Shown here: in pieces, positions 1 to 37,162 of the stretch
Position numbering within the stretch: the first letter of the stretch is position 1
Layout of the letters: the number at the start of each line of letters is the position of its first letter
IMG/VR virus record: IMGVR_UViG_3300035670_000670
Coordinates: 1-37,162 of that record
Reading direction: 5' to 3' (one strand)
DNA: 37,162 nucleotides
DNA from: a virus
Notes under the pieces: model-generated
What the model was told of the DNA's origin: nothing
Seen by the model: only the letters and a program-made list of their open reading frames with translations
Databases searched by the model: none
Program-made: the position numbers and the translations under genes

Positions 1-442
1 AGGCGCTGGTGGCGGTGCTGGTGATTTTTTGCCCATACCTCGGCTCCAAGAAACGACACTTGTCAGGTGTCTGCGTCATCAAAACAATATCCCCAGAATC
101 ATGCGCGGCATCTTTAATTCGCGCTTCCTCCGAGAATCCCATCTTGCTGACCAAAGCGAGCGCCCGGGTATGGTTGCTGCTAATTGGCCCTATTATCTTA
201 TCAACTCCTGCGACGTTGTACGCATAATCGTACACAGCCGCCATGTATGTCGGGGTGACCCGTTCCCACGCTATGTGGCAAACAACTGATCGCCCGTTCC
301 AATTCTCGTAAACCGTTCCGGCAACTAGCTTGCCGTCACGCTCAAGCCCGATGGCAACCGACCGATTAGGGTCAAACGCCCCTTCGGTCTGCGCCGTGAC
401 CCATGCCCCAACGTGGGGGCCGCTTACGATGCGCCAGCCCAT
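1..442 (-). CDS. GNAT-like acetyltransferase, left-end copy (lacks only its stop codon)
   Basis: The frame is open from the ATG at 440-442 to the window edge. By comparison with the copy at 35538-35981, only the first two bases of the TGA stop fall outside. The product is about 147 residues. The C-terminal stretch GPISSNHTRALALVSKMGF resembles the acetyl-CoA/C-terminal region of GNAT N-acetyltransferases (Asn, then a helix, then GF). I chose MGWRIV as the start because it overlaps the end of the tail hub gene by 19 bases, as expected in this compact operon. About 17 bases differ from the other copy, and every difference I translated is synonymous. Substrate unknown. Family assignment is by motif only. 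Confidence 0.7.
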   Translation of the reverse strand, partial: MGWRIVSGPHVGAWVTAQTEGAFDPNRSVAIGLERDGKLVAGTVYENWNGRSVVCHIAWERVTPTYMAAVYDYAYNVAGVDKIIGPISSNHTRALALVSKMGFSEEARIKDAAHDSGDIVLMTQTPDKCRFLEPRYGQKITSTATSA

Positions 443-1623
443 CCGAGTTGGTACACCACATCGGTTGATGCCCATTCCAAGGTCACGTTGCGGCTTGCGC
501 TGTTAAAAACCAGACCGCCGCAGTAGCCGATACCTTGGATGCCCACAAAGTTGTTGGTGATGATCAAATCAGCACCCCAAACCGCCTGATTCCACAGGCC
601 AACGTCCCACAAACCGTACTGCGTGGCGATAAACGACAGCGCACCAAGGTCGGCGTTGGTCTGGAAATCCACGTTCATGCCGATATTGATGGTCGGCTGG
701 CCGTTGCTATAGATGGTCGGGCGGGCGCGGGTGAAATACTTGATGACGCCTCGCGTCTCAAAGTAGTTAAACGCTTGCAGCGCACGGGTGTTGATGTCTA
801 ACCCGTTGTCGTTGTAACCCGCCGTGCCTGATCCGCTTGTCCAACACTCGGCTACATAGCCGTCGCCGCCGAAATACGGTTTGTCGTTGAGCAGCGCAAA
901 GCAGTTAGCGTTCCAGCCGGTAAACCGGCACCACGCTTTCGTAATGTTGTTCATCACAAACTGCTCTTGTGCGCCTACCGACACCGGCACGTTGACCATC
1001 AAAGCGTTGTTGAGCGGGTTGTAGAGCAATCCCCACCCAAAAGTGTTCTTGTACTGCCGCGCTGCCGCCGCAAAAGCGCCCTGTATCTTGTCCGACAACG
1101 ATACTTGCGGGTCAAGGCGCGACGATTGCAGCGCCGAGGCAAACGGGATCAGCCCGTCCAGCGTCAAAATCAGCAAATCACCGCCGTATTTCTGCAAGCA
1201 ACGGCGAGAAATGGGCGAACCGATAATCCAGACACCAATAAGCGCCCATGTGGAGGCGCTGGAAGGGTCGGTGCCGCGATAAACGATGACCTCGCCCTGA
1301 TCGGTAACAAAAACAAGGTTGTCGTCAACGCCGTAACCCGCGTCAATTGTCCATGCCGCCATCGCCACAATGGTGCCGCCCAAATGCGCGACCGAGGACA
1401 GGTCAAGGACGTTAGCCGCACCGCCAACCGAGGCAGTCGGCAAATACCACGCCTTGAGCGAGTCCTTTTGCACAAACCACATTCTGTTTTTGAACAGGGT
1501 GGGGGCAAAAAGACTGGTTGTAGTGACGCCCGTAATGGCTGGCGTGGAGGCTCCGTCAATCGGCGTCCACGTTGTGCCGTCAAACAACAGCGGTTTGTCT
1601 ACACCGTTGGCAGCGTACATATA
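1..1623. repeat. left member of the divergent end-to-end repeat
   Basis: Base n here matches base n+35539. The first about 120 bases are identical; differences then rise to a few per cent through the GNAT gene and to clearly more in the hub gene. There is no net insertion or deletion. The same reading frames are intact in both copies. Confidence 0.92.
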
Positions 1624-2001
1624 ACCGCCAGCTGCGGTCGTGATATTGGTGGCTTCCCATCGGCTGTTGCCAAGCCCTGTGACCTTGGCCGCGCCAACTG
1701 CGCCTGCGGTTGTAACTTCGTAAATGTTGCCACCAACAACAGCAAACATTTTGTCGTTGGTGCCTGCGTTGTAAACGAGCAGGCTTTCTACCTGCCCCGT
1801 CATGCCGGTGGCGTGCCTTACATAGCCACCACGAATAGACACGCTAGAAACGCCGGGGAACAAGTTATCTAACGTAACCGCATCGGTCGGGGCCATGTTG
1901 GCAAGCGAATCGCGGGCGTTCCACCCGCCAACAGGAGCGGGCAGAGAGGCGACGTTGTTTGTCGTCCTCTGGATTAGCCTTCTGCGAGTAGGCGACGCCA
2001 T
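424..2001 (-). CDS. tail hub / DNA-stabilisation protein, P22 gp10-like (left-end copy)
   Basis: This 525-residue protein is rich in beta strands, with many short repeats of the kind NxxYEVTTAG, KPLLFDGTTWTPI and DKPYFGGDGYVAE, as in propeller-like phage hub proteins. Length, composition and position directly after the gp4-like adaptor match the P22 gp10 type of packaged-DNA stabilisation or hub protein that closes the portal channel and holds the tail. Its ATG shares one base with the TAA stop of the upstream gene (TAATG), indicating translational coupling. A second, about 89% identical copy begins at the right end of the window (35963-37162). The gp10 assignment rests on context and fold impression, not on a catalytic motif. 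Confidence 0.75.
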   Translation of the reverse strand: MASPTRRRLIQRTTNNVASLPAPVGGWNARDSLANMAPTDAVTLDNLFPGVSSVSIRGGYVRHATGMTGQVESLLVYNAGTNDKMFAVVGGNIYEVTTAGAVGAAKVTGLGNSRWEATNITTAAGGYMYAANGVDKPLLFDGTTWTPIDGASTPAITGVTTTSLFAPTLFKNRMWFVQKDSLKAWYLPTASVGGAANVLDLSSVAHLGGTIVAMAAWTIDAGYGVDDNLVFVTDQGEVIVYRGTDPSSASTWALIGVWIIGSPISRRCLQKYGGDLLILTLDGLIPFASALQSSRLDPQVSLSDKIQGAFAAAARQYKNTFGWGLLYNPLNNALMVNVPVSVGAQEQFVMNNITKAWCRFTGWNANCFALLNDKPYFGGDGYVAECWTSGSGTAGYNDNGLDINTRALQAFNYFETRGVIKYFTRARPTIYSNGQPTINIGMNVDFQTNADLGALSFIATQYGLWDVGLWNQAVWGADLIITNNFVGIQGIGYCGGLVFNSASRNVTLEWASTDVVYQLGWAGAS

Positions 2002-2912
2002 TACTGGCTGTCCGTGCCGTAGCCGCTGTCAGGGATGTTGTCGTAGCCGATCAACACCGTACCCGGGCGCGGGGCAAACGAGAGGTTGGCCGCTGCCACA
2101 TCCTGCGCCACCGCTGTCTCAAACTCTAGGAGGTAGTCGCGGTAGAGCGCGGTCGTGTCAAAGCCCTTTGCCTCAAAGTATTTGAGTTTGGTGCCAAGCA
2201 CCATGAGGCGGTCGGGATATACGCAGGTGTCGTCGTCAGCGGTAAAACTGTTTTTGGGCGTACCGTCTGCCGCTTCTGCCCAACCCTTACTGCGGTACTC
2301 AAAGCCGAGCAACTCGCCACCGTTCATACCCGGCCAAATCTGGAAGTATTTGCCGAGCAAACGCCAGCGGATACGTGGGCCGGTGCTAATGTAACCCGAG
2401 AGCAGCCATTCCCATTGCTGCGGCGACTCGGGGCCGAGCATTTCCCAACGCTTGCTCTTGTCCCAATGGGTGCGGTTGACCGTGCTGTAGTAGTCAGGCG
2501 GTAAGCCGTATTTCACCTTTTGGAAGATGACCTGTGCATCAACTTGCGTGGAAGTAACTTCGTAGTTCAGCGTGACGCTAGTCGGGCCAACGCTGGTGAT
2601 ATACGTGGCGTTCGGAATGCCATTGCCCTGCACCTGATACGTCGTATCTAATCCCGTCGTTGACGCAAGGCCGGTGATCGCCGCCACACCATTAACCCAC
2701 GAACCTGTAGCGGTCGTGGCTTCGGTGTAAAACGTGTATTGACGCGTCAGCTCTCGCCAGTCAGCACGACGGAGCAACTCATAGCCACAGGCGTTCATCA
2801 ACGCGAGCAGCTGCACAACGTCTTGGCTGTTATTGCCAGCGACAGTTGAGGGGGTCGGAATGCCTAACTCGTTGGTGCATTCCTGTATGAGTTCCACCAT
2901 CGTGCTGCCCAT
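2001..2912 (-). CDS. head-to-tail adaptor, P22 gp4-like tail accessory factor
   Basis: The 303-residue protein has an N-terminus of the form MVELIQECTNELGI, followed by LLRRADWRELTRQYTF. This is the pattern of podovirus head-tail connector (gp4-like) proteins, which bind below the portal ring. The middle (about residues 65-130) is a Thr/Val/Gly-rich beta insert, and the C-terminal half contains IRWRLLGKYFQIWP and FEYRSKGW. The start at 2912 has a clear GGAGG Shine-Dalgarno 7-8 bases upstream; an internal ATG at 2900 is less well placed. It lies between the AT-hook-like protein and the hub gene and is probably cotranslated with the latter. Assignment is by family resemblance plus position. Confidence 0.7.
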   Translation of the reverse strand: MGSTMVELIQECTNELGIPTPSTVAGNNSQDVVQLLALMNACGYELLRRADWRELTRQYTFYTEATTATGSWVNGVAAITGLASTTGLDTTYQVQGNGIPNATYITSVGPTSVTLNYEVTSTQVDAQVIFQKVKYGLPPDYYSTVNRTHWDKSKRWEMLGPESPQQWEWLLSGYISTGPRIRWRLLGKYFQIWPGMNGGELLGFEYRSKGWAEAADGTPKNSFTADDDTCVYPDRLMVLGTKLKYFEAKGFDTTALYRDYLLEFETAVAQDVAAANLSFAPRPGTVLIGYDNIPDSGYGTDSQ

Positions 2913-2913
2913 G

Positions 2914-3459
2914 CTATGCCTCCGCTAATTTAGGCGGCCTTCCACGACGCTTCGGCTCGTCGTTAAGCAATGCCGCCATTTGCGCTTGCAGTTCCGCAAG
3001 CTGCTTCTTGGTGTCCTCAAGTTCCGCGCTCGCTTCGGTGCGGTTCTTGCGGTTCAGATACAAACGCGCACGGTCGCGCAAGCCAATGCCACCCATGCCG
3101 ACGCGCTGCAACTGGGCGTCCGAGGCGAGGGCAAGCTGCTCCACCGTGACAAATTTGAGGATGTTCAACTCTGCGATCTGGTCGCGGTTAATTTCATCGG
3201 GAGCGTCTTTGTTCCATTGAGACAGCGGGGTGCCGATCTGCGAGGCTGCGCCCTCGTTTTGCTGCATCTGGTAGTACAGCCATTGGCGCGGGAAACGCTC
3301 TTTGTGATCGTCCCGTAGCGGCTGATCCAGAATGTTTGTCTTATCACCGGGGGCCATGATCCGCACGTAGGTCTTGCCTGCGTTCGGGCCTTCGTCACGG
3401 GTGTAAAACTCAACGTGCAGTTGGGCGTCGGCGTTGTTGATGTCGCTATCTAATGGCAT
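2914..3459 (-). CDS. conserved phage head/tail-region protein with AT-hook-like C-terminus
   Basis: I place the start at MPLDSD (3459) rather than at the longer frame opening, because AGGAG lies about 9 bases upstream. This gives 181 residues. The N-terminal half is mixed (HVEFYTRDEGPNAGKTYVR), the middle is helical, and residues about 135-165 form a coiled coil (ASAELEDTKKQLAELQAQM). The C-terminus KRRGRPPKLAEA contains the GRP core of an AT-hook, which suggests contact with DNA. It sits among virion morphogenesis genes. I do not recognise a specific function; a connector or DNA-contacting virion role is inference. Confidence 0.7.
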   Translation of the reverse strand: MPLDSDINNADAQLHVEFYTRDEGPNAGKTYVRIMAPGDKTNILDQPLRDDHKERFPRQWLYYQMQQNEGAASQIGTPLSQWNKDAPDEINRDQIAELNILKFVTVEQLALASDAQLQRVGMGGIGLRDRARLYLNRKNRTEASAELEDTKKQLAELQAQMAALLNDEPKRRGRPPKLAEA

Positions 3460-3479
3460 TGTCCTTGCTCCTGTGGGGA

Positions 3480-4307
3480 TTACAGGTTGTTGACCTGTGT
3501 TACGGTACAAATGACCGAGGGGATTGCGGGATAAACGCTTGTGGCGCTCGCCGCAAGTAAAACTACGTCTGCGTCATTACTCTCCCACATCAATTCTACA
3601 TAATTGGTGGGTTCAAGTTGGATGACAAAATTCCATGCCGCCACTAACTCCGCAGCAGTGCCTTGTATGACAACCCTGCTGGTGGTGTTTGGCACGTTGG
3701 TGCCGTTTTTGCGTAGCCAAATGTGAATGACTGCCGCTGCGCCAGAGGTTTTATCCAACTGCGCTGAAAATTGGACGTTATAAACGCCCTGATTGTCCAC
3801 CACGATGCGAGAGGTGGGCGAGCCAATACTGATGCCGTTTGCTGCGTCTGTCGTGTCAAACGTCATTGCCATCGCCTCGCCAACAGAGGTAACGGTTTGC
3901 GTCGTTGTGTCCGAAAACGCACCGTAATGCAGGATAGGAACCGAGCGGCCAAAGCCCTGCAATTCTTCCCACAGCGTATTGCTAACGGCAAAAAACATGG
4001 CCGAGCAGTCAGCGTTGATCGTGCCAAACCCAGCATTGTTGATGGTGTTGTTGGCGTTGTAGGGGTAGACCGTTAGCGGGTTTGCGCCGCCGTTCTTAAC
4101 GATAATGGTCGCGCCCATTTCAGCCTGCGGCAGTTTGACGCCCGCACCTGCGCCCGTCGTGGTGACGTTGGTGTAGACGTAGCTGATCTGCGTGGCATCG
4201 CCAGCCGAGGTGCCAGCGGCTACTGCCGAGGCATTACCGTCGCCGCAAATGCAAAGGGTTGATAGCGAGTTGACGCCCGACCCCAACACGCGGGATGGAA
4301 TTGCCAC
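3480..4307 (-). CDS. probable virion structural protein with beta-sandwich C-terminal domain
   Basis: This is a 275-residue protein with a GTG start. The start codon shares one base with the TAG stop of the upstream DUF115-like gene. The N-terminal half (about residues 1-125) is Gly/Ala/Thr-rich with alternating hydrophobic strands, including KLPQAEMGATIIVKNGG. The C-terminal half (about 135-275) has the strand pattern GVYNVQFSAQLDKTSG, then IHIWLRKNGTNVPNT, then WNFVIQLEPTNYVELMW. This pattern is common in phage particle proteins with a jelly-roll or C1q/TNF-like fold. Location between capsid and adaptor genes supports a head or tail surface role. The exact role is unknown. Confidence 0.6.
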   Translation of the reverse strand: MAIPSRVLGSGVNSLSTLCICGDGNASAVAAGTSAGDATQISYVYTNVTTTGAGAGVKLPQAEMGATIIVKNGGANPLTVYPYNANNTINNAGFGTINADCSAMFFAVSNTLWEELQGFGRSVPILHYGAFSDTTTQTVTSVGEAMAMTFDTTDAANGISIGSPTSRIVVDNQGVYNVQFSAQLDKTSGAAAVIHIWLRKNGTNVPNTTSRVVIQGTAAELVAAWNFVIQLEPTNYVELMWESNDADVVLLAASATSVYPAIPSVICTVTQVNNL

Positions 4308-5083
4308 TAGGCTGCCTCGTCCTTTTGGTTCCTGACTCGCATGATTTCTGCGATCAGGCCGGGGCCGCGGGCATCCACGTTGATGTCGCCCATCACCTCA
4401 AACAGTTTCTGGAATTCGTTGGCCTGCTGGGCCATTGCCATGTTGCAATTGAACTTCTTGCCGGTCGGGCCGCCTACGAAAACGTCAATAGATGGCCCGG
4501 TGTATTCCCCGGTAAACCGCTTCAGCCCATCGGCGCGGTTGCAGCTGTCGTACCCGTACAGCACAAAGTTGCGGAACCCGAGCAGATAACCAATGTTGAT
4601 GGCTCGCAGTCCCGAGGTTGTCCCGCCACCCACGGCGAGCTTGTTCGGGCCAATCGCCTGCATTTCTGGGCCGTCTGCCCACGAATGCCACAGCCATACG
4701 TTTTTGCCTTGCAGGTAATCAAACGTGACCGGCGGGCAGCGTGAGGCGACGAGGTACACGGTACGGTCGTTGGCCTTCTGGATGCCGCTGGTGCGGTCAC
4801 GCGGGTCAAGGTTGACCCACAAATCTGGTTGCACACCGTTATCGCAAAGGAAGTCATGCGCGGCTTTGATTGCCACAATGGGGCGGCCTGCGCGGCGGTG
4901 CGCTTTAATTTCGTCAATGTAATCAGGCATAGACCACCCACTCGCCACGCACACGAATGTTCCATCGTGCTTAATGGGAGTGGGGGTCAGTTCTGGAAGA
5001 TTACGAGCAAGAGCAGAGCGGATATTGGAGCAAAGCTCCTCTGCCGTCCCTGCCGCCTGCACCGTAATCTCCAGAGGTTGCAT
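4307..5083 (-). CDS. DUF115 / MptE-like Rossmann protein
   Basis: The 258-residue product starts at the ATG at 5083, four bases after the upstream stop. A longer frame begins with TTG at 5101 and is less likely. It shows the DUF115 pattern: a nucleotide-binding-like start FVCVASGWSMPDYIDEI, the strand PIVAIKAAHDFL, the acidic motif DLWVNLDPRDR, and the C-terminal motif GGGTTSGLRAINIGYLLG followed by FVLYGYDS. Relatives include archaeal 6-hydroxymethylpterin diphosphokinases (MptE) and flagellar glycosylation factors (Maf) that use activated sialic-type sugars. In the middle of head and tail genes, a sugar-transfer or nucleotide-substrate role is inference; the family call is fairly secure. 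Confidence 0.65.
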   Translation of the reverse strand: MQPLEITVQAAGTAEELCSNIRSALARNLPELTPTPIKHDGTFVCVASGWSMPDYIDEIKAHRRAGRPIVAIKAAHDFLCDNGVQPDLWVNLDPRDRTSGIQKANDRTVYLVASRCPPVTFDYLQGKNVWLWHSWADGPEMQAIGPNKLAVGGGTTSGLRAINIGYLLGFRNFVLYGYDSCNRADGLKRFTGEYTGPSIDVFVGGPTGKKFNCNMAMAQQANEFQKLFEVMGDINVDARGPGLIAEIMRVRNQKDEAA

Positions 5084-5087
5084 GGCT

Positions 5088-5564
5088 TTAGAACCCGACA
5101 ACGCCCGTGGCGATGTGCGGGTAGCCAGCGATGCAAGTCACCGCAGAGGCCGAAGCCGCCGAGGTGGTTGCAACAAGGCCAGCAACCAAACCGCCGGTCA
5201 CGGTTGCGTCGTCAAGGACGCCACCCGTGGCGGTGGTAAAGAGCGGGACGCTCGGCTCGCAAGCCGCCGCCACGTTCACGCGAGGCTTACCGCCCAACTG
5301 CACCCAGCCGTAAGAGGCAGAAGCAATGGACACCTGCGCGAACCCGACGGCCTTGGAGCCAGCCGAGTTGGTCGTGGTCAACGGCACAACGGTGTTGTTT
5401 ACGCGAACGGCAACCGCCGCGTAAGTCGCCACCGTGGAAGCCGCCTGCACATAAATAGCCTGACCGCCATCGTCAAGATTGACGACGGTGCCGACATTGA
5501 AGGCAGGCGACGTATCCGTGTAGCCGAGAGAAACGCCAATGAGATTTGAAGTAGAGACAGTCAT
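5088..5564 (-). CDS. small virion protein downstream of capsid, possible head decoration
   Basis: This is a 158-residue Ala/Val/Thr/Gly-rich protein predicted to be all beta. Examples are VRVNNTVVPLTTTNSAGSK and GFAQVSIASASYGWVQLGG. It follows the major capsid gene by 12 bases and has an AAGGAG Shine-Dalgarno ahead of its ATG. Small beta proteins in this position are often capsid-decorating or head-completion proteins. The Gly-Trp-Val-Gln segment with a following Cys-Glu-Pro resembles DUF2190-type capsid-associated proteins, but this match is only an impression. No enzymatic motifs are visible. Confidence 0.6.
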   Translation of the reverse strand: MTVSTSNLIGVSLGYTDTSPAFNVGTVVNLDDGGQAIYVQAASTVATYAAVAVRVNNTVVPLTTTNSAGSKAVGFAQVSIASASYGWVQLGGKPRVNVAAACEPSVPLFTTATGGVLDDATVTGGLVAGLVATTSAASASAVTCIAGYPHIATGVVGF

Positions 5565-5576
5565 TTGCGTTACTCC

Positions 5577-6601
5577 TTAAGCAATCAACACGCCTTGGAA
5601 CTGGCTGCCCGAGCAGGTCAAGTTACCTGCCCAGCCAATCAGTTTAACAATGGCGTCTTGGTTGACCGCCTGACGCTCGCCACCGATCGGAACAAAGTTA
5701 CGATCTTTGTGGGGACGGAACATCAGGTACTTGGTGTTGAGGAACCACATATGGTTCGCGTTGCCCGAGCCGCTGTTGTACGTGCTGGAACCGATACCAC
5801 CGTCCAACACAACGTCAGACGCCATACCGGCACCGTAGTACTTCAACGACGCGAAACCCGCGCCCGCCATGCCCGAACCACTCTCGGTAATACGCTGAAT
5901 CGCTTGGAGCGACTGCAAGTAGAAACGATAGTAGTTGTTGTCGGCCACGATCAGGTCAGGCTTGTCGGTTCCACGAACCAACTGCACCGCGAGGGCATCC
6001 ATGTAGCCTTGGATGGTCGTGCTGGAGACAGCGCCCGCACCACCGCCATCAGCGGCAGCCGAGAACTTCTTGCTCTGCCAGAACGTCCACACGGCGCGGT
6101 TATGCCGCCGTAGGTACCCGTGGTCGGGTCATCCGGCACAGCAGCAGCAAGACCCGTGAGGTTCTTACCCGCGTTGCCGGTGCCGTCGCCGTACAGGTCA
6201 CCGCTGATGCGGTTGGCCAGCTGGGCTTCGGCCACTTCCATGCGACCGTCAAGAAGGTCAATGATGGCCTCCTTACCCGAGTTCTGGATCATCTCCAGAC
6301 CCGAGATGGTCACCGCAGAAGCGTACTGCGTGATGGAGAACTGCGCCGAGCTAATCGGGCTGTTCTGACCCACGTTCAGCACTTCGTAACCCGAATAGCT
6401 GTTCGTGTTGTTCGTGGTCGGATCGGTGTACATGATTTCTTGCAAAATCACGTTACCGCCCGAGAACGTCTTGACGTTCCCACGCTCTTTAAGACGACGA
6501 AGCAACGCGTTGTTGTTCGTCACGTTATCAGCAAGCTCACCGCTACGGCTCTGGATTGTGGTAGCAATGATGTCGCTGATGCTTGAGTTGGCAAATGCCA
6601 T
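5577..6601 (-). pseudogene. major capsid protein, interrupted by a one-base frameshift
   Basis: Two overlapping minus-strand frames form one capsid gene. Frame one runs from the ATG at 6601 (MAFANSSISDIIATTIQSRSG) and stays sensible through TGTYGGI. Frame two is sensible from about VWTFWQSKKFS to the stop at 5577. Adding one A/T near 6100-6101 (plus-strand GGTTATGCC read as GGTTTATGCC) gives the continuous junction GGINRAVWTFWQSKK, a very typical phage capsid sequence. The repaired product is about 341 residues, a normal length. The start has AAGGAGT upstream. A capsid gene cannot be dispensable, so a sequencing or assembly indel is far more likely than a true pseudogene. Confidence 0.85.
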
Positions 6602-6624
6602 TTGATTACTCCTTCATCAGTTAA

Positions 6625-7614
6625 TTACAAACGCGTCTCTGTTTCGGAGAAAGCCTCCTCCAAGAGTGCGCGACGGTTTGCTGCCTTGGGAGCCGTGTTT
6701 GCGCCGGGTGTGGCACTTCTGACACTCACCGCTGCTGCGCGGGCAGATTTCGCTACCCGATTGGCTTCCTTCGCCTGCTTGGCAGCTTCTTCGGCTTGTT
6801 TGGCCTTCAAAGTCTGCTCAAAAAGGTTCGGGTCAAGCCGGATGGCCTTGTCATATGCTTCGTCCAACGTCTGTGCGACCCCGCTCTGTAGGAGTTGGAT
6901 CATCGTGGGTCGGACATCCTCAAAATGCTCGGCCTTCAAACTAAACTGGTTGATTTCGTTCAACAGGGTCTGATTTTCCATCATTTCCTGCTGCTGCTTC
7001 CAGCCCATGACTTCGCCACGGACTTGATTAAGCTCGTTCTGTAACTGCCACACCAGCGGGTCAACGCTGTTGGGCTGCATCGGCGCTGCGCCCGGTGCCT
7101 GCGGCTGCATTGCGCCGAGGTTGATACCGTAGCTCTGCGCCAACTGCATGAAATACTGCATTTTGGTTTGCGGGTCGCTGGTACGCAGCTTGTGATCTGC
7201 CTCCATCAACGCTGCAACTGCCTTTTCTGGCTGCAAACCTAGCCCTTGAATTGTGTTCATGTAGGGCTGGATGGCTTCCTGCATCGCATCGGCAAACTGC
7301 GCTTTGGAGAGCAGCGGTTCCACGCCCGCTCGCATCTGCTCCTCGCGCTGCCATGCGTATTCCTGCATCTTTGGGTCGGCTTTTGCCCAAATTTCGTGGT
7401 AATCCTTCTTCCACGAAGCCGGAGGACGCCGCCAAACAGGCGGTTCTTCTTCCTCAACCTCGGGTTGTGGTGCGGGTTTGGCAAATCGGCCTGATTCGTC
7501 GCGTGGTTTAGCCTCAATCGGCTCGCCACGCTCGGCAGCCTCTAGCTGCTCCTCTAGCAACGCCCTGCGGTCAATCGTTTCAGCCTGTGGGGCTTCCTGA
7601 TTCTCAACGTCCAT
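6625..7614 (-). CDS. scaffolding protein
   Basis: This is a 329-residue, highly charged helical protein placed between portal and capsid genes, the standard site of the internal scaffold. The N-terminus is acidic (PEVEEEEPPVWRRPPASWKK). The middle carries helices such as WAKADPKMQEYAWQREEQM. A Gln/Met/Pro-rich linker lies at about residues 165-185, and the C-terminal third is a Lys/Ala/Glu coiled coil (TLKAKQAEEAAKQAKEANR) ending in basic residues, as in scaffolds that bind the inner capsid face. No protease motif is seen. It presumably leaves the head or is degraded during maturation; this is known for the class, not shown here. Confidence 0.75.
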   Translation of the reverse strand: MDVENQEAPQAETIDRRALLEEQLEAAERGEPIEAKPRDESGRFAKPAPQPEVEEEEPPVWRRPPASWKKDYHEIWAKADPKMQEYAWQREEQMRAGVEPLLSKAQFADAMQEAIQPYMNTIQGLGLQPEKAVAALMEADHKLRTSDPQTKMQYFMQLAQSYGINLGAMQPQAPGAAPMQPNSVDPLVWQLQNELNQVRGEVMGWKQQQEMMENQTLLNEINQFSLKAEHFEDVRPTMIQLLQSGVAQTLDEAYDKAIRLDPNLFEQTLKAKQAEEAAKQAKEANRVAKSARAAAVSVRSATPGANTAPKAANRRALLEEAFSETETRL

Positions 7615-7962
7615 TTAGCCTCTCCTGTGGGGATTGGTGAAGTTCAACTCTTGGCGCAGCTGTCGGATGATCCGATCTGCCTGTTCATTGGTCATGCGCT
7701 TGTTAACCTCGTACTTGAGGCGTTCCAAACGCTCATTGCTCGGCTTCTCCCGCCGTATGTGTTTGGCGGGATCGTCGTTGCCCACCTCCTCACAGCCGTG
7801 CGCCTTCAAATGGCGGCGGTGCTGCGAGCGTGAGGTGATCATGCTGCCGTCAACCATGCTCTTGTATGGCTGGATGTCCGGCTGGATGTAGTGATATTGG
7901 CCCTTCTCGTCCTTGCGACGCTCTACAAACTCGCCGTCTACGAAAACATAAGTGCGTTTCAT
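7615..7962 (-). CDS. conserved phage protein of unknown function between portal and scaffold
   Basis: The 115-residue basic protein has the pattern VFVDGEFVERR at the N-terminus, then YIQPDIQPYKSMVDGSMI, then SRSQHRRHLKAHGCEEVGND. This layout recurs in small phage proteins encoded next to the portal. The Ser-x-His-x-x-His-x-x-x-His-x-Cys cluster could bind metal, but no classic zinc ribbon is complete. Its ATG overlaps the portal stop as ATGA, so it is probably translated by coupling. Function unknown; a role in head assembly is suggested only by position. Confidence 0.7.
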   Translation of the reverse strand: MKRTYVFVDGEFVERRKDEKGQYHYIQPDIQPYKSMVDGSMITSRSQHRRHLKAHGCEEVGNDDPAKHIRREKPSNERLERLKYEVNKRMTNEQADRIIRQLRQELNFTNPHRRG

Positions 7963-9980
7963 TGATTAAAGGTCGTAGGAGGTAAAGTTTTGTTCATTTG
8001 CGCGATGATCAGGCGCGTCTGGGCGTCCATATCAGCCTTGTACTTGGCGGCTTCCTGCTGGCTTTGCAGCTTCATCGCCTCCAACTGCGCCTCAAACTGC
8101 TGCTTTTGCTGCTCCATCGCCATCTTGGTCTGGTTCTTGAGCTGCTCCATCTGCATTTGCTGTTGGAGTTTGGCCTGTTGTAGCGCCGCCTCCATCTGCA
8201 TACGGCTCTGCTCCATTTGGCCCTTCTGCTGCAACTCGGCCTGCTTGCCCTGCTGCTCGCCATCGGGCTGCTGTTGCTGCGCGGCCTGTGCCAACTGCTG
8301 CAACGTGGCGTCAATCTGACCCTCAATCGGGCGGGCAGCCTTAAACGCCTGCATACCAAAGCGCAGCAACTCCATCATCATCGGCACCATTTCGGGTGAC
8401 GCCTGACCAACCGGGAGCGCCTGCGCGAGGAACCCACCGAACGCCTGCAAGAATTGCAGCCTATCCTGCTTGTTCTGGTTCTCGTCCAGCATCACAAGCG
8501 AGTCAGAGGCAATGTCCACGCGGAAGTTACGCAGCGGCTTGTTGCGAATCAGCTCAATGGCTTGCGGGATCAACTGTTGATCCGCTGGCGTCATCTGGTT
8601 GGCAGCGGCATACGCCAGAATCGTCTCTGGCTGGTAGTGCATACACATGACCTGCGCTTTTAGCCGGATGAGTTCGGCGGCAAACATCGCCACCTCCTCC
8701 TGCATAGAGCGCAGTCTTAATCCTGCGTATTGTCCTTTGATTTGCTGCGCCGTTGCGGTTTCCGACGCTGCCGAGACGCCGCGAATAATGTCCGCGATGC
8801 CCGTAATTTCGTAGATTTGGCTCTTGATGTCCTCTCTGGCTCGGTAGCATTGGAGGAGGGCGTTGGCGAGCGTGTCCAGCGGGAGAAGGTCAATGCTGCC
8901 TTTAAGGCCGCCCTTCTCGCTGAAAGCCATCCACTTATCAACTGGAATAAGCGCATTGTTGTCGCCCTCCGTCATCAAGCGTTGCAGCGCAGGCTGGCTG
9001 GCGTCGTACACGCCACGCACACGCAGCGATTTCACCAAGCCGTCAATGCGGTCGGAGAGAATGTCCAACTCCATCGCCTGATCTTGGTACAGCACGAAGT
9101 CGGGAACCGGGACGAGCGTATCGCTGGTCGTCGTGGCGTACAGCGGGCGCGGGCAGGGGAAGAATCCCTCAAGGCCGAGCGGGTCGTCACGCACATCAAT
9201 GATCTGCGGCATACCTTTGGAGAACCAGTAAACCTTCTGGGTTTCTTTGTCCCAAAGTTCACAAATCTTGGCACGGTTATAGAGGCGCTTGTTTTCGTTG
9301 TAGGCGTTAAGCGGTTCTGGGCCTTGGTCTAGCGGTATCTTGGCCGCCATTTCTTCGCCAAAACGCTCTACGAGCGCCTCGCGGGTCATGTAGACCCAGC
9401 GCCACACCTGTCCGACTTCTTCCCATGTGCGGGCGGTGCTGTGGCCAAAGTCGCGCCAATGGACGTAATCCACCGGGGCGCACTCGTACTCAATCTGCTC
9501 AAGGTTCGGCGGCGCACCCTCACCCTGCTCAATGTTCGGGGTGACCGATACGCCGTCATCCTCAATGCCAATCGGTGCGGTGTGCGGCTCGTACCGTACC
9601 CACGCCGTGCCGCGTCCACCGAGGAAGCGATCCTCTACGCAATACGCCATCGTTGAGCGGTAATCAGGGTAATGCTCAATTTCAAAATCAATGGCGCGTT
9701 CTAGCAACTGTCCTGCCACGCGGCCAACGGGGTCGTTGTCACCAAAGCGGCGGCTGATGTCGGCTTTCGGAAGCTTGGCGTACACGGCAGGCTTGAGCGT
9801 CTGCACGTTGCTCCAGAGAATGTTGAATTTGGCCGATTCAGTCAGCGTCTGCCCACGGGTGTCGTCGCGGTAACGCTTGATGATCTTCTTGGTACGCGCC
9901 GTCCACTTGGCGAATTCGCTGTCGTACTGCCCGATAATGCGGAGGTACTTGTTGAGTTCCGGCTGTACCAGTACGTCCAT
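7959..9980 (-). CDS. portal protein, P22-like
   Basis: At 673 residues it has the size of P22-type portals. The N-terminal part contains ESAKFNILWSNVQTLKPAVY and KADISRRFGDNDPVGRVAG, characteristic of this portal group. The centre includes WRDFGHSTARTWEEVGQVWR and SQIYEITGIADIIRGVS. The final 140 residues are Gln/Met/Lys-rich coiled coil (QMEQLKNQTKMAMEQQKQQF), comparable with the P22 barrel helix. The portal forms the dodecameric DNA channel at one vertex and docks the terminase. It lies downstream of the terminase genes in the same direction, with two small genes between. Confidence 0.9.
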   Translation of the reverse strand: MDVLVQPELNKYLRIIGQYDSEFAKWTARTKKIIKRYRDDTRGQTLTESAKFNILWSNVQTLKPAVYAKLPKADISRRFGDNDPVGRVAGQLLERAIDFEIEHYPDYRSTMAYCVEDRFLGGRGTAWVRYEPHTAPIGIEDDGVSVTPNIEQGEGAPPNLEQIEYECAPVDYVHWRDFGHSTARTWEEVGQVWRWVYMTREALVERFGEEMAAKIPLDQGPEPLNAYNENKRLYNRAKICELWDKETQKVYWFSKGMPQIIDVRDDPLGLEGFFPCPRPLYATTTSDTLVPVPDFVLYQDQAMELDILSDRIDGLVKSLRVRGVYDASQPALQRLMTEGDNNALIPVDKWMAFSEKGGLKGSIDLLPLDTLANALLQCYRAREDIKSQIYEITGIADIIRGVSAASETATAQQIKGQYAGLRLRSMQEEVAMFAAELIRLKAQVMCMHYQPETILAYAAANQMTPADQQLIPQAIELIRNKPLRNFRVDIASDSLVMLDENQNKQDRLQFLQAFGGFLAQALPVGQASPEMVPMMMELLRFGMQAFKAARPIEGQIDATLQQLAQAAQQQQPDGEQQGKQAELQQKGQMEQSRMQMEAALQQAKLQQQMQMEQLKNQTKMAMEQQKQQFEAQLEAMKLQSQQEAAKYKADMDAQTRLIIAQMNKTLPPTTFNQ

Positions 9981-9982
9981 CT

Positions 9983-10276
9983 TTATTTCCCCTCGTTACG
10001 GGCGCTGATTGCCTTGGCCTTGGCCTTGGCTTCTGCCTTGCTACCTGCGCCCCAAGCCTTGAGGGCAAGCGCAAGGCGCGTGGGCTTACCGTTCTTTTCC
10101 ATCGGCCCCGGCATATTGCCCATGCGGGCGAGGAACGAGGCGCGGCGCGGGTTGTCACCCTTCTTCACCGGGGGCTTCAATGTGCCACCCGTCTCGGCTT
10201 TGTAGGAAGCGCGACCCTTGGCGTTTAAACCGCCCTTCGGGTTCTTGCCCTCGCTACGCTGCCACGCTGCGCTCAC
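9983..10276 (-). CDS. small basic conserved phage protein
   Basis: This is a 97-residue Lys/Arg/Ala/Gly-rich protein with a GTG start. The start overlaps the upstream stop as GTGA. It opens MSAAWQRSEGKNPKGGLNAKGR and continues KGDNPRRASFLARMGNMPG. Such small basic proteins recur near phage terminase and portal genes. The extreme basic charge suggests nucleic-acid binding or a structured small virion component, but there is no recognised domain. Two bases separate it from the portal ATG, so cotranslation is likely. Confidence 0.65.
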   Translation of the reverse strand: MSAAWQRSEGKNPKGGLNAKGRASYKAETGGTLKPPVKKGDNPRRASFLARMGNMPGPMEKNGKPTRLALALKAWGAGSKAEAKAKAKAISARNEGK

Positions 10277-10431
10277 TTGTTTTCCTTCTTGGCCGTCTTG
10301 GCCGATTCGCGGAACGCCTTGGCGGTCGGTGCGCCGGGGTCGCCGGGCTTACGCATACGCTCACCCGAACCAGCCTTGATGCGCTCTTGTTTCGCCAAAA
10401 TGTTGGCGTACAGACCGGGTTTGCGGTTCAT
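10273..10431 (-). CDS. 52-residue conserved phage protein (missed by length cut-off)
   Basis: The frame from the ATG at 10429-10431 to the TGA at 10273-10275 encodes a 52-residue basic protein: MNRKPGLYANILAKQERI, then GSGERMRKPGDPGAP, then TAKAFRESAKTAKK. The motif GLYANI followed by an Arg/Lys helix and AGSGE-MRKPG is one I recognise as recurrent in small proteins near phage terminases. Both ends are coupled: its ATG overlaps the preceding stop (ATGA), and its stop overlaps the next GTG (GTGA). Function unknown. The frame is almost certainly real because it fills the gap exactly. Confidence 0.75.
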   Translation of the reverse strand: MNRKPGLYANILAKQERIKAGSGERMRKPGDPGAPTAKAFRESAKTAKKENK

Positions 10432-10721
10432 ACGTAATCGCTGAACAAGCCGACGACGCGGCAGTTGCTGTTGCCCGAGCAGGTCGCCGTAATCGCGCCC
10501 TTCGTGCCAACCTCCAGCGGGATCACGTACACGCCAGCGGCCTGCGTTGCCGGGATGCTGACAAGGGCAACGCCGTTGTCGCTCACGATGCAGGTTGCTT
10601 CGGTGTTGCTCTGCACGTTGACGATAACGCTGTGCAAGTACGCACCGGCTGCGCCGAACGTGCTGCTGCTGGTGGCCGCCACGGCAACGTAGTTGTTACG
10701 AACGGGACTAATCGCGGTCAT
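10428..10721 (-). CDS. small Ala/Val/Thr-rich protein of unknown function
   Basis: The start MTAISPVRNNYVAV at 10721 is preferred: a GGAGGG Shine-Dalgarno stands just upstream, and the ATG overlaps the terminase stop (ATGA). This gives 97 residues. The protein reads as all beta (YLHSVIVNVQSNTEATCIVSD, then GVYVIPLEVGTKGAITATC), like small phage head or decoration proteins, and has two Cys residues near the C-terminus. It lies between terminase and portal. A structural role is inference. Confidence 0.6.
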   Translation of the reverse strand: MTAISPVRNNYVAVAATSSSTFGAAGAYLHSVIVNVQSNTEATCIVSDNGVALVSIPATQAAGVYVIPLEVGTKGAITATCSGNSNCRVVGLFSDYV

Positions 10722-12058
10722 ATCCTTGCCCTCCGAGAGCCTTGGCGGTCGTGAACCGCCCACATATCGTTAAGTGTCACGGTGTTTTCTGGCCCGACGA
10801 TTAGCGGTTTAGGCTCAAGGGTCGGGGTCTTGTCAGCCTGTTCGGCGTATGATACCGCAAGCATACGGAAAGCGTCACTCGGGTGGCTAGTCCAATCGTG
10901 ACGCGGTGACTGCCTGTACGCTTTCTTATCTTCGTCGTACTCGCGCTGATACTGACGCAACGCCTCAATGCCCTCTCGGCACTTCTCTGCGTCAAACCAC
11001 ACACGCGGCAGAATCATACGCACAGCCTGTATGCCGCTCTGTACTCCAATGTCGGGAACGACAGCGAGTTTGGCAACATCAAGGTGTGATGCGAGCTGCT
11101 CAATGATGCTCTTGCCAGTCTGTAGACTCTTGGCTCTAGCGTCGTGCGGCAAGTAGTGGCGGGCGTACTGATACCGCTTTGCCATCACCGTGCCTGCGAT
11201 GTCGTAGATGTCAGCACCCGATACGGCGTGGAAGTCTATAACGCGGATTTCCCCACGCCCGATCTGGTAGAACCAAATGGCGGTGTCGTCCCGATAACCC
11301 AAGTCCCACGCGGTGTACACGGGATAGTTGGGATCGTACGGCACTTGGCAGATGCGCCCTTGCTGCTCTGCCTCTCGCATTTCCTTGCCAAAAAAAGCGC
11401 CGAGGATCGCAGCCTCAAAGCTGCACTCGTACTCCTGTAGGTACTGATCCTCGGCTAACTGCGCCCGCGCTGCCGCTAGTTCCCCTGCGGGCAGGAGTCC
11501 CGAGGTGGATGCAGGCAAGCGCAACAGGAACCACTCGCTAGGGAGACGAGTAGCGGTTTCGTAAATCTCCCAAAACTGGTTCTTGCCCTTGGGCGTACCG
11601 CCAAATACGCACCACCCGGTTTTGTCGCTCAAACTCGGCCTCAAGACGTTCCCAAATACGCTAGGCCGAAAGTCGCCATATTCGTCTAGGTAAAGGCCGT
11701 CAAAGCCTAGGCCGCGCATGGCGTCAGCGTTGTCGGCACCGAACAATCTGATCTGACTGCCGTTGAACAACGTGATAGTCAATTCTTGCTCGTTCTTACT
11801 GTCGGTAACGGGCGCGGCGAACTCCAGAAAATATTGCCATGCAACGGCCTTGGCCTGCGATCTGTACGGCGCTACATAACCGAACAAGCCACGCTCGCCC
11901 TGATACGTCACGGCTGCCCGGATGATGTCGTTAACGGCTGCGACTGTTTTACCAGCGCGACGATGAGCGACTAGGCAAGCCCACCGCTGCGTTCGGTTGT
12001 GGAAAGGCATGAACGCCTTTCGGGGGCGGTATGGGATGACTACTCGGGAGCCATCCAT
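10718..12058 (-). CDS. terL: terminase large subunit (packaging ATPase and nuclease)
   Basis: The 446-residue product carries a Walker A-like motif AHRRAGKT at residues 31-38 and a Walker B motif GLYLDEYGD near 121-128, with acidic D125 and E126. The RNase H-like nuclease domain begins around AWDLGYRDDTA (D252 region), with later conserved SHPSDAFRM near residue 410. It pumps DNA into the prohead through the portal and cuts the concatemer. Its ATG lies inside the end of the small-subunit gene (19-base overlap). Whether packaging is headful cannot be proved here, but the P22-like neighbours make it plausible. Confidence 0.93.
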   Translation of the reverse strand: MDGSRVVIPYRPRKAFMPFHNRTQRWACLVAHRRAGKTVAAVNDIIRAAVTYQGERGLFGYVAPYRSQAKAVAWQYFLEFAAPVTDSKNEQELTITLFNGSQIRLFGADNADAMRGLGFDGLYLDEYGDFRPSVFGNVLRPSLSDKTGWCVFGGTPKGKNQFWEIYETATRLPSEWFLLRLPASTSGLLPAGELAAARAQLAEDQYLQEYECSFEAAILGAFFGKEMREAEQQGRICQVPYDPNYPVYTAWDLGYRDDTAIWFYQIGRGEIRVIDFHAVSGADIYDIAGTVMAKRYQYARHYLPHDARAKSLQTGKSIIEQLASHLDVAKLAVVPDIGVQSGIQAVRMILPRVWFDAEKCREGIEALRQYQREYDEDKKAYRQSPRHDWTSHPSDAFRMLAVSYAEQADKTPTLEPKPLIVGPENTVTLNDMWAVHDRQGSRRARI

Positions 12059-12294
12059 GTCACTTCTACCTTGATCTTGTCGCCGTTGTTGCCCGTGTGT
12101 TCGTGACGGGCGAGCTTCGGCACATGGTATTCAATGACATCCATCATGCAGCGCCATGCGGCTTCTGCGCCTTTCGTCTCGTAGATTTCGTCCAGCCAAA
12201 TGTTAAGGCGATGGGCGTTGCCGTCTACAAGACGGGCTATTGCTTCCCGAGCCTCTGCGGTTGCCTTGTTGGGCGATCCTTTTGGTCTTGGCAT
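12040..12294 (-). CDS. terS: probable terminase small subunit
   Basis: This is an 84-residue protein directly upstream of and overlapping the large terminase gene. The N-terminus MPRPKGSPNKATAEAREAIA is basic and is followed by short helices (AHRLNIWLDEIYETKGAEAA). That pattern is frequent in small DNA-recognising proteins beside TerL. It is shorter than most small terminases (usually 100-180 residues), so it could instead be a truncated or minimal version. Upstream, a 39-base AT-rich gap separates it from the chimeric protein gene. The assignment is mainly positional. Confidence 0.6.
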   Translation of the reverse strand: MPRPKGSPNKATAEAREAIARLVDGNAHRLNIWLDEIYETKGAEAAWRCMMDVIEYHVPKLARHEHTGNNGDKIKVEVTWMAPE

Positions 12295-12333
12295 AGGGCT
12301 TATTTATGCACAAATGAAACAATAATTAAAGTG

Positions 12334-13257
12334 TTAGCGCTTATACGGTGTTGCGGCAATATTTGCCAAATCCAATTTCCTGACTTCGCTTGGAGTCAAC
12401 ATCCAATTTCCATCTACAAACTTGAAAGGAACGCCTTTTTTCCGCAGACGTTGATAAATTGCATCAGCGGCGTCACTCCTTATACCGCTTGAGGTAAATC
12501 CCGCACCTTTTTCTTGCGCTATTGCTAGCGCTTCCAAATACATTTCTGTTGCTGTTCCCGTGCCTTTTGGCGCATCGCCAAATGCTTCTAAATCTACAAA
12601 TACATTTCCAATCTCTTGACCAACTGCTGGCTTTTCTAACCCAACCGATAAACGAACTGATCCATCGCCAATTTCGCGCTCTAAAGTCCATTTACCAGCC
12701 AAATCCGACGAATTGCTTTGGTTCGCTCCACCAATCACAAGCGATTGCTTTACTGGCCGAATTAAATCTCCGGTATCTGGATCAAACCCCAAAAAAACTT
12801 TCTGCGTTGCTTGATCCTTTACGTCTTGGAATTGTTTTGCATAATTTTCCTTTGATTTATCTATTTTTACGTCTTTCATCATCGGGCCGCCCTTACGTGG
12901 GCCGAGCATTTCGCCAATGACCTCGCCTGCGCCCAACGGGCCGCTGGTGGCTTTCTGGGCGGTGTAGCGCAGAGCGTCAGCGATGACCGAGGGATCGCGG
13001 ATAACGGCTCTGCCTGTCTCGTAGACGCTTTTGGCGGTGCCTACGGGGTCGGTGATGATGCCCTTGATGCCCTCTAACTGGTTGGTCAGGCCTTCGCCTA
13101 GCCCGATAGAAAGGTTTTCTAGGTTGGTGCGAAAGTCTGCCCGAGAGGCAGGTTGGGCGGGGGTCGTGACTAACCCCGGCACCGATTCCATCATTCTGCG
13201 GCGGCGTTCTTCCTCGTAGGCGAGGGCAGCAGCAAGGCGGCTGCGGTCAGCGGCCAT
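12334..13257 (-). CDS. chimeric protein: phage polyvalent-like N-terminus, GNAT-like C-terminus
   Basis: The first about 115 of 307 residues (GEGLTNQLEGIKGIITDPV, then GRAVIRDPSVIADALRYTA) look like segments of phage large polyvalent proteins injected with DNA. The remainder is different in character. It is Lys/Asp/Asn-richer and ends with a stretch resembling the acetyl-CoA-binding helix and following strand of GNAT enzymes: GTGTATEMYLEALAIAQEKG, then SDAADAIYQRLRKKGVPF. The DNA under this second part (about 12334-12880) is visibly richer in A/T than its neighbours. The start directly follows the upstream stop (TAAATG). Both domain calls are by pattern only. Confidence 0.5.
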   Translation of the reverse strand: MAADRSRLAAALAYEEERRRRMMESVPGLVTTPAQPASRADFRTNLENLSIGLGEGLTNQLEGIKGIITDPVGTAKSVYETGRAVIRDPSVIADALRYTAQKATSGPLGAGEVIGEMLGPRKGGPMMKDVKIDKSKENYAKQFQDVKDQATQKVFLGFDPDTGDLIRPVKQSLVIGGANQSNSSDLAGKWTLEREIGDGSVRLSVGLEKPAVGQEIGNVFVDLEAFGDAPKGTGTATEMYLEALAIAQEKGAGFTSSGIRSDAADAIYQRLRKKGVPFKFVDGNWMLTPSEVRKLDLANIAATPYKR

Positions 13258-13626
13258 TTACTTAAAACGCTCCAGCTTGTACGACAGCGCGGCGATCTCG
13301 CCGACGATCTCGTCAATGATGTTCTGCAAATCGGTGTCTTTCGGCAGGTCGCCCCGAATGCCCTTAACAAACGTCAGCAGGCTGTCGGCGTAAGCGGCTG
13401 CGTCCTTTTGCACCTTGAACCCGTCTGGGTAATCGTCCAGCGGGATGATGCCGTGATGACCCTGATACGCCTCGGCGTACTTGTCGGCCAAGTCCACGAT
13501 GTTCTCGTAGTAGTGGCCGAGTGCCTTGTGGGCGGCGTAGCTGGCGGTGTTGAGGTGCAAGTAATGAGCCGCTGTGCTGCTATGCAGCAAAACACCTACA
13601 AACTCGGCGGCATCTTTATGGCTCAT
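13258..13626 (-). CDS. ferritin/Dps-like four-helix phage protein (DUF5856-like)
   Basis: The 122-residue, fully helical protein contains HYLHLNTASYAAHKALGHYY, then ENIVDLADKYAEAYQG. These are His and Glu/Asp-spaced helices resembling the DUF5856 phage family and, more distantly, Dps/ferritin proteins. Helices at about 1-25, 28-55, 70-90 and 98-120 fit a four-helix bundle. His and Glu/Asp positions could form a metal site. Its ATG overlaps the upstream methyltransferase stop (ATGA). Function is not known; metal binding is inference. Confidence 0.55.
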   Translation of the reverse strand: MSHKDAAEFVGVLLHSSTAAHYLHLNTASYAAHKALGHYYENIVDLADKYAEAYQGHHGIIPLDDYPDGFKVQKDAAAYADSLLTFVKGIRGDLPKDTDLQNIIDEIVGEIAALSYKLERFK

Positions 13627-14234
13627 TGGGCGGTCAACCGTAAGTTGGGCAGGATGATTGCAGTCGTAGCATCACCCACGGCAAAACGCTCTGTCAACTG
13701 TCGCTCTGGCGGGTAAACCAATATCCGATTTGACAGGTTTATCTGCATAGCGTTCCAGACGCCTTTTTCTATGCCCTCAAAGTCATCAAGGGTAATAATG
13801 GTGTCGGGGTGGAACAGCCGCTCAAGGTGCGCCCGATCATTGGGTTGTAGCCGACCGTCTATGTGCAGGTGGTCTATCGTTCCATCCAGTTTGGCGAGCA
13901 TTTCGGTGCTGCTGCTGTGGTACTGCGTGACGTTCGCGTAAATCGGCAGCTTGAAGTTGTGCGTCATGTCGCAGGTATGCACCTCGGTGTCGCCCCGAGC
14001 CAGCACAAACGTGGATTTGCCGATATAAGTGCCGATTTCCACCACGCGCTTCGGTCGGAAATACCGCTTTACCGCCCACAGGGCAATGAGGCTAGCGTTG
14101 TTGGTGGAACCTGTCTGGCGGTCAGGGTCTAGCGCCTCAAGGTCGCTGATCCGCTGCCACGGTAAATCTTCCAATCCGTCAAACAGCGTGTCCCAAATAG
14201 CCCTAGACAGTCGCTTACGGTTTAAGTTCAGCAT
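13623..14234 (-). CDS. class I SAM-dependent methyltransferase (Methyltransf_24-like)
   Basis: This 203-residue protein has the SAM-binding motif I VVEIGTYIGKST at about residues 64-75. An acidic strand VHTCDM follows, then DHLHIDGRLQPNDRAHLERL and IITLDDFEG, as in the CmcI/TylF/Methyltransf_24 group, which often methylates sugars. AGAGGA stands upstream of its ATG. Its start codon is only 11 bases from the divergent start of the plus-strand glycosyltransferase gene. It feeds directly into the ferritin-like gene. The substrate is unknown; the adjacent glycosyltransferase makes a glycan plausible. Confidence 0.7.
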   Translation of the reverse strand: MLNLNRKRLSRAIWDTLFDGLEDLPWQRISDLEALDPDRQTGSTNNASLIALWAVKRYFRPKRVVEIGTYIGKSTFVLARGDTEVHTCDMTHNFKLPIYANVTQYHSSSTEMLAKLDGTIDHLHIDGRLQPNDRAHLERLFHPDTIITLDDFEGIEKGVWNAMQINLSNRILVYPPERQLTERFAVGDATTAIILPNLRLTAQ

Positions 14235-14245
14235 ATATTCCTCTT

Positions 14246-14902
14246 ATGCGCTTCGTATTTTTCCACGTAGGCGACGACATCGCCCTGCCGACCAAAATGG
14301 TTGCGTCCATCCATGCCCACAACTCGGGCGCGGAGGTGATCCAAGTCACAGACGGTCACACCCCAACTATCCCGGGCGTCACCACCACCGTTGTGATGGA
14401 CATTGACCGCCGTCACCTGATGCTCGCCAGAACGGCGGCGTGGGCGAATTTGGGGCTGGATAGCCCTGCCCTCTACCTTGACACCGACATGATCGTAAAC
14501 GCCCCCATAGACGTTGACGGCGCGTTGGGGAAGGGCGTTGTGGCGATGTGTCGGCGTACCTTCAACCGGGACGCGATCTTTAACACCCACCAGCGCGGCC
14601 AAGACTTTTCTGAGTACGCCGGTAAAACGCTGGACGAGCTGTACCCCTATGTTGGGTGCTGCACCATCACGGCTGATTGGGGTGTGTGGGCAGACCTGAC
14701 CGAAATGTACATGGCGCTGCCCGACAAATTCAAAGTCTGGTACGGCGACCAAGAGGTTCTGCGGGAATACGCCAAACGGCACAAGGTCGTTGACCTGCCC
14801 GAGCATGAGTGGGCGTGTTTGCCAGAGCATATGGCTGGTCGCCCGCTGATTACGCACTACAAGGGTCAACGCAAAGCCCTCATCTTGAATGCTCCGGCCT
14901 GA
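14246..14902 (+). CDS. GT-A-type glycosyltransferase-like protein, lone plus-strand gene
   Basis: The 218-residue protein opens MRFVFFHVGDDIALPTKMVA and has a hydrophobic strand ending in a DXD motif (ALYLDTDMIVN), the metal and nucleotide-sugar site of GT-A enzymes. Later motifs are AELYPYVGCCTI-like and a C-terminal HYKGQRK. This layout is close to GT8-like transferases. It is the only plus-strand gene within the leftward arm. It diverges from the methyltransferase gene with 11 bases between starts and overlaps the VRR-NUC gene end-to-end by 23 bases. No Shine-Dalgarno is visible before its ATG. It looks like an inserted accessory gene. Confidence 0.65.
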   Translation: MRFVFFHVGDDIALPTKMVASIHAHNSGAEVIQVTDGHTPTIPGVTTTVVMDIDRRHLMLARTAAWANLGLDSPALYLDTDMIVNAPIDVDGALGKGVVAMCRRTFNRDAIFNTHQRGQDFSEYAGKTLDELYPYVGCCTITADWGVWADLTEMYMALPDKFKVWYGDQEVLREYAKRHKVVDLPEHEWACLPEHMAGRPLITHYKGQRKALILNAPA

Positions 14903-15203
14903 TCGCTTCGGTATAACGCTCGTATAGCTCTTTTACGGCGTCTTGGGGGTCACGGGCGACGTAATACTCGCCCCTAGCCTCAAATGTCTTTCGGAACGCC
15001 TCCTGCGCTTCCCGCAGCTTTCCCTTTGGCATCTTGATTTCCACCCAACATACCCACGGTGTCCCGTCCGGGAGTGGGCGGGTAACGAGTTTGTCGGGAA
15101 TGCCCTGCCCTGCCTTGCCAAAGTCGGTGACCGTGAACCCGGCTTTGCGTAGCGCCTCGGTGATGATGGCGTCGTTCCCGTCACGGCGGGCGGCGTGTCT
15201 CAT
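14880..15203 (-). CDS. VRR-NUC-type nuclease
   Basis: This is a 107-residue protein with the PD-(D/E)XK layout of VRR-NUC domains. It has GIPDKLVTRPLPDG (the catalytic Asp), then WVCWVEIKMPKGKL (Glu-x-Lys), then REAQEAFRKTFEARG, in which the conserved Gln lies. Phage VRR-NUC proteins are small nucleases thought to act on branched or structured DNA in recombination or packaging. The start overlaps the methyltransferase stop as ATGA. Its 3' end overlaps the convergent glycosyltransferase gene. Along with the early ERF, SSB-like and NinB-like genes it completes a recombination set, though it is carried in the other arm. Confidence 0.8.
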   Translation of the reverse strand: MRHAARRDGNDAIITEALRKAGFTVTDFGKAGQGIPDKLVTRPLPDGTPWVCWVEIKMPKGKLREAQEAFRKTFEARGEYYVARDPQDAVKELYERYTEAIRPEHSR

Positions 15204-15919
15204 CGGACTTTTAGCACCAACAGCTGCGGGTGGTACTGCATTTCCGAAAACACCCCGTTTTTGCTGTCTATCATCCGAGCGAGGGCGTCAAACAGGTTGG
15301 TAATCTGTTTGCGGTCGTTCGGCAGGGTGCTGTTGAAATTCCTGCGGAACCGCGCCGCGTAACCTTCATCGTAGGTGCAGGCCAAGTCCTCAATGACGTA
15401 GTAGCCGCCCGAGCGCACCCATGTCTGGCAATGCACCAGCGTATCCACAATGTCCTCGGCCATGTGGCTGCCGTCGTCCACGAATAGGTCTAGGGACTTG
15501 GCAGGCATGGAGTACCGACGCGGGTCAGCGATCTGGATACGCACGTTGTCCAAGTCTTTGCAGAGGTTCGCGCACTCGGGGCGTATGTCAAAACCCCATA
15601 TCACCGACGTAGGGCAGTAATTAGCCCACATACGCAATGAGGCACCACACGCCACGCCTACCTCTGCGATCTGCAACGGAAAGCGTTTGTGCGGGGCAAG
15701 TTCCGCAATCAGCTTTTCGTAGACCTTGGTGTAGCCGTGCTTGATGTTGCCTTTGTCGCTGCCGTACAGGTCGGCAAGCCCCGTGAGCGAGACTTCCGCA
15801 AGGTCAATTTCACCCGTTTCCGGCGTGTATTCTTCGGGCGTGACGGTATCAAGGTAACGGCGAACGCCTCCTCGTTCCTTGCCTCGTTGATCAGCCTGCC
15901 TAGCCATATTCGCCACCAT
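15200..15919 (-). CDS. SAM-dependent methyltransferase, macrocin-O-methyltransferase-like
   Basis: The 239-residue frame contains DLYGSDKGNIKHGYTKVYEK, then LQIAEVGVACGASLRMWANY (motif I), FDIRPECANL (acidic strand), then DLFVDDGSHMAEDIV. This series is typical of sugar O-methyltransferases related to antibiotic-pathway enzymes, and phages and cyanobacteria carry many. The start is ambiguous: ATG at 15919, with AAGGG about 11 bases upstream, or ATG at 15907, with GGTGG 7 bases upstream. It lies after a small unknown gene and before the nuclease gene. The substrate is unknown. Confidence 0.75.
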   Translation of the reverse strand: MVANMARQADQRGKERGGVRRYLDTVTPEEYTPETGEIDLAEVSLTGLADLYGSDKGNIKHGYTKVYEKLIAELAPHKRFPLQIAEVGVACGASLRMWANYCPTSVIWGFDIRPECANLCKDLDNVRIQIADPRRYSMPAKSLDLFVDDGSHMAEDIVDTLVHCQTWVRSGGYYVIEDLACTYDEGYAARFRRNFNSTLPNDRKQITNLFDALARMIDSKNGVFSEMQYHPQLLVLKVR

Positions 15920-15925
15920 ATCTGG

Positions 15926-16255
15926 TTACCCTTGTACTTGTTTAGCGGGGGAATTCGCACGTTTCAGTTTCTCCACAGCCCTCTCGCCCCACAACTGCCT
16001 GACCAAGCCAATCGCGTCACGATCAGACAAGACAGCAGCAGGGCCAGCCTCACGCACTAATTCAGCCACTCGGTCACGGTTTACGTCTATTCCACGGGCT
16101 AACTGTGCGTCGTAGAAACGTAAGCGGTTCAGCGGGGATTGTCGTACCAAGTCATTCCACGTTGCTGCGTTGGAGTGCAACTGGTGTTCTAGGTTGTGAC
16201 TGGGTTTAGCCTTTTCAGTATTTACAGTCGGAGAGTAAGTGTATTCATCACCCAT
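15926..16255 (-). CDS. unknown protein, first long gene of the leftward arm after the repressor
   Basis: This 109-residue protein starts MGDEYTYSPTVNTEKAKPSH and has a helical second half (DRVAELVREAGPAAVLSDRD, then IGLVRQLWGERAVEKLKRA). No motif is recognised; composition and length give no clear functional hint. It is separated by about 390 bases from the repressor gene upstream and by six bases from the methyltransferase start downstream. The frame looks real because it keeps normal amino-acid composition throughout and tiles with its neighbours. Confidence 0.55.
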   Translation of the reverse strand: MGDEYTYSPTVNTEKAKPSHNLEHQLHSNAATWNDLVRQSPLNRLRFYDAQLARGIDVNRDRVAELVREAGPAAVLSDRDAIGLVRQLWGERAVEKLKRANSPAKQVQG

Positions 16256-16509
16256 GTATCACCTATAGACCCTGATGACTGATGGTGATTCCGCACGGAG
16301 TTTTAGACGGATTGCGCCTAACTCGGGATCGTGCGGAATTGATGACTGACGGAGCCATCCGCTGCGGGCTACTTTTGCCGAGTTTCCCCGGTGCCATTCA
16401 CGCTTCCCCGCTTCACGCCGCGTGTCTAGAGGCTGGCCGCCCCGGTCTAGATTTAAGCCCGTTCTGCGCGTGGTTTCCCCGTCCAGAAAGGCCGAGGCGT
16501 AGAGGTAGG

Positions 16510-16537
16510 TTGACAGGGGGATTAACCGAGCTAAACT
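16510..16537 (+). promoter_or_regulatory. candidate sigma70 promoter for a small RNA
   Basis: TTGACA at 16510-16515 is a perfect -35 box. TAAACT at 16532-16537 follows after a 16-base spacer. The spacer carries TTAAC at 16522-16526, the same half-site as the operator candidates at the divergence point, though its partner half (CTAAA) is poor. Transcription would start near 16544. Confidence 0.4.
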
Positions 16538-16543
16538 ACTGCT

Positions 16544-16621
16544 ACGCCGAACTGCAACCCGAGCGTATAGGCAGCCAGCCTGCCGCGTCAAGCCCCCGCG
16601 CTTCCCCGCCGGGGGTTTGTC
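16544..16621 (+). ncRNA. candidate small RNA ending in a hairpin terminator
   Basis: Between the promoter at 16510-16537 and the hairpin at 16590-16618 lies about 75 bases that encode no sensible protein. The predicted RNA would contain one small stem (GGCAG/CTGCC) and the terminator stem. It runs opposite to the leftward arm, just downstream of the repressor gene, and so would be antisense to repressor-arm read-through. Placement and size recall the lambda OOP RNA, but this is analogy only. Confidence 0.3.
16590..16620 (+). terminator. GC-rich hairpin, candidate intrinsic terminator
   Basis: CCCCCG at 16593-16598 pairs with CGGGGG at 16610-16615, and flanking A, A, G pair with T, T, T (one G-T wobble) to give a nine-base stem with an 11-base loop. 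It is followed on the plus strand by TTTGTCGTTT. The T-run is short and broken, so strength is uncertain. On the minus strand the hairpin lacks a T-run. Confidence 0.45.
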
Positions 16622-16644
16622 GTTTCTGGCGTCCGTAAAACGCA

Positions 16645-16812
16645 TTAGCGCCCTTGTGGGGGCTTTACCTGCCCTGCCTTGTACTGCCACAGCCTTGCCT
16701 GCGGGATGCGCCCGTTGCGTATCCACCGGGATACAGCTGGGGGGCTAACCTTGAACGCCCGAGCTATGCCAGCCGGGGAGCCAAACTTCTTGAGTGCCTG
16801 CTGAATGTCCAT
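16645..16812 (-). CDS. Cro/CI-type helix-turn-helix repressor, 55 residues
   Basis: From ATG (16810-16812) to TAA (16645-16647) this encodes a 55-residue protein: MDIQQALKKFGSPA, then GIARAFKVSPPAVSRWIR, then NGRIPQARLWQYKAGQ. The central segment is a textbook helix-turn-helix (Gly-Ile-Ala-x-x-Phe-x-Val-Ser-Pro-x-Ala-Val-Ser-x-Trp), and the IP-x-x-R-x-W-Q tail matches small Cro/YdaS-like regulators. It is too short for many gene callers, and frames on both strands overlap it. It faces away from the early operon across a 101-base promoter region. A -10 ending seven bases before the ATG suggests a leaderless message. Confidence 0.85.
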   Translation of the reverse strand: MDIQQALKKFGSPAGIARAFKVSPPAVSRWIRNGRIPQARLWQYKAGQVKPPQGR

Positions 16813-16818
16813 GCTGGC

Positions 16819-16847
16819 AGATTAACCGTCGTTACTTTTTTTATCAA
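16819..16847 (-). promoter_or_regulatory. candidate leftward promoter for the repressor gene
   Basis: On the minus strand TTGATA (plus 16842-16847) and TAATCT (plus 16819-16824) are separated by exactly 17 bases. The expected start point is at or one base before the ATG, so the message would be leaderless. The -35 is strong (5/6) and the -10 weak (3/6), as expected for a regulated promoter. An operator-like inverted repeat covers the -10 region. Confidence 0.45.
16822..16835. promoter_or_regulatory. operator-like inverted repeat A
   Basis: TTAAC-CGTC-GTTAC is a five-base inverted repeat with a four-base centre and one mismatch (final C for A). It overlaps the -10 of the leftward promoter and so could give autoregulation by the Cro-like protein. 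It shares its form with the repeats at 16866-16879 and 17162-17175. Confidence 0.5.
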
Positions 16848-16853
16848 TGGGGC

Positions 16854-16882
16854 TTGACATGGCTTTTAACTTGTGTTAATAT
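16854..16882 (+). promoter_or_regulatory. rightward early promoter 1
   Basis: TTGACA (16854-16859), a 17-base spacer and TAATAT (16877-16882) form a strong sigma70-like promoter. It stands 31 bases before the ATG of the first early gene and faces away from the repressor gene. The spacer and -10 are overlapped by a perfect inverted repeat (16866-16879). Confidence 0.7.
16866..16879. promoter_or_regulatory. operator-like inverted repeat B (perfect)
   Basis: TTAAC-TTGT-GTTAA is a perfect 14-base inverted repeat lying across the end of the spacer and the start of the -10 of the first rightward promoter. A repressor bound here would exclude RNA polymerase. It is the best match of the three related sites. 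Confidence 0.6.
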
Positions 16883-16913
16883 ACGCCCATACGCTAACCA
16901 CAGAGAGGTTTAT

Positions 16914-17165
16914 ATGTCGCAACTAATTCGCATCCCTTGGAAGTTTTACCTTGACCATTACGAGCGCGGGTTGCCGACGCCTAATGAGGTACGAACCACC
17001 AAGACTCATGTCTACGTCAGCGCCGACGATCCGCACCTCAATGCGTTATGGGCTGATGCCGAGTTCTACGCACACAAGTTTGGCCCCGACCTTTGCCCAT
17101 CTATCAAGGCCAGCGCCAAAGCAACCCTTACCGCCATCAACAAAGTAGTTGACGGTCTGGAATAA
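16914..17165 (+). CDS. first early gene, unknown 83-residue protein
   Basis: The ATG at 16914 follows AGAGAGG by about six bases; a longer upstream frame is rejected because it would run through the promoter. The protein reads MSQLIRIPWKFYLDHYERGL, with a helical C-terminal half (ASAKATLTAINKVVDGLE). No family is recognised. As the first gene of the early arm it could be an anti-host or regulatory protein, but nothing in the sequence shows this. A second promoter lies over its last codons. Confidence 0.65.
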   Translation: MSQLIRIPWKFYLDHYERGLPTPNEVRTTKTHVYVSADDPHLNALWADAEFYAHKFGPDLCPSIKASAKATLTAINKVVDGLE

Positions 17166-17178
17166 CCTTGGTTAATAT
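17149..17178 (+). promoter_or_regulatory. rightward early promoter 2
   Basis: TTGACG (17149-17154), an 18-base spacer and TAATAT (17173-17178) form a second promoter at the end of the first early gene. The block GGTTAATATAC-CCC repeats the -10 block of promoter 1 (GTTAATATACGCCC), so the two may share ancestry. An operator-like repeat overlaps the -10. Confidence 0.55.
17162..17175. promoter_or_regulatory. operator-like inverted repeat C
   Basis: ATAAC-CTTG-GTTAA has the same five-four-five form with one mismatch at the outer base. It overlaps the -10 of promoter 2 exactly as site B overlaps that of promoter 1. The shared position relative to two promoters argues against chance. Confidence 0.5.
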
Positions 17179-17215
17179 ACCCCTCGTTGACAAACACAAC
17201 ACAGGAGCAACAGAT

Positions 17216-17479
17216 ATGCGTGACAAGTATTCAGCCCTCGGCGACTTCTACGCCCTCGGCAACAAGTTCCAAGTTGACGTTGAGTATTCGCAGGACATGG
17301 ATAACTCCGTGTTCGTGGAGAAAGCCACGATCATTGGCATTTACTTGGACAACGATAAGTACGCCACCGCGCTCAACCACGACATCAAGCTAGACCTTTG
17401 CGATCTGACCGAGGGCGAGGAATTTACCCTCAACGAGATTGCGAGCCTTGATGCGCTGCGTAACGGGGGCATGGAATGA
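17216..17479 (+). CDS. unknown 87-residue acidic early protein
   Basis: The ATG at 17216 is preceded by AGGAG at a good distance, so I use it rather than the longer frame. The acidic protein reads MRDKYSALGDFYALGNKFQV, then VFVEKATIIGIYLDNDKYA, then LCDLTEGEEFTLNEIASLDA. It is probably a small alpha/beta domain. There is no recognised family. Its TGA overlaps the next ATG (ATGA), so it is cotranslated with the small membrane-type protein that follows. Confidence 0.65.
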   Translation: MRDKYSALGDFYALGNKFQVDVEYSQDMDNSVFVEKATIIGIYLDNDKYATALNHDIKLDLCDLTEGEEFTLNEIASLDALRNGGME

Positions 17480-17598
17480 AAAGCCCTTACCCCCAATTCA
17501 TCGCCATCGCCATCCTGTTTCTGATTGCTGCCGCCTGCGACCCTTGTGGTGACGGTGGTTGCACCGCAGCCGAGGAGCGAGCCAGCCATGCACGATGA
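17476..17598 (+). CDS. 40-residue protein with signal-peptide or membrane segment
   Basis: From ATG 17476 (overlapping the previous TGA) to TGA 17598 the product is MKSPYPQFIAIAILFLIAAA, then CDPCGDGGCTAAEERASHAR. A hydrophobic core runs over residues 8-20 with a Cys at 21, resembling a bacterial lipoprotein signal with a weak lipobox (Ala instead of Leu at -3). A Cys-rich short tail follows. It overlaps the next gene by 11 bases. It could be an outer or inner membrane-anchored peptide, such as a superinfection factor; that is speculation. Confidence 0.55.
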   Translation: MKSPYPQFIAIAILFLIAAACDPCGDGGCTAAEERASHAR

Positions 17599-17728
17599 CA
17601 TTTGGAATGACGACTTGACTTGGTGGCATCACCAAGACGAGCTGATGCAGCAGCTTGAAGAACAAGAACGCATAGACGCCTGTAACCGGGCATTGGATGA
17701 ACTCAAGGAGAATGACGATGCAGAGTGA
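17588..17728 (+). CDS. 46-residue acidic helical protein
   Basis: The frame starting MHDDIWNDDLTWWHHQDELM and continuing QQLEEQERIDACNRALDE is strongly acidic and helical. It has a Trp-Trp-His-His cluster early on. It overlaps the small membrane-type gene at its 5' end and the annealase gene by 11 bases at its 3' end, forming part of an unbroken chain of coupled genes. A longer frame from 17525 has no good ribosome site. No family is recognised. Confidence 0.5.
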   Translation: MHDDIWNDDLTWWHHQDELMQQLEEQERIDACNRALDELKENDDAE

Positions 17729-18362
17729 AACCATCGGCGCATTGGCCGCCGCGCTATCCAAGGCGCAAGCCGACATTACGGGTGCGCTGAAAGACAGCAG
17801 CAACCCGTTCTTTAAGTCCAAGTACGCCGATTTGGCATCGTGTTGGGATGCTTGCCGCAAGCAGTTAGCGGCGAACGGTTTGTCGGTGATCCAGACCACG
17901 CAGATGACCGAGCAGGGCTTGATGCTTGTCACCACGCTCGCTCACAGCAGCGGGGAGTGGATTGCAGGGCAGATGCCGGTGCTGACCAAGGACAACAGCC
18001 CACAGGGTCAGGGCAGCGGTATTACCTACGCTCGTCGCTATGCCCTCGCAGCCATCGTTGGGTTGGCGCAGATTGACGACGATGCAGAGGCTGCTCAAGG
18101 CCGAGCGTTTACGAACGACCCGCGTGGCGATCTGGGTAAGAAGTTTGACCAGACCAAGCGTGACCAGTTCGTGCAGCAGTTTCGTGGCGCGTTTGACCTA
18201 GACGCCGAGGAGAAAGACATAGCCCTTGCCGTGTTGGCTGTGCATGAGGCGCTGAATCCTGACCATGACCTGTATATCGCCGTGGCAGATGTGCTGACGG
18301 CAAAGGAACGGTCAGCGATCAAGAAGTACATTCAAATGGCAAAGGAGCAGAACCGTGGATAA
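17718..18362 (+). CDS. erf: ERF-family single-strand annealing recombinase
   Basis: AAGGAG at 17705-17710 is seven bases before the ATG at 17718, which I prefer to the ATG at 17712 one base after the site. The 214-residue product has LSKAQADITGALKDSSNPFF, KSKYADLASCWDACRKQLA, then GLSVIQTTQMTEQGLMLVT and GSGITYARRYALAAIVGLA, the signature order of ERF proteins. These anneal complementary single strands in phage recombination and in recircularising or concatemer formation. It is followed at once by an SSB-like gene (overlap of eight bases), a natural partner. Confidence 0.88.
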   Translation: MQSETIGALAAALSKAQADITGALKDSSNPFFKSKYADLASCWDACRKQLAANGLSVIQTTQMTEQGLMLVTTLAHSSGEWIAGQMPVLTKDNSPQGQGSGITYARRYALAAIVGLAQIDDDAEAAQGRAFTNDPRGDLGKKFDQTKRDQFVQQFRGAFDLDAEEKDIALAVLAVHEALNPDHDLYIAVADVLTAKERSAIKKYIQMAKEQNRG

Positions 18363-18639
18363 GTTTGACCCAAATATGCGTGGCGTCTTGTTTAAGAACG
18401 ACAAAGGCGAGAACGCCAAGCGCCCAGACTTTCGTGGGTCGTGCGTCATTAACAACGTGGATTTCAACGTGTCGGGCTGGAAAAAGGTAAGCCAAAAGAC
18501 AGGTGACGCGTATCTGTCGCTCAAGTTTGAGGCGAAGGGCGAGGGCAAGCTGTCGCGTTCTGGCGAGCCACAACGCCAGCCGACCAAAAAGCCGCAAGTT
18601 ACAGAGGCGAATTGGGATGACCTTGACACACCTTTCTGA
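18355..18639 (+). CDS. SSB-like protein with acidic C-terminal tail
   Basis: Start is GTG at 18355. The 94-residue protein contains RGVLFKNDKGENAKRPDFRG, then VINNVDFNVSGWKKVSQKTG, then DAYLSLKFEAKGEGKL, a beta-rich small domain. A Pro/Gln/Lys linker follows, and the final residues are NWDDLDTPF. The end closely resembles the SSB tail (acidic run, then Pro-Phe) by which SSB recruits partner proteins. Sequence similarity to classical OB-fold SSBs is weak, so it may be a DUF736-type or diverged ssDNA-binding protein. Placement beside ERF supports the call. Confidence 0.6.
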   Translation: MDKFDPNMRGVLFKNDKGENAKRPDFRGSCVINNVDFNVSGWKKVSQKTGDAYLSLKFEAKGEGKLSRSGEPQRQPTKKPQVTEANWDDLDTPF

Positions 18640-19300
18640 ATTGCCGGTGTTCATCGGTTATGACAGCCGAGAGGACATTGCCTATCGCGTGGCGCGGCGC
18701 TCAATAGAGCGCCATGCCCGTAACCCGATTTACATCCAGCCGATTGACCAAGCGTACCTGCGTTCGGTCGGCGTGTACTGGCGGCCTGACGATCCGCTCT
18801 CGTCAACGCAGTTTAGTTTTACGCGCTTTCTCGTCCCGTACCTTTGCGAGTACCAAGGTTGGGCGGTGTTTCTGGACTGCGACTTCTTGGTGCGCCATGA
18901 CCTGACGCAGATATGGCGTTATGTTGATAAAAGCAAAGCGGTGTTTGCGGTACACCACGATTATCGGCCTACCGAAACCGTCAAAATGGACGGCAAGACG
19001 CAGCATCAGTATCCCCGCAAGAACTGGTCATCGTTCATGCTGTTGAATTGTAGCCATCCCGAGACTAAACGCCTGACGCCCGAAATCGTCAACACCGAAA
19101 CAGGCAAATATCTGCACCAATTCCAATGGTGCGCGGATGAATACATTGGCGAATTGCCGGTGACCTTCAATTACCTTGAGGGCTGGCACACCAAGGCTGA
19201 TGAACCCGATCCGGTGTGCGTCCATATGACCCGTGGCGGGCCGTGGTTCCCCGGTTATCAAGATGTGGAATACGCCGAGGAGTGGAAGGCGTACACATGA
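18617..19300 (+). CDS. GT-A-type glycosyltransferase-like protein in the early operon
   Basis: The ATG at 18617 lies inside the end of the SSB-like gene, with GAGG about 10 bases upstream. The 227-residue product opens LPVFIGYDSREDIAYRVARR, has the DXD-bearing strand AVFLDCDFLVRHDLTQIW, and later FMLLNCSHPETKRLTPEIV and VTFNYLEGWHTKADEPD, with CVHMTRGGPW near the end. These fit nucleotide-sugar-using GT-A enzymes. It sits among recombination genes and overlaps the PAPS-reductase-like gene as ATGA. Possible acceptors are phage DNA bases, host glycans or protein; none can be chosen from sequence. Confidence 0.65.
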   Translation: MTLTHLSELPVFIGYDSREDIAYRVARRSIERHARNPIYIQPIDQAYLRSVGVYWRPDDPLSSTQFSFTRFLVPYLCEYQGWAVFLDCDFLVRHDLTQIWRYVDKSKAVFAVHHDYRPTETVKMDGKTQHQYPRKNWSSFMLLNCSHPETKRLTPEIVNTETGKYLHQFQWCADEYIGELPVTFNYLEGWHTKADEPDPVCVHMTRGGPWFPGYQDVEYAEEWKAYT

Positions 19301-20109
19301 GACGGTTTTTATCCCTTGGCGCTGGGGTGCAGTCGTCCACGTTAGCTTTAATGATTGCCCACGGCGAGCTTGAGCCGGTGGAAGGGGCCATCTTCGCCGA
19401 TACAGGATGGGAGCCTGTGCGGGTGTACGAGTGGCTAAATTGGCTTGAGTCCGAAATACAGCGATGCCCGCACCCGTTCCCAATTTATCGGGTGTCAGAG
19501 GGCAATTTGCGCGAGGATCAAATCAAAGCCACCATCACAACTGGGCAACGATTCGCTGCCGTTCCGTGGTTCTTGAAAATGCCAAACGGCGACACGGCGA
19601 TGGGGCGGCGGCAATGCACTAGCGAGTACAAAATCAAGCCAGTCCACCGAAAACTGCGTGAATTGCTCGGTTACCAAAAAGGCGAACGCATCCACAAGGA
19701 CGCTTGCCAGCTATTGATGGGCATTTCGTTAGACGAAATTTTCCGTATGAAGCCGTCAGGACGGCAATGGTTGGTACATACATGGCCGCTGATTGACCAC
19801 CGCATGAGTCGCCGCGATTGTTTGTCGTGGATGGAAAACCGCCAGTACCCCATGCCGCCGAAATCGTCTTGTATCGGCTGTCCGTTCCATTCTGACCACG
19901 AATGGCGGTTAATCAGAAACGACCCCGAAGCGTGGGCAGACGCGATAGCGGTAGATGCTGCTATTCGGAACCCGACCAACGGCATTAAGGGACAGCAGTT
20001 TATGCACCGTTCCTGCGTTCCGCTGGCCGAGGTTGACCTGTCCACCGCAGCCGATCACGGCCAAACAGATATGTTTAACAACGAGTGTGAGGGGATGTGC
20101 GGCGTATGA
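19297..20109 (+). CDS. PAPS reductase-like / ATP-pyrophosphatase-family protein
   Basis: The ATG at 19297 overlaps the glycosyltransferase TGA; the longer frame is rejected. The 270-residue product has LSLGAGVQSSTLALM at the N-terminus, the phage variant of the adenylation P-loop (SGGxDS in other members), then GAIFADTGWEPVRVYEW, and near the C-terminus SSCIGCPFHSDHEWR with paired Cys and QFMHRSCVPL. The family includes PAPS reductases and DndC, which handle adenylated or sulfur substrates. Phage members are often annotated as PAPS reductase without biochemical proof. A role in sulfur or base chemistry is inference. Confidence 0.75.
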   Translation: MRRFLSLGAGVQSSTLALMIAHGELEPVEGAIFADTGWEPVRVYEWLNWLESEIQRCPHPFPIYRVSEGNLREDQIKATITTGQRFAAVPWFLKMPNGDTAMGRRQCTSEYKIKPVHRKLRELLGYQKGERIHKDACQLLMGISLDEIFRMKPSGRQWLVHTWPLIDHRMSRRDCLSWMENRQYPMPPKSSCIGCPFHSDHEWRLIRNDPEAWADAIAVDAAIRNPTNGIKGQQFMHRSCVPLAEVDLSTAADHGQTDMFNNECEGMCGV

Positions 20110-20513
20110 AACGCATCTTCCCCGCCAACACGCCGCCAGAGCAGATAGCCCATGCGGTGCTGCGGATGGTCAGCGGGCTGCCTAACAAACCGTTAGCGGT
20201 GACCGTAGAGTTATGGAAAAAGCCGCGCACCAACCAGCAAAACGCTTACCTGTGGGGCGTGGTGTATCCGGCCATCATGGAGGGCGGTGGCGAGGCGCTA
20301 GGCGGTTTTACGCGGGACGATGTGCATGAGTGGCTGTTAGGCGAGTGCTTTGGCTGGGAGGTGCTGGAGGGCTTTGGGCGCAAGCGTATGCGACCGCTTA
20401 AACGATCTTCGGCGCTGAACAAACAAGAATTCAGCGATTACCTGACGTTTATAGACACCAAATGTGCCGAGTTTGGCATTTTGATACCACAACCTTACGA
20501 GAGCGAAACATGA
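20106..20513 (+). CDS. ninB: NinB-like recombination protein
   Basis: The ATG at 20106 overlaps the preceding TGA. The 135-residue product has VELWKKPRTNQQNAYLWGVV, then DDVHEWLLGECFGW, then RSSALNKQEFSDYLTFIDTK, then CAEFGILIPQP. These are diagnostic of the lambda NinB (Orf) family, which binds single-stranded DNA and SSB and helps recombinases load. Its presence next to ERF and an SSB-like gene makes a coherent recombination module. Its TGA overlaps the next ATG. Confidence 0.82.
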   Translation: MKRIFPANTPPEQIAHAVLRMVSGLPNKPLAVTVELWKKPRTNQQNAYLWGVVYPAIMEGGGEALGGFTRDDVHEWLLGECFGWEVLEGFGRKRMRPLKRSSALNKQEFSDYLTFIDTKCAEFGILIPQPYESET

Positions 20514-20719
20514 CACAGACAGAAATGATCCGCGCTCACCTTGAATCAGGGCGCGAAATTACCCCCATTGACGCATTGCAACAGTACGGCTGTTTTCGGC
20601 TTGCCGCCCGCATCAACGATCTGCGTAAAGCGGGGCTGCCAATTGAAACCATCACAGAACAACGAGACGGCAAGGCATGGGCAAAGTATCGTCTTGTTGG
20701 TCAAATGAGGCTGGTATGA
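20510..20719 (+). CDS. winged helix-turn-helix DNA-binding protein
   Basis: The ATG at 20510 overlaps the NinB TGA. The 69-residue protein reads MTQTEMIRAHLESGREITPI, then DALQQYGCFRLAARINDLRK, then AGLPIETITEQRDGKAWAKY. This is the small phage HTH domain (HTH_39-like): helix, recognition helix with RLAARINDLRK, then a wing. It is probably a DNA-binding regulator. Its TGA overlaps the next ATG, so translation is coupled. Confidence 0.75.
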   Translation: MTQTEMIRAHLESGREITPIDALQQYGCFRLAARINDLRKAGLPIETITEQRDGKAWAKYRLVGQMRLV

Positions 20720-21267
20720 ATTTCTGGGTTGACACGCCGTACATCACGGCATACGTGCGTAACGAGTTTTTGCATGACCATGAGAAGGGCAAAGGCGAAT
20801 TTACCCTCTGCACCGTGTTTGGCTTTCGCGCTGAACCTATGCGCGTCCCCATGTTCCAAATCATGTTGGAGTCAGGCGCACAATGGGCGCGTATCCCGAT
20901 CCACGCGCTGTGCAGTAAGCCCTGCCCCGAAATGGCGTTACAGTTGGCTGTGTGGTGGGATAGCTTTAGCCGCAACTGTCAGGTCAAAGAGGTGGCGTTC
21001 TTGCGTAACCACCGCGTCAAGGCCATCGGGCGTGACGGGGTGCAGCGACCGGGAACGTACTTGATGACGGTGTTTTGGTGTGATGGCGGTTGGAGCGAGA
21101 TACCCGACCAGAGCAAAGACCATCACATTATCGCTTTAGACTCGGGGCAATGGATTGCCTACCCTAACAACAGGTTGTTATGGGCTGACCCGAGTTGGAT
21201 CAGAGGGGAAGTGCCGAGGGATTGGCGCTCCCCCTCTGATAACTACAGCGTGGAGGCACTACCGTGA
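20716..21267 (+). CDS. conserved early protein of unknown function
   Basis: The ATG at 20716 overlaps the HTH gene stop. The 183-residue protein is Trp/Phe/His-rich (FWVDTPYITAYVRNEFLHDH, then GTYLMTVFWCDGGWSEIPDQ, then DSGQWIAYPNNRLLWADPSW). Several Cys and His residues (CSKPCPEM) are present but form no standard metal motif. I do not recognise a family. It is a real gene by its coupling on both sides (ATGA at the start, GTGA at the end). Confidence 0.65.
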   Translation: MNFWVDTPYITAYVRNEFLHDHEKGKGEFTLCTVFGFRAEPMRVPMFQIMLESGAQWARIPIHALCSKPCPEMALQLAVWWDSFSRNCQVKEVAFLRNHRVKAIGRDGVQRPGTYLMTVFWCDGGWSEIPDQSKDHHIIALDSGQWIAYPNNRLLWADPSWIRGEVPRDWRSPSDNYSVEALP

Positions 21268-21389
21268 AACGGCTTATAAGGGCTTTATGGCGGTTCTGGC
21301 AGCAACGTAGCGCCGAGGCTAACCGAGATTGGGCAAGCGTCCCTAATCCCGAGTGGCGGGCGTCTAGGGGCGGGAGGGATTATTGGTGA
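21264..21389 (+). CDS. 41-residue basic protein
   Basis: The GTG at 21264 overlaps the preceding TGA. The frame reads VKRLIRALWRFWQQRSAEA, then NRDWASVPNPEWRASRGGRD, and ends TGA at 21389. It is Trp/Arg-rich with an amphipathic N-terminal helix. It overlaps the next GTG. It is too short for most gene callers; reality is supported by the repeated overlap pattern, not by similarity. Confidence 0.45.
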   Translation: MKRLIRALWRFWQQRSAEANRDWASVPNPEWRASRGGRDYW

Positions 21390-21556
21390 ACGACGAAGAT
21401 GACGCGCTGGAGCAAGAACTAAAGGCAGCCCCGTGGGGATATGGGCAACGCCGCCCACCGACGTTTCTGGAGATACTAGACCGGATGCGTAAGGCGGGGT
21501 TAGGCGAGGAGGCTGATTGGCTCCTGCGCGAGTGGACAATTTTAAGTCAGAAATAA
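21386..21556 (+). CDS. 56-residue acidic protein, last gene of the early arm
   Basis: The GTG at 21386 overlaps the previous TGA. The product runs MNDEDDALEQELKAAPWGYG, then QRRPPTFLEILDRMRKAGLG, then EEADWLLREWTILSQK. It is a helical, acidic protein of unknown function. Its last 15 bases overlap the convergent lysozyme gene, and no terminator hairpin is visible between the two arms. Confidence 0.5.
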   Translation: MNDEDDALEQELKAAPWGYGQRRPPTFLEILDRMRKAGLGEEADWLLREWTILSQK

Positions 21557-22021
21557 CGCCCGTTCGTCGTTGCGGCGTTTAACCAGCCCCGGCAATACCT
21601 TGCCTGCCGCCTTTGTCCACATCAGGAAGGCGTCAGCAGCGCCTTCTATATCGCCTCGGTTGTAACGCATCCGTATGCTGCTGCGTTGGAGGTTCCCAAG
21701 TCCGACGTTAAAAGCAAAGCTCACCAGAGCATCAAATTGCCCTTGATGATTAAGAGCAGCAGGGCAAAGTCGGGCCACGCCGCGCTCAAACCTGCCAAGG
21801 TCTTGAGCAAGGATAGCGTCCACCTCTCCCATCGTGAGCTGGCGATCCCAGCCATCGGGTATCGGTAGGTTCTTCCGTTCCTCATATTTCACCGCCGCAT
21901 GGGCTGGGTCTATCACATGGCCGACGCCAACCGTCCACAGCAGCGCAGGACACCGATAAGGGCGTAGCCTCACGCCCTCATGGTGTTTGATCATGCGGAT
22001 AGCCGCGTCTGATACCTTCAC
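21542..22021 (-). CDS. GH24 lysozyme (endolysin) with Glu-Cys-Thr active site
   Basis: This is a 159-residue muramidase of the T4/P22/P1 lysozyme type. The catalytic spacing Glu-8-Asp/Cys-5-Thr is met by E15, C24 and T30 in HHEGVRLRPYRC and LLWTVGVGH. Downstream, FDALVSFAFNVGLGNLQRSS and LPGLVKRRNDERALFL are typical. It cleaves peptidoglycan at lysis. There is no N-terminal signal or SAR segment, so it needs a holin for release. The start is GTG at 22021, overlapping the upstream stop as GTGA. The Cys in place of the usual Asp is also found in some phage enzymes of this family. Confidence 0.9.
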   Translation of the reverse strand: MKVSDAAIRMIKHHEGVRLRPYRCPALLWTVGVGHVIDPAHAAVKYEERKNLPIPDGWDRQLTMGEVDAILAQDLGRFERGVARLCPAALNHQGQFDALVSFAFNVGLGNLQRSSIRMRYNRGDIEGAADAFLMWTKAAGKVLPGLVKRRNDERALFLT

Positions 22022-22503
22022 TTTTTGCCAAAAGCCTGCGTACCAAACCAGAACGCGATGATGCTGGAGAGAATCAACATTTCATCGTCGCTAAATACGT
22101 TTTCCATCGCCACGGCAAACGGGATGCCCGTCGTATAGGCGTACCAGACGCCTGCGATGTTCAGCGCAACTAGCTCTAGCACGAAAATGTAGGTGACGAC
22201 CGGGCGCACCGAGGCGCGTAGGTTGATCATCCATTGGCTTGCGCCTTTGCCAATCTCAATGTCGTGTTGGTACAGGGCTTGGCGTTCCTCGGCAGCGGTC
22301 TGCGTCTGGATTTGCTCCAGCTTGATTTCCTCAACCCGTGCCTGCGCGATAAAGCCGCGTTCAGCAAGGGCTAGTTCGCGCTCCTTCTGTGCGGCAACCA
22401 ACGCAAGCTCATGCTTCTTGTCCTGCCGGTCTTGGAAAATTTGCAGAATCTTGGGCAGACCGCCCGCAAGGAACGACAAAAACGTGCTGACCATCGTCAT
22501 CAT
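22018..22503 (-). CDS. 3TM holin-like membrane protein (GTA-holin type)
   Basis: The 161-residue product has an N-terminal hydrophobic start (STFLSFLAGGLPKILQIF), then a long charged coiled coil (KHELALVAAQKERELALAER to about residue 75), then two membrane spans at VVTYIFVLELVALNIAGVW and about EMLILSSIIAFWFGTQAFG. The segment ASQWMINLRASVRPVVTY before the first of these spans is typical of the 3TM holin family of gene transfer agents and phages. It is placed immediately upstream of the lysozyme gene with overlapping start and stop. Holin function is inferred from family and place. Confidence 0.72.
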   Translation of the reverse strand: MMTMVSTFLSFLAGGLPKILQIFQDRQDKKHELALVAAQKERELALAERGFIAQARVEEIKLEQIQTQTAAEERQALYQHDIEIGKGASQWMINLRASVRPVVTYIFVLELVALNIAGVWYAYTTGIPFAVAMENVFSDDEMLILSSIIAFWFGTQAFGKK

Positions 22504-22907
22504 TTGCTTGCCCTCACTACATCGTCACCCTTGGTGACAGTTACGTGGTCGCCCTCTACGTCCACGCGCATCGGCTGCTCTTTGCGGTCAAGCCGGTCTA
22601 GTTTGGCAATCAGTTCTTTGATCACCTCAAACTCGGGCTTATCTTCCTTCTCCACGGTGCCAGCAATAGACGCCAGCATAGAGATAAGGGCGGTCAGCGA
22701 GGCACCAAGCAAACCCATCACAGCGGCGATCTTCTCGCTATCCAACGCAAGGCTGGAGAGAACGCCAATAACCACGATGGCGGTGATGTATTTAAGACCA
22801 TCCTTGCCAATAGCCTTGCCCGCTACATCCTTGGCGCTGCTCTGGGCTTCAAGGCGCTGTAACTCGGCCTTGATCTGCACCTTCAGCAGTTCAATGTCCT
22901 CGCTCAC
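22500..22907 (-). CDS. two-TM membrane protein of the lysis cassette
   Basis: The 135-residue protein has a helical N-terminus (ELLKVQIKAELQRLEAQSSA), two membrane spans (ITAIVVIGVLSSLALD, about residues 41-56; VMGLLGASLTALISMLASIA, about 63-82), and a charged C-terminal tail. This fits a second holin, an antiholin or a lysis-timing protein. Its ATG overlaps the upstream XhlA-like gene. No spanin lipobox is visible in it. Confidence 0.6.
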   Translation of the reverse strand: MSEDIELLKVQIKAELQRLEAQSSAKDVAGKAIGKDGLKYITAIVVIGVLSSLALDSEKIAAVMGLLGASLTALISMLASIAGTVEKEDKPEFEVIKELIAKLDRLDRKEQPMRVDVEGDHVTVTKGDDVVRASK

Positions 22908-23101
22908 TTGATGGCGTCCAGCAACAGCAACGCCATGCTGCCTAACGCGCCAAACAGCGCAACGATGATGGCCCCGCCCACCTTCAACAAAAGCCCTTCA
23001 AGGCGTTTGAGGCGGGCGTTAATGGCTTCGTACCGTACCGCACAGACATCAACATGGCTTGTCACGGTGACCTCCAGTTCTTGCAACGTCGTCATCGTCA
23101 T
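22904..23101 (-). CDS. XhlA-like small membrane protein
   Basis: This 65-residue protein has an amphipathic helix (RYEAINARLKRLEGLL) followed by one strong membrane span (GGAIIVALFGALGSMALLLL) near the C-terminus. It is the layout of haemolysin XhlA-type holin partners. The start at 23101 overlaps the upstream TGA (ATGA). With the next two genes and the lysozyme it makes a four-gene lysis cassette. No conserved residue fixes the family, so the call rests on topology. Confidence 0.6.
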   Translation of the reverse strand: MTMTTLQELEVTVTSHVDVCAVRYEAINARLKRLEGLLLKVGGAIIVALFGALGSMALLLLDAIK

Positions 23102-23439
23102 CCCTCTGCTGCATCAAGAGCGGTTTTGCGATCCCATACCCATTGTGCCGCCGCTACCGGATCAAAGGGTTTAACGGAATTTGGGTCAGTCGGGTCGTCT
23201 TGCACCGTCCAATCAGCACCGACCGCTGCAAGGTAGTCCTGCAACGCCTGCTGGGTCGGAACAACCTCAAAGTTGCCCGTAGCGCCGGGATCAGCAAGGC
23301 CGACAAATACGGTGTCGTCATGCGCCGTGGTGCCGGGGGAGGCAACGCCAAACGCACCGCCCACGCCCTCGGGGTGCAGGCACAGAAACGACGGCACGGT
23401 GCCGTTCGGGTTAAGCCGGTATTTGATGCAATCGTGCAT
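23098..23439 (-). CDS. unknown 113-residue protein before the lysis cassette
   Basis: The acidic protein has CIKYRLNPNGTVPSFLCLHP, then a Gly/Ala-rich middle, then PFDPVAAAQWVWDRKTALD at the C-terminus. No family is recognised. The location between the fibre-associated genes and the holin genes is one where chaperones for tail fibres are often found, but no chaperone signature is seen. It overlaps the glycosyltransferase gene by 29 bases and the XhlA-like gene by four. Confidence 0.55.
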   Translation of the reverse strand: MHDCIKYRLNPNGTVPSFLCLHPEGVGGAFGVASPGTTAHDDTVFVGLADPGATGNFEVVPTQQALQDYLAAVGADWTVQDDPTDPNSVKPFDPVAAAQWVWDRKTALDAAEG

Positions 23440-24127
23440 GGTGCGACTCCGCGTATTGTCCGTTAAAGCAATGCGCCCCGAAATGCCCCAACTGGCACCA
23501 CGGCGCTACCCATACTGTGCCGCCCTGTTCGCGGTACAGATGGCAAAAGTTGTAATCCTCTGACAGCAGTTCGTGGTTGACGTTCTGCACCTTAAAAAAA
23601 TCATAATGCTTCTGGCCGTCCTTGTTGTACCAGCCCACATGGGGCTTGAGACGGTCAAAAACATGGCGAGCAATCAACATAAATCCGGTTCCAACGTGCC
23701 TAACTTGAAACGGAACGTTTGGGCTGACCATTTCATGTCCCGGCAACTTGTTGATGTTGAAGATGCCAGTCAGCAGGTCTAGGCGAGCGTGGCCGTCCTT
23801 TGCGCCCTCTCGCACCCGTTCCCAGTTGATGCCCTTCATCGGCACCGCACCGCCAATAATGCCCTTGTCGGCCTTGATCATCTTGGCAATGTCGTTCGGC
23901 ACAAACTTCTGGTCTGCGTCAATGAACATCAGGTAGTCGCCGTCTGTTTCCAAAAACAGGTGCGCGATGGTGTTACGCCCGCGCTGGATCAGCGATTCGT
24001 TGCCAAGGAAAATCGTCGTCAATTTGATGCCGTACTGGAGGCAGGCTTCCTTCAAGCCAAGCAGGGACTCTGTGTACTCGGTACACATCATCCCGCCATA
24101 ACACGGTGTTCCGACGACAAGGTGCAT
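23411..24127 (-). CDS. GT2-type glycosyltransferase-like protein
   Basis: The 238-residue protein begins HLVVGTPCYGGMMCTEYTES, as GT2-fold enzymes do. It then has ESLIQRGRNTIAHLFL, the DXD motif DYLMFIDADQKFVPNDI, and later FQVRHVGTGFMLIARHVFDR and LLSEDYNFCHLYREQG, with a base-like Glu-Asp. This order is common in phage and bacterial transferases of unknown acceptor. It follows a hypothetical gene after the fibre genes (TAATG overlap), so it could decorate a fibre or change the host surface. The target is unknown. Confidence 0.75.
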   Translation of the reverse strand: MHLVVGTPCYGGMMCTEYTESLLGLKEACLQYGIKLTTIFLGNESLIQRGRNTIAHLFLETDGDYLMFIDADQKFVPNDIAKMIKADKGIIGGAVPMKGINWERVREGAKDGHARLDLLTGIFNINKLPGHEMVSPNVPFQVRHVGTGFMLIARHVFDRLKPHVGWYNKDGQKHYDFFKVQNVNHELLSEDYNFCHLYREQGGTVWVAPWCQLGHFGAHCFNGQYAESHHARLHQIPA

Positions 24128-24954
24128 TAGGCTGCCTCGGTCACCGGAGCCGCAGGGGGAAGGTTGGTCAGCGAGGATCGGTCAAATACCGAGAACCCAC
24201 GACGAGCGGCAAACTTGGCCGGATCGTCCTGCCATTTGTCGGCACACGCCTCTAACCAACGCAATGTCATTTCATGAGTGGGCGCTTTGCCACTTTCAAT
24301 TAGCTCTGCTTCCATCTTGAGGTACGCCACGACTTCGGCCTGCGCTTGGGTCGCGTTGATGCCAAGGTCAAAAAGATAGATTAGGTTGCCTTCGTCAATC
24401 ACACCGCCACGGCTACGAGCCGCGTTTAGCGCCTGCTTCATGCAGGTCATAATGTGATAACGAGCTTCTTCCTTCTCGTAATCTTCCTCGGTGATTTCGT
24501 TCTTGCCGACTTTTTCCAGCAGTTGTTTGTGCTGGTTGACCAAGAAATTCATTTTACGCACGGCACCGTGGACAGCATTCTGGGCATTGTCCGTGTGCGT
24601 GTTGATCTCCATGATCTCAATTTCAAGCAACTCACGGTCAAACTCATCTGTTGCCGTAAGCAGCGCGGCTTCCTTGCGCTTGAGTTCCACCTGCTTTTTG
24701 CGGAGGTTGATGTACGCCTCTTGCAGCGCTATTTTTGTGCGATCAATTTCAGCCAGCGTGTGCTTGATGGAGCGGATCGGCGTAATAGCCGTTACGTCCA
24801 ACGTCACCTGCATGAACTGCGAGTGCGACTTGTGGAAGTTGCTAGAGTCCTTCACGACTGCTGGCATCCGTGACTCAATGTTCTTCAACATCAAGTTGTA
24901 TTCTGGTTTAGCAACCGGCAGGTTCGTGTAGGGCGTGTGAGCAACCAAATCCAT
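24127..24954 (-). CDS. coiled-coil protein of unknown function
   Basis: The 275-residue protein is mostly helical. A long coiled coil covers about residues 65-150 (EAYINLRKKQVELKRKEAAL, then FDRELLEIEIMEINTHTDNA), followed by HIMTCMKQALNAARSRGGVI. The last 80 residues look globular (THEMTLRWLEACADKWQDD). There is no signal or membrane span. Start and upstream stop share one base (TAATG), and the same holds downstream. It is likely to be either a virion accessory protein or a cytoplasmic assembly factor; I cannot decide. Confidence 0.6.
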   Translation of the reverse strand: MDLVAHTPYTNLPVAKPEYNLMLKNIESRMPAVVKDSSNFHKSHSQFMQVTLDVTAITPIRSIKHTLAEIDRTKIALQEAYINLRKKQVELKRKEAALLTATDEFDRELLEIEIMEINTHTDNAQNAVHGAVRKMNFLVNQHKQLLEKVGKNEITEEDYEKEEARYHIMTCMKQALNAARSRGGVIDEGNLIYLFDLGINATQAQAEVVAYLKMEAELIESGKAPTHEMTLRWLEACADKWQDDPAKFAARRGFSVFDRSSLTNLPPAAPVTEAA

Positions 24955-25889
24955 TAAATACCCCCGTGGGAGTTAGAACAACCAGCGGATCGTGAAACGC
25001 TAACAAGTAAATCGCCAAAATCGGTGGCGTTTCCTGCTGACGCAATAGTTACGTAATCAAGCGTGTTTTGTGCAAAACTATCAGAAATAGCGGTTCTTCC
25101 CCCGCCGAAAACGCCGCGAGTAGACGAAGAACACGCCGCTATAAAATCTCGGCCAGCAGTTAAATCGCCAAAATCGGTGGCGTTGCCAGCAGTTGCGATA
25201 GTTATGTATTCAATAACATTGGTGACGGCTGGGCCAGCAATTTGACCCCCACCGAATAATCCCCTTGTAGAAGAAGAACATCCTGCTAATCCTGATGTTG
25301 CCGCCGTTAAATCGCCAAAGTCGGTGGCGTTACCAGCAGTTGCAATGGTCACGTATTGAATTACGTTTGTTAAAACGGTGCCGGGCCTAAATCCACCCGC
25401 AAAAACGCCTCGCGTAGTTGATGCACAAGCACCCATATAACGCGTTGCACTTAACAAATCGCCAAAATCGGTGGCGTTGCCAACGGTTGCAATAGTGATG
25501 TAATCAATGACGTTGTATCCGGGGCCGCCACCGCCAGCAAACAAACCGCGAGTGTTATTTGAACAGCCAACTACTTCTGGCCTTTCAGACGTTAAATCAC
25601 CAAAATCGGCGGCATTTCCTAATGTGTCAAAAGTGACGTATTCAATCACATTGGTATCTGAAGCGCCTCCACCGAAAACGCCTCGGGTGCTTGAGGCGCA
25701 AGCGCCAAGAGAATCTCTAACGCCTGACAAATCGCCAAAATCGGTGGCGTTGCCAGCGGTGCTAATGGTGATGTAGCCAATGTTATTTACTGCAAAACCA
25801 TTACTGTTTTTTCCACCTCCAAATATGCCGCGCTGACCAATGTCAGCTGGCAAAACAACGGCCCCCAACAGCATTTGCATGATAGTCAT
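24954..25889 (-). CDS. kelch-like protein with six 45-49 residue repeats, probable receptor-binding or fibre protein
   Basis: In this 311-residue protein six units begin RGxFGGG (or FAGG) at about every 45-49 residues, each with NVIxYVTIATAGNATDFGDL in its middle and a Cys-Ser/Ala-Ser turn at its end. The Gly-Gly doublet and aromatic strands recall kelch propellers. Six near-equal units would close a six-bladed ring (inference). The gene directly follows the large fibre gene (TAATG overlap), and its first 15 or so residues (MTIMQMLLGAVVLPADIG) are a separate, perhaps docking, segment. A role in host contact is inferred from position and repeat type. Confidence 0.65.
   Translation of the reverse strand: MTIMQMLLGAVVLPADIGQRGIFGGGKNSNGFAVNNIGYITISTAGNATDFGDLSGVRDSLGACASSTRGVFGGGASDTNVIEYVTFDTLGNAADFGDLTSERPEVVGCSNNTRGLFAGGGGPGYNVIDYITIATVGNATDFGDLLSATRYMGACASTTRGVFAGGFRPGTVLTNVIQYVTIATAGNATDFGDLTAATSGLAGCSSSTRGLFGGGQIAGPAVTNVIEYITIATAGNATDFGDLTAGRDFIAACSSSTRGVFGGGRTAISDSFAQNTLDYVTIASAGNATDFGDLLVSVSRSAGCSNSHGGI
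24990..25775 (-). repeat. DNA-level tandem repeats of the kelch-like gene
   Basis: A block of about 26 bases (AAATCGCCAAAATCGGTGGC and neighbours) recurs near 25010, 25160, 25310, 25457, 25594 and 25730, at spacings of about 136-150 bases. It encodes the repeated AGNATDFGDL segment. The intervening bases also encode protein in frame, so this is a coding repeat, not a CRISPR array. Confidence 0.85.
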
Positions 25890-28675
25890 TAGGTCACGTT
25901 CCCCGTGATCACGCAGTTGTCGCTATCCAAAAACAGTACCGTTGCCACGCCTCTTGTAGCAAGAGTCACGCTGGCCTTGTCCGTGTTGGTGCCTGCAATG
26001 TAGGCGATGCTGATGCTGCATTCCACGGCGATGTTGCCGGTCGTGGCGTTGTAAAGCGTCACCACATCGCCCGTTGCCATAACGGCATTGGGAATAACAA
26101 TTTTGCCGCTTGTGCCAACTCCGATAAACCGACCTGTATCACCTGCCGAAAGCGTATATGACGCTGTTTTGTTAGAACCTGACTGCGGTACGTCGCGGAT
26201 ATAGCCGTACTGGTCGTTGATAGATGCGGCGCTGACGTTAGTTGCCGTCAAAGTCACAATGTTGGCCGAGGTGGCGCTGGCGTTCGTAACCGTCAGCGTT
26301 CCGACATTGGCCGACGCCACCGACGCACCCGTTGCCGTGAGCGTGGTAACCGTGGCCGTCGTAAGCAAAGCCACCCCCGCGTTCATGGACGCGACCGAGG
26401 CGCTTGTGGCGGTCAGGTTGGTGAAGGTGCCGGTGGTAATAACCGCCGTGCCGACGTTGGCGCTGGCAACCGACGCACCGGTAGCCGTCAAGCTAGTAAC
26501 AGTTCCGGTTGTGATAACCGCCGTGCCTACGTTAGCAGAAGCCACCGAGGCTCCAGTTGCCGTCAATGTGGTGATGACCGCCGTTCCGGCATTAGCCGAG
26601 GTGATGCTGGCCGTTACCGCCGCAAGCGAGGCAACGCCCGTAATGGTGCCAGCGTCATCCAAAATAACCGTGCTGTTCTGGATCAGCTTGCCGGTCGTCT
26701 GGTCAAAGCGCGTGATGGCGTTATCGGTAGCCGACGCGGGGCCAACCACATCGCCTGTGCCGCCACCGCCTGCGCTTGTCCACGACAACGTGCCGGTGCC
26801 GTTAGTAGATAGCACCTGCCCGCTAGAACCATCTGCTGAAGGTAGCGTGTAGGTTGTAGAGCCTGCGGCTGCTGCACCTTGCAATCCAACGTAGCCAGAG
26901 ACGCTACCGAGAAGGCGCACAACAGCGTGGTTAGCCGAGGTGATGGACGCCTGCGTACCCGAGAGGGTCGTGACGGTGCCATCGGTAACAAGGGCGACCG
27001 CTGCGTTGATAGACCCAACCGACGCCTGCGTAGCCGTCAGGGTCGTAATTACGCCCGTTCCGACGTTGGCCGAGGCGATAGATGCCCCTGTTGCCGTCAG
27101 ATTGGTGACAACCGCTGTGCCTGCATTAGCCGACGCTACAGAGGCGCTGGTTGCCGTCAGGTTCGTCACCGTTCCCGCCGTAATGACGGCGGTGCCGACG
27201 TTTGCGGAGGCAATAGAGGCTGCCGTGGAGGTGAGGTTAGTTACCGTGCCGGTTGTGATCAGGGCAACATTGGCGTTCATAGACGCCGCAGACGCACCCG
27301 TAACATCCAACCGCGTAACGAGTGCTGTGCCGACGTTGGCAGAGGTAATGGATGCTCCTGCCACACGCAAGTCGGTGACGTTGGCGACCGCAGCATTGGC
27401 CGAGGCGACCGAGGCTGCATTTACATCAAGGCGGGTCAGCGCAATGGTGCCGACGTTGGCTGATGCAATGGAGGCGCTGGTTGCCGTCAAATTTGTGATG
27501 GTGGCTGTGGTCAGAAGCGCCACGTTGGCGTTCATGGAAGCAGCCGAGGCCCCCGTCACGTCAAGGCGAGTGACAAGGGCGGTGCCGACGTTAGCCGACG
27601 CGATAGATGCGCCCGTGGCCGTCAAATTAGTGACAACCGCAACGCCTGCGTTGATGGAGGCGATGGAGGCGGCGGTAAACTGAAGGTTGCCAATGTTGGC
27701 CGAGGCAATGCTGGCCCCCGTTGCCGTCAAATTCGTGACGGTGCCGGTTGTAATGACGGCAGTTCCGACATTGGCCGAGGTGACCGACGCTCCGGTAGCG
27801 CGTAGGTCGGTAACAACCGCCACGCCAAAGTTAGCCGAGGCGACCGATACGCCTGCAAGCGAAAGGTTGGCGATGTTGGCCGAGGCGATAGACGCCCCAG
27901 TAGCTTGCAAGTTGGTGACCGTGGCATTGGTCAGCAGGGCAACGCTCGCATTGATGCTGGCGGCTGATGCACCCGTGGCTTGCAGAGAGGTGATTACAGC
28001 CGTTCCGACGTTAGCCGAGGCAACTGAGGCGCCCGTAGCGGTGAGCGCCGTGACGGCGGCGACCGAGGCGTTAATGGACGGCGTGGAGACTTCCGCAAGA
28101 TTGCTTTTGCCGGTTACGGTGAGGGTGCCGTTGATCGTCGTGTTACCGAACGAGTTGGCGGCGTTGATCATCTGGAAGCGGGTGCCGTCGTAAATGACAA
28201 CGACAATCTCGCCCGAGTTGATGTCGCCAGCGGCGAGGGCGGTGCTGCCGTCTCGCGTCACCGCCTTGGCACCAAGGCCGTCAATGTTGAGCGTCACAGC
28301 GCCCGTGTTGGCACCTGCGGCAATGTAGTAAAAAAGCTGACCCGCAGCGTAAGCAGACAGCGTGGGCGACATAATGCCCGTCACCGTATCTACGCCAGAA
28401 ATGCTACCGATCAGCTTGGCAGCAGTAGTCTGCACCTGTCCCAGATTGGCAGCGTCAGAGGCAAGCGTACCGTTAGCCAATCCCGTGATCTTGTTAGACC
28501 CCATCGGGATATTGGCGGTCGGCGTACTTTGGCCGTCCTTGGTGATGCAGTTTGTCAGGCCGGAGGCAAGGTCAGCCGTCAGGGCGTTAAAGACCGTGGC
28601 CGAAATGACGGTGTTGGCGACTACGGGCTGGCCCGTAGAGTTGATGAGAAATGTACCGCTGCCGTTAAAGCTCAT
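25889..28675 (-). CDS. large repetitive tail fibre / adhesin
   Basis: At 928 residues it has a fibre-type N-terminus (NSTGQPVVANTVISATVFNA, then IPMGSNKITGLANGTLASDA), as in tail fibres that attach to the baseplate or hub. Residues about 200-575 are more than a dozen short units of form NLTATGASIASANVGTAVIT. An island of unlike sequence follows (YTLPSADGSSGQVLSTNGTG, then GDVVGPASATDNAITRFDQT). The repeats then resume to about residue 805, and a beta-rich C-terminal domain of 115 residues (SYTLSAGDTGRFIGVGTSGK) ends the protein. AGGAGA precedes its ATG. It would be a trimeric fibre by analogy. Repeats make it prone to length change. Confidence 0.75.
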   Translation of the reverse strand: MSFNGSGTFLINSTGQPVVANTVISATVFNALTADLASGLTNCITKDGQSTPTANIPMGSNKITGLANGTLASDAANLGQVQTTAAKLIGSISGVDTVTGIMSPTLSAYAAGQLFYYIAAGANTGAVTLNIDGLGAKAVTRDGSTALAAGDINSGEIVVVIYDGTRFQMINAANSFGNTTINGTLTVTGKSNLAEVSTPSINASVAAVTALTATGASVASANVGTAVITSLQATGASAASINASVALLTNATVTNLQATGASIASANIANLSLAGVSVASANFGVAVVTDLRATGASVTSANVGTAVITTGTVTNLTATGASIASANIGNLQFTAASIASINAGVAVVTNLTATGASIASANVGTALVTRLDVTGASAASMNANVALLTTATITNLTATSASIASANVGTIALTRLDVNAASVASANAAVANVTDLRVAGASITSANVGTALVTRLDVTGASAASMNANVALITTGTVTNLTSTAASIASANVGTAVITAGTVTNLTATSASVASANAGTAVVTNLTATGASIASANVGTGVITTLTATQASVGSINAAVALVTDGTVTTLSGTQASITSANHAVVRLLGSVSGYVGLQGAAAAGSTTYTLPSADGSSGQVLSTNGTGTLSWTSAGGGGTGDVVGPASATDNAITRFDQTTGKLIQNSTVILDDAGTITGVASLAAVTASITSANAGTAVITTLTATGASVASANVGTAVITTGTVTSLTATGASVASANVGTAVITTGTFTNLTATSASVASMNAGVALLTTATVTTLTATGASVASANVGTLTVTNASATSANIVTLTATNVSAASINDQYGYIRDVPQSGSNKTASYTLSAGDTGRFIGVGTSGKIVIPNAVMATGDVVTLYNATTGNIAVECSISIAYIAGTNTDKASVTLATRGVATVLFLDSDNCVITGNVT
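26220..28075 (-). repeat. short-period coding repeats in the fibre gene
   Basis: Units of about 19-24 residues (57-72 bases), such as ATGASIASANVGTAVITTGT, repeat through most of this range on the minus strand, with a gap at about 26640-26930. Alternation of SVASAN/SIASAN and NLTA/RLDV suggests gene conversion among units. The period varies, so slippage by whole units is likely. Confidence 0.8.
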
Positions 28676-28685
28676 CGTTTATCTC

Positions 28686-30563
28686 CTATTCCTGTCCTGC
28701 GCCAAAAGCGCCGACACGCCCTGATACTTGCCGTCCAAGCGCCTGCCCTGCGGCACGACGGCGCATATATTCCTGCATATTTCGCAACTCGGCCTGTGCA
28801 GGCTCATCACGCAACATCAGCAGTTTTGCGAGGCGATTGCGCTGCTCCTCAGGCATCCCATATTGCGTGGCTTTTTGCTGCAACATTTGGAACGCGCCGA
28901 CCGGGTTGGTTGCCGCCTGTGAGGCCTGCAACAAATCAAACGTGTCCTTTTGGTCTTGCGCTTGCGCCAAACGCTTAAACGTCTGCGAACCGCCGCCGAC
29001 ACGCTCTAATTTCTTCAGTTCTTCTTGCGACAAAATCATGCGCTGAAACTGACGGAAATCGTTGCCAAAGATAGCGCGGAGCTTGCCTTGCAACTCTGGC
29101 TCTTTGTACATATTTAGCAAGCGCGTCTGACCAGCTTGCGACCCCGCCACGCCACGCAAAGCGTCTACCGCACCAACGCGGAACGCTTCCAATTCGGATG
29201 GCGTTAGGTCTTTGGTCAATTTGGACAATGCCTCGGATGACTCCGACAGCGCACCGCGACCCAACTCTACCGCCGTCTCTAACTCGGCAAAGCCAGCATA
29301 CGTTTCGCGGGCTTTGGCGTAATCAGGCGAAAGCGAGTCTAATTTTTTGACCAAATCCAACCGCAAGCGGTCAAGGTCGGCAGCCTCGTTGTTAGCGCCC
29401 TTACGGCGAGCGGCTTGCGCCTTATCCCACAGGCTGCGCTTTAACTGATCGGCAGACGCAAACGGCAACTGGTCGCCTTGCTTGAGGCTACGCAACTGCG
29501 CGGTCGGCTCACCTCGTCGCGTTGCTGTGCGCTGTGCCGCGCCAAGGTCAAGACGAGCGCGACCAAGGATGCTTTGCAATTCCTCATCAACGGGGAATGT
29601 CACATCACGTAACTTGTTGTAAAGCGGGCCAGCCGCATCGGCTTGACGCTTGGCAAGGTTGGTTAGCTCGTCCTCTGCGCTGCGCGTAACGCCCGTGGCG
29701 CGTTCGGCAGTTTCGGTGATAGCACCGCCACGCCCTGCCGCCACTCGGCGCTGCTGCATTGTCAACTGTCGTCCTGCGGTGCCGGGAAGGTTGGCGAGCA
29801 TATCAATCTCGGCCAACGTGTTACCGCCAGCAGCCGCAATCGGCGCTTCTTTGCCCAACTTACGCAACCGAGCGGCTGTCATTACAGCCTCTTGCCCCGG
29901 CTCCACGCCCGTCATAATGCGAGCCTGAGCGTCACGCTCAAGCAACTCCGCAAGGCGTTCGCGTGGATAATCAGGGCGCACGTTGTAGCCGCCCATTGTC
30001 TCGGGAACCATTCCAACAGCGCCGGGCATACGCGATGCAATCGGCGTAATTGCAGCACCACGAACAGCGCGACCTAAAACATTAGCGCCACCACCAACGG
30101 CAAGCCCTGTGCCTGCGCCCATTGCAGCGCCCGATAATCGGTCGCCCTCATCGGCAGCGCCTGCGCCCGACAATGCGCCCTGCGCGGCGATGTCGCCTGC
30201 GGTACGCGCTACGCGCCCCATTGTGGTAGCGCCACGACCAAGCGAGAGAGGGCCAGTAAACGGCGCAGTCGCAAGACCGCCCGCAAGCTCAAGCCCCGCC
30301 GCCGCCATTGGGCGCTCGGCTGCAAACTGTTGCGTAGCGCCACGCACCACATCCCGATACTGCGGGTTTACAAGCCCCGCCATTTCATCGGCAAAGTTAA
30401 ACGTAGCGCCCTGCGCTGCTGTTAATGCGCCCTGTGCAACTGGCGACATTTGAGCGCCGCGCTGCATTGCAGCCTTGCTTGCCATTGCCTGATCGTGCTT
30501 TGCATACGCTTCATCAGGACTTGCAGCTTCATAGATTTCGCCTTCAATGCGGTACTGCGGCAT
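28686..30563 (-). CDS. probable internal virion / DNA-ejection protein
   Basis: This is a 625-residue protein. It opens with YRIEGEIYEAASPDEAYAKH, a head common in phage internal proteins. A Gly/Ala-rich and membrane-seeking segment lies at about residues 80-170 (GLELAGGLATAPFTGPLSLG, then GAGTGLAVGGGANVLGRAV), and long helices follow (AKRQADAAGPLYNKLRDV, FRQFQRMILSQEELKKLER). Such glycine-zipper segments are typical of ejection proteins that cross the host membrane. No lysozyme or transglycosylase motif is seen. It lies between the 405-residue coiled-coil gene and the fibre gene. The ejection role is inferred from composition and position. Confidence 0.6.
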   Translation of the reverse strand: MPQYRIEGEIYEAASPDEAYAKHDQAMASKAAMQRGAQMSPVAQGALTAAQGATFNFADEMAGLVNPQYRDVVRGATQQFAAERPMAAAGLELAGGLATAPFTGPLSLGRGATTMGRVARTAGDIAAQGALSGAGAADEGDRLSGAAMGAGTGLAVGGGANVLGRAVRGAAITPIASRMPGAVGMVPETMGGYNVRPDYPRERLAELLERDAQARIMTGVEPGQEAVMTAARLRKLGKEAPIAAAGGNTLAEIDMLANLPGTAGRQLTMQQRRVAAGRGGAITETAERATGVTRSAEDELTNLAKRQADAAGPLYNKLRDVTFPVDEELQSILGRARLDLGAAQRTATRRGEPTAQLRSLKQGDQLPFASADQLKRSLWDKAQAARRKGANNEAADLDRLRLDLVKKLDSLSPDYAKARETYAGFAELETAVELGRGALSESSEALSKLTKDLTPSELEAFRVGAVDALRGVAGSQAGQTRLLNMYKEPELQGKLRAIFGNDFRQFQRMILSQEELKKLERVGGGSQTFKRLAQAQDQKDTFDLLQASQAATNPVGAFQMLQQKATQYGMPEEQRNRLAKLLMLRDEPAQAELRNMQEYMRRRAAGQALGRQVSGRVGAFGAGQE

Positions 30564-30566
30564 GAC

Positions 30567-31790
30567 TTATCTCCGACGCGGGGGCAAATCAATAACCTGC
30601 GACGCGCCAATGCTAGGCGGTTTGTAGCCAGCACCGCCAGCGGCACCGATTTCTTGGATAGCAAGCTCTCGGTTCTGGCGCTTTTGCTCTAGCGTTGCGG
30701 GGTCATCGCCCGGCTGCGGAATGTATTGACGGCGAGCATTGGCAAATTCTTCATCGCTAATGACCGCGCCTGATTCCTTACGCAATACCGCATTGATGAA
30801 GTTGCGTTCGGCTTGGAAGAATTGCCGCGATTCGGGCGACAACATGACGTTACCTACACCGCCCGGTAGGTTTTCCTTGAACCGCGAACCAAAACTCGGC
30901 GGCGGGGATTGCAGCATTGGTTCTGCTTGCGCCATGCGTTGTGCGTAAAGCCGTGCTGTTGATTGCCCCTCTGTTGGCGCTTTACCTTCGGGGCGAACGC
31001 CCGGGATCATTGACGGCGCACCGCCAGTACGACTCGGCTGGAAGAAAATAGGGTTGCCTTGTTCGTCTACGCCAGCAACGGGAGCGCCATACGAAACATC
31101 CACCTTGGTGCTTGGTGTTCGGGTTTCCAAAAACTTTGCAAACTCTGGGTTAGTTTTTGCAAATTCAAACTCTTGCACCGATGTTGGCCCTTTTTCTTCG
31201 GGCTTTTTGACGCCATCCAAGTAACGTACTTCACCAGCTTTGTTGACAACAAAAGCACGACCAGAAGCATCAAACTGCGGCGTGGTGCCAAATTCTGCTG
31301 TTTTTGGCGTCTCAAGCATTTGTGCGATGCGCTGCGCCATAATTGGACGATCTTTGAGCGCAGCTGTGCCAAGCCCGGTGGATGCCATATCCAATACTTC
31401 TTCGGGCGAACGACGGTACTGCGATTGCCGCGCGACTTCAGCCAATTCGGTCTGCTCGGGGATAACGGCAGGCGTGGCGTTCGGATCGTACTCGTAACCG
31501 CCCTGCATACGCCCGAGCATACGTTGGGCGTAATCTGCCTCCATGCCCTTTGCTTCTTCGGCTGCTTCACGCGCCTTGCGCCCTTCGCGGGCGGTCAGAT
31601 AACCCTGCAATGCCTTAACAAGCGGCGCAGCCTTCGGGATCGGCGCAGCCGTCCCCTCCATCGGCTGATATTCCTGCTGTGCAAGAGCTTCAGCGAGGGC
31701 AGCGCGGCGGCGGGCTTCCTCTAACTGGCGCTCGTACTCGGTCGGAGCGCGGAACGTGCTGACGTATCGGACGCGATCACTCTTGGCCAT
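30567..31790 (-). CDS. probable internal virion protein, coiled-coil type
   Basis: The ATG at 31790 has GAGGGG about 12 bases upstream and is chosen over the GTG at 31814, which lies too close to its own ribosome site. The protein has about 407 residues. The first 100 are a Lys/Arg/Glu/Ala coiled coil (YERQLEEARRRAALAEALAQ, then AREGRKAREAAEEAKGMEA). The centre has VNKAGEVRYLDGVKKPEEK, and the C-terminal third is NFINAVLRKESGAVISDEEF followed by basic residues and PPRRR. NAVLRKESGAVISDEE is common in phage particle proteins of this position. It overlaps the Pro-rich gene by 14 bases. Confidence 0.6.
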   Translation of the reverse strand: MAKSDRVRYVSTFRAPTEYERQLEEARRRAALAEALAQQEYQPMEGTAAPIPKAAPLVKALQGYLTAREGRKAREAAEEAKGMEADYAQRMLGRMQGGYEYDPNATPAVIPEQTELAEVARQSQYRRSPEEVLDMASTGLGTAALKDRPIMAQRIAQMLETPKTAEFGTTPQFDASGRAFVVNKAGEVRYLDGVKKPEEKGPTSVQEFEFAKTNPEFAKFLETRTPSTKVDVSYGAPVAGVDEQGNPIFFQPSRTGGAPSMIPGVRPEGKAPTEGQSTARLYAQRMAQAEPMLQSPPPSFGSRFKENLPGGVGNVMLSPESRQFFQAERNFINAVLRKESGAVISDEEFANARRQYIPQPGDDPATLEQKRQNRELAIQEIGAAGGAGYKPPSIGASQVIDLPPRRR

Positions 31791-32220
31791 AGTCAAAATC
31801 CCCTCTGTAGCCACCTCCCTGCGGGGTCGTCATGCCGGGGGAGCGTGGATAACCCTGTGCGCCGGGGCCGCGTGGGCGCTGCATTTGACCGCCGATCTGC
31901 GGCGACATTTGCGGGCGGTTCATGCCGCCCATTGGAGGCCGCCCCATTCCTGCCATTGGCGGGCGACCCATGCCGCCCATGATGCCGCGTGATCCGGTAA
32001 TACCCGGCTGCGGCGTTGTCATCGGGCCGGTAAAGTTCATGGCTTGCGGCGGCACACCCGGTGCGGCGTTCGGAGTGGCTTGCGAGTAACCGAGTCCCGG
32101 TACCTGACGCATTGCCATGTCGCGCTGTCCCGGAGGCGCTCCAAGCGAGGTGTTACGTTCTTGGGCAGCGAGCATCTGGGCTAACTGCTGCGGTCTACGA
32201 TCTGGTGAAAATCCGTTCAT
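31777..32220 (-). CDS. Gly/Pro/Met-rich low-complexity protein
   Basis: The 147-residue protein has a helical N-terminus (RRPQQLAQMLAAQERNTSLG) followed by a long Gly/Pro/Met/Arg repeat zone, as in GMGRPPMAGMGRPPMGGMN, then a Tyr/Gly-rich tail (GGYRGDFDYGQE). It is probably largely disordered and perhaps a virion linker. It stands ten bases after the large S74-type gene and overlaps the next gene. No enzymatic motif is present. Confidence 0.6.
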   Translation of the reverse strand: MNGFSPDRRPQQLAQMLAAQERNTSLGAPPGQRDMAMRQVPGLGYSQATPNAAPGVPPQAMNFTGPMTTPQPGITGSRGIMGGMGRPPMAGMGRPPMGGMNRPQMSPQIGGQMQRPRGPGAQGYPRSPGMTTPQGGGYRGDFDYGQE

Positions 32221-32230
32221 GCGTTAGCCC

Positions 32231-35200
32231 TCACAACATTCCGTAATAAACCATCTTGTAACCTTCGGTCGGGTGGGTTGTTACGGCTTCTGGTTTAACC
32301 GCTTCCACCTCGTCAGCCATAACGCCGCGCTGACGCTCGCCAAAGATGTCGTACTCGTAGATGCCTATGCCAAGCGGGTGTGTGCCAACACGCACGACGT
32401 TGGACTTTAAGCGGCGATCTGACGCAATGGCCGCTCCTGCTGCGCCTGCAATATCGCCATACAACCCCATGCGGGCGTTATATGCATTAACTTGGTTGGC
32501 GTAGTTCTGTTGTGCAAATTGTCCTTGCGCCTGACCAGCTTGGAATACTGGCGGCGGCGCAATGGTGACGCCGCTGTAGCCTTGGAATTGCGGAATGCTG
32601 ACCTGACCGCCTGACAACAACGCGCTGATCTCGTTGACTGGCATAGAGCGGATAGCCGCCTGCTGTGCCAACGCCTGCTGTGCCGCTGTGTTGCGGAACT
32701 GCGCTTGTGCGAGGGCTTGGTTGTACTGCTGCTGCTGTGCGGCGTTCTGTGCGGCAAGTTTCTGGTAATCCATGCCGACGTTTTGCGCCAAAGCGGCGTT
32801 TTGCGCGGCTTGAATGTCCATTGCCTGACCAAAACGCTGTTGCTGGGCAGCATTGTACGCAGCCATGCGGGCCAACTCTTGCTGCTGGCCTTGCGACATA
32901 GCCTGATTGTAGAACTGCGCTTGCCCTTGAGCCTGTGCAGCCTGCTGCGCCTGACGCGCCAAGTTGGACTCTTGCGCCTGCAACTGCTGCTGGAAGTTTT
33001 GACCAGCTGCGGCATTTGCAAGCTGTTGCGCCGTGACGTTCTGCCCAAAAATCTGCTGCAATGCTTGATTTTGCGCTTCGCGCTGCGCCAAAGACTGTTG
33101 GTAGTTTTGCGCGATAGCAGCGTTTTGCATTTGTTGGGCTTGCTGACCCATACCGAACTGCGCCAACAACGCCTCTCGGTTGAATCCCTGTCCCTGCAAC
33201 GCTTGTTGGAACGCTTGCTGCTGTGCGGCATTTGCGGCAGCGCGAACATCCAACGCCTGACCCAAGTTTTGCTGAATTGCTTGGTTTTGCGCTTGCTGTG
33301 CCTGCTGCTGCATCGCAAACTGCTGACCCGTTAGGCCTGCTTGCGCTTCTGCGCCCGTGACAGCCTGACCAAAACGCTGCGCCTGCGCGGCTCGTTGCGC
33401 TTCCTCCGCAGCCAACACGTTTTGAATGTTCTGCTGGATCGCTTGATTTTGCAGCTGCTGGGCGCTTTGCCCTTGTGCAAAGTTTTGAGCAATTGCGCGA
33501 TTGATTGCGTCTTGTGCAGATTGCCCCGTCTGGAACGACGCCAACTGCGCTTCGCGGCCAAATTCCCCAGCAGCCAAACGCTGTGCAAACTGTTGCGCTT
33601 GCGCTTCGTTTGCAAACTGCCCAGTTGCCAGCGCCATTTGTGTGTTTTGCGCGATGGCTTGATTTTGTGCCTGTTGCGCCTGCTGACCAGTCTGGAACGA
33701 TGCCAATTGCGCTTCTCGCCCAAACTCGCCTGCGGCAACACGTTGCGCGAACTGTTGTGCTTGCGCCTCATTAGCAAACTGACCCGATGCCAATGCCATC
33801 TGCGTGTTTTGTGCGATAGCGCGGTTGCGGGCTTCCTCGGTTTGCATTCCTGCGCCAAACCGAGCCAATTCTGCGCCCTGACCAAACTCGGCACCGGCAA
33901 GACGCTGCTGGAACGCCTGCTGCTGCGCTTGGTTTTGTGCCTGCTGGGCAGCGAGTGATTGCTGGAAGTTTTGACCAAGGCCGACGTTGTACAGCCCCGC
34001 CTGCTCCATGCCTGCGCCAAACCCTTGCATTGCGGCTTGGTTGGCAAACATGGCGCGAGACTGTTGCTCGGCAAACCCTTGCTGACGGGCCGCTTGGTCA
34101 AGGCTAATGCCCTGCGCGGCGGCTTGCAGCAAAAGGTCATTTTCCTTTTGCATCTGCGCCGACATGGCGGCGTTGTATGCCTCGCCACCGGGGCGCAAAC
34201 CTTGGTTAATTAGCTGCGTTTGAAGCTGCTGCCGTTCTGCTTGTAGTTGCGGCGATAAACGCGACAGGATCGCCTGCTGTGCCGTTGTGCCTGCGTTAAT
34301 CGGGCCTTGTGCAATGCCAGAAAGGTCAATTTGACCCTGCAATTGCGGGCCTTGGACAAACTGTTGCGCGAAGCCGTATTGACCTGCCTGCGGGCCACCA
34401 GCCACGTTGCCGATTCCCGACGTATCCAAACCGCGTAACTGCGGGCCAGCAACGGTGCCGCCCTGCGCTTGTCCAAACTGACCAACGCCAGTTTGGATGT
34501 TGGCGAGATTGGACGTATCAAGCCCTTGGAACTGCACCCCAGCAGGGCCACCTGCGGCCTGCCCAAATTGGCCGACGCCGCCTTGGATGCCTTGAACACC
34601 GCTAGTGTCCAAACCGCCAAGTTGCAATCCAGCAGGGCCGCCAGCAGCAAGACCAAACAATCCACCAGCGGGGCCGCCGCCTGCCATCTGCAATTGGTCT
34701 GCGCCAATTCCTTGCCCAACGCCGCCAACGCCGCCGAGATTTAATCCTGCGATTGTGGGCGCAGCAGGGCCGCCTTGTGCATATCCAAATGCGCCCTCGC
34801 CAACCAAATCAGTAACTGGGCGCGGGCCGGTGTAATCAAATTGGCTAACAAATCCCGGGCTTGGGCCACCGCCTGCAACGCCATAAACCTCGGAACTCAA
34901 CGGCGTCATTGCGCCTTGGATTGGCACGTTGCCTTGGGCCTGCTGACCAGCGCCCATTTGCCCCGGCAAGCCCTCTACGTTGTAGAACTGCGAAGGGCTG
35001 TACGCTTGAGTCAAATCCCCAACAATTGACCCGCCCGCACCTTGTGTTAACGCCCCTGCCGATCCACGGGACGGCAACCAACCGCCCGGAGTAACTACAA
35101 GGTCGTATGGCCCGAGTGCGCCGTACACAAGGTCAGGCACTCCACTCGGGCGAAATGCCGAGGCAATGCCAAGATTTTGCAAACCGCCTGCCGCGCCCGC

Positions 35201-35575
35201 CGCTGCTTGCGACATATACAACTGCGCGAGTTCTTGCTGGCGCAATGCCGCTTCTGCATTCGGGTTGATGGTTTGGCGAACAGTCGGCTGCTCAATGTAA
35301 GTCGTAAACTGCTCTTGCGTTGGAGCTTCGCCAGCGTAGCCGTAGGGGTCATTAAATGCTCGGGCTTGCCACGCTTCCATCGCCTTGTTGTAAGCGTCGG
35401 TGTCAATCGTGGGCGTTTTTTCCCACGTAACGGTTTGCGTACCCGTTGGTGAGTAAATGTTCGGATTGGACATATACGCCGACTGCTTGGCGGCGGCCAA
35501 GTTGGCTTCACCCTGCTTGATGGCAAGGGTGGTGTAGTCAGGCGCTGGTGGCGGTGCTGGTGATTTTTTGCCCAT
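32231..35575 (-). CDS. large 1114-residue repetitive virion protein with S74 self-cleaving chaperone end
   Basis: The N-terminal 140 residues are Pro/Gln-rich (SPAPPPAPDYTTLAIKQGEA). Residues about 150-430 are Gly-rich repeats (GQFGQAAGGPAGVQFQGLD). Residues about 440-1000 are a helical Ala/Gln/Asn field of repeats such as ANEAQAQQFAQR and FQTGQQAQQAQNQAI. The C-terminus (about 1052-1114) is a Peptidase_S74 domain with SDRRLK, in which Ser1052 and Lys1057 have the Ser-Lys spacing of the cleaving dyad, followed by GIGIYEYDIFGERQRGVMAD. S74 domains fold fibre trimers and then cut themselves off. It may be a fibre, a spike, or an ejection protein with a fibre-type end. Confidence 0.75.
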   Translation of the reverse strand: MGKKSPAPPPAPDYTTLAIKQGEANLAAAKQSAYMSNPNIYSPTGTQTVTWEKTPTIDTDAYNKAMEAWQARAFNDPYGYAGEAPTQEQFTTYIEQPTVRQTINPNAEAALRQQELAQLYMSQAAAGAAGGLQNLGIASAFRPSGVPDLVYGALGPYDLVVTPGGWLPSRGSAGALTQGAGGSIVGDLTQAYSPSQFYNVEGLPGQMGAGQQAQGNVPIQGAMTPLSSEVYGVAGGGPSPGFVSQFDYTGPRPVTDLVGEGAFGYAQGGPAAPTIAGLNLGGVGGVGQGIGADQLQMAGGGPAGGLFGLAAGGPAGLQLGGLDTSGVQGIQGGVGQFGQAAGGPAGVQFQGLDTSNLANIQTGVGQFGQAQGGTVAGPQLRGLDTSGIGNVAGGPQAGQYGFAQQFVQGPQLQGQIDLSGIAQGPINAGTTAQQAILSRLSPQLQAERQQLQTQLINQGLRPGGEAYNAAMSAQMQKENDLLLQAAAQGISLDQAARQQGFAEQQSRAMFANQAAMQGFGAGMEQAGLYNVGLGQNFQQSLAAQQAQNQAQQQAFQQRLAGAEFGQGAELARFGAGMQTEEARNRAIAQNTQMALASGQFANEAQAQQFAQRVAAGEFGREAQLASFQTGQQAQQAQNQAIAQNTQMALATGQFANEAQAQQFAQRLAAGEFGREAQLASFQTGQSAQDAINRAIAQNFAQGQSAQQLQNQAIQQNIQNVLAAEEAQRAAQAQRFGQAVTGAEAQAGLTGQQFAMQQQAQQAQNQAIQQNLGQALDVRAAANAAQQQAFQQALQGQGFNREALLAQFGMGQQAQQMQNAAIAQNYQQSLAQREAQNQALQQIFGQNVTAQQLANAAAGQNFQQQLQAQESNLARQAQQAAQAQGQAQFYNQAMSQGQQQELARMAAYNAAQQQRFGQAMDIQAAQNAALAQNVGMDYQKLAAQNAAQQQQYNQALAQAQFRNTAAQQALAQQAAIRSMPVNEISALLSGGQVSIPQFQGYSGVTIAPPPVFQAGQAQGQFAQQNYANQVNAYNARMGLYGDIAGAAGAAIASDRRLKSNVVRVGTHPLGIGIYEYDIFGERQRGVMADEVEAVKPEAVTTHPTEGYKMVYYGML

Positions 35576-35981
35576 ACCTCGGCTCCAAGAAACGACACTT
35601 GTCAGGTGTCTGCGTCATCAAAACAATATCCCCAGAATCATGCGCGGCATCTTTAATTCGCGCTTCTTCCGAGAATCCCATCTTGCTGACCAATGCGAGC
35701 GCCCGGGTATGGTTGCTGCTGATTGGCCCTATTATCTTATCAACTCCTGCGACGTTGTACGCATAATCGTACACAGCCGCCATGTATGTTGGGGTAACCC
35801 GCTCCCACGCGATGTGGCAAACGACGGATCGCCCGTTCCAATTCTCGTAAACCGTCCCGGCAACTAGCTTGCCGTCACGCTCAAGCCCAATGGCGACCGA
35901 CCGATTAGGGTCAAACGCCCCCTCGGTCTGGGCGGTAACCCATGCCCCAACGTGGGGGCCGCTTACGATGCGCCAGCCCAT
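35538..35981 (-). CDS. GNAT-like acetyltransferase, complete right-end copy
   Basis: The complete 147-residue gene runs from the ATG at 35979-35981 to TGA at 35538-35540. It overlaps the following 1114-residue gene by 38 bases. Residues about 85-110 (DKIIGPISSNHTRALALVSK, then MGFSEEARI) carry the GNAT pattern. The upstream extension to 36014 lies within the hub gene and is rejected. It sits between the tail hub gene and the S74 protein gene, so acetylation of a virion protein, or of a host target after entry, are both possible. It pairs with the left-end copy at 1-442. Confidence 0.72.
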   Translation of the reverse strand: MGWRIVSGPHVGAWVTAQTEGAFDPNRSVAIGLERDGKLVAGTVYENWNGRSVVCHIAWERVTPTYMAAVYDYAYNVAGVDKIIGPISSNHTRALALVSKMGFSEEARIKDAAHDSGDIVLMTQTPDKCRFLEPRYGQKITSTATSA

Positions 35982-37162
35982 CCGAGTTGGTACACCACAT
36001 CGGTTGACGCCCACTCCATAGAGACGTTACGGCTGGCGCTGTTGAACACAAGGCCGCCGCAATAACCGATCCCTTGAAGTCCCACAAAGTTGTTGGTGAT
36101 GATAAGGTCTGCACCCCACACCGATTGATTCCAAAGACCCGCATCCCACAATCCGTATTGCGTGGCAACGAACGACAGCGCACCAAGGTCAGCATTGGTC
36201 TGGAAATCCACGTTGATGCCAATGTTGATAGTCGGCTGACCATTGCTGTAGATGGTCGGGCGGCCTCGGGTGAAGTATTTAATGACGCCGCGAGTCTCAA
36301 AGTAGTTAAACGCTTGCAGCGCCTGCGTGTTGATCGCTACGCCATCGTCGTTAAACCCTGTTGCGCCCGATCCGGTTGTCCAAGCCTCGGCAACGTAACC
36401 ATCACCGCCGTAATAAGGTTTGTCGTTGAGCAGCGCAAAGCAGTTAGCAGCCCATCCGGTGAACCGACACCACGCTTTGGTGATGTTGTTCATTACAAAC
36501 TGCACTTGGTTGCCCGTAGAAATAGGTACGTTGACGATGAGGGCGTTGTTGAGCGGGTTGTAGAGCAGTCCCCACCCGAAATTTGTCTTGTAAGTACGCG
36601 CTGCTGCCGCAAAAGCGCCCTGTATCTTGTCTGAAAGGGCTACTTGCGGGTCTAAACGCGAGGATTGCAGCGCAGATGCCATTGGAATCAGGCCATCTAG
36701 CGTCAAAATCAGCAAATCACCGCCGTATTTCTGCACACAACGACGGGAAATTGGCGCACCTATGATCCAAACGCCAATTAGCGCCCATGTAGAGGCGCTA
36801 GAGGGGTCGGTGCCACGATAAACGATGACTTCACCCTGATCGGTGACGAAAACAAGGTTGTCGTCAACGCCGTAGCCTGCGTCAATCGTCCACGTTGCCA
36901 TCGCAATGAGCGTACCGCCCAGATGCGCGACCGAGGATAGGTCAAGCACTTGTGCTGCACCGCCGATAGAAGCGGTCGGCAGATACCACGCTTTCAGCGT
37001 ATTTTTTTGCACAAACCACATCCGGTTTTTGAACAGCGTGGGCTGTATCAAATCCGTTGTGGTAACGCCTGTGATGGCAGGCGACGATGCGCCGTCAATG
37101 GCCGTCCATGTGCTGCCGTTATAGAGCAGGGGCTTATCAGCGCCGTTAGCGGCGTACAAATA
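35540..37162. repeat. right member of the divergent end-to-end repeat
   Basis: This is the partner of bases 1-1623. It begins in the S74 protein gene at the GNAT stop codon, covers GNAT and most of the hub gene, and ends at the window edge. In an exact terminal redundancy the copies would be identical; here they differ. Confidence 0.92.
35963..37162 (-). CDS. tail hub protein, P22 gp10-like (right-end copy, 5' end cut by window)
   Basis: The frame is open from the window edge to TAA at 35963-35965, giving the C-terminal 399 residues or so of the hub protein. It aligns without net gaps with the left-end copy (424-1623), with roughly 45 amino-acid differences in 398, by my count. Many are conservative, but several clusters change polarity (for example VSVGAQEQF against ISTGNQVQF). 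The first codons are lost at the edge. In a circular genome these would be one gene, represented twice by two haplotypes. Confidence 0.8.
   Translation of the reverse strand, partial: YLYAANGADKPLLYNGSTWTAIDGASSPAITGVTTTDLIQPTLFKNRMWFVQKNTLKAWYLPTASIGGAAQVLDLSSVAHLGGTLIAMATWTIDAGYGVDDNLVFVTDQGEVIVYRGTDPSSASTWALIGVWIIGAPISRRCVQKYGGDLLILTLDGLIPMASALQSSRLDPQVALSDKIQGAFAAAARTYKTNFGWGLLYNPLNNALIVNVPISTGNQVQFVMNNITKAWCRFTGWAANCFALLNDKPYYGGDGYVAEAWTTGSGATGFNDDGVAINTQALQAFNYFETRGVIKYFTRGRPTIYSNGQPTINIGINVDFQTNADLGALSFVATQYGLWDAGLWNQSVWGADLIITNNFVGLQGIGYCGGLVFNSASRNVSMEWASTDVVYQLGWAGAS

Follow-up and report, generated by a model that had tools for sequence, protein, structure and literature searches.

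A putative Cro-like repressor with matched operators: a probable exchangeable module of phages without visible lysogeny genes

What does a 55-residue helix-turn-helix (HTH) protein do in a phage with no visible lysogeny genes, and does it act on the three inverted repeats that lie beside its gene? The window analysed here is an entire virus record, 37,162 bases long. Its ends (1-1623 and 35540-37162) share 85.5% identity over 1,625 alignment columns, suggesting that the genome is probably circularly permuted and about 35.5 kb long, with the record spanning one full turn and its ends coming from two strains; because the ends repeat, the amidase is present in two copies. The relatives, at their longest, reach 33-38 kb, which is consistent with a genome of about 35.5 kb. 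Late genes occupy the minus strand on both flanks, and the early genes, starting at 16914, lie on the plus strand and include those for the Erf annealing protein (17697-18362) and SSB (18355-18639), a PAPS-reductase-like gene and NinB. Early gene 1 (16914-17165, +; 83 aa) has no family match and has relatives at 16 loci, and early gene 2 (17216-17479, +; 87 aa) is placed ahead of the Erf and SSB genes and others. The gene for the 55-residue protein is divergent from this operon and sits at its head. A search of phage-isolate DNA with 14800-19400 returned no match; judged by its terminase, Rhodoferax phage P26218 (45.7%) is the closest isolate, and its annotation names no Cro-like gene. On the late side, the major head protein gene (5577-6601, -) is split across frames 5951-6601 and 5577-6092, through a sequencing error, a mutation or a frameshift.

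Longer frames, among them 16259-16726 (-) and 16794-17165 (+), cover the 55-aa gene (P0001; 16645-16812, -); the original prediction had regarded them as spurious. The product of the 55-aa gene matches Pfam P22_Cro (PF14549) at 32.5 bits, against a cut-off of 30.2, and also PHROG 35 and PHROG 409, both transcription-regulator PHROGs; a first scan of viral contigs found 30 relatives, 29 of which aligned across all 55 residues. The above-cut-off match, together with full-length relatives in many viral contigs, bears out the prediction that a real HTH gene lies beneath the longer frames. A genome-contig scan of an 84,980-species set found no relatives, and among phage records there was a single weak match (36.7% identity). 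A match to the YdaS toxin family stayed below the Pfam cut-off (27.5 bits against 30). The predicted structure (mean pLDDT 83.6) contains four helices (3-10, 13-19, 24-33 and 38-45), the third of which is the predicted recognition helix (PPAVSRWIRN), and a fifth helix is not seen. Among proteins of solved structure, those closest in sequence are Cro proteins with chains of 61-79 aa, and the top Foldseek folds are N15 Cro, Xfaso 1 Cro, P22 Cro and a hybrid Cro, all with weak E-values (0.025 or above); N15 Cro, both alone and with operator DNA, aligns with a TM score of 0.67-0.69 at an E-value of only 0.025-0.027. The sequence match and, more weakly, the structural model suggest a P22/N15-type Cro fold.

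Exactly three sites in the window match TTAACNNNNGTTAA with at most one mismatch. Operator O1 (TTAACCGTCGTTAC, 16822-16835, one mismatch) lies over the -10 element of a putative repressor promoter (16819-16847, -; -35 TTGATA at 16842-16847, 17-base spacer, -10 TAATCT at 16819-16824, assigned by eye), 9 bases before the ATG. Operator O2 (TTAACTTGTGTTAA, 16866-16879), which is perfect, lies over the -10 of the putative early promoter PE1 (16854-16882, +; TTGACA at 16854-16859, 17-base spacer, TAATAT at 16877-16882), and operator O3 (ATAACCTTGGTTAA, 17162-17175, one mismatch) lies over that of the putative early promoter PE2 (17149-17178, +; TTGACG, 18-base spacer, TAATAT at 17173-17178), overlapping the final 4 bases of the 83-aa gene; both early promoters came from a scan. 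The predicted arrangement, three TTAAC-N4-GTTAA repeats each covering a promoter -10, is thus confirmed. Within the window alone the count of three is mildly significant, since shuffled windows (n = 100) held 0.46 such sites on average and 4 of the 100 reached three anywhere; at two mismatches there were 11 matches against 8.8 expected, so looser matches are uninformative. Promoter matches by themselves are likewise weak proof, as a scan of 14000-20000 gave 3 promoter-like sites and shuffles gave 3.1. It is chiefly the sites of the relatives, along with the way the three repeats cluster at -10 elements, that establish the observation as real. A fourth candidate (16522-16535, two mismatches, over a promoter-like plus-strand stretch at 16510-16537) was rejected because similar sequence stands behind another helix class (L196, L200), so that this site does not track the helix. 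A scan of viral contigs for TTAACNNNNGTTAATATAC returned 102 stretches, with L006, L097 and L125 lying on contigs that are among the relatives.

Further relatives were gathered by a profile scan of viral contigs (best 80 of 199 used), a scan from another helix class (best 80 of 92 used) and a scan from a longer relative (7 relatives), and the 153 loci were grouped by recognition helix. Keeping those whose 100 upstream bases were less than 85% alike left a non-redundant set of 58 loci, comprising 24 PAVSRW, 14 GAVSQW/GAVSHW and 20 AAVQQW/AAVQLW. An unbiased search for palindromes with any 5-base half-site and a gap of 0-10 returned TTAAC-N4-GTTAA as the best gapped palindrome for the PAVSRW loci (44 of 48 possible) and TTTAG-N4-CTAAA for the GAVSQW/GAVSHW loci (25 of 28 possible), with shuffles reaching at most 4. 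Between -620 and +420 of the gene the separation was complete, the PAVSRW, GAVSQW/GAVSHW and AAVQ classes holding 68, 0 and 0 TTAAC sites and 0, 27 and 0 TTTAG sites, respectively. Farther from the gene, own-type sites numbered 8 in 167 kb (PAVSRW) and 3 in 76 kb (GAVSQW/GAVSHW), and several of these distant sites sit at a further early promoter. In 24 whole records, tallied by reading site lists against gene positions, 33 of the 36 TTAAC sites of 11 PAVSRW records lay in the 1.2 kb that precede the gene, with 5 TTAAC sites in the remaining 13 (non-PAVSRW) records; for TTTAG, 12 of the 14 sites of six GAVSQW/GAVSHW records did so, with 5 in the remaining 18. The motif is therefore not one that recurs at random positions inside genes, and the expectation that sites with at most one mismatch would be confined to the control region held in the window and, as a tendency, in the whole records of relatives.

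Site type tracks the helix rather than overall protein likeness. With only 51% (L041) and 49% (L043) identity to P0001, two proteins still carry PAVSRW and have TTAAC sites in the same places, whereas that of L021, at 60% identity, carries the helix GAVSQW and has TTTAG sites. The two half-sites differ at positions 3 and 5, and the helices at residue 25 (P or G), residue 29 (R in one class, Q/H in the other) and residue 33. Neither residue 31 nor residue 32 is likely to be decisive, because L043 has V31 with TTAAC and L224 has R32 with TTTAG. Residue 29 would presumably touch the inner base, going by lambda Cro contacts. For the AAVQQW/AAVQLW class (20 loci) the palindrome search gave no clean palindrome; a GATAG-N4-STTGA element occurs there, in both orientations, at 18 of 20 loci and at none of the other 38, and it coincides with -10 and -35 hexamers, so it may be a promoter only. 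The relatives thus appear to hold at least two specificities and probably three.

The geometry of the control region is also shared. O1 with at most one mismatch is found in the same place at 20 of the 24 PAVSRW loci, being absent from the other 4 and from 3 of the 14 GAVSQW/GAVSHW loci; in most loci the first operator ends about 9 bases upstream of the ATG. O2 covers an early -10 at 19 of 24 PAVSRW and 10 of 14 GAVSQW/GAVSHW loci, the scan finding no such -10 at the remaining 5 and 4. No promoter function is known for the half-site that falls in the spacer, and its conservation therefore favours a protein site. O2 is perfect at 26 of 38 loci (17/24 PAVSRW, 9/14 GAVSQW/GAVSHW) and O1 at 1 of 38 (1/24 and 0/14), suggesting that repression probably reaches the early genes ahead of the repressor gene itself. 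At 48 of 58 loci the best -10 hexamer, picked per locus, ends 6-8 bases before the ATG, and Shine-Dalgarno-like words are seen at 2 of 58; this spacing and the near absence of such words suggest that the repressor mRNA is probably leaderless, and in the window it would start at the ATG or within about 2 bases of it. A CGTTG..CAAC pair on the early mRNA leader (49 of 58 loci) was considered as a hairpin and rejected, since folding in the window was no better than in shuffles.

Taking these observations together, we consider it likely, with a probability of roughly 0.8, that the 55-aa protein represses three promoters through O1-O3. We infer that it would bind, presumably as a dimer, to 14-bp palindromes of 5-4-5 design (TTAAC-N4-GTTAA), each covering the -10 of one promoter, so that bound protein would block RNA polymerase. 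The perfect O2 would be occupied first, turning off the main early promoter PE1, and O1 and O3, with one mismatch each and presumably weaker binding, would let the protein limit its own expression and govern PE2; the outcome would be early-gene shut-off at a level set by negative feedback. In relatives, protein and operators would have been replaced jointly.

Comparison of flanking DNA is consistent with such replacement. L245 (AAVQ class) matches the window at 89% identity in its early flank and at 80% in its late flank, with no match from -373 to +176 of the gene, and L022 (GAVSQW/GAVSHW class) has flanks of 84% and 81% identity with only a 70-base match between them. In L003 (PAVSRW class) the gene is 85% identical and the control DNA is unmatched, with sites still at -23, -107 and -489, so the sites appear to have been kept within an otherwise altered background. 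Immunity regions exchanged as a block are familiar from lambdoid phages, and class differences between alike flanks look like such an exchange. All three types occur in metagenome 3300037502 (L002, L024 and L255). Exchange and diversification of specificity would make most sense if other phages in the same cell were also targets of the repressor.

Adjoining the repressor gene is a conserved structured RNA of about 315 nt (16245-16561, -), a lead separate from the repressor; it is flanked by a late promoter on one side and the first late gene (16255) on the other. In an alignment of 34 loci, two-sided compensatory changes support 20 of the 48 predicted pairs, and the folding energy has a z-score of only -1.55; Rfam gave no match at gathering score and none credible below it. 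The RNA is present behind all three repressor classes, and a pattern internal to it matched at least 120 viral stretches but no genome contig. At L162, L176 and L186 another GC-rich conserved non-coding stretch replaces it downstream of the repressor gene. Within 16510-16616 (+), a promoter-like TTGACA opposes the late promoter, its complement TGTCAA being invariant at 34 of 34 loci; with a terminator-like hairpin at 16600-16616, it could yield a short transcript antisense to the late promoter.

As to the role of the repressor, the original prediction had noted that integrase, CI-like partner and partition genes were not visible. Searches of 24 records of 28-38 kb, taken without an estimate of completeness, agree with this, in that tyrosine integrase (PF00589), resolvase/serine recombinase (PF00239), ParA (PF13614) and the S24 domain of CI-like partners were each found in 0 of 24. 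The predicted Cro-like repressor with three matched operators, at its own and two early promoters, is supported; the proposed choice between lytic growth and pseudolysogeny does not follow, as shut-off of early genes in the lytic cycle fits the anatomy equally and is the plainer reading. The reading that survives best beside it shares the repression mechanism and differs in the benefit to the phage: the early operon would be fully off, unintegrated DNA would persist in a carrier state, and phages with the same operators would be excluded. The cI-like position, the autorepression, the occurrence of three types within one metagenome and the swapping of specificities between phages with 80-89% alike flanks, as expected under selection to escape a resident repressor, all speak for it; the lack of ParA, integrase and resolvase in every record and of relatives in the 84,980-species set speaks against it, and we regard it as a tentative proposal. 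A lytic podovirus said to lack integrase and repressor genes has been described with putative pseudolysogeny (PMC13299392); carrier states therefore do not require a repressor, nor does the presence of one imply such a state. In its fullest form the carrier-state proposal would be one-gene immunity in non-integrating phages, with a Cro-fold repressor in cI position and at least three heteroimmune types, the modules being swapped because unintegrated carriage or frequent co-infection selects for escape; this form, too, is speculative. A second repressor or an antirepressor elsewhere, making a conventional two-protein switch, is improbable: many genes lack a family, and 13258-13626 (-) in the late region matches the PHROG "starvation-inducible transcriptional regulator" (E 1.1e-25), but S24 is missing from all the records and HTH_3 occurs in 14 of 24, with one match each, all below cut-off and in frames of 58-68 aa, the match being the repressor gene itself in the eight records whose positions were compared. 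That the palindromes belong to a host regulator of the CRP/FNR kind (TTGAT-N4-ATCAA), whose 5-4-5 geometry they share, is very improbable, because they switch with the phage helix while adjoining genes and RNA stay alike.

Compared with known systems, the protein resembles P22 Cro and N15 Cro in its family match and its predicted HTH with recognition helix, and solved Cro proteins are nearest to it by sequence and, with weak E-values, by fold; it differs in being shorter, at 55 aa, than the nearest solved Cro chains, in a gene divergent from the early operon rather than inside it, and in the lack of a visible CI partner. The gene thus occupies the position of lambda cI, while its product is Cro-like. 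Lambda operators are arranged as triplets, whereas each promoter here has one operator, and the window has one repressor and no integrase was found; shared with the lambda switch (CI, Cro, OR) are divergent promoters with operators across them, apparent block exchange and a probably leaderless repressor mRNA, that of lambda cI having been described as leaderless (PMC9031893). A correlation between Cro recognition helix and half-site has been reported (Hall, Lefevre and Cordes, 2005, cited via PMC4997575); helix and half-site vary jointly here as well, but within one related phage group with conserved flanking genes and no lysogeny genes detected. In cluster A mycobacteriophages, superinfection immunity, including homo- and heteroimmunity, has been studied on isolates (PMC6550527), and related phages with diverged specificities are a feature in common, but for the present phages a role in immunity is hypothetical. 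A literature search that covered few subscription journals found no case of a single-repressor switch in lytic phages. The helix and half-site principle is therefore already known; what is new is the kind of phage in which it is seen and the arrangement with a single repressor.

The 55-aa protein very probably shuts off its own gene and two early promoters, and the change of sites in step with the helix among relatives marks the locus as an apparent exchangeable module in phages without sign of lysogeny genes. The locus and its relatives offer a natural experiment in protein-DNA recognition, in which a few helix residues (mainly 25 and 29) and half-site bases 3 and 5 covary over many loci, and they raise a directly testable question: what maintains and diversifies a repressor with its operators in phages where no lysogeny genes have been detected? 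Should the protein turn out to confer immunity, infections of the carrier type may be more common in such uncultured phages than their gene content would lead one to expect.

Follow-up and report, generated by a model that had tools for sequence, protein, structure and literature searches.

The question raised by this contig is why its two ends carry the same two genes in diverged form. The window, which is the whole stretch of DNA analysed here, is one virus record in full (37162 bases), and its proteins (terminase, portal, major head protein, tail proteins and endolysin) indicate a tailed phage. Bases 1-1623 match bases 35540-37162 over their full length, with an offset of 35539 throughout and a net indel of zero. 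This had been stated in a preliminary description of the sequence, and both an ungapped comparison and BLAST bear it out. At the offset of 35539 the copies differ at 237 of 1623 positions (85.4% identity, copy versus copy), and BLAST aligns them at full length over 1625 columns with 85.5% identity (E=0), far beyond chance. We conclude, with a probability of about 95%, that metagenome assembly produced the end overlap by going once round a circular map and running on into a related phage; it is an ordinary cause behind a real observation. Below, A denotes the haplotype of the start copy and B that of the end copy (Table 1).

Table 1. Coordinates of the features discussed in the text.
Feature	Position	Strand	Remarks
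Branch k-mer; the contig's first base is the start of a de Bruijn vertex	1..127		Identical to 35540-35666; first mismatch at base 128
GNAT-like N-acetyltransferase, haplotype A, truncated by contig start	1..475	-	Whole (158 aa) with 35539 joined to 1
Tail hub (nozzle/stabilization-type), haplotype A, 525 aa	424..2001	-	PHROG 5107, E=1.3e-122
Branch k-mer, second passage, one full turn done	35540..35666		Identical to 1-127
GNAT-like, haplotype B, 158 aa, complete	35538..36014	-	96.2% nt to A; PHROG 4470, E=3.9e-27
Tail hub, haplotype B, C-terminal 398 aa, truncated by contig end	35963..37162	-	81.5% nt to A
Circular phage map, one turn, about 35.5 kb	1..35539		Compare unit lengths of complete relatives

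A search of Pfam with hub and GNAT returned no family. Annotations of hub homologues include 'phage stabilization protein' and 'tubular tail B protein'. The label 'amidase' is attached to the hub in PHROG 5107 and in several RefSeq records, while others read stabilization or tubular tail protein B; for this family 'amidase' looks like a propagated misannotation. Hub-related stretches were confirmed 584 times in viral contigs, and the hub relatives in the collection of named phages are all below 40% identity, too remote for a test of copy number within the group. Two other regions of the window deserve mention. The adjoining tail-region genes at 25008-25889 and 26313-28088 consist of internal repeats that have diverged, matching one another at about 65-85% identity. 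At 5577-6601 (minus strand), a one-base indel near position 6100 breaks the major head protein gene into two overlapping frames; the one-base difference at this place was seen against 9 of 9 relatives compared, and in G001 the gene is a single open frame. The split is probably a sequence or assembly error, because a phage that had lost its head protein should not be viable. Programmed frameshifting of this gene was considered and dropped, since a close relative has a single-frame gene.

The mismatches between the two copies are patchy. There are none in bases 1-127, 16 in bases 128-398 (5.9%), none in bases 399-468 and 221 in bases 469-1623 (about 19%), and they fall mainly at one codon position. 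Between A and B, dN is 0.006 and dS 0.16 for GNAT, and dN is 0.079 and dS 0.93 for the hub. Both genes are open in both copies, and both are under purifying selection. The 'strain-level divergence' first ascribed to the two ends is thus an apt term for GNAT (96.2% nucleotide identity), but not for the hub, which is only 81.5% identical and heavily diverged at synonymous sites.

The first line of evidence for the assembly origin comes from closing the circle. In the start copy the hub is followed by GNAT, which the contig's edge cuts inside its stop codon; in the end copy GNAT is connected to a tail gene. When 35539 was joined to 1, a whole GNAT frame with one clean stop was obtained and the gene order of the relatives was regained, so that joining the ends restores both order and frames, as in a contig whose circular overlap equals the assembler's largest k (maxK). 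Gene order was counted over 94 loci, 83 of which are long enough to reach from the hub through GNAT into the beginning of the tail gene. In all 83, hub, GNAT and tail protein are adjacent in that order.

The second line of evidence is an exact signature at the contig start. The copies are identical over exactly 127 bases, counted from contig base 1, and if mismatches were as frequent here as in the adjacent 271 bases, the chance of 127 clean bases would be about 4e-4. A de Bruijn graph was built from the circle 1-35539 plus the linear end piece (B), with k values from 99 to 141. It can be seen that the single branch vertex starts at contig base 1 for k=127, and elsewhere for every other k tested. 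The lengths also add up exactly (127 + 35539 + 1496 = 37162). The exact start repeat thus equals the largest k, a k of 127 that was itself deduced from the repeat length and from 127-base repeats in relatives. The number 127 suggests metaSPAdes as the assembler of this record. For metaSPAdes, k up to 127 is in use for freshwater assemblies, and contigs from metaSPAdes and MEGAHIT have ends shared over exactly maxK (PMC10914622). An exact scan of viral_contigs with a 51-mer of the shared k-mer gave no match, in a set that may omit records of the window's own genome.

Related contigs show similar ends. Three relatives, G013 (IMGVR_UViG_3300044986_000030), G018 (3300034166_000054) and G009 (3300034200_000097), carry exact 127-base terminal repeats and open at three distinct points on the gene map. 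With the 127-base repeat removed, the unit lengths of these complete relatives are 35393, 35547 and 34047 bases. In a fourth record, G011 (IMGVR_UViG_3300042338_000020, 36549 bases; loci L083 and L084), the ends overlap in diverged form over 2372 bases at 94.4% identity, which leaves a unit length of 34177. This overlap lies in the terminase-portal region, not in the hub, and starts with 46 identical bases and, shortly after, a 924-base identical run, not with 127. G011 is therefore an instance of the general case of diverged end overlaps, without the same exact signature; its record is probably a circular map too, and a test for exact repeats would miss it. The 'duplicated' genes thus vary with the point at which a contig opens, as an assembly overlap would predict and a gene duplication would not. 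As to gene order elsewhere on these maps, in the window the gene for the small protein p10 (9983-10276) separates portal from terminase, but in several relatives (G009, G011, G018 and G019) it is found on the far side of the terminase; as judged from its position, p10 is a moved gene.

The overlap would then have arisen as follows. The phage map would be circular and about 35,539 bases long, and two related phages in the sample would have in common a stretch of 127 bases or more close to the GNAT/tail-protein boundary and diverge towards the hub. At k=127 the shared stretch would form one vertex of the graph, which a path can enter by one route and leave by two. The contig would open at this branch vertex, travel along haplotype A for one turn back to the vertex, and from there carry on along haplotype B until the path ended at 37162. 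Haplotype B would accordingly derive from another molecule than A. The preliminary description had already proposed a circle of about 35.5 kb that was assembled past its own start and on into a second haplotype, and the proposal is now supported by the 127-base signature, the GNAT frame across the join, the circular relatives with 127-base repeats, the overlap at another place in G011 and the single-copy gene order. Collapsed terminal repeats may give a circular map too, as may DNA in replication, so that circular permutation is only possible. Terminal repeats can give false circular contigs (PMC8862349), and any circular graph, whatever its origin, would likewise let the relatives' contigs open at varied map positions.

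Given an assembly overlap, it may be asked whose sequence haplotype B is. Hubs of different members within one metagenome are 73-94% identical (17 pairs, 15 metagenomes), a range that brackets the 81% between the hubs of A and B, so that a second phage with such a hub in the sample would be ordinary. The 'sister strain' named earlier as the source of B does not hold, because the hub, at 81.5% nucleotide identity, is too diverged. There is about an even chance that B (35667-37162) is instead either a natural recombinant, whose GNAT is A-like and whose hub is foreign, or a chimera put together in the graph from several strains; this would be a sub-case of the assembly overlap and not an alternative to it. 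It is favoured by the discordance of nearest relatives: for GNAT of B these are L003 and L008 (96-97% identity), the same grouping as GNAT of A, whereas hub B is nearest to L051 and L052 (85.4-85.5%), whose GNAT is only 84% identical, and reaches only 81-83% with the rest of its own GNAT group. Divergence also rises stepwise where GNAT gives way to the hub, near base 469, although unequal rates of the two genes could produce part of this step. Against this sub-case, beyond the first 127 bases no exact stretch of A and B longer than 70 bases occurs inside the overlap, so that a 127-mer graph would offer no second crossover between A and B themselves. An exact scan of viral_contigs with a B-specific 39-mer found no match, and here again the set may omit records of the window's own genome. 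The discordance of GNAT and hub in B suggests, for the phage group as such, recombination at the GNAT/hub boundary.

Among the alternatives to an assembly overlap, a genuine duplication, in which one genome would hold GNAT and hub twice and the copies would have diverged to vary the tail hub, fares best and is nevertheless very improbable. It would agree with two open copies under purifying selection. However, a second hub was found in none of the 94 loci, each of 20 whole records has one hub, and GNAT is present in one copy in each of 8 relatives; a relative with both copies in one genome, as a tandem duplication in the group would lead one to expect, was not seen, and the tandem copy entertained in the preliminary description is not supported. 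Moreover, the contig begins and finishes inside the copies, the 127-base signature sits on base 1, and the spacing of 35.5 kb, which equals the genome length of the relatives, would have to be a coincidence.

Even less credible is a single linear phage molecule whose physical direct terminal repeats have since diverged. In the course of replication and packaging such repeats are regenerated from each other, and as a rule they do not differ. The copies do lie at both contig ends, but with 85.4% identity they are not the identical copies of such a phage; an 18% divergence of the hub with a dS of 0.93 is incompatible with this reading, and the relatives open elsewhere on the map. A terminal-redundancy heterozygote, in which two diverged phages in one cell would give a recombinant concatemer and headful packaging would place both alleles on one molecule as diverged redundant ends, is similarly far-fetched.

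The assembly overlap bears on the use of such records. It should be entered neither as duplicated genes nor as a case of hub diversification; for annotation, the record is best read as a circular map that is complete at about 35.5 kb, plus 1.6 kb of another haplotype. Tests of circularity by exact end repeats miss such contigs, and with a diverged end overlap also in G011 the window is not unique.

Among known systems, the closest are the maxK end overlaps on which COBRA is based (PMC10914622). In both, the contig starts at a k-mer common to alternative paths and the overlap is as long as the largest k, circular contigs carrying that k-mer at both ends. In contrast to these, the path of the window runs 1496 bases past the repeated k-mer, on the other haplotype. 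G013, G018 and G009 resemble the window broadly in gene map and unit length, and also in circular closure by an exact 127-base overlap, and differ from it in closing cleanly, without a second haplotype. In headful phages, T4 for instance, terminal-redundancy heterozygotes are single packaged molecules made by recombination. They share with the window redundant ends that bear different alleles, but for the two copies of the window linkage on one molecule is only hypothetical.
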